A stretch of DNA of 23,063 nt from a virus. Both the position numbers and the translations under genes were made by a program. Location: IMG/VR virus record IMGVR_UViG_3300025632_000087, positions 1 through 23,063 of that record. One strand, 5' to 3'. Every line of letters begins with the position of its first letter. Position 1 is the first letter of the stretch. The notes beneath the pieces were generated by a model. That model had not been told where the DNA came from and searched no databases. It saw only the letters and a list, made by a program, of their open reading frames with translations. Below are positions 1 through 23,063 of this stretch, in pieces.

Positions 1-46
1 TACCTTTTATTCCTCTACGGGAGGTTACCGATTAGTAGGCAAATGC

Positions 47-277
47 CTATAATATCTTCCATGCCTTATCTTTTATCTCGCCTGTTTGTGCGATAGATTC
101 AAGATTAGACATAATCTCGTTAATGGATCGTATGCGTTGGTATGCGTACTCTCTTAGTTGTAGCTCTTCATCGCCAGAGTATTGGATTATTTGCAGCTGT
201 GTATCTTTCATTTCTTTCATTACATCTAAAAACTCTTGGCTTGAAAGAACGTTTTTAATTGCATCTATTCTTGTCAT
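47..277 (-). CDS. Hypothetical 76-aa protein downstream of portal
   Basis: I do not recognise this small, probably helical, charged protein. It has no cysteine cluster, signal peptide or membrane segment. Its ATG overlaps the TGA stop of the portal gene (ATGA at 274-277), so it is probably translated by coupling with portal and belongs to the late structural operon. By position (directly after portal) it could be a scaffold-type or head-assembly accessory protein, but nothing in the sequence proves this. Its stop codon lies in a short palindrome (arms TAGGCA and TGCCTA, 36-49) that lacks a U-tract and so is not a convincing terminator. Confidence 0.8.
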   Translation of the reverse strand: MTRIDAIKNVLSSQEFLDVMKEMKDTQLQIIQYSGDEELQLREYAYQRIRSINEIMSNLESIAQTGEIKDKAWKIL

Positions 278-2448
278 GCACGTCTCATGTTAACGTCGTT
301 AATTTTAGACACGGCATCCATAATAGCTTTAGTTTTGTTAATGTCTTGTGTGCTGTTCTGATCTTGTGCTTTAAGCGAAAGCTCTAACTCTTGCATAGCA
401 AACTTTTTAGTTAGCTCAATCTCTTTCATCTGCAACTCTAATGCTTCTTTCTGAGCCTTAAGCTCCATTTGCTCTCTATCGAGCTGAAGTTTTGCTGCAT
501 CTGTTTGTGCTTTCATTTGAGACTTTTGTATCTCAGATTTAGCTATTGCTTCAGCAGCTTGCACTTGAGGGTCAGGTTGACCTTGTGACGCCTGTTGTGC
601 CATTTGTTGAGATTGCTCTGCAGTAATATCCATGAGAAACTGTGAATCATCTTTAAATCCAGCCATGTGAATAAACTTAGCTAAAGTGTCTCGGTATTGT
701 TTAAGGTTTACTAATGGATTACCAAGCCCATACTGTTGAATGACTTGCTCTTGTTTAGCAAGGATCATTTGCATAGTAGCTAACTGCTCTTGTTTACTAC
801 CTGTACCAAGACCTACATTAACTGTAATGTTATATTGATCATCCCACTCTCTTGGATCAAACGGTATATATTTGTTATTAACCCTGATAATTCTTTCTTT
901 TTGCTGATACTTACACACTAACTGTAAGATACCTTTAAATAACGATGAAATACCTGTGTCAGCAAATATACGTGAGATAAGTTCTAATTTACCACCAGAC
1001 GCATTTGACATAGCAGCAACTGCAGTAGCAGTTACGTTCTGTAGTATATCTGGGTTAAGACCTTGTTGAGTATCAGACACTCCAGTACGCTTCGCTTGAA
1101 CACTATCTAAGTATTCCAACATAGGGAACGACTGGTTAGCGTTAGATGTTACTTGCATAGGTACTAAAGCATTTGGATTCTTAATCCTAACAACTCCGCC
1201 TGCTGTAGATGTTAATAGATCATCTAAGTTTACTTGACCTTCTACCGCACCAACTCTGTAGTTATTAGTCAGGTAAAGATTGTCTAACATCTGCCTTGTT
1301 ACTGTTGACTTTATTAGCTGTAAGTCCATTGTTCTATCAGCTAATGACTGACCAAAGAACTTATGTGGTATTGGTATTGGGCATAGTGAGTGGAATGGTA
1401 TATAGTCACATGATTCATTAGATAGTATCTCGTTAGAAGCGTAACATATTCTTCTTAACTCAGCAATACCGTCGTTATTTTGATCTGTTGTGATATAGCA
1501 CTCAAAGTACTCAACTAACTGCATTGACGGGTCAATACTGTTTTGGTCTGTTGGTAATTCACCTCTTGAGTACCTGGCTAATCTTTCAGGACTAAACTCT
1601 AAAGCATCACCTGTTGCTAATGACATAACGATGTCTTCGTCGTAACCCATAGCAATTAACTCTGATCTTGTTACCATACGTCTTTGAGCTACAAAGTTAG
1701 CACCTTCGATTGTTCTAGCTCTCTTAGATATTAAGAACTCTTCTGGTGGTACGTTTTCAACAACAACTCTACCTACATTGGTAGACTTTCTAATAGTTAC
1801 GTTATGCGTGATAACTGATTCTTCAGGACCTTCCATTTCTTGGCCAGTCATTGGGTCTACAATAGCAGGACCTGGAAAAATAACCTCTTCTGTTTCTTGC
1901 TCTACAATTTCAACCTCATCATCTTGCAGCAACATTGTTAATTCGTCGTTACTTAAACCGTAGTACTCTTGCTCATTAACGTCTACATCATCATTCCAAT
2001 ATGACTTAACAATGCCTACCTTTTGAAGCAATGCATCTTTCATCCAATCATGGAGTATCTCAAAACCGTTATTGTCTTTGTAAAATATATGGTTAACGTA
2101 CCTTGTAGCTTGCTCAGCTAGCTCTTCATCTCCGTTGTTAACTGGCTCAAACACAACAGCCTCATTTCCTGAGGTAAAAACACGCATTATCTGCGGGAGT
2201 GCGCCGTCTATAGCCTCTGCAACCTCGCCAGTAACTATCTGTGATTTTCCAGGCACCTCGTTACCATATGGCTGACGCAAATAGTACTCTAGAGCCTTCT
2301 GTCTGTCGTCAGTTGTCTCTGTCTCTAAAAACCCAATAGAATCATCTATCTCAGACTCTAGAATAGCTTTTAATCTACCGGTATCCATACCAGCATTATC
2401 ATCTATATCTTTTGAGCTTTCTTTTTCGTCTTTTTCGTTATATTCCAT
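274..2448 (-). CDS. Phage portal protein
   Basis: This is the dodecameric ring protein at the capsid vertex through which DNA is packaged and ejected. Recognition rests on length (724 aa), the position directly after terminase, and the podovirus-type portal layout: an N-terminal region with a YYLRQPYGNE segment, a GFEILHDWMKDALLQKVG-type segment at roughly 130-150, and a long C-terminal helical tail rich in Q, K and E (about the last 130 residues) that looks like a coiled-coil barrel extension. I start at the ATG at 2448, which has AGGA 6 nt upstream. The frame stays open to a TTG at 2478, but that codon has no ribosome site. The stop overlaps the next gene (ATGA). The family call is strong; which podovirus subgroup is not resolved. 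Confidence 0.93.
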   Translation of the reverse strand: MEYNEKDEKESSKDIDDNAGMDTGRLKAILESEIDDSIGFLETETTDDRQKALEYYLRQPYGNEVPGKSQIVTGEVAEAIDGALPQIMRVFTSGNEAVVFEPVNNGDEELAEQATRYVNHIFYKDNNGFEILHDWMKDALLQKVGIVKSYWNDDVDVNEQEYYGLSNDELTMLLQDDEVEIVEQETEEVIFPGPAIVDPMTGQEMEGPEESVITHNVTIRKSTNVGRVVVENVPPEEFLISKRARTIEGANFVAQRRMVTRSELIAMGYDEDIVMSLATGDALEFSPERLARYSRGELPTDQNSIDPSMQLVEYFECYITTDQNNDGIAELRRICYASNEILSNESCDYIPFHSLCPIPIPHKFFGQSLADRTMDLQLIKSTVTRQMLDNLYLTNNYRVGAVEGQVNLDDLLTSTAGGVVRIKNPNALVPMQVTSNANQSFPMLEYLDSVQAKRTGVSDTQQGLNPDILQNVTATAVAAMSNASGGKLELISRIFADTGISSLFKGILQLVCKYQQKERIIRVNNKYIPFDPREWDDQYNITVNVGLGTGSKQEQLATMQMILAKQEQVIQQYGLGNPLVNLKQYRDTLAKFIHMAGFKDDSQFLMDITAEQSQQMAQQASQGQPDPQVQAAEAIAKSEIQKSQMKAQTDAAKLQLDREQMELKAQKEALELQMKEIELTKKFAMQELELSLKAQDQNSTQDINKTKAIMDAVSKINDVNMRRA

Positions 2449-2455
2449 ATTATTC

Positions 2456-2524
2456 CTATGATCGGTAAGTTGTTTCAAACCACACTCTTAACTCTTCTAG
2501 CTTATTCTTCAAAGTACTCTCCAT
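2456..2524 (-). CDS. Possible 22-aa micro-ORF before portal
   Basis: This is a tiny helical ORF beginning MESTLKNKLEELR. It has AAGGA about 7 nt before its ATG, overlaps the end of the upstream 51-aa ORF by 23 nt, and ends with a TAG that falls in the ribosome site of portal (ATAGGA). That arrangement would let ribosomes pass from the 51-aa ORF to portal. It may be only a coupling leader rather than a functional peptide. Short length makes chance occurrence quite possible. Confidence 0.3.
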   Translation of the reverse strand: MESTLKNKLEELRVWFETTYRS

Positions 2525-2657
2525 GCTGTATCCTTACCGGTCCAATGTTAATTAAAAAGTAACTTGCTACTATTTCTGTGCCATCGTCTAACAATAAGTC
2601 ATCTTCATAAGCTTCAAATCCTAGTCCAAATCCCCAATAAAAATAGATACTCCACAT
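2502..2657 (-). CDS. Small acidic aromatic protein, 51 aa
   Basis: This unrecognised 51-residue ORF lies between large terminase and portal. The first 14 residues are aromatic and glycine-rich (MWSIYFYWGFGLGF), followed by an acidic stretch and a hydrophobic segment around ASYFLINIGPV. It has AAAGGA about 8 nt before the ATG. It fills most of an otherwise empty 300-base gap between terL and portal, which supports it being real. It could be a small head or membrane-associated protein; no function can be assigned. Confidence 0.6.
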   Translation of the reverse strand: MWSIYFYWGFGLGFEAYEDDLLLDDGTEIVASYFLINIGPVRIQHGEYFEE

Positions 2658-2782
2658 AATTGAGTCCTTTTATAGCAAATTGTTTGCGTTTTTAAGTTGT
2701 TGATTTTAAAGGGGTTTTTTTATGGTAAAACATGCTTAAACGCGCTCTAAGACTCTCTAGCGTTTTTGGCCATGTTAGCCTA

Positions 2783-4072
2783 TTACGTGTACTGTTCTTT
2801 GTAAGAACTGGTTAAAGGTTGACTCCAGTCAGACTTAACAGACAGTGTGTCCATACCTACAGCTAAGTACCTAAAGGCGTCTGCTGCGTGTGATGACCAG
2901 TCGTGTAATGGTTTTTCTACATATACGTTTAGCTTATCGTTAAACTGTCTTCTATAGTTTCTTAAGCATTCTAGTCCATACTTAGTAGTATCTTCATTAA
3001 AGAAAGTATTTGGCAGCATTCGTCTCACTGCCTGTATACCGTCTTCTACAGGTAGTTTTGGTGCAATTGTTATTTCAAGCCCTGCTGATTCTAACAATTC
3101 TTGCCTAGATTTACCCGTCCCTAACTCTCTTACCACAACGTCATGCGGCAATATATGTTCGTAACCTTCGTAACCGTTATCTTTTATCCAACCAACGTAA
3201 TCATCAAGTGATTTGCCGTGGTCTTCGTAGTAATCTAAAATTCTCACTTCACCACCTATTGTTTGTACTACCCATATTGAGGTAGAATCAGACATACCAA
3301 GATCCCATGCTGTATAACACTTGCATAGCTCATCGTGTGGTATGCTTCGTATGTGGTTTTCTTTATCTATGTTAGCAATAATCTCACCATAATAAGAACC
3401 AACTATAGGTGAGTCAAATGAACATTCAAATTCTTGCTCGTACTTACTATCTCCCATTTCTTGTTTAGCCGCAAGTAATTCATTAGCATCTAGTAAGTTT
3501 GTTTGTGACGCTTTAAATTCAAGCAACTTCCACTCTTTCTGCTTGCCGGAGTCAGCACGATCTCTAAGCTCTTTAAAATGGTTGGCTCCTTTAGGCGTTC
3601 CAATAAATAAAGCGTAGCCAATACGATCGGCCAAAGCGGGTCGTACAACTTCCGTAAAAAGAGTAGGAGATACGTCCCCAATTTCGTCGATGACAATTCC
3701 GTCCAGGTATATACCTCGAAGTGAGTCAGGATTATCAGCGCCATAGAGATTAATACGCCTACCCATGAAATCAACACGAAGCTCCGCAACATTAGCAACC
3801 CCTCCTAAAGGTCTTGTGTACTCTAACAAATATTCCCACGCTATACGTTTAGCCTGAGAGTAAGTTGGAGCAACATAAGCAAATCTTGGATTTTTTTTAT
3901 CACATTTAAGTGCAGAATGTATTAGTTGGTTAATAGCTGATACGGTTTTTCCCATCCTACGATGTGCTACAACAACGTTAAAACGGTTATTTTTTACTGA
4001 TTGGTGTATTAGTTTTTGTGGCTCTCTTGGTCTGTACCCTGTGTCTAGTACATTTTCTAGTTCATCACTCAT
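2783..4072 (-). CDS. terL: Terminase large subunit
   Basis: This is the DNA packaging motor ATPase and headful/cos nuclease. The N-terminal ATPase has a Walker A-like AHRRMGKT (about residues 36-43), a Walker B region LDGIVIDEIGD (about 124-134) and a coupling segment at FIGTPKGANHF. The C-terminal RNase H-like nuclease starts at TAWDLGMSDSTSIW, where the Asp is the first metal ligand, and ends with HAADAFRYLAVG carrying the last acidic residues. Its length of 429 aa is normal. The start overlaps the end of the small terminase gene by 8 nt, so the two are co-translated. The terminase holoenzyme docks on the portal encoded just downstream. Confidence 0.96.
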   Translation of the reverse strand: MSDELENVLDTGYRPREPQKLIHQSVKNNRFNVVVAHRRMGKTVSAINQLIHSALKCDKKNPRFAYVAPTYSQAKRIAWEYLLEYTRPLGGVANVAELRVDFMGRRINLYGADNPDSLRGIYLDGIVIDEIGDVSPTLFTEVVRPALADRIGYALFIGTPKGANHFKELRDRADSGKQKEWKLLEFKASQTNLLDANELLAAKQEMGDSKYEQEFECSFDSPIVGSYYGEIIANIDKENHIRSIPHDELCKCYTAWDLGMSDSTSIWVVQTIGGEVRILDYYEDHGKSLDDYVGWIKDNGYEGYEHILPHDVVVRELGTGKSRQELLESAGLEITIAPKLPVEDGIQAVRRMLPNTFFNEDTTKYGLECLRNYRRQFNDKLNVYVEKPLHDWSSHAADAFRYLAVGMDTLSVKSDWSQPLTSSYKEQYT

Positions 4073-4346
4073 CTATACCTGTAACGATTTTAATGGTAAT
4101 CGGATTGTCTGAGTCACCTGACACGACATTTTCTTGCATTGATTTGCCATCTAATCTATCCCCTAGTTCTTTAATAGCGCTAATGTCACCTTCTGCAGCC
4201 TTCTCGTACAATGACTCTGCTACTTTGTGTAATTTTGCGTAATCATCTTGCACCGCTAACTTACGTACAATTTTTCCCCATATTCTTTTATCTCTAGTAG
4301 AGTTCTTGTTACCAAGAGGCGCTCCAACTTTTTTATTTTCTTCCAT
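4065..4346 (-). CDS. terS: Terminase small subunit (probable)
   Basis: This 93-aa protein begins MEENKKVGAPLGNKNSTRDK, a start common to small terminase-type phage proteins. A helical region follows, containing AAEGDISAIKELGDRLDGK, typical of such proteins next to terL. The role would be recognising the packaging site and recruiting TerL. The gene overlaps terL by 8 nt. AGGA lies 7 nt before the ATG, and the predicted three-way-junction element (4364-4421) ends only 17 nt before the ATG, so translation of terS may depend on that structure. The assignment rests on context and family resemblance, since the sequence itself has few diagnostic residues. Confidence 0.8.
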   Translation of the reverse strand: MEENKKVGAPLGNKNSTRDKRIWGKIVRKLAVQDDYAKLHKVAESLYEKAAEGDISAIKELGDRLDGKSMQENVVSGDSDNPITIKIVTGIDE

Positions 4347-4363
4347 GATGTATCCTATTAAGT

Positions 4364-4421
4364 GGGTGAGAGGAGCGAGCTCCTCTAAATCGCTACGGTA
4401 GGAGAAACCAAAGCGTCACCC
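4364..4421 (-). ncRNA. Predicted three-way-junction structured RNA before terS
   Basis: Read on the minus strand, 58 nt fold by eye into a closed three-way junction. P1 pairs GGGTG (4421-4417) with CACCC (4368-4364). P2 pairs CGCTTTGGT (4415-4407) with ACCGTAGCG (4399-4391), giving 7 Watson-Crick pairs, one T-G pair and one T-T mismatch, with loop TTCTCCT. P3 pairs AGAGGAG (4386-4380) with CTCCTCT (4375-4369) across loop CTCG and abuts P1. Single-stranded links are just A and ATTT. The P2 loop can pair with AGGAG in P3 or AGGA in the terS ribosome site. There is no U-tract, so it is not an intrinsic terminator. It starts 8 nt after the pqqA stop. It could be a cis-regulatory RNA, an mRNA processing/stability element, or a packaging (pac/cos) DNA element. 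Confidence 0.55.
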
Positions 4422-4429
4422 GAATGAAA

Positions 4430-4501
4430 TTACTTATTCATTACATACATTGTAACTTCAAAGCCAAATCTCATTTCTGTTGCTTGAGGTTTTGTCCACA
4501 T
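4430..4501 (-). CDS. pqqA: PqqA-like PQQ precursor peptide, 23 aa
   Basis: PqqA is the ribosomal peptide from which pyrroloquinoline quinone is made: PqqE (with PqqD) cross-links its Glu and Tyr, which become the cofactor skeleton. The 23-residue product begins MWTKPQATEMR and contains GFEVTMY. It keeps W2, K4, P5, R11, G13, E15, V16, T17, Y19 and N22 at the same positions as the 23-aa Klebsiella-type PqqA as I recall it; Glu15 and Tyr19 are the cross-linked pair. AAGGA lies 9 nt upstream of the ATG. No pqqB, C, D or E occurs in the window, so it would depend on host enzymes. It lies between DUF3310 and terS, at the border of the DNA-metabolism and packaging modules. Confidence 0.9.
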   Translation of the reverse strand: MWTKPQATEMRFGFEVTMYVMNK

Positions 4502-4555
4502 AGTAGTATTCCTTATAATATGTTACTGAAATACAAATATCGTAAGGGAAGTTTC

Positions 4556-4807
4556 CTAAGCCTTACTTGATTGCGCTTGTACTAGCCAATTCATATACAC
4601 TAATGCTTTCTCGTAGTCTGAATTAGCTGAGTCTTTATGATCTGCTCTGCTTAAGTATTTGATAACGTTACCTTTTAAGTAACCTACAAGCTCTTGTTTT
4701 GATAGTTTAGACTCGATAAAGTCTATTGTTTCGATGCCACCAACCTCGTAATGAGATACTTTTGGTCGCTTAAACCTAACAAGCCTTGCATTAATTTCTT
4801 TGTCCAT
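4556..4807 (-). CDS. DUF3310-family protein (83 aa)
   Basis: The segment HYEVGGIETIDFIESKL, followed by the YLKGNVIKYLSRA and DYEKALVYMNWL motifs, matches the DUF3310 family, common in phages near nucleotide-metabolism genes; its biochemical role is unsettled. The frame extends upstream into the ribonucleotide reductase gene. I take the ATG at 4807 because GGAGAG lies 6-7 nt before it and the family begins near there. It follows the reductase gene with a hairpin (4843-4867) and an AT-rich palindrome (4820-4834) in between, so it may have its own initiation or processing signal. Confidence 0.85.
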   Translation of the reverse strand: MDKEINARLVRFKRPKVSHYEVGGIETIDFIESKLSKQELVGYLKGNVIKYLSRADHKDSANSDYEKALVYMNWLVQAQSSKA

Positions 4808-4842
4808 TTCAATCTCTCCTATATACCTATATGTATTGATAT

Positions 4843-4867
4843 AAGCCCTTGATTTAAAAGGGCTTTT
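4843..4867. terminator. Hairpin between RNR and DUF3310
   Basis: A perfect 8-bp stem (AAGCCCTT at 4843-4850 with AAGGGCTT at 4858-4865) encloses the 7-nt loop GATTTAA. It follows the reductase stop codon by about 14 nt in the minus direction. Read on the plus strand it is followed by TTTTAT; on the minus strand by only TTATAT, so termination on the minus strand may be partial. It could attenuate or stabilise the mRNA between the DNA-metabolism and pqqA/packaging modules. Confidence 0.5.
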
Positions 4868-4880
4868 ATCATAGTGTAAG

Positions 4881-6746
4881 TTATTGTATCTCACAGCTAT
4901 TACCTGTGCAGGCAAGCGTTTGAGCACTCGTTGTGTTATCATCTTCTTCTAAAAACTCTGTAAAATCAATGTGTTGCGGAGTTTTAGACTTTAACTCTTC
5001 GTAAGTTGCTTCGTCGCAGTCTTGGTACGGAGCTTGAACATAAGAATGGTCAGAGTGAGGTAAGAAACTAATACCGCTAATCTCATCAAAGTACTTATAA
5101 ACCCAAGCGCCAACATCCATCCATTCATGGTCTTTAACAGATATGGTTACTGAAGGCTTATGTTCACACCAATGTCGTTGGTACACTAACCAATTTTCAA
5201 GCTGCTCTAATGCCGTCATGTCATTTCTTGTTATGGCATCTTTAGGAGCTTTCATTGGAAAACTAAAAACAGCGGTAGACTCAGGTCTAAATTGCTCGTC
5301 TTCTACTTGGACGCCTTTATCTTTGAGAAAGCTGTACAAAGGGTCTTTTTTGTCAATGCGTATAGTTCTGACATAATAATCATTATGCCTAGCATGGATC
5401 CCACTAGCAGAATTAACGAGCTGGCTAACAGTTCCACTAGGCTTGACACAAGTAATCGCGGCTGATACTGGTATCTCCAAGATTTTAGCGTATTTTTCAT
5501 TTGTGTTACGTGCGGCATATCTTAACTCCTCTAAAAATTTAGGATCAGGACTTGATGTTATCTTAGCGTCCATGATACCAGTTAATGAAACACCAAGCAA
5601 TCTTTCTTCGGCTGTATTTTTTAACCACTCTTGTGATAAAAATTTAAAGTCTATCAAAGTTGATTGAAATGTTCCTAATATTGTAGCAAGTTCTACTTTT
5701 CTTTTTAACGTTTGTTTTGTATCGCCATTTCTTACAACAACCTCTGTCAAGTTACAAAATTGTTTGTCACGTAATATAATTTCTGAGCATGGGTTAGTTC
5801 CATAGTTTAGACTTTTATCACGTCGACCCCATTTAGCAGCTTGGTCTTGACTTGCTACCCTATTAAATATCCCACGCTCACCTGACTTAGATTTAACTAA
5901 AGATAACCACTCTTCCATGTAAACCTCAATATCAGGTTTTTCAGTGTAAGCTACAGAATTGTTAGCCAAGCCTCTCCAAGCAAAATCGTTGTACCATGCG
6001 CCCATTTTTGCCTCACGCATACGCTTATCAGTTAAGTTAGATAAAGATATTAACGCAGACCTTCTTACGCCGCCAACAACAACAATCTCACCTATCATAC
6101 ACATAATGTCGTGTACTTCAAGTGATGTTAATTTTCGACCTTTTGCACCAATAAAGAGATCGGTAACAAATTTAAATAACCTTTTTAATGGTTCTGGCCC
6201 AGATGCTCTACCACCAAATATTTTTAGTCTTGCACCAGCTGGCCTGATATGTGAGTAATCTATACTTGGTATATCACCATCCCAAAGTGATGACATTAGT
6301 TTTTTAAATGCTTTTGCCCAACCAAGTTTACTATCACCAACGACTATAATGTCGTCACAATTTTCAATATCTTCTGGCACTGGAGGTAATTGACTTACCT
6401 CTTGTCTTTCACAACTAAAACCCACTCCAGTTCCGTTCATTAGTATATACAATGCTTCTGAAAAAGCTCTTTTGTTATTTACGGCTAAGTAACTGCAGTT
6501 GTACGCAGCAATATTATCACGCTCACATGCCTCGCCAGCAGACATCATAAGTCTCATGGATGGCATTACCTCTAAGTTCAAAATAGCTTTGTGCAGCTCT
6601 TGTATGTCCTTTTGTAGTTTTGGCTGCGTTTTAGCTATAAAACCTGTTAGTCGAGTTACTGTTTCTTCCCATGTTTCTCTGCGTTTAAGCTCTGGTAAGT
6701 ATCTAGCGTACCTACTACTAGCAATTATCTCTTGATATAGTTCCAT
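4881..6746 (-). CDS. nrdJ: Class II (cobalamin-dependent) ribonucleotide reductase
   Basis: This 621-aa enzyme reduces ribonucleotides to deoxyribonucleotides using adenosylcobalamin and resembles the monomeric triphosphate reductase of Lactobacillus. Visible landmarks: Cys84 in AAYNCSYLAV, the active-site loop NPCSEI with Asn318, Cys320 (thiyl radical) and Glu322, Cys331 in QFCNLTE (disulfide partner of Cys84), the KPSGTVSQL phosphate loop, and the C-terminal CTGNSC pair (Cys613/Cys618) that shuttles electrons from thioredoxin. It is about 120 aa shorter than the 739-aa bacterial enzyme, with losses spread over three intervals between landmarks. GGAG lies 4-5 nt before the ATG. It supplies dNTPs for replication and needs host or environmental B12. 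Confidence 0.93.
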   Translation of the reverse strand: MELYQEIIASSRYARYLPELKRRETWEETVTRLTGFIAKTQPKLQKDIQELHKAILNLEVMPSMRLMMSAGEACERDNIAAYNCSYLAVNNKRAFSEALYILMNGTGVGFSCERQEVSQLPPVPEDIENCDDIIVVGDSKLGWAKAFKKLMSSLWDGDIPSIDYSHIRPAGARLKIFGGRASGPEPLKRLFKFVTDLFIGAKGRKLTSLEVHDIMCMIGEIVVVGGVRRSALISLSNLTDKRMREAKMGAWYNDFAWRGLANNSVAYTEKPDIEVYMEEWLSLVKSKSGERGIFNRVASQDQAAKWGRRDKSLNYGTNPCSEIILRDKQFCNLTEVVVRNGDTKQTLKRKVELATILGTFQSTLIDFKFLSQEWLKNTAEERLLGVSLTGIMDAKITSSPDPKFLEELRYAARNTNEKYAKILEIPVSAAITCVKPSGTVSQLVNSASGIHARHNDYYVRTIRIDKKDPLYSFLKDKGVQVEDEQFRPESTAVFSFPMKAPKDAITRNDMTALEQLENWLVYQRHWCEHKPSVTISVKDHEWMDVGAWVYKYFDEISGISFLPHSDHSYVQAPYQDCDEATYEELKSKTPQHIDFTEFLEEDDNTTSAQTLACTGNSCEIQ

Positions 6747-6755
6747 AATTCTCCT

Positions 6756-7076
6756 TTAAGATACATCTGTTATAAATGATTTCCACCTGTTATCAACTTT
6801 TTTCCAACCTTCTACAAGCAATGTCCAGTTAGCTGTTCTTAGGTGAGGCGTGGACTCAGCGGAAGCAATTTTGTTAATCCTAGCATTCATGTTATCCTTT
6901 GTTGTTACTTGTATAGCAACTGTATCACCTTCTTTTGTAATTGCTAGTATATCAAAGCACCACAAATCTTGTCTTATTTTAGCCCAAGCATTCCACTTTT
7001 CAACAACTTGAACCAATGCATACTCGTCACTTTCTTTAAGTCTTTTTAATGTTCTTTGTGTCGGTGATATTGCCAT
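6756..7076 (-). CDS. PD-(D/E)XK-like phage nuclease (putative)
   Basis: This 106-aa protein has the pattern seen in small phage Holliday-junction-resolvase or VRR-type nuclease-like proteins: an N-terminal SPTQRTLKRLKE helix, VVEKWNAWAKIRQDLWCFDILAI carrying the Asp, then DTVAIQVTTKDN, where a Gln/Thr pair stands at the E-x-K position. I therefore infer a nuclease fold, but the catalytic set is degenerate and activity is uncertain. The ATG at 7076 has AAGGAG 7 nt upstream, preferable to a TTG one codon earlier. It overlaps the preceding gene by 41 nt and precedes the reductase by 9 nt. Confidence 0.6.
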   Translation of the reverse strand: MAISPTQRTLKRLKESDEYALVQVVEKWNAWAKIRQDLWCFDILAITKEGDTVAIQVTTKDNMNARINKIASAESTPHLRTANWTLLVEGWKKVDNRWKSFITDVS

Positions 7077-7281
7077 CAATTTTCTCCTTTATTGATCTAT
7101 CATGATCTTCCTTTACCATTTCATCTCGCCAAGCAACTTTTTCTACATGATGTTTAACAACGGCTCCGTTTTGTTCAAATTGAGTCGAATTAGGTTTTGA
7201 CCCAAAAATACGCTCCCAATTCTCTACAAGCTTTTTGTCTGTTACTAATCCTATTGGTCTTCTTCCACTACCTTTTCCCAT
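7036..7281 (-). CDS. Conserved-type phage protein MGKGSGRRP (81 aa)
   Basis: The start MGKGSGRRP and the downstream NWERIFG segment recall a small phage protein family of unknown function found among replication genes. I choose the ATG at 7281, with AAAGGAG 6 nt upstream, over an in-frame ATG ten codons earlier. The protein is basic at its N-terminus and charged at its C-terminus, and could bind nucleic acid. It overlaps the preceding gene by 14 nt and the following nuclease-like gene by 41 nt. Confidence 0.78.
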   Translation of the reverse strand: MGKGSGRRPIGLVTDKKLVENWERIFGSKPNSTQFEQNGAVVKHHVEKVAWRDEMVKEDHDRSIKEKIDGNITDTKNIKKT

Positions 7282-7522
7282 CACAGCTCCTTTGTATTTT
7301 GCATGCGTCAATAATATATTTATGTTTAAAGTCTTCAGGTAAATTTATGTTTTCTTTGTGTAAACATCGTGTTTCTTTTGGTGTTTCAGGTATATGGTTT
7401 TTTATGTACTCATGAGCTTCAACGCACGATTTAAATGTACCAACGTAATGCTCTGCAAGACAACAACTATTATTACCTGACTCATTACCTATTGCCACCA
7501 TCAATATAAATTCAGCCATCAT
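7268..7522 (-). CDS. Hypothetical cysteine-containing protein, 84 aa
   Basis: I do not recognise this protein. It has six cysteines (a CC pair near residue 20, then singles in KSCVEAHEYI, TRCLHKE, DACKIQ and RSCDG), which is many for a phage cytoplasmic protein and might reflect metal binding or disulfides. The first of two adjacent ATGs has AGGAG 6 nt upstream. The N-terminus is mildly hydrophobic (AEFILMVAIGN), but too short and uncharged to call a signal peptide. It sits in the operon after the exported protein gene. Confidence 0.7.
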   Translation of the reverse strand: MMAEFILMVAIGNESGNNSCCLAEHYVGTFKSCVEAHEYIKNHIPETPKETRCLHKENINLPEDFKHKYIIDACKIQRSCDGKR

Positions 7523-7531
7523 AACTTGCTC

Positions 7532-7777
7532 CTAGTAACTAATAATTCCTAATGGTGTTGTTTCAATAACAGTAAGTTCATTACCATATACAAATGTTTT
7601 ACCTGTGTCGCTAGGTACTATCTCTAATCCTTGTGAACCGTTTTGATCTACAATTACCATAACTTCTTGTGCGTTGTCTACGATAGTCAATTGACCGTCA
7701 TTGGGACTGTAATAATTTACCGATTCAGCTAACGCTATTGGTATATAAAACAACATAATTAACAATACTTTACTCAT
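7532..7777 (-). CDS. Small exported protein with signal peptide
   Basis: The product begins MSKVLLIMLFYIPIALA, a textbook Sec signal peptide with likely cleavage after ALA before ESVNYY, leaving about 64 residues of beta-rich polar protein in the periplasm. GGAGG lies 5 nt before the ATG at 7777; two ATGs upstream are too close to or inside the ribosome site. No catalytic motif is visible. An exported protein among recombination and nucleotide genes is out of place; superinfection exclusion or envelope modification during infection is possible but unproven. Confidence 0.7.
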   Translation of the reverse strand: MSKVLLIMLFYIPIALAESVNYYSPNDGQLTIVDNAQEVMVIVDQNGSQGLEIVPSDTGKTFVYGNELTVIETTPLGIISY

Positions 7778-8066
7778 CATAACCTCCAATTTTATTTAAA
7801 AACCATTGCTGCAAACTTCTTTGCGTGCCATATTTTTCCTCCCAAGTTTGCTTACCAATGTGGTGTAAGCCTTCTTTGCCTTGGTGGTGATAGTGACATA
7901 GCGGCAATATATTATAGTGATCAGACCTAATTCCAATACCAGTGCGATCTCTGATGTGGTGGATGCATGCTGGAGGTAAGTCCTCGACTTCATGGACCTT
8001 TCGACAGACCACGCATCCAAACTCAGCGGCTTTACCAAGCCATATCTTTTCTTTTTTAGATGCCAT
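7770..8066 (-). CDS. Ref-like RecA-dependent HNH nuclease
   Basis: This resembles the catalytic domain of phage P1 Ref, an HNH-type nuclease that cuts DNA in RecA-bound D-loops and stimulates recombination. It shows CVVC (Cys18, Cys21), CIHHIRDRTG, then HYNILPLCHYHHQGKEG followed by HHIGKQTWEEKYG, the characteristic histidine-rich zinc and metal core. At 98 aa it lacks the long basic N-terminal extension of P1 Ref (186 aa). It overlaps NinB by 11 nt upstream and the exported-protein gene downstream. It fits with the phage annealing and exonuclease genes further upstream. Confidence 0.87.
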   Translation of the reverse strand: MASKKEKIWLGKAAEFGCVVCRKVHEVEDLPPACIHHIRDRTGIGIRSDHYNILPLCHYHHQGKEGLHHIGKQTWEEKYGTQRSLQQWFLNKIGGYDE

Positions 8067-8421
8067 GTAGACCTTTAAAACCTAAGCCATCAGCAAAGCT
8101 AGTTATTTGCTTTATATAATCATTAAACTCTTTAACGGTTAACTTTGATGTTGACGGCACAACAGTAACCTCTTCGTCCATAACCTCTATCTTGTGACTT
8201 AAATACTTGTACGCTAATAATCCGTGCATTTCTTCAGATGTATACCCAAGGTAATTACCAATCTCTGTAATCAAATCCCAATATAGTTTGTTTTGAGCTG
8301 TACTTCTATTACTTTTTTCTTTTATATTAACATAATACTCTTTGTTGTTATCAAGACTCATGCTACCAATCAGCGATATCAGGCTCTGCCTGCTGCTTTT
8401 GTTTAACTTGAATTCTGTCAT
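8056..8421 (-). CDS. ninB: NinB-like recombination protein
   Basis: NinB (lambda Orf) is a recombination mediator that binds ssDNA and loads recombination functions in place of RecFOR. This 121-aa protein shows the family layout: RSTAQNKLYWDLITEIGNYLG in the middle (lambda-type counterpart SLDQNRKLW) and STSKLTVKEFNDYIKQI near the C-terminus. AAGGGG lies about 5 nt before the ATG. The first 59 nt overlap the end of the upstream 53-aa ORF in another frame. It is adjacent to Ref, as expected in a recombination cluster. Confidence 0.82.
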   Translation of the reverse strand: MTEFKLNKSSRQSLISLIGSMSLDNNKEYYVNIKEKSNRSTAQNKLYWDLITEIGNYLGYTSEEMHGLLAYKYLSHKIEVMDEEVTVVPSTSKLTVKEFNDYIKQITSFADGLGFKGLHGI

Positions 8422-8524
8422 CGTATCCCCTTGACTTAAATACTTGCCCCGTAGATGATGTTGCTTTATACTCTACATCACCAAATAAATCTTTTATTTC
8501 TTTTAAAAGTTCGTTTACTGTCAT
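8363..8524 (-). CDS. Overlapped small protein, 53 aa
   Basis: This ORF starts at an ATG overlapping the helicase stop (ATGA at 8521-8524) and runs 59 nt into the NinB gene in a different frame. The product begins MTVNELLKEIKDLFGDVEY, has a central GQVFKSRGYDDR and ends in PDIADW. No known domain is recognised. Without it there would be an unusual 99-nt gap in a tightly packed operon, and the stop/start coupling is the same kind used throughout the window, so I think it is real. Confidence 0.6.
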   Translation of the reverse strand: MTVNELLKEIKDLFGDVEYKATSSTGQVFKSRGYDDRIQVKQKQQAEPDIADW

Positions 8525-9420
8525 CGCGGTCTCTCCAAATACCTAAATGTTTTAGGGCAAAAGTAAAAACCCCAGTAAGTTTCAGCGCCATTGCCATGCC
8601 TTTGTTTATTTAGATAAACAGTACAATCAGGGTGATTTTTCCAATCATCTGGATCTTCACCCATCATAAGCGCTTTCTCTTTCTTTTTGTTTCTGTGAAC
8701 TGAGATAGAATTGTCAGCTAAGTTTGTAATGTTTGCAGAGCCAGCAACGTCAAATTTTGATGGACTACCATCTTCATCAGCTGTTTTTCTGCTGTGTGCA
8801 ACTAAAAATATATGTACCTGTAAGTCTCTAGCGGCAACAGCCAGTTTGTTTGCAAAATTCTTTTGGCCATTAAGATCGTCTTCATTAATTCCGCATTTCA
8901 TTAGTGAGTCTATAACAAACATCTTAACATTTAATTTTTCTGCCGCATAGTATAACACTTCCAACACCTTGCTAACCGAAGTTTCGCCAGCAGCATCATA
9001 AAGGTATAGTTTATGCTCAATCTTAGATATAAAGTCATCTATGTAAGCCTTGGTTGGGTCAGGGTTGTTTGTTTGCATACACATTCTACCTAACGTTGCC
9101 TTTGGCAGCATCTCAAAAGAAGCTATAAGAGTCTTATGATTTTTCAACACGTGCAGCATAACATAACTAAGCCAAGCTGTTTTACCATGACCTGAATACC
9201 CACTTACTATAGTAAGTTCGCCTAAGCGTATCCTAAAATCATCTTTAGTTTTGTCAAATGGTAGCTCAATACCACCTTTAACATCATCGCTAAAGTACGA
9301 CATTATTTCTTCTTGATACTCGGATGGTGATTTAATCTTTAAGTGCTCACCATTATCTCTTGTTGACATATAACCACTAACTTCTTTTTCGGTTATAACA
9401 ACGTTATTTTGCGTAGCCAT
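8521..9420 (-). CDS. DnaB/Twinkle-type replicative helicase, ATPase domain
   Basis: This RecA-fold hexameric helicase has Walker A GYSGHGKT (residues 74-81), FEMLPKATLGRM with the catalytic-Glu-type position, Walker B MFVIDSL (Asp171), and VAHSRK (His209) as the sensor histidine. The C-terminal LNKQRHGNG segment matches the arginine-containing nucleotide-sensing loop. At 299 aa it has only the C-terminal ATPase domain plus a ~60-aa leader, without the DnaB N-terminal primase-binding domain. AAGGAG precedes the ATG and its start overlaps the primase-like gene by 17 nt, so the pair likely form the phage priming and unwinding unit. Confidence 0.92.
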   Translation of the reverse strand: MATQNNVVITEKEVSGYMSTRDNGEHLKIKSPSEYQEEIMSYFSDDVKGGIELPFDKTKDDFRIRLGELTIVSGYSGHGKTAWLSYVMLHVLKNHKTLIASFEMLPKATLGRMCMQTNNPDPTKAYIDDFISKIEHKLYLYDAAGETSVSKVLEVLYYAAEKLNVKMFVIDSLMKCGINEDDLNGQKNFANKLAVAARDLQVHIFLVAHSRKTADEDGSPSKFDVAGSANITNLADNSISVHRNKKKEKALMMGEDPDDWKNHPDCTVYLNKQRHGNGAETYWGFYFCPKTFRYLERPR

Positions 9421-9811
9421 ATGCTCTCCTTATATTAGCAACGGCAGTTAATAATCTTTTGTGGTCTTCATCTGATAGTGCTTTTCCTTTTTTAATGTCA
9501 GAAGAACTTAAACCAACTATCAAAACTTCGTCTTGTAACATTTTTAATATTGAGTATGGGTTAAAGCCAAGCTTAGGAGCATACTTATCAGGCTCCTTGC
9601 TTGGCATAATATCTTTCCAATTTAACCCGCTTGCGTCTAATATACTTTTAATACTGCAGCCAGCAAAGCAGTTCATTAGTATTCTGTCTCCATCGGAAGT
9701 TATACCTAATGAGTTAGACTTGTCTTTATGCGCTGGACATTTACAGCTATACTGGTTTGATCCAGTTTTTTTTACTCCATCAAAATGGTTAATGATTTCT
9801 TCTAAGTACAT
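9404..9811 (-). CDS. Primase-type zinc-binding protein, no TOPRIM
   Basis: The N-terminal half carries a zinc domain like phage DNA primases: SCKCPAHKDKSNSLGI with Cys23, Cys25 and His28, then ILMNCFAGCS with Cys48 and Cys52, and SILDASGLNW after it. The C-terminal half is helical (SILKMLQDEVLIVGL ... AVANIRRAYGYAK). No TOPRIM catalytic region is present; at 135 aa there is no room for it. It may act with the helicase to recognise priming sites, with catalysis supplied by the host primase, or be a partial primase. It starts within the TAATG overlap with the small zinc protein upstream. Confidence 0.8.
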   Translation of the reverse strand: MYLEEIINHFDGVKKTGSNQYSCKCPAHKDKSNSLGITSDGDRILMNCFAGCSIKSILDASGLNWKDIMPSKEPDKYAPKLGFNPYSILKMLQDEVLIVGLSSSDIKKGKALSDEDHKRLLTAVANIRRAYGYAK

Positions 9812-9969
9812 TATAGTTTGTCCTCTGGTATAGCGTGAATGGTTTTTCTTTTTTTACAAGCGCCGTATGCAGTTATATAATCAATGCCGCAATACCACTT
9901 GCCAGTAAAAACTTTTGCTTCACGCTTACACCCAACACAAACTCTTTTTTTCCTTAAATCGACAATCAT
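9811..9969 (-). CDS. Small zinc-ribbon-like protein, 52 aa
   Basis: This short ORF has AGGAG 6 nt before its ATG and ends in a TAATG overlap with the primase-like gene. The product is basic and has four cysteines spaced like a zinc ribbon: CVGC (Cys11, Cys14), Cys27 in WYCGI and Cys38 in YGACKKRK. It is a plausible nucleic-acid-binding partner for the adjacent primase-type protein. It is the first gene after the duplicated leader element (9975-10031). Confidence 0.72.
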   Translation of the reverse strand: MIVDLRKKRVCVGCKREAKVFTGKWYCGIDYITAYGACKKRKTIHAIPEDKL

Positions 9970-9974
9970 AAGTA

Positions 9975-10031
9975 ACTCCTAAGTTATTAACCGCTGTACT
10001 TATTAATATGTTTTGATCTAAGTTATTGATT
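9975..10031 (-). repeat. Duplicated operon leader, copy 2
   Basis: About 57 bp, roughly 84% identical by eye to 11251-11306 (one gap). Both copies share GTTTTGATCTAA and ATTGATT blocks on the plus strand and end at the AGGAG ribosome site. This copy contains two direct TTATTAA words 16 bp apart (9984 and 10000). It stands immediately before the zinc-protein/primase/helicase operon. A shared promoter, operator or leader RNA is the likely meaning; I could not place a good -35/-10 pair. Confidence 0.7.
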
Positions 10032-10036
10032 ATTAA

Positions 10037-10282
10037 CTAGAAAGGTATATCTTCTGCTACTTGCTCGACAGTGGCCTGACTTTGAGACGGCAGCGGATCA
10101 GATACTTGGCCACTTAAATACTTGGTACCAGTTTTAGACTCGCGCATCCATGCAGCCATTCTCATCTCCTTACCATTTTCAAGCGTTACAGTTCCTGTGT
10201 AATCAGGTCTGTTTTCATTTCCTTGCTTGTCGTTGTTTTTAAACAAAGCAAATCTGTTTGTGTTGTCATATTGTTCAGCCAT
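10037..10282 (-). CDS. SSB-like small protein (DUF736-like)
   Basis: This 81-aa protein begins MAEQYDNTNRFALFKNNDKQ, has a core RPDYTGTVTLENGKEMRMAA with an OB-like beta pattern, and ends in VAEDIPF. An acidic tail ending in DIPF is the hallmark by which bacterial SSB proteins bind partner enzymes. It resembles DUF736-type proteins seen in mobile elements and phages. It likely coats ssDNA made by the neighbouring YqaJ exonuclease, whose gene it overlaps by 8 nt. The N-terminus is shorter than a full SSB OB fold, so DNA binding is inferred. Confidence 0.7.
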   Translation of the reverse strand: MAEQYDNTNRFALFKNNDKQGNENRPDYTGTVTLENGKEMRMAAWMRESKTGTKYLSGQVSDPLPSQSQATVEQVAEDIPF

Positions 10283-10892
10283 TTATATTCTCCAATTTAA
10301 TTATTAAATCTTCTATCTCTATATTAAACTGCCTTGCGGCAGCTTCCATTTCTGAGATCATTTTATCATCTCTAGCTACCTCAACTATTTTTAGTTGAAA
10401 TCTTTCGGGATAATTTGGGTTGTAGCTACAAAAATAAGCCTTTTTAGAACCAGTGCAAGCAATCTGCCATTGAACTTGATGCTTGTAGTTGCTTGGCATA
10501 TTATCAGCTAGCAAGTTGTTAAAATGTGTTGTTGGTGTTGGGCACTTTATTTCTAACACAGCGTCCTCTGATTTAATCATACCATCAGGTGATGCACCAG
10601 ACATTGCTATGCTAGGGTGATCAATAAAGCCTACTTCATTAACATCGAACCCAGACTTAGCAATAAACAACTGTCTTGCTATTGGCTCTCGCTCTATACC
10701 ATCACGCATAAACTGATTAATAAAAACTTCATTAGCAACCTTACCAGTTAAGCGCTCTATTGCCAACTCATGTCTATACTTAGTTTTATACGTACTCTCA
10801 CTTGCTCTTGTTACTTTCATCATATTGCTAAAGCCTGATGCTGTAATTTTACCTAACCTTGCCGCATGCCACTCTGGAGTTCCTTGGTCCAT
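10275..10892 (-). CDS. YqaJ-type lambda-like exonuclease
   Basis: This 5'-3' dsDNA exonuclease of phage recombination systems has the N-terminal GTPEWHAARLGKITASG motif, the catalytic core SGASPDGMI (Asp103) followed by VLEIKCPTP (Glu114, Lys116) giving D-(x)n-ExK, and YKHQVQWQIACTG near residue 155, all typical of the YqaJ family. At 205 aa it has the usual length. It follows the annealing-protein gene by only 2 nt, the classic exonuclease/annealase pairing that processes ends for single-strand annealing. Confidence 0.93.
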   Translation of the reverse strand: MDQGTPEWHAARLGKITASGFSNMMKVTRASESTYKTKYRHELAIERLTGKVANEVFINQFMRDGIEREPIARQLFIAKSGFDVNEVGFIDHPSIAMSGASPDGMIKSEDAVLEIKCPTPTTHFNNLLADNMPSNYKHQVQWQIACTGSKKAYFCSYNPNYPERFQLKIVEVARDDKMISEMEAAARQFNIEIEDLIIKLENING

Positions 10893-10894
10893 AA

Positions 10895-11245
10895 TTATAA
10901 CTCCATGTCTTTTTGTTGTAGCTTAGCATTAGCAACTTCTTCATACGAGGCCATAGAAGTGTCTATGCCTATACCAAATATTCCAAGCGCTCTTCCGATT
11001 GCACTTGTCTCACAGTTCTCTATGTAACTTGTTTTGTTAATGAAGCTTGATCCGTTTTTTTCGTACGCGTGACCTGTTGCTAATAGCTGCCCATCATGTA
11101 TTACCTGAGCCTTCATAATAACAACATCGTTTTCGTTAGAAACAATTTCAGTTAAAATGCTTCCAGTTGGATATTTTTTTCTAAACTCTATAACACGTTG
11201 ATTTACGGTAATGTAGTCTTTACCTTGTATCTGAATCTTTTCCAT
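10895..11245 (-). CDS. Probable single-strand annealing protein
   Basis: This 116-aa protein contains ATGHAYEKNGSSFINKTSYI, then ENCETSAIGRALGIFGIG and a final SYEEVANAKLQQ. The ENCETSAIGRAL stretch is typical of a group of short phage annealing proteins related to the Rad52/Sak type. Its partner, a YqaJ exonuclease, lies 2 nt downstream, which strongly supports the role. It would anneal complementary ssDNA during recombination or concatemer formation. GGAG precedes the ATG, and the duplicated leader (11251-11306) lies immediately upstream. The exact annealase family is uncertain. Confidence 0.7.
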   Translation of the reverse strand: MEKIQIQGKDYITVNQRVIEFRKKYPTGSILTEIVSNENDVVIMKAQVIHDGQLLATGHAYEKNGSSFINKTSYIENCETSAIGRALGIFGIGIDTSMASYEEVANAKLQQKDMEL

Positions 11246-11250
11246 ACGTT

Positions 11251-11306
11251 GCTCCTAGTTATTAACTGTTGTATCTATTAATACGTTTTGATCTAAACTA
11301 TTGATT
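11251..11306 (-). repeat. Duplicated operon leader, copy 1
   Basis: Partner of 9975-10031 (about 84% identity by eye over 57 columns). This copy overlaps the last codons and stop (11298-11300) of the thymidylate-synthase-like gene and runs to the ribosome site of the annealing-protein gene. It thus sits at the same place relative to its operon as the other copy. It is a probable promoter/leader module. Confidence 0.7.
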
Positions 11307-11999
11307 TTGCTTAAGTAAATTAAAGTGCCGCTGATAAACATGCATGCTGCCAACGTTCCAGTATATATTACCTATCTCAAGTTCGTCATCAAAGGTAACG
11401 TCGTCCCAATATCTTCTTTCGTTTAATGTATCAAGCATACGCTTTTGAACATGTAGCTGCCACGCATAGTCATTGTTATACCCAAAAACCGCATCGTTCG
11501 ATCGCATGTTAACAACAACTTCTAGTTGGCCATTTCTTATAAAGTACTGCACGTTGTTTGTACAAATAAAATCATTCATACCTTGCTGATTAAATTCATA
11601 CTGCATTTGAGGTCTAGTATAAATCATTATAGCTCTTCTTGAGTAAGGATCATTGACAAGTTGGTTTACACATGATTCGAACTGATCACAATTTTCCTCA
11701 CTATCCACAAGAAAACCATAGTTACTATTAATATAACCGTTTCCAGATGCAACCTGCTGCCATATGCTTGGAACATCACCAGGTATATCGTTTACATTTA
11801 ATGATTGACTTTTGTACCACTCAAGCTCTCTAGCTATATATTCCTCGCTTGGCTCTCTTAGAATAAATGGTTTGTCAGCCAAAAACGTTGCGTTAATAAT
11901 CTCAACTGTTGTAAAACCAGACTTATCAACCACAAAATCTTCGTTAAAATGTTTTTCTTTAAAGGCCAATGCAATTGATTCAGTTGTTAATGTATTCAT
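11298..11999 (-). CDS. Thymidylate-synthase-fold enzyme, Asp at the dUMP-selecting site
   Basis: This enzyme would transfer a one-carbon unit from methylenetetrahydrofolate to C5 of a deoxypyrimidine monophosphate. It shows PYSRRAIMIYTRPQ (phosphate arginines), catalytic Cys146 in ICTNNVQYFIRNGQL, RSNDAVFGYNND and the ribose-binding SMHVYQRHF. Aligned by eye to E. coli ThyA (RSCD...FN177), the Asn that selects uracil is replaced by Asp177. In the family this Asn-to-Asp change marks dCMP hydroxymethylases such as T4 gp42. It could therefore make 5-hydroxymethyl-dCMP, though a divergent thymidylate synthase cannot be excluded. Its ATG overlaps the Nmad1-like gene's stop (11996-11999). Confidence 0.85.
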   Translation of the reverse strand: MNTLTTESIALAFKEKHFNEDFVVDKSGFTTVEIINATFLADKPFILREPSEEYIARELEWYKSQSLNVNDIPGDVPSIWQQVASGNGYINSNYGFLVDSEENCDQFESCVNQLVNDPYSRRAIMIYTRPQMQYEFNQQGMNDFICTNNVQYFIRNGQLEVVVNMRSNDAVFGYNNDYAWQLHVQKRMLDTLNERRYWDDVTFDDELEIGNIYWNVGSMHVYQRHFNLLKQNQ

Positions 12000-12322
12000 T
12001 TTTGTCTCTTTGGTTTGTTAAAGATATCAAGCTCTGTGTTTTGTCCGTCCATTTTTCCACGCAAATAAGAAACTGCAAACGAAGCGTAGTTTATAATGTC
12101 CATGTACGTATCTTCTAAAGACTCAAAGTTTGGCTTGCTATTTGACTCTAGTAGAGATTGGGCCCTAATAACCTTACCAGCAATTACGTCGTGTATTGTA
12201 TCAATGCCACGCCTGTAATGATCTGCCTGCTTTATACTAGATCCATAACTTTGGTAATCACTACCTTTTTTAATTTGTAAATCAGCTGCTTCGTATAGCA
12301 CTTTGATAGAATGTCTACTCAT
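11996..12322 (-). CDS. DUF1599 / Nmad1-like protein
   Basis: This 108-aa, mostly helical protein has QIKKGSDYQSYG, YRRGIDTIHDVIAGKVIRAQ and LEDTYMDIINYASFAVSYLRG, matching the DUF1599 family, later named nucleotide-modification-associated domain 1 (from memory). The family has been linked by gene neighbourhood to modified DNA bases, but the reaction is not established. It is coupled on both sides: one-base TAATG overlap with the MazG-like gene upstream and ATGA overlap with the TS-fold gene downstream. This tight trio supports a shared role in pyrimidine nucleotide modification or pool control. Confidence 0.72.
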   Translation of the reverse strand: MSRHSIKVLYEAADLQIKKGSDYQSYGSSIKQADHYRRGIDTIHDVIAGKVIRAQSLLESNSKPNFESLEDTYMDIINYASFAVSYLRGKMDGQNTELDIFNKPKRQK

Positions 12323-12702
12323 TATTCAGCTCCTAATACGCTAGCAAAATCTGGCGCAATAAAGTTTGCAGGTTTTTTAACTCCAAGTTTATGACCTTCT
12401 GTTTCTAAACTTAACTCTTTAGACATGTTAGCAGCATGAACTTTGTCCCAACACTCGTTCCATTGGTCTTCATTTAAACCTAGCATGTTAGCTGTTCCAA
12501 GTGCTATATACACAACATCAATTAAAGCATCAACACAGCCATGTATGTCAGACATGTTGTTCGAGTATTGGAATTCGTTTACCTCCTCAATCATGTGCGC
12601 GTACCTAGACTTCATAACATCATCTGGTAGTAATGCTATGCCAGAAGATTTTTTAATCTTTAGTTTTTTTAAAAATTTGTCTGTATCTGTAAAGTTACTC
12701 AT
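12322..12702 (-). CDS. MazG-like nucleotide pyrophosphohydrolase
   Basis: This all-alpha NTP pyrophosphatase-type protein (126 aa) carries HMIEEVNEF (Glu39, Glu40, Glu43) and, 14 residues on, DALIDVVYIALG (Asp58, Asp62), the metal-binding EExxE and DxxxD helices, then CWDKVHAANMSK. It would cleave a (deoxy)nucleoside triphosphate to the monophosphate. With a TS-fold enzyme acting on a dNMP two genes downstream, one attractive idea is that it supplies the dNMP substrate (for example dCMP from dCTP). GGAGA lies before the ATG. Confidence 0.82.
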   Translation of the reverse strand: MSNFTDTDKFLKKLKIKKSSGIALLPDDVMKSRYAHMIEEVNEFQYSNNMSDIHGCVDALIDVVYIALGTANMLGLNEDQWNECWDKVHAANMSKELSLETEGHKLGVKKPANFIAPDFASVLGAE

Positions 12703-12711
12703 TACTTTCTC

Positions 12712-13383
12712 CTATTTTATAAAAGATGTTTCTCTTGCATATTTATCAGCATTTGACTCTACCTTAAAGCCTACGTCTAGTCCGTCTTTTAGTAGTGTAA
12801 CGAACGACTTTGCATACTTCATGTCAGATACCGATTCAAAATATTTCTTTAACCAAACATTAACTTCTGTTTTAATTTCTTCTAAATTATTGTCTTTCCA
12901 AACTTTGTAACCAGCATGTTGATAACCTTTGTTGCTGTATTCTGGTAGACCATCAAATACTTCTACAAAACCTTTTAAATACCTTTTAATCCCTCTAGCA
13001 GATCTTACAACAGCGTAATCTTCTGTTGACTTTTTTGCTGCAGATGCTTTTCCACCTTTGCTACTATTGTTTTGTTTTGAATGATACATGTCTATAGTTT
13101 TTTGTATTCGCCGCTGAAAGTAATTACCTTCATTGTCTAACTCAAAAAAATCATGTAATACTAACTGTACATCTTCTAATGAAGTTCCAAACTTTCTACT
13201 GTAATATTTTAATTCATTACAACGAATACTTTCTCCAGATCTATAACATTCACAAATTAATCTAAAGTACGTATAAGTTTGTAGTGGTGTTAGATAAGAT
13301 GAGTCTGCAAAGAAATCATTCATTACAAAGTTAAAGTAGTGCATACCTTTTTCTTTTTTATATTTCTCCATTCTGTCTGACAC
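12712..13383 (-). CDS. DUF1376/YdaU-like replication protein
   Basis: The N-terminal ~90 residues (GMHYFNFVMNDFFADSSYLT, then TYTYFRLICECYRSGE and LHDFFELDNEGNYFQ) match the winged-helix DUF1376/YdaU domain of phage replication-initiation proteins. A lysine/serine linker follows, containing KQNNSSKGGKASAAKKS, then a helical C-terminal part (VFDGLPEYSNKGYQHAGYKVW). By analogy with lambda O-type proteins it may bind the origin, and the iteron-like repeats at 13566-13621 lie about 180 nt upstream. The start is a GTG at 13383 with GGAGAG 4-5 nt before it; an ATG four codons later is possible. Confidence 0.72.
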   Translation of the reverse strand: MSDRMEKYKKEKGMHYFNFVMNDFFADSSYLTPLQTYTYFRLICECYRSGESIRCNELKYYSRKFGTSLEDVQLVLHDFFELDNEGNYFQRRIQKTIDMYHSKQNNSSKGGKASAAKKSTEDYAVVRSARGIKRYLKGFVEVFDGLPEYSNKGYQHAGYKVWKDNNLEEIKTEVNVWLKKYFESVSDMKYAKSFVTLLKDGLDVGFKVESNADKYARETSFIK

Positions 13384-13516
13384 AATACTCTCCTATTATT
13401 TATTTTTAATTCTTAGTTCTTAGTTCTTAATTCGTTGAAGTGAATTTAGATTCACTGCTAGCACTGAAAATAACTTGCCTTTCATATACATATACGTTTT
13501 AGTGTAAGTAACTGAA

Positions 13517-13553
13517 ATACAAGGGTAAAGTTTTTACACAATACCCTTTGTAT
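13517..13553. repeat. Inverted repeat with 11-bp arms
   Basis: ATACAAGGGTA (13517-13527) pairs with TACCCTTTGTAT (13542-13553), leaving one bulged base and a 14-nt loop. There is no adjacent U-tract on either strand, so an operator or leader hairpin is more likely than a terminator. Confidence 0.5.
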
Positions 13554-13565
13554 TTAAATAGTCGC

Positions 13566-13621
13566 TGCACAAATTTTGCACAAATTGTGCACAAATTTAT
13601 AGCAAACTTGCACAAAATTTA
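13566..13621. repeat. Helically phased iteron-like repeats
   Basis: TGCACAAATT-type words start at 13566, 13577, 13588 and 13609 (the last is TGCACAAAATT), with a degenerate copy at about 13599. Spacing is 11, 11 and 21 bp, close to one or two helical turns, so the sites face the same side of the DNA. This is the usual arrangement of initiator-binding iterons or of cooperative operators. A TTATACAAT word follows at 13619. Confidence 0.6.
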
Positions 13622-13673
13622 TACAATATTGCCAAAAAAACACACACAAAAAACAGTCTAGTATATGGCATAA

Positions 13674-14045
13674 TTACTCCTCATCGTATCTAATTGGTGG
13701 TAAAACTTTAGCGCTTGACATGTGCTTTTCAGCGGCATACTCAAAATTGTCACCATAAAAAATTACTGGTTCACCAACATACAATTTTTCATCATTGCTA
13801 AATTTTGCGTTATTCCATGATTCATCACCAGACATTTTCGACACACGCTGCTGCACGCTTTCATAAAAAGCATATATTAACTTAAGTGCTTCATTTTTTT
13901 CTTTTTCTGGGTGAACTGTTTTTTTAACTCTTTCAGCACAGTCTAATATTTTGTTCAGTGAAATGCTGGAGGGGGCCCCAGCAAGTCTCTTGTAAGTTGT
14001 ATAGCTTTTGGCTGTAGTTACAAATCTTTCTAATATGTGATGCAT
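13674..14045 (-). CDS. Hypothetical 123-aa protein
   Basis: I do not recognise this protein. It is predominantly helical and basic in its first two thirds (KSYTTYKRLAG, ILDCAERVKKTVHPEKEK), then has YVGEPVIFYGDNFEY and an acidic C-terminus. No membrane segment or catalytic motif is seen. GGAGAA precedes the ATG. It is the last gene of a group of small unknowns that leads into the origin-like region, a common place for early host-takeover genes in phages. Confidence 0.72.
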   Translation of the reverse strand: MHHILERFVTTAKSYTTYKRLAGAPSSISLNKILDCAERVKKTVHPEKEKNEALKLIYAFYESVQQRVSKMSGDESWNNAKFSNDEKLYVGEPVIFYGDNFEYAAEKHMSSAKVLPPIRYDEE

Positions 14046-14055
14046 AGTATTTCTC

Positions 14056-14157
14056 CTATTTATTACCTAAAATAACTTCGTCAATAAAAGCGCCAATGCA
14101 TAACAAAAGTAAGAATGGCATCATGTAAATCAAAACAATAAGTAAATTATCTAACAT
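14056..14157 (-). CDS. 33-aa single-pass membrane peptide
   Basis: A short ORF with AGGAG 8 nt before its ATG. The product begins MLDNLLIVLIYMMPFLLLL and has one continuous hydrophobic stretch of about 20 residues, then GAFIDEVILGNK. Its TAG stop is followed within 11 nt by the next gene's ATG and contributes to that gene's ribosome site. It is likely an inner-membrane peptide of unknown function. Confidence 0.6.
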   Translation of the reverse strand: MLDNLLIVLIYMMPFLLLLCIGAFIDEVILGNK

Positions 14158-14168
14158 TTTAATAGCTC

Positions 14169-14366
14169 CTAATGTGCTTGTTGTATGTCGTAAATTTCAA
14201 ACATAACATTGTCGTCTTCTTCGTAAGCCATGCTTGCTGAAACAATTCTAGCTGCATGATCTTTAGATGTAGCTTCAACGTTTAGTTCAACTTGTGTTTC
14301 GTATTCTGCTTCACCATCGTTGTTAATTAACAATTCTTTACATAACACTAAGTATTTATTAAACAT
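14169..14366 (-). CDS. Hypothetical acidic protein, 65 aa
   Basis: This unrecognised small protein has alternating beta-like segments (KYLVLCKELLI, YETQVELNVEA) and an acidic C-terminal half (AYEEDDNVMFEIYD). The pattern resembles short phage proteins with a single beta-alpha-beta domain. AAGGAG precedes the ATG, and the start overlaps the upstream 50-aa ORF by 8 nt. Net charge is strongly negative. Confidence 0.72.
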   Translation of the reverse strand: MFNKYLVLCKELLINNDGEAEYETQVELNVEATSKDHAARIVSASMAYEEDDNVMFEIYDIQQAH

Positions 14367-14511
14367 TATATTTCTCCTTGAGTAATTCGTAATTGTATAA
14401 GTCTATTATAGTATCATAATTGCAGTTGTGTTTACTAATTAAAGTTTGTACTCTTGCAATAAAACTTATGTTTGTTGGTACGTTGTATTTTACAAACAAT
14501 TGATCTAACAT
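14359..14511 (-). CDS. Small protein, 50 aa
   Basis: This ORF starts at an ATG in a TAATG overlap with the upstream 76-aa gene and ends 8 nt into the downstream 65-aa gene. It begins MLDQLFVKYNVPTNISFIAR and continues with TLISKHNC and TIIDLYNYELLKEKY. It fills exactly the gap between its neighbours in a coupled chain, which argues that it is expressed. No family recognised. Confidence 0.65.
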   Translation of the reverse strand: MLDQLFVKYNVPTNISFIARVQTLISKHNCNYDTIIDLYNYELLKEKYNV

Positions 14512-14741
14512 TACCGTTTCCTCAAATTGTCTTCAAAAACCCAACACTTTTGCTTACACCAAGTTCCAATGTGTCCAACATCGTTGTAGTAAAGCCATAA
14601 CAAAGTATATTGCTCTTCATCATCTTCGTTAAAGCTTCTTTCATAGTGCTTTTCTCTGTACACCTGTTGACCTGCTTGCAGTATTGATAGTTTTTGTTCA
14701 AAACCCCATTTGTTCATTCTTGCGTGCTGTGTAGCTTTCAT
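14511..14741 (-). CDS. Hypothetical 76-aa protein
   Basis: I do not recognise this basic, aromatic protein (MKATQHARMNKWGFEQKLS, VYREKHYERS, then LLWLYYNDVGHIGTWCKQKC). AAGGAG precedes the ATG with good spacing. It is the first gene of the minus-strand small-gene block and is divergent from the plus-strand unit at 14971, so its promoter should lie in 14742-14970. Confidence 0.72.
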   Translation of the reverse strand: MKATQHARMNKWGFEQKLSILQAGQQVYREKHYERSFNEDDEEQYTLLWLYYNDVGHIGTWCKQKCWVFEDNLRKR

Positions 14742-14764
14742 TATATATCTCCTTGTTGTTTTTA

Positions 14765-14788
14765 TGTTGGTTGTTTATTTATCCAACA
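14765..14788. repeat. Inverted repeat in divergent promoter region
   Basis: TGTTGG (14765-14770) and CCAACA (14783-14788) form 6-bp arms 12 bp apart, immediately upstream of the minus-strand gene's leader. It is a possible operator; the arms are short enough to occur by chance. Confidence 0.3.
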
Positions 14789-14846
14789 GAACCATTATCT
14801 CGTGTAATTATAAAAAAGTACAGTGTTTTATTAATTTATTTTAATG

Positions 14847-14861
14847 CAGCTGAAGCAGCTG
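14847..14861. promoter_or_regulatory. Paired CAGCTG motif in divergent intergenic region
   Basis: Two palindromic CAGCTG hexamers (14847-14852 and 14856-14861) are separated by AAG in a very AT-rich 229-bp divergent spacer (14742-14970). They also form GCAGCTG direct repeats 9 bp apart. This GC-rich island may be a regulator binding site controlling both transcription directions. No ORF is seen in the spacer. Confidence 0.4.
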
Positions 14862-14894
14862 TTAACACTATAGTAAAAATAATGTAATAAATGC

Positions 14895-14923
14895 TGTACA
14901 TATTTAATAATATATAGTATTAT
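14895..14923 (+). promoter_or_regulatory. Candidate sigma70-like promoter for plus-strand unit
   Basis: TGTACA (14895-14900), a 17-bp spacer and TATTAT (14918-14923) fit a housekeeping promoter and would start transcription about 40 nt before the ATG at 14971. The region is so AT-rich that other -10-like words exist; this is the best-spaced pair. Confidence 0.5.
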
Positions 14924-14970
14924 TTACCTAATGAATAAATAAATATTCATAAACACAAAGGAGATTTAAA

Positions 14971-15312
14971 ATGGACACAAACAGAATACACGGAATTTAT
15001 ATCACAGAAGATCAGGCATACGATTTAGCTTGCCGTGAAGAGTTTTTAAAAGCAACACCATACAACTTAGCTATTATGCAAATGCGTGAACATTGGAGCT
15101 CAGTTAGACAAGAAGAGCTTTATACCCCTACAATTGAGTTTAAAGTTCCTAGTTTAAAAACTGGTAGAAACAAAAAATTCTGGACAGACAGTGAAATTGT
15201 TTGGACAAAGGGATTAAATGGTTGGTGTACTGTGAAATCGCACATTAATTCACAGCATAATAACGCTGAATATGATGTACGTTCAGCATTAATTAAATTG
15301 GGAGTGGCGTAA
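14971..15312 (+). CDS. Plus-strand hypothetical protein, 113 aa
   Basis: This is the first of two plus-strand genes in the window. AAAGGAG lies 7-8 nt before the ATG. The product (MDTNRIHGIYITEDQAYDLA, SLKTGRNKKFWTDSEIVW, NNAEYDVRSALIKLGVA) has no recognised domain, membrane segment or cysteine cluster. A short spacer with another strong ribosome site leads to the 35-aa gene. Its isolated, oppositely directed unit with its own promoter region and terminator suggests expression timing different from the rest, for example an early host-interaction or control gene, but this is inference. Confidence 0.8.
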   Translation: MDTNRIHGIYITEDQAYDLACREEFLKATPYNLAIMQMREHWSSVRQEELYTPTIEFKVPSLKTGRNKKFWTDSEIVWTKGLNGWCTVKSHINSQHNNAEYDVRSALIKLGVA

Positions 15313-15336
15313 GCCACCCCTACAAAGGAGATACAC

Positions 15337-15444
15337 ATGGAGAAGCAATACGGAGATTATCACGGAGATGAAGATGAAATTGAATCAGACAAACAAGAGA
15401 AAGAAGATAATGATCCAAGGCATGAGCCAGGTCATGATTATTAA
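15337..15444 (+). CDS. Highly acidic 35-aa protein
   Basis: This short gene has AAAGGAG 6 nt before its ATG, directly after the 113-aa gene. The product begins MEKQYGDYHGDEDEIESD; 14 of 35 residues are Asp or Glu against 4 Lys/Arg, and there is almost no hydrophobic core, so it is probably disordered. Such acidic peptides can act as DNA mimics or bind basic host proteins, but no family is recognised. It ends 10 nt before the bidirectional terminator. Confidence 0.75.
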   Translation: MEKQYGDYHGDEDEIESDKQEKEDNDPRHEPGHDY

Positions 15445-15454
15445 AATTTAGTGT

Positions 15455-15482
15455 AAAAAAAAGCCTCACAAGGAGGCTTTTT
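15455..15482. terminator. Bidirectional intrinsic terminator
   Basis: A run of eight A, stem GCCTC (15463-15467), loop ACAAG, stem GAGGC (15473-15477), then TTTTT. A/T runs on both sides extend the stem and give a U-tract in either direction. It ends the plus-strand unit and the convergent minus-strand transcript. The minus-strand gene's TGA (15466-15468) lies inside the stem. Confidence 0.85.
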
Positions 15483-15693
15483 CTTTCCAAATAATCTGCA
15501 ACCAATAGTTTATCTTGTCAACTCGATCTTTATTTTTTAGTTGACTGACAAACTGTCGCCTGCTATCTGTTGGTTTTTTACTTAAATTCAGCGCTTCACA
15601 ATAAAGCATATATTCCTTGCTCCATGTATCAGTTTCAGTGCCGTCTGGTAAAACTATTTCCTTTGCGTTATGCCATTTGTAATGTGTACTCAT
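15466..15693 (-). CDS. Hypothetical 75-aa protein
   Basis: I do not recognise this small basic protein (MSTHYKWHNAKEIVLPDGTE, SKEYMLYCEALNLSKKP, INYWLQIIWKEKASL). It starts in an ATGA overlap (15690-15693) with the exonuclease gene and has no ribosome site of its own, so it depends on coupling. Its last codons and stop are part of the bidirectional terminator, making it the final gene of the late minus-strand operon. Confidence 0.75.
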   Translation of the reverse strand: MSTHYKWHNAKEIVLPDGTETDTWSKEYMLYCEALNLSKKPTDSRRQFVSQLKNKDRVDKINYWLQIIWKEKASL

Positions 15694-16439
15694 ATTGTTA
15701 CTACCGTACCCTTTCTTTTTAAGTCTTTAATTGAGTTAGTAGACTTAGAATGAGCATAACAGTTATTACACTTGTACCTTTGGTAACTTGTAGTTCTGTT
15801 TCTTTGTATACCATTTTTCATTAAATCATGACTGCCGCAACTTGGACAAACATCGTTATGAGAATGATTGTTATAATTGAATGGTGTAACAATCCAACCT
15901 TTTAATTTTTCGTATAATTTTTCAGTTAACACAACATCTTGCTTATTATATTTTTTCATAAGTTTCCATGCGGTGCTATCATCTTCTAAGCATTTTTGCC
16001 AAAGCTCAAAGCCTTGATGACTAGTTTTTTTTCCTAAACCAAGCTCTTGTGAAACATGATCTAATTTATTCGATAAAAATCTAAACTTATTTTTAACGGT
16101 TTTTAATAGATCAATATTTTTATATGGACTTGGTGGAGGCAAACCCTCAAGTATAAACTCTTTATGAAGTATTTTCATATCAAAGTTTTGGCTGTTATAA
16201 CCAACAACAGCGTCTGCCTCATCAAGTAAAGCCCAAGCTTTTTTTACCATAGCTTTATGCGTGTGCTCTTGGTTTGAGTGAAATATAATATTTTTCGTGC
16301 CATGCCATTTTGCAGCAAAGCATATTAATTTAGACGTATCAATTAACTGTGATAATGATATATTTACATCAAATAATTTCCACATGTAACCGGACGCTGG
16401 TGCTGTCTCAATATCGAGTACCAGAATTTTTGGTTTCAT
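15690..16439 (-). CDS. DEDDy 3'-5' exonuclease with C-terminal zinc ribbon
   Basis: The N-terminal ~185 residues are a DnaQ/PolB-type exonuclease: LDIETAP (Asp9, Glu11), VVGYNSQNFDMKIL (Asp87) and KKYNKQDVVLTEKLY (Tyr164, Asp168), a complete DEDDy set. The C-terminal part has CPSCGSHD (Cys198, Cys201) and YKCNNC (Cys224, Cys227), a zinc ribbon likely to bind DNA or RNA. No polymerase domain is attached. At 249 aa it resembles stand-alone predicted PolB-related exonucleases. It lies between the lysis cassette and a terminator, away from the replication block. The ribosome site is weak (GGGAAA). Confidence 0.87.
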   Translation of the reverse strand: MKPKILVLDIETAPASGYMWKLFDVNISLSQLIDTSKLICFAAKWHGTKNIIFHSNQEHTHKAMVKKAWALLDEADAVVGYNSQNFDMKILHKEFILEGLPPPSPYKNIDLLKTVKNKFRFLSNKLDHVSQELGLGKKTSHQGFELWQKCLEDDSTAWKLMKKYNKQDVVLTEKLYEKLKGWIVTPFNYNNHSHNDVCPSCGSHDLMKNGIQRNRTTSYQRYKCNNCYAHSKSTNSIKDLKRKGTVVTI

Positions 16440-16465
16440 TTTATTTCCCGTTTGTTAAAAAAGCA

Positions 16466-16485
16466 TTACATATACTTATATGTAA
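16466..16485. promoter_or_regulatory. Perfect AT palindrome before exonuclease gene
   Basis: TTACATATA and TATATGTAA form 9-bp arms around CT in the 50-bp gap between the endolysin and exonuclease genes. Similar AT words occur at 4820-4834 and 13483-13497 upstream of other genes. It may be a regulator site or promoter element; AT-rich composition raises the chance level. Confidence 0.4.
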
Positions 16486-16489
16486 AGAT

Positions 16490-16930
16490 TTAAGTGTATG
16501 ATTTTACTCCACTTTTATCTATTACAAACGTTTGTCTACGCGGCGCTTCGTTTGTTGCTGGAAAAGAAATATGTATCCAAGAATTAAATTCCATAATTAA
16601 TTGCTCGTATTCTATACTTGACTCAGAAATGGCATGCATAACATCATTGATTGTGCCATAACTAGGGCAAGAAAAATCGGCAGCAAGTCCCATTACGTGG
16701 CGTGAAGTATCTTTTGATCTAAGTGCACGGTTTAGTTCTAAGCTACGAAAACCACTAGATATACGAATAGCATGTCCATCAAGTTTAGTGCGGACAAGTT
16801 CTAATCCTTCAGCAAGTATTTGTAAATTTCTTAAAGCCTCTTCATGTGGCGTGTTATCTATACCAAGCCTTGCAGCTGTGTCGCTATGTGTTAGCTCTTC
16901 TAATGTAAAGTGTGGTGTAAGTCTTGTCAT
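16490..16930 (-). CDS. Endolysin, M15-type D-Ala-D-Ala/L-Ala-D-Glu peptidase
   Basis: This is a zinc peptidase that cuts cell-wall peptides at lysis. HFTLEELTHSDTAARLGIDN is the typical N-terminus of the Peptidase_M15_3 family. The zinc ligands are visible as SRHVMGLAADF (His78, Asp85) and WIHISF (His120). Its 146 aa is normal for a single-domain endolysin. It has no signal peptide, so release depends on the holin encoded just upstream, with which it overlaps (ATGA, 16927-16930). Confidence 0.93.
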   Translation of the reverse strand: MTRLTPHFTLEELTHSDTAARLGIDNTPHEEALRNLQILAEGLELVRTKLDGHAIRISSGFRSLELNRALRSKDTSRHVMGLAADFSCPSYGTINDVMHAISESSIEYEQLIMEFNSWIHISFPATNEAPRRQTFVIDKSGVKSYT

Positions 16931-17298
16931 TTAGTTAATCCATTTTTCTTTTCGTATGAACGTAATCCGCCTAATCCAAGCATACCCATTAAGACTGGCA
17001 ACATAGTAGAGGTGTCAGCCTGTGGTACTATTATACCTAACGGATGAAGTAAAGGCGATACCAAAAAATTTATAGTAAATCCTGCTACACATACCCATCC
17101 AACGGCTGGTCGCCAACCCGATTGAAACCATCTGCCTTTAGCGTCCTCTTGGTTGACAGCTATCTGTGCTAAGGCTATCTCATGGGCTTGTTTCTCTGCT
17201 AGTGTAGATATCTCAAAGGCTAGTTTTTGTTTAGTGTCGGCATCAGGTATAAACTTATCTAGTATTGCTGCGACTGGTGCTATAAGGGCTGATAACAT
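16927..17298 (-). CDS. Holin, 3TM type
   Basis: A 123-aa membrane protein with a hydrophobic N-terminus (MLSALIAPVAAIL), a central amphipathic helix, the hallmark GRWFQSGWRPAVGW, then a membrane segment and a hydrophobic MLPVLMGMLGLGG near the C-terminus. This matches the 3TM holin family of phages and gene transfer agents. I place the start at the ATG at 17298: it forms TAATG with the stop of the 30-aa ORF and has GGATGGA 6-7 nt upstream; the frame reaches an ATG at 17325 without a good ribosome site. It permeabilises the inner membrane for the endolysin. Confidence 0.88.
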   Translation of the reverse strand: MLSALIAPVAAILDKFIPDADTKQKLAFEISTLAEKQAHEIALAQIAVNQEDAKGRWFQSGWRPAVGWVCVAGFTINFLVSPLLHPLGIIVPQADTSTMLPVLMGMLGLGGLRSYEKKNGLTK

Positions 17299-17390
17299 TA
17301 GTAAATCCATCCATATAATATACAAGCAAGAATAGGGCTAATAGGTAGCACTGCTAGTAGGGTGAGTATTGCAAGAAAAATCTTACGCAT
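17298..17390 (-). CDS. 30-aa hydrophobic lysis-cassette peptide
   Basis: Start MRKIFLAILTLLAVLPI gives a positively charged N-terminus and a hydrophobic helix; it then has SPILAC, loosely like a lipobox (ILAC), and ends ILYGWIY. It overlaps the 26-aa ORF by 8 nt and the holin by TAATG. It could be a signal-anchor membrane peptide, antiholin, or a minimal lipoprotein; it is shorter than any spanin I know. Confidence 0.6.
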   Translation of the reverse strand: MRKIFLAILTLLAVLPISPILACILYGWIY

Positions 17391-17463
17391 GAGCAATGAT
17401 GGCATAGCAGTAGCTCCATAATAATACGATTGCAAAACAAATAATGACAGTAGTTTCTTTCAT
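17383..17463 (-). CDS. 26-aa transmembrane peptide
   Basis: Coupled by ATGA (17460-17463) to the 60-aa gene and overlapping the next ORF by 8 nt. The product begins MKETTVIICFAIVLLWSYCY and is nearly all one membrane helix. No independent ribosome site is clear, so expression would rely on reinitiation. A role in lysis timing is inferred from position only. Confidence 0.55.
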   Translation of the reverse strand: MKETTVIICFAIVLLWSYCYAIIAHA

Positions 17464-17642
17464 AGCCCACCCAAACTAATTAAGACTTTTATTAATAAGA
17501 ATACGATGCCTGCAAATACTGCCATGATAATCTTTTCCATCCTAGCAAGTCGTGCATTAATACCTTCATAACGAATGGCACAAACTTCTTCATGCGTATG
17601 TAAGTCTGCTTTTACTTCATGTACTTGGTTAGTTGATGCCAT
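17460..17642 (-). CDS. 60-aa coiled-coil/TM lysis accessory protein
   Basis: The N-terminal half is polar and helical (HEVKADLHTHEEVCAIRYEG, INARLARMEK), followed by one membrane helix (IIMAVFAGIVFLLIKVLIS). This resembles XhlA-type hemolysin/holin-associated proteins found before phage holins. AAAGGA precedes the ATG, which overlaps the stop of the 20-aa ORF (TAATG). It likely sits in the inner membrane with the coiled coil in the cytoplasm. Confidence 0.78.
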   Translation of the reverse strand: MASTNQVHEVKADLHTHEEVCAIRYEGINARLARMEKIIMAVFAGIVFLLIKVLISLGGL

Positions 17643-17704
17643 TATTTTCCTTTAGGTGCGTTATATAAATTGATTGGGGGTAATGTAAGTTCTTGCCACA
17701 TCAT
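17642..17704 (-). CDS. 20-aa micro-ORF PPINLYN
   Basis: The ORF begins 3 nt after the stop of the 553-aa virion gene, has AGG about 7 nt before a double ATG, and ends in TAATG with the 60-aa gene. It encodes MMWQELTLPPINLYN then APKGK. The gap has no other content and the coupling on the downstream side is exact. The peptide is not hydrophobic. Function unknown; it may be a conserved micropeptide or only a coupling leader. Confidence 0.5.
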   Translation of the reverse strand: MMWQELTLPPINLYNAPKGK

Positions 17705-17707
17705 TAC

Positions 17708-19369
17708 TTACCTAAGTTCATTTTGTTGTGATGAAATTGCTCCAGCAGCAGGTGCAATTTTTTCTAATATTGCTCTTATTTCTTTGGCCACGGCACCACT
17801 TTGTATTAACTTTCTAACTGCTTGTTGACCAGGTTTTGAATACAATCCCCACAGTACCGCTGGAGTCATCAATGCTTTACTTGTAAGGCCTTCTGTTTGT
17901 GTTCCTGCATACGCTGAGCCACCAAGAACGCCAGGCATCAGTTGACTTGCCACTGCTATGTTTCCAGCTGTGCCAGAGTCAGGGTTTGTAGTTTTAAATA
18001 TATCTTCTACAGATTTTGCTCTTTGAGACATTGGGCCTTGTAAAGTTGCTTTTTCAATACGAGTACCACTTTTGCCTAAACCTTTTGCCGCGTTTGCTGC
18101 TAATTGTTTTGGTGTAAATGCTCCACCAATACCACCACTTCCAACAGCACCTTGAAACTGTGCAATACCTTGGAAGGCTTTATCAGTAGCATCTAATGCT
18201 GGTTTAAACTTAGGGTTTTGAAATACAAGTTCGTCTTTCATTAACTCTGTTAGACGTTTCATTGGGTCGCTTAACGCTACATCGTCTACGTCTTTTGGAT
18301 CTAGTGTGTAGTACTTTGATCTTTCTTTTAAATTTTTGCTAATCATTTTAATACCAGCACCTTCTCTGCCTTTTTTTCCAATGGCTCGTTTTAAAACGTT
18401 AGCCTCTTGCCTAAGTCTTTTTATAGATTTGTCAGTTAGCCCATCAGACTCTTCTTTTAAAAATGTATTTAATCGTTTGTTAAACTCTTTTTTAAGAGTT
18501 GGTGTTGTGTTTATTTTTAAATTAGGCAATATAGACTCGTATGCCTCGCCAGCTGCGTCTTGTGCAAATTTTGCCGCTTGGTTTATATCTAGGTTATCTG
18601 GAAGTTTTTTGCCTAGCGGTTTTAATACGTCGTCAGCAATAACTTTGTTCCAATCAGCTAGCGCTTCTACGCGCCTCTCTTTTATACCAGGTATAACTGC
18701 TCCAGCTTTTTGTTCTAACCAATTAGCTGCTCCACCCATTGACTGACCTGGCGTTAATTTTACGCCTTGGTCGTATAAAGCTTGAGCTCCTTGTTTTAGT
18801 TTTGGAGCAACTACCTGACCAACTCCGCTGACTAATTTAGACGCTGCTCCACCAAACCCAGCACCATACATTGATTGCTCTGGTACATCAGAAAGCTCTT
18901 CAGCTTGTCCAGCACCGTAAAGCGCACCATAACCAGCTCCTTGAGCAGTAGGGCCTTTTAGTAACCCAGGTATTTTTTTTGCACCCTGTTTAAGAGCTTG
19001 TTTACCAACACCAGCTGCAAAGCCACCAGGAACAACAAGTCCACCAGCAAGCTCTAATCCCATAGCTGTTTTAGGGTTTTGCCTACTAAACTCGTCGCCT
19101 TGTGCTCTAAGCCTGTCTCTTGCTTGTTGATAGGTTTCGTCACTAAGAGCTGATTTAATACCAGCTTCTATTTCGTCAGCAAAGCCAAATGTTAAACCTT
19201 GCGCTGCCTTGCGTGCACCCTCAGCAACTGTATTAATTTCTGGTCGGTTTTTTGCTTCGTACAATATCTTTGCTTGTTTTATAACTTCTTCTTTTGAAGC
19301 GCCCTCTGGCCCATTGACTTTTATTTGCTCGCCACCTGGGATGTTTACTGTGTACGTTTTATTAGCCAT
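17708..19369 (-). CDS. Internal virion / DNA-ejection protein, 553 aa
   Basis: The N-terminus (YTVNIPGGEQIKVNGPEG, then EEVIKQAK) and the following GLTFGFADEIEAGIKSALSD and DRLRAQGDEFSRQNPKTA are typical of phage ejection or internal core proteins found near tail genes in marine podoviruses. Then come glycine/alanine-rich, mildly hydrophobic stretches (LAGGLVVPGGFAAGVG; GAGYGALYGAGQAE) and a lysine-rich helical region to about residue 400. Such amphipathic Gly/Ala stretches suit proteins that insert into the envelope when DNA enters. AAAGGA precedes the ATG. The exact counterpart of T7 gp14-16 is unclear. Confidence 0.75.
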   Translation of the reverse strand: MANKTYTVNIPGGEQIKVNGPEGASKEEVIKQAKILYEAKNRPEINTVAEGARKAAQGLTFGFADEIEAGIKSALSDETYQQARDRLRAQGDEFSRQNPKTAMGLELAGGLVVPGGFAAGVGKQALKQGAKKIPGLLKGPTAQGAGYGALYGAGQAEELSDVPEQSMYGAGFGGAASKLVSGVGQVVAPKLKQGAQALYDQGVKLTPGQSMGGAANWLEQKAGAVIPGIKERRVEALADWNKVIADDVLKPLGKKLPDNLDINQAAKFAQDAAGEAYESILPNLKINTTPTLKKEFNKRLNTFLKEESDGLTDKSIKRLRQEANVLKRAIGKKGREGAGIKMISKNLKERSKYYTLDPKDVDDVALSDPMKRLTELMKDELVFQNPKFKPALDATDKAFQGIAQFQGAVGSGGIGGAFTPKQLAANAAKGLGKSGTRIEKATLQGPMSQRAKSVEDIFKTTNPDSGTAGNIAVASQLMPGVLGGSAYAGTQTEGLTSKALMTPAVLWGLYSKPGQQAVRKLIQSGAVAKEIRAILEKIAPAAGAISSQQNELR

Positions 19370-19379
19370 TATTTTCCTT

Positions 19380-20918
19380 TTATTCTATGGTCCATTCAGT
19401 TGTATCTATTTTGCTTTTGTCACCAGGCATTTTTATTTTAGGCACAGTGACAGCTGGCTTATATTCAATCGGGCCATAATTTGACATGTAATCATGTAGA
19501 TCATTTTCTATTTGGCGCGATAGTATTTGATCTACTTCCATTAGCATTTGTCTAGCTTGCCCAGCATCTTGAGTCTCGCTTAGTGCAACACGTAACTCTT
19601 CTAACCTCTTACCTTCAGCGTCTGATAAAGAGCCCATGCCACCACCAGCGGCTTTTATGTCTTTGTAGTTAGCCAAAAATTCCATGTTTTTAATGTTATT
19701 AATCAACGCTCTTGCGTTTGCAGCTGGGCCACCAGGTCTGTCAGGGATTTTACCTGCAATGCCCCATATCCTGTCAAAACCGTCACTATTTAATACATCT
19801 GCAATACGTTTTTTCTCTTGGGACAGTGACTCAACGCCGCCACGATAAGCTCTTGACGCTTTGCTTTGGTTAGCTTTTAATAATTTTACATCTTCGCCTG
19901 GTGTGTTTGGATCATACACTCTAGGTATCATTGTTTCATTAGTAAGTGGTAATGTTATTGCGTCACCTGGTTTGTACGCTAGTTTTTCATCTGCCTTTTT
20001 AGCTTCAGCAGGTGATACTTGTTGACCTTGAGTTATAATGTTATCTGCTTCTTGTTCTTTTATTGACAGCAAAAATTGATCGGCGGGGCCCTTGCCTTGT
20101 TTATACAATATATTGTTGTATGTGTCTGCAATTTGAGCATTATGAGCTTTAATTTTTGCTTTAACCTCTTCTGTATTACCGCTAAGTATGGTTGTGTCAC
20201 CGTAGTATGGGCTTCCAGGCGTTGCATAGGCGGCCCAACTTTGTTCGCTGTAGTCAGACGGTTTAAGTTTTGCTATATTTAAACCAGGGCCAGCGCTTGC
20301 TTCTGCTTTAAGCTTAGCTGCTTCTTGCATTAATTTTTCATTACTCAAATATTGATTTGCTAATGCTGGTTGCTTAATCATTAACTCTTGCATAACATTT
20401 TCATCGATAGATTGTGTAGATGGACCAGCTTGTGTTTGTTGCACAAAGTTCATGTTTGGTGATATTTGTGTTGTTCCGTCTGGCCCAACACCTTGTATTG
20501 GGGTATATTGGTTAGACGGCACTTGAGCTCCTGGTGTTGTTACCATTAGTCTACCTTGTATATCTTCTAAGTCTTTGCGTTTTTTCTCTGATAATGCATA
20601 GTCTTTCATTTGTTTATTCATCATAGCGTCTTTACCAAGGCTCTCGAATGGAGCTTCGGCTGCTTGCATTCCTTGTAACCCAGCTTTAGCTAGGTATGGC
20701 AATGCTGAGCCATAACCTTGGTTTTTAGGTTGAGCTAAATAACCTAGACCTGCACCTAACAAACCTTTAAACAACGATTGATTTTGTGCTTTTTCAAGAG
20801 CGCCAGATTCTAACAGGCCAAGCTTTTGCATCTCCTGAAGATAACTTGGTGCTGATGCTCCAAAAATATTGGAACCTGTCCCACCAACGTTTCGTAAAAA
20901 ATCTAAATTAAATGCCAT
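19380..20918 (-). CDS. Putative internal virion protein, 512 aa
   Basis: This glutamine- and alanine-rich protein has a hydrophobic glycine-rich patch (LLGAGLGYLAQP), lysine/glutamate helices (DYALSEKKRKDLEDIQGRL), and long helical C-terminal segments (EGKRLEELRVALSETQDA; QMLMEVDQILSRQIENDL). No enzyme motif is evident. Its size, composition and place in a series of same-direction virion genes suggest an internal core or ejection protein. AAGGA lies before the ATG. The 11-nt spacer to the next gene reuses the same ribosome-site string as the one before the 60-aa lysis gene. Confidence 0.7.
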   Translation of the reverse strand: MAFNLDFLRNVGGTGSNIFGASAPSYLQEMQKLGLLESGALEKAQNQSLFKGLLGAGLGYLAQPKNQGYGSALPYLAKAGLQGMQAAEAPFESLGKDAMMNKQMKDYALSEKKRKDLEDIQGRLMVTTPGAQVPSNQYTPIQGVGPDGTTQISPNMNFVQQTQAGPSTQSIDENVMQELMIKQPALANQYLSNEKLMQEAAKLKAEASAGPGLNIAKLKPSDYSEQSWAAYATPGSPYYGDTTILSGNTEEVKAKIKAHNAQIADTYNNILYKQGKGPADQFLLSIKEQEADNIITQGQQVSPAEAKKADEKLAYKPGDAITLPLTNETMIPRVYDPNTPGEDVKLLKANQSKASRAYRGGVESLSQEKKRIADVLNSDGFDRIWGIAGKIPDRPGGPAANARALINNIKNMEFLANYKDIKAAGGGMGSLSDAEGKRLEELRVALSETQDAGQARQMLMEVDQILSRQIENDLHDYMSNYGPIEYKPAVTVPKIKMPGDKSKIDTTEWTIE

Positions 20919-20927
20919 TATTTATCC

Positions 20928-21635
20928 TTATAGTAATCCAAGTTGTTTTTTCTGTTGTGGTGTTAGTTGGTTTTGAATTGCCCCAGCGTTTGTAAATGAA
21001 ACACCAGGTCTTTGTACGTTAATAGCCATTGGCTGTGATGGTGTAGATTGTTTTCCTGGTATAACTTGTGGCGGTGGCGCTGGTTGTACTGGATACTCTT
21101 GAGGTGCTATTAAGTTAGCGCCCTGCATACCAAGGCCAAGTTTTTCAGATGTTTTCATATCATCAAATTGGCTTGTAATAAAATCAGTACCTTTTTGAAG
21201 TATATTGTTTTCAGGTGCACCTGGGTTTGAAAGTAAACCTGTGTTTGGTACACTTAAATTTGCTACAGAGTTTGCTCCTAAATTTTGAGTTAACGCTGAA
21301 TCCATGTATTGATTTGACATGTCTCCACCAAGCCCTAAAAATCCTGACCCTTGCGTTCCTAGCGCAGATGTTCCTTGTGGTGTAAACATACTTATTGTTT
21401 CAGGGTTCATTGCTCCCATTGCCCCATCTGATACTGCTTGCATACCACCCAAGCTATTAGAAGCAAGATCTGTTGTAAGTTGATCTGCCCCAACATTAAA
21501 CAAGCCTTCCGCTCCCATTAACTTATCACCTATACCAGCTGTTGCTCCACCTATAAGTGCAGACTTTAATGGATCTTTTCCTTGTACTAAACCCATACCA
21601 GCGCCGAGCATTGCTCCCATTAACATTGGTTTCAT
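20928..21635 (-). CDS. Putative ejection/virion protein with glycine zipper
   Basis: The first 40 residues form a glycine-zipper-like membrane-active segment (MLMGAMLGAGMGLVQG; ALIGGATAGIGDKLMG). The rest is low-complexity, rich in Gln, Asn, Pro and Gly, with a PAPPPQVIPG stretch, and ends in LTPQQKKQLGLL. This resembles small internal virion proteins that form pores during DNA ejection. Its start overlaps the upstream gene's stop (TAATG at 21633-21637). It has no recognised enzymatic domain. Confidence 0.68.
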   Translation of the reverse strand: MKPMLMGAMLGAGMGLVQGKDPLKSALIGGATAGIGDKLMGAEGLFNVGADQLTTDLASNSLGGMQAVSDGAMGAMNPETISMFTPQGTSALGTQGSGFLGLGGDMSNQYMDSALTQNLGANSVANLSVPNTGLLSNPGAPENNILQKGTDFITSQFDDMKTSEKLGLGMQGANLIAPQEYPVQPAPPPQVIPGKQSTPSQPMAINVQRPGVSFTNAGAIQNQLTPQQKKQLGLL

Positions 21636-22444
21636 TATTTGCCCCCACCTGAAGAAGTTTGCGTTTGGTTAATTGGCGCAGGTGCACCGTAAGCAGCTGA
21701 TAAATAACTACTTAATTGCTGTTGCGGAGCATTTGCTTCATACGTAAATCTATTAATATCACCCTCTAATGCTTGCCTTGCGTAATCCTCTTGAGTCTTA
21801 CCTACATTCATTAGTTGCTGTATATCACCGTAATCTGCTGCAGCCAAACCTGGTGCGTTTGCAACCGCTTGGTTTTGCATCCCACGCTCTTGCCCATAAT
21901 TTTGGTATGCTAATTTAGAAGCTGTGTCAGTTAATGCCGTTGCTAAGTTTTTAGATGCTTGTGACTCCATTTCGCCCATAGCACCTGATCCATATCTGCC
22001 TGAAGCTGCTGTTCTGCCACCAATATCTCTAATAGCTGTGTTAAATTGATCTACTACAGGCCTTGCTGCAGCTGACATCATGCCGGAAAAGTAAGGGTTA
22101 CCAGCTGACAAATAATCGCCCTGTATTGAACTTAATTGTTGAGCTTGAGCTGCTGGAAGTAAAGGACTTCCTGCTAAGGCTCTTGACTCGGCCATACCCA
22201 ATCCAGCCGTTGTCTGTGATGATGGATCTACATAAGTTTGTCCTGGGTAATAATCTGGAGCGCCTTCACCGTAAAGGCCCTTTGCTTCATCAAGGCCGAA
22301 TTTTATGTAAGGCATTATTTCAGGGTCAATATTTTGCGTTGTCTGCGTTGTTCCGCCACCACCACCGCCTTTAAATAACTTTCTACCCATCTTACCATTG
22401 TCAATAGATTGGTTTCCGTCTAACTCTGGAAAATAATCGTTCAT
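21635..22444 (-). CDS. Putative virion protein with Gly-rich N-terminus, 269 aa
   Basis: A polyglycine/threonine tract (GGGGGGTTQTTQNIDPEI) leads into YIKFGLDEAKGLYGEG and YYPGQTYVDPSSQTTAGL, a layout I associate with tail or internal virion proteins of marine podoviruses. The centre is helical and small-residue rich (DIGGRTAASGRYGSGAMGEM; LAYQNYGQERGMQNQAVA). The C-terminus again has a glycine run. It couples by ATGA with the GNAT-like gene. Function as a core or ejection component is inferred. Confidence 0.7.
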   Translation of the reverse strand: MNDYFPELDGNQSIDNGKMGRKLFKGGGGGGTTQTTQNIDPEIMPYIKFGLDEAKGLYGEGAPDYYPGQTYVDPSSQTTAGLGMAESRALAGSPLLPAAQAQQLSSIQGDYLSAGNPYFSGMMSAAARPVVDQFNTAIRDIGGRTAASGRYGSGAMGEMESQASKNLATALTDTASKLAYQNYGQERGMQNQAVANAPGLAAADYGDIQQLMNVGKTQEDYARQALEGDINRFTYEANAPQQQLSSYLSAAYGAPAPINQTQTSSGGGK

Positions 22445-22860
22445 ATTTTTAGCTCCATTAGTGTGTATTTTTTTTCATAACCGTAAAATCTATTCCAAAG
22501 TTTTTCTATGCTTTTGTACTTAGTTGAACCTTGTATAGATGTTGCGCCGTTGTTTTTTGCCCATGATTTAAACTGATCAAATCCAGCTTGTGTATTATGC
22601 CCACCAATATATGTTATATAACAAACTCGGTCGTTTGGGTAAGTGTAAAACCTCACTGTTAAAGCACAGTGGCATTGCTGTTTTTCGTCCATTAATAAAA
22701 GTAATTGTTGTTCACCTTGCGCTGTTACTAACTTTAACTGGTCAGCAGTAAATTCATCGTTACCTTTATCAAGTGCTTTTTGTAATAATGGCTCTGCAAG
22801 ATACCAATACTGTTGAACGTGAAACGTTGGTACTACATACAACTTTAATTTGTTGCTCAT
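22441..22860 (-). CDS. GNAT-fold, T7 gp13-like internal virion protein
   Basis: This 139-aa protein has an acetyltransferase-like secondary structure: N-terminal strand and helix (LYVVPTFHVQQYWYLAEPLL), antiparallel strands (ALTVRFYTYP; RVCYITYIGG), a helix (FDQFKSWAKNNGAT) and a terminal KLWNRFYGYEKKYTLMEL that matches the C-terminal strand pattern of GNATs and of T7 gp13. No clear acetyl-CoA loop (Q/RxxGxG/A) is seen, so catalysis is doubtful. Placed before the virion proteins, a gp13-like morphogenesis role fits. AAGGAG lies before the ATG. Confidence 0.68.
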   Translation of the reverse strand: MSNKLKLYVVPTFHVQQYWYLAEPLLQKALDKGNDEFTADQLKLVTAQGEQQLLLLMDEKQQCHCALTVRFYTYPNDRVCYITYIGGHNTQAGFDQFKSWAKNNGATSIQGSTKYKSIEKLWNRFYGYEKKYTLMELKI

Positions 22861-22875
22861 ACATCTCCTTTTTTG

Positions 22876-23063
22876 TTACCCTACTATTATATACCCAAAG
22901 GTATTGTCTGCTACATTATTAGGCAGGTGGGTAATGGTTGCCTGACCTTTTTGTCTATCACTAATATAAGGCAATCCAGTAGAACCGCTTACTTGTGATG
23001 GATAGTGCATAACTAATTCTAGTGTTGAAGAAGGTACACTAGGTCTAGCGTAAGGTGTTGTCT
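22876..23063 (-). CDS. 3' end of a gene running off the right edge
   Basis: An open frame enters from the right edge (first full codon at 23061-23059) and ends at TAA (22876-22878), 61 codons in the window. The visible product is polar and beta-like (SSTLELVMHYPSQVSGSTG; LPYISDRQKGQATITHLP) and ends NNVADNTFGYIIVG. The other two minus-strand frames contain stops, and the codon choice looks genuine. It is most likely a tail or other structural gene upstream of the GNAT-like gene; too little remains to name it. Confidence 0.65.
   Translation of the reverse strand, partial: TTPYARPSVPSSTLELVMHYPSQVSGSTGLPYISDRQKGQATITHLPNNVADNTFGYIIVG

Follow-up and report, generated by a model that had tools for sequence, protein, structure and literature searches.

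A covarying RNA structure at the head of the packaging operon in relatives of marine methylotroph phages

The element and its neighbours

The window analysed here (the whole 23,063-nt stretch of viral record IMGVR_UViG_3300025632_000087, positions 1 to 23,063) carries on its minus strand a DUF3310 gene, pqqA, a short structured element, terS, terL and a portal gene, in that order (Table 1). The 93-aa product of terS gave no significant match in family searches, and the gene owes its name to its position before a clear TerL. The TerL of the window shared 65% identity with its counterpart in Methylophilales phage Venkman; from this identity and the pqqA score, the hosts of the virus are most likely OM43-type methylotrophs. 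The 23-aa pqqA was also present, not annotated as pqqA, in the OM43 phage isolates P19250A, MEP301, MEP401, MEP402, Venkman and Melnitz phages, and its pattern matched at least 120 stretches of viral contigs. In the accessible text of three papers on OM43 phages (including PMC9004378), PQQ or pyrroloquinoline was absent or appeared as a medium ingredient only.

The element begins 8 nt after the pqqA stop and ends 17 nt before the terS ATG, has a GC content of 57% compared to 37% for the window and 32-36% for its flanks, and is followed by no U-tract in the window sequence. In the predicted fold, P1 comprises 6 bp (5 plus an A-U pair) and P3 6-7 bp, with links of 0, 4-5 and 0 nt between the helices. 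The minimum free energy (MFE) of the element was -24.9 kcal/mol, while shuffled sequences averaged -14.85 (sd 2.82; z -3.56) and none of 200 was as stable. The same fold was recovered as the MFE structure in a 111-nt context (z -1.94; 10 of 200 shuffles as stable). A preliminary description of the minus strand from 4421 to 4364 had given this junction fold, its sequence and coordinates, both spacings, the GC-richness and the missing U-tract, all of which proved correct. An intrinsic terminator, in the sense of a GC-rich hairpin running directly into a U-tract, was not found at the element: P1 is followed by ACUUAAUAGG, and terminator scans did not return the element.

Table 1. Coordinates of the element, of its neighbours and of other features mentioned in the text (window positions unless a locus or genome is named)
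Feature	Position	Strand	Basis or remark
Structured RNA element P1-P2-P3	4364..4421	-	intercistronic, pqqA/terS; fold, homologues, covariation
P1, 5' strand GGGUGA	4416..4421	-	predicted fold; pairs covary
P1, 3' strand UCACCC	4364..4369	-	predicted fold; pairs covary
P2 hairpin, 4+4 bp, one U-U mismatch, 7-nt loop	4391..4415	-	fold; inner pairs covary
P2 loop UUCUCCU	4400..4406	-	invariant in both alignments (A2, A3); form B: UYYUUCUCCUG
P2-P3 link AUUUA	4386..4390	-	UUUAAA in relatives lacking P3
Optional P3 hairpin GAGGAG-CUCG-CUCCUC	4370..4385	-	fold; absent in form B
AGGA, terS Shine-Dalgarno	4353..4356	-	unpaired in predicted leader fold
pqqA, 23 aa, upstream neighbour	4430..4501	-	PF08042, 43.6 bits
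terS, first gene of packaging operon	4065..4346	-	named by position, before TerL
terL	2783..4072	-	phrog_2, E 8.3e-40
Early genes of window	4881-16439
Late genes of window	1-4346 and 16490-22860
U8 hairpin	L050 1272-1313		between element and terS
U8 hairpin	G025 about 2430-2474	-	between element and terS
HNH endonuclease-like gene abutting element	L300 2096-2510		named by eye
Pseudoknot motif	L010 about 2870-2940; L050 163-230; L445; L450
Hairpin of element-less relatives	L015-L040, L255-L297		just before terS
Hairpin of element-less relatives	L104 about 2035-2060		before terL
Other post-pqqA sequences, first type	L117, L147, L152, L154, L157, L225		structured-looking
Other post-pqqA sequences, second type	L124, L159, L174, L183, L201, L217-L219		structured-looking

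Relatives, forms and selection on the fold

Searches of the viral collection with TerS, TerL, pqqA and sequence patterns placed homologous element sites in at least 52 viral contigs (38 tabulated and 14 others: L315, L318, L323, L338, L343, L353, L365, L369, L372, L377, L381, L389, L418 and L491). Two forms were distinguished. Form A, with P1, P2 and P3, occurred in the window, L003, L004, L007, L246 and L044/L046; form B, with P1, P2 and a UUUAAA or UCUAAA link replacing P3, was represented by 17 distinct aligned sequences, plus L491. The location and the UUCUCCU loop of P2 are common to both. The three-way junction had first been taken as the essence of the element, which does not hold: P3 is absent in most relatives, and the conserved core consists of P1 and the P2 hairpin with its invariant loop. 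In L004, L007 and L246 the P3 hairpins have different sequences and all fold, and L044 has a P3 hairpin as well. A pairing of the loop with an AGGAG inside P3, also proposed at first, loses its footing among the form-A members, as only the window/L003 and L044/L046 types possess this motif.

The form-B covariance model (R1) gave one match per record in six form-B records and in G021, G023, G024 and G025; even with E up to 1 it had no match in the window, which speaks against a single family. The two forms are united by loop, topology and position, not by one covariance model. Further form-A candidates were sought with a DNA pattern, which returned 40 loci; only the L004, L007 and L246 types were real, and the remaining ones resembled reverse complements of ordinary start regions. 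The form-B pattern was found nowhere in the bacterial and archaeal genome set. Among isolate phages, the form-B query gave no useful match, and matches to the window query covered nothing beyond pqqA and the flank upstream of it. The phages with the element appear to form a single group of relatives, whose genome context is partly shared by descent.

Compensatory changes exceeded those of both shuffled and slid controls, as for a structured RNA under selection. In the alignment of the 17 form-B sequences (A2), 95.6% of the cells were paired and 45 cells were changed on both sides, with a covariation score of 0.543 compared to 0.132 after shuffling and at most 0.094 after sliding. A combined hand alignment of 23 distinct sequences from both forms, scored over P1 and the five inner P2 pairs, had 98.8% canonical cells versus 61.4% after shuffling, and 99 double-sided changes versus 24.7 (sd 4.8; maximum 40 in 2000 shuffles). 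The refuting condition named in the preliminary description, a lack of compensatory changes, did not arise, and the RNA interpretation came through this check strongly. Shuffling ignores relatedness among the sequences, and the slid control is helpful as an additional safeguard.

Wobble pairs favour an RNA of the coding strand rather than a DNA dyad, because P1, P2 and P3 contained eight G-U cells and no A-C cell on the transcribed strand (two-sided p 0.008 under the assumption of equal strands, the alignment rows being related). This bears on a DNA packaging (pac or cos) site, which would account for the adjoining terminase genes and for the single copy per record where scanned. The arm sequences vary freely with pairing kept, the eight-to-none asymmetry speaks for one-strand RNA, and contig ends were not enriched near the element (one contig out of 38 ended at most 150 nt away, 1.43 expected; a weak test). 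A packaging site is the least probable of the explanations considered here, and the cos end imagined at first found no backing in these data.

No Rfam 15 family matched the window or 14 relative loci at the gathering threshold, nor window positions 4330-4510 and L011 2840-3020 at E up to 10. Rfam holds the packaging RNA (pRNA) of phage phi29, and its family model did not match the element either. Both are RNAs near packaging genes, and the pRNA resembles the form-A element in having a three-way junction; unlike it, the element is about 58 nt long, its P3 is optional, and the phage has a terS-sized gene together with TerL. The open-licence literature searched held no description of the element, and a large survey, reportedly of 224 candidate RNAs, may hold a prior one. 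The element represents an RNA class with strong covariation and no counterpart in Rfam, located at the packaging-operon head of marine methylophage relatives. Of the original interpretation, the novel structured RNA stood, on covariation and the lack of an Rfam match, while the junction as its essence, the loop switches and the cos end were not supported.

Position at the packaging-operon head

The gene following the element was terS in most loci, a divergent terS (5 of 5 loci of one search), or the portal gene in two phages with the gene order portal-terL-terS (L343 and L372). The same element precedes three kinds of first gene, and its association is with the start of the packaging module. 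An element belonging to the 3' end of pqqA was considered and rejected: among the matches listed, 119 of 121 pqqA sites lacked it, and so did pqqA-bearing isolates. Of these sites, which came from a degenerate scan for pqqA, those of the window and L204 alone had the hairpin, and R1, which would miss form A, matched at none of the 100 + 20 pqqA loci among the matches listed. In P19250A, MEP301, MEP401, MEP402, Venkman, ctXG6705 and Melnitz-1, pqqA was followed by other sequence. Two more conserved, structured-looking sequences were observed after pqqA in other phages, one of the type AACCCTCAAGTTC...CTTGAGGGCAGTGTAA and one beginning with GCGGTTAAGCCGACATTAGAGGATGTAGTAAGT.

In 22 of 30 loci the next start codon lay 14-23 nt from P1, among them the start codons of the portal gene (L372) and of an inserted HNH gene (L300). 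Exceptions were the divergent-terS loci L318 (82 nt), L369 (88 nt) and L323 (51 nt), and L050/L304/L306, where the next start lies at 8 nt, or at about 57 nt if the conserved terS start is taken. For L343 the script gave 96 nt, with a portal ATG about 17 nt away and its frame broken in the contig; no start codon was found after the element in L353. On the other side, the script found a previous stop in 27 loci; in 12 of them it preceded P1 by 5-14 nt, and the other loci had additional hairpins or a pseudoknot-like motif in between. HNH or methylase genes were directly upstream of the element in L338, L343, L372 and L050, and an HNH gene separated it from terS in L300. HNH endonuclease-like genes, named by eye, abut the element on either side (upstream in L338, L343 and L372).

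The pseudoknot-like motif is a second RNA-like feature of form-B phages, an H-type pseudoknot (ACAG-UCRAA-GGAC-G-CUGU-AA-GUCC) followed by GGAUGCC...GGGCU. It had no Rfam match, its arms covary by eye in 14 distinct sequences, and it precedes the element, a methylase or other genes.

One reading of the position after pqqA is a barrier in mRNA processing or stability, giving pqqA and the packaging genes different half-lives on one transcript. The element is a GC-rich, stable structure and in many loci comes right behind pqqA, 7-14 nt from the stop. Such a barrier would have no need of an invariant loop, however, and the element was kept where pqqA is not its neighbour (L050, L338) or where no pqqA motif was found (both portal-first records, G002 and G003, the last 1,275 bases of G003 lying outside the search), which makes this reading rather improbable.

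No strong intrinsic terminator was found at the element junction in the window, G001, G005, G006 and G007. The L050/L051/L304/L306/G025 group carries a 13-14 bp hairpin with U8 in the interval from the element to terS, where no promoter was found. The same stretch also reads in frame with terS as an N-terminal extension (MFNTLNWVLSIFFLGLN), and the hairpin may instead be coding. The extension resembles a small membrane-protein-like gene located between terL and portal.

The main rival to the reading favoured below is an attenuation or antitermination RNA, by which a polymerase or a factor would read the hairpin and loop so that transcription enters the packaging operon. Antitermination RNAs such as the put sites of phage HK022 and the nut sites of lambda make the polymerase ignore terminators. 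Like them, the element is a short structured RNA at a phage operon head, with conserved unpaired bases in a covarying scaffold. Unlike them, it is present as a single copy before packaging genes, has another fold and adjoins a terminator in one subgroup only; antitermination by the element is putative. Its position where early genes meet late ones in co-directional genomes, and at the start of the late operon whichever gene comes first, would fit such a role, as would the promoterless U8 hairpin; yet that hairpin is confined to the L050 group and can be read as a terS extension, and no Q- or N-like antitermination protein was recognised among the early genes of the window that were scanned. 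On balance, this explanation appears unlikely.

The conserved loop and its possible partners

The P2 loop resembles an anti-Shine-Dalgarno sequence, and a riboswitch-like cis switch had been proposed in which it would pair with the terS ribosome-binding site. The start codon is mostly 14-23 nt away, and 19 of 22 loci offered a complement of 4-5 nt. The longest complement was only 3 nt in L007, L246 and L050, and the terS site is left unpaired in the predicted MFE fold. Moreover, in the window the loop was complementary to the sites of many early genes over 6-9 nt, and its complementarity to terS, weaker than to most of these, about equalled that to late genes generally. The switch is improbable. 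In these analyses a riboswitch would look the same as a leader bound by a protein or an RNA.

The loop is the exact complement of AGGAGAA, and strikingly it is exactly complementary to early-gene Shine-Dalgarno sites in most, not all, element-bearing phages. In seven element-bearing genomes, which are related and for which no pooled p-value is given, GGAG sites preceded 115 of 165 early genes versus 26 of 155 late genes (Fisher p<0.03 in each). Genes called with a simple gene caller were classed as early or late from their position and their homology to labelled genes. In these seven phages, the Shine-Dalgarno sites of early genes were of the GGAG type and those of late genes of the AGGA(not G) type. 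No early-rich split was seen in three element-less OM43 phages (early and late, respectively: Venkman, 9/32 and 5/25; P19250A, 0/28 and 1/26; MEP301, 1/17 and 11/30), and it was weaker in eight element-less relatives (55/178 versus 32/212). Of the other genomes, G025 had GGAG in 15 of 18 early genes, G021, G022 and G023 had too few early genes for a split, and the counts omit G019 (modules unclear), G016, G018 and G020.

These counts could reflect a silencer acting in trans, with the loop of the late mRNA pairing to early AGGAGAA sites and shutting early translation as late transcripts accumulate. If true, the early-to-late switch would be made by RNA only, and the Shine-Dalgarno split across the genome would be its match. 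The split and its missing counterpart in the three OM43 phages are in line with it. By contrast, the element-bearing G024 had GGAG in only 4 of 18 early genes and AGGAGA in none, the weaker split of the element-less relatives implies that part of the signal is generic, and the genomes are related. This silencer is very improbable.

There is good support for the element being a structured leader RNA that belongs to the packaging operon. Its regulatory role is one we infer from position and conservation, and the explanation favoured, tentatively and with slightly less than even confidence, is a cis-acting leader of the packaging (late) operon, bound at its loop and setting the expression of the first packaging gene and of the genes downstream. 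The scaffold would present the loop to a factor acting in trans, either another RNA or an RNA-binding protein from phage or host, and binding of this factor would tune how strongly the packaging genes are translated or produced compared with the early genes or pqqA before them. Control would act at a junction that, in most of these phages, holds no intrinsic terminator. Against an operator within the leader stand the start codon 51-88 nt off in the divergent-terS loci (L318, L323, L369) and the U8 hairpin or terS extension intervening in L050/L304/L306; this long spacing and intervening hairpin do not suit a strict translation operator.

The translational operators of the MS2 coat protein and of phage T4 are likewise hairpins with a conserved loop near the start codon of the regulated gene. 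The element differs from them in that the hairpin does not include the start codon, which follows about 17-20 nt further downstream, in that this distance is not fixed in all relatives, and in that no binding protein is known. To our knowledge, RNA-level control at the head of DNA-packaging operons has been little explored, and early/late separation in compact lytic phages with no recognised regulators might be approached through one 58-nt element.

Structured RNAs have been described in related settings. The manA and wcaG motifs of marine phages, reported from comparative analysis in the part of the source consulted (PMC2864571), are associated with other genes, unlike the element, which had no Rfam match. 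The OM43 phage Melnitz carries a glutamine riboswitch according to the accessible part of its description (PMC9004378). What the two would share is regulation by RNA, in phages infecting one and the same group of hosts; the riboswitch is of another RNA class, at another gene, and no Rfam match was obtained in the window. Element-less relatives displayed a different hairpin directly before the first packaging gene, covarying by eye, with a GGAG ribosome-binding site inside it (examples: GTAATGACCCAGTAATGGAGTTAC, GGTGACCAACCTATAAGGAGTCAC and GGCAACCAACCTATTAGGAGTTGC).

Follow-up and report, generated by a model that had tools for sequence, protein, structure and literature searches.

The window analyzed here is an entire IMG/VR record of 23,063 bases and is probably a phage fragment. 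It harbors, on the minus strand at 4501-4430, an open reading frame (ORF) of 23 codons plus stop (ATG to TAA) that encodes the peptide MWTKPQATEMRFGFEVTMYVMNK. An initial annotation had placed a 23-codon PqqA gene at 4430-4501; this location is right, and only the strand had not been stated. The PqqA-like residues that it listed (W2, K4, P5, R11, G13, E15, V16, T17, Y19 and N22) are all exact, and the AAGGA motif it reported upstream is present as a Shine-Dalgarno-like sequence at 4514-4510 (minus strand), 8 nt ahead of the ATG. The peptide has the form of PqqA, i.e., a short, free-standing ORF (about 22-29 amino acids) with start codon and ribosome-binding site, and contains the Glu-x3-Tyr pair (E15, Y19) that is cross-linked by PqqE in PqqA. 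Profile searches, suggested earlier as a check, returned matches well above cut-off for both Pfam PqqA PF08042 (E 2.7e-11, 43.6 bits, cut-off 21.1) and the NCBIfam equivalog TIGR02107 (E 3.9e-10, 39.3 bits, cut-off 20), and by these two models MWTKPQATEMRFGFEVTMYVMNK is a clear PqqA. A chance ORF was rejected on several counts: a PqqA-motif DNA pattern matches once in the window and never in 100 dinucleotide shuffles, the motif search gave no match in 300 mononucleotide shuffles, and both PqqA models score above cut-off.

The gene lies in a true phage setting, between ribonucleotide reductase and terminase/portal genes, rather than in host contamination. The ribonucleotide reductase (6746-4881, minus strand) is nearest to those of the OM43 phages MEP402/MEP401 (79-80%), and directly upstream of pqqA is an ORF (4807-4556, minus strand) with matches to PHROG "nucleotide kinase" families. 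Downstream follow a 93-aa ORF (4346-4065, minus strand), which had no match in family searches and is, by its position, a candidate small terminase subunit, the terminase large subunit gene terL (4072-2783, minus strand; nearest to the OM43 phage Venkman, 65%) and the portal gene (2478-274), encoded on the same minus strand as pqqA. An inverted repeat GAGGAG..CTCCTC is found at 4370-4410 (minus strand) between pqqA and the 93-aa ORF, and the wider segment is similar in L005/L006. Further genes of the window code for a thymidylate synthase-like protein, a YqaJ recombinase, a DnaB-like helicase and an M15 peptidase. No other pqq gene was detected in the window, as had been noted before: the PqqE model was negative and tblastn with pqqB-E yielded noise only.

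Conservation of pqqA in the phage lineage

After Venkman, the closest terminases are those of a spring-water phage genome (MW202481, 64.5%) and, at a distance, of pelagiphages (~45%). Since the terminase is nearest to Venkman and the ribonucleotide reductase nearest to MEP402/MEP401, the host is presumably a marine member of the Methylophilaceae (OM43), and a podovirus-like phage of OM43 methylotrophs is the best explanation of the window. A terminase search of IMG/VR returned 63 loci, and the PqqA model was run on 39 of the corresponding records. A search at the same place in related phage contigs had been proposed earlier; pqqA was present there in 15/15 terminase relatives (≥67% identity) whose contig covers the spot, a count outside which fall L014 and L032, whose contigs start inside terL or too near it. 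By the same model, pqqA is absent from all 22 distant, pelagiphage-like relatives (terminase ≤51%).

Within the lineage, pqqA forms an aligned island surrounded by flanking DNA that does not align. Comparison of ten lineages yielded a pS of 0.48 and a pN of 0.09 (pN/pS 0.19); the gene is under purifying selection. Loss of E15 and Y19 in relatives had been named as an observation that would speak against PqqA function, and all members of the window clade keep both residues. In addition, two scans of IMG/VR for PqqA-like frames with a first base other than G at codon 15 or other than T at codon 19 found none, which covers two classes of change and is blind to replacements such as Glu to Asp/Gly/Ala and Tyr to Phe/Cys/Ser. 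A control frame with codon 15 left free matched 96 of 120 loci (among the matches listed), all with G first.

Distribution of pqqA across methylophages

A tblastn search of the PqqA peptide against 50,697 phage records identified nine named methylophage genomes, namely Venkman, MEP301, P19250A, MEP401, MEP402 and four Melnitz genomes, which include sipho-, podo- and T4-like types. Other matches were limited to the environmental phage MW202481 and two Acinetobacter contigs. Judged by these matches, all cultured methylotroph viruses with a matched genome bear pqqA, nearly always unannotated; the isolate count leaves aside MEP431-434, Venkman EXVC038S, HIM624-A, MG-MTP1 and RSA-MFP1, which appear as taxonomy names. 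As had been anticipated for a gene of this length, gene callers miss it: no feature is annotated at pqqA in Venkman, MEP301, P19250A, MEP401 and MEP402, and in MW202481 and Melnitz the ORF annotated in its place is one on the opposite strand. In one Melnitz genome (L190), the end of pqqA (2995-3066, opposite the annotated ORF) adjoins a tRNA-Leu gene.

The one Acinetobacter contig of the two that was examined in detail (phage MD-2021a, L191, CAKLQF020000010.1) was rejected as a phage carrier of pqqA. It harbors pqqA to pqqE in order beside ppk and, because this is a full bacterial pqq operon, looks like host chromosome, i.e., bacterial contamination. For the window and the isolates, contamination as the source of pqqA was rejected.

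A degenerate DNA pattern recovered at least 120 stretches from IMG/VR, each an ATG-started ORF of 23-25 codons. The gene is found in at least about 158 IMG/VR contigs, almost always unannotated, and in at least 164 virus loci altogether, which encode 77 distinct PqqA peptides and fall into 34 groups when two shared proteins are required. Most contigs sampled from the other groups code for phage portal, T4-type major head, terminase or UvsX proteins, and nearly every listed phage copy has an AGG core at the Shine-Dalgarno place. A subgroup of phage peptides (L073, L089, L096, L100, L139, L179) ends in MYFKTR or similar and is not of the Methylophilaceae type; the host of these phages is probably another PQQ-making group. 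A tryptophan halogenase-like protein is additionally encoded at 5422-6453 of one pqqA-bearing phage contig (L128, a 47 kb record).

The genomic position of pqqA varies. In MEP402 it is the first gene on the minus-strand structural side, and it is oriented against its neighbors in Venkman and MEP301. Moreover, DNA matching between MEP301 and P19250A, MEP401, MEP402 or MW202481 is confined to pqqA itself. These differing positions and the restricted match of MEP301 point to pqqA having been acquired or moved several times among methylophages. Universality of the gene in methylophages was rejected, as it is patchy in MEP401-type phages: only 3/18 records of MEP402 terminase relatives contain pqqA, and it is missing from a 42.8 kb record with 95% terminase identity.

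A leader RNA, phage-specific in the loci searched, is proposed upstream of pqqA, consisting of a covarying hairpin and a helix over the ribosome-binding site. The conserved hairpin (4533-4570, minus strand) begins where the upstream gene ends, with an outer stem formed by 4566-4561 and 4547-4542. In an alignment of seven sequences, 8/8 pairs form in every sequence (100% of cells), compared with 41-54% of cells in slid-partner controls, and 5/8 pairs are changed on both sides. The modeled element ends 32-43 nt ahead of the pqqA Trp codon in the lineage. The corresponding covariance model (R1) matches exclusively upstream of pqqA, namely in members of the lineage and in L183 and L127, two pqqA-bearing contigs outside it (the full set is the window, L005, L008, L012, L013, L015-L017, L127 and L183), with no other match in 832 kb of phage loci. 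It had none in 207 kb of host loci, so that a hairpin common to host pqqA was discarded, and the hairpin has no match in Rfam. A box, ATTTGTAT (including TTTGTAT; 4531-4538, minus strand), is complementary to the ribosome-binding region, and in this helix (helix 3) 87.5% of cells pair, with little covariation. We therefore regard a second helix that would cover the ribosome-binding site as tentative. An ordinary terminator was dismissed, as no terminator-like site was found; the hairpin may act as a regulator, a stabilizer or a weak terminator.

Host PQQ pathway and the predicted role of the phage peptide

The pathway into which the initial annotation let the phage peptide feed is present in the host family. 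Of the refuting observations that it had named, none of those open to computation was made. In the family of the OM43 isolate LSUCC0135 (Methylophilaceae), pqqA was identified in 100/100 genomes, with 1-12 copies each, and PqqE scored above cut-off in 14/14 Methylophilaceae-type genomes. A PQQ alcohol dehydrogenase model was above cut-off in 12 of 14 host genomes and partial in two, and matches to pqqB, C, D and E were found among host loci, the host being assigned for these maturation enzymes by nearest isolates. Host genomes also bear orphan pqqA copies away from pqqB-E. LSUCC0135 (G040) itself harbors twelve scattered copies in a 2.1 Mb genome, compared with 2-3 in most family genomes of 1.2-1.3 Mb. 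Many pqqA genes next to a single set of the other pathway genes have been described for Methylophilaceae (PMC4109929), and PqqA availability is given as rate-determining in Methylovorus MP688 in a passage of PMC11317620 that cites Ge 2015.

Phages carrying methanol dehydrogenase or further pqq genes were not found where this was checked: methanol dehydrogenase is absent from 56/56 pqqA-bearing phage records, pqqB-E from 212/212 phage loci, and PqqE from the phage records tested. Matches of the PqqE model in two large records reached 22-28 bits against a cut-off of 381 and were taken as other radical-SAM proteins.

We consider it likely that a working phage pqqA adds dosage of a consumed precursor and thereby sustains PQQ and host methanol oxidation during infection. 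Infected cells would produce the 23-residue peptide; host PqqD would bind it and host PqqE would cross-link it at Glu15-Tyr19, after which the remaining host enzymes would finish PQQ. The phage copy would act by dosage because each PqqA is spent on one PQQ and because the host family multiplies only pqqA. In this way, even with host genes shut off, the gene could keep or raise the supply of PQQ to host methanol dehydrogenase, and energy and C1 carbon would continue to flow into phage production, to the benefit of the phage. This reading is consistent with a gene that is maintained by selection, tied to methylophages and absent from distant relatives including pelagiphages. Speaking against it, MEP402 relatives with near-identical terminase can be without pqqA. 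Furthermore, since the hosts are already multi-copy, one extra pqqA must be strongly expressed to matter, and a promoter for pqqA was looked for and not found. Holo-methanol dehydrogenase from before infection may also suffice. A more far-reaching proposal, that precursor-peptide supply is a repeatedly acquired methylophage trait across tail types and that the leader of the window lineage senses PQQ or a methanol-metabolism signal, appears doubtful to us.

Other roles were weighed against precursor dosage. PQQ raised by the phage might serve lanthanide handling, redox protection or the blocking of an outer-membrane PQQ receptor against other phages; a role of PqqA in lanthanide uptake is speculated upon in PMC11317620, and a report on PqqU, a PQQ importer of Gram-negative bacteria, mentions phage 25 times (PMC12124388). 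We consider such uses unlikely in these hosts, as methanol oxidation is the simplest match to the host-family link. The peptide could also be a decoy that occupies PqqD/PqqE unconverted, so that PQQ would fall or SAM and iron-sulfur enzymes would become available to the phage. Differences between phage and host PqqA, which are located mainly in residues 3-8 and at the C-terminus, would be compatible with a decoy, but phage copies retain the Glu and Tyr used for cross-linking, which a decoy would not need, and certain phage peptides do not differ at all from host peptides; we judge a decoy to be very improbable.

Least credible of all is a host pqqA carried by chance and functionless for the phage. 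Its patchiness in MEP401-type phages and the many host copies available for pick-up would be expected of such a passenger, yet the gene is under purifying selection (pN/pS 0.19) and fixed in the window lineage, is found at several genome positions and in several phage groups unrelated to one another, and keeps its ribosome-binding sites. Precursor dosage thus remains our preferred reading, and since cultured phage-host pairs exist (Venkman-H5P1, MEP301, MEP401/402, Melnitz, P19250A), it is directly testable.

Significance and relation to known systems

OM43 and Methylopumilus are abundant methanol oxidizers in coastal and lake waters. Should pqqA be present in most of their phages, viral infection would touch the cofactor of methanol oxidation at large scale. 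The gene is routinely missed by annotation, and this suggests that precursor peptides as a class escape surveys of auxiliary metabolic genes that apply the usual limits on gene length.

Methylophilaceae host PqqA (PF08042/TIGR02107) resembles phage PqqA in length and in the core EMRFGFEVTMY, and four phage peptides are identical to host peptides. Unlike host pqqA, the window copy is phage-encoded, lies by terminase genes and is preceded by a leader hairpin that was not found at host copies.

The initial annotation had left open whether a phage PqqA had been described before. One has been published: the Lake Baikal phage population VP_266, a predicted Methylophilaceae phage of T4-like type, encodes PqqA together with methanol dehydrogenase (Coutinho 2020, PMC7678222), so the kind of gene was known. 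VP_266 and the window phage share a phage-borne PqqA and the methylotroph-phage setting; in contrast to VP_266, the window derives from a putative small podovirus-like phage and, over its 23 kb, encodes neither methanol dehydrogenase nor any further pqq gene. pqqA is also among the viral genes listed for reservoir sediments (PMC13188868). Further reports of phage PqqA were not found in the open-access literature, and in the accessible papers on the matched methylophages other than P19250A, pqq is nowhere named as a gene of the phage. What appears to be new is the breadth over cultured methylophages, together with the evidence for selection and the leader RNA.

Among auxiliary metabolic genes, cyanophage psbA keeps a short-lived component of host energy metabolism supplied during infection. 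Phage pqqA would likewise supply a host energy component, with the difference that its product is a consumed substrate and not an enzyme or structural subunit.
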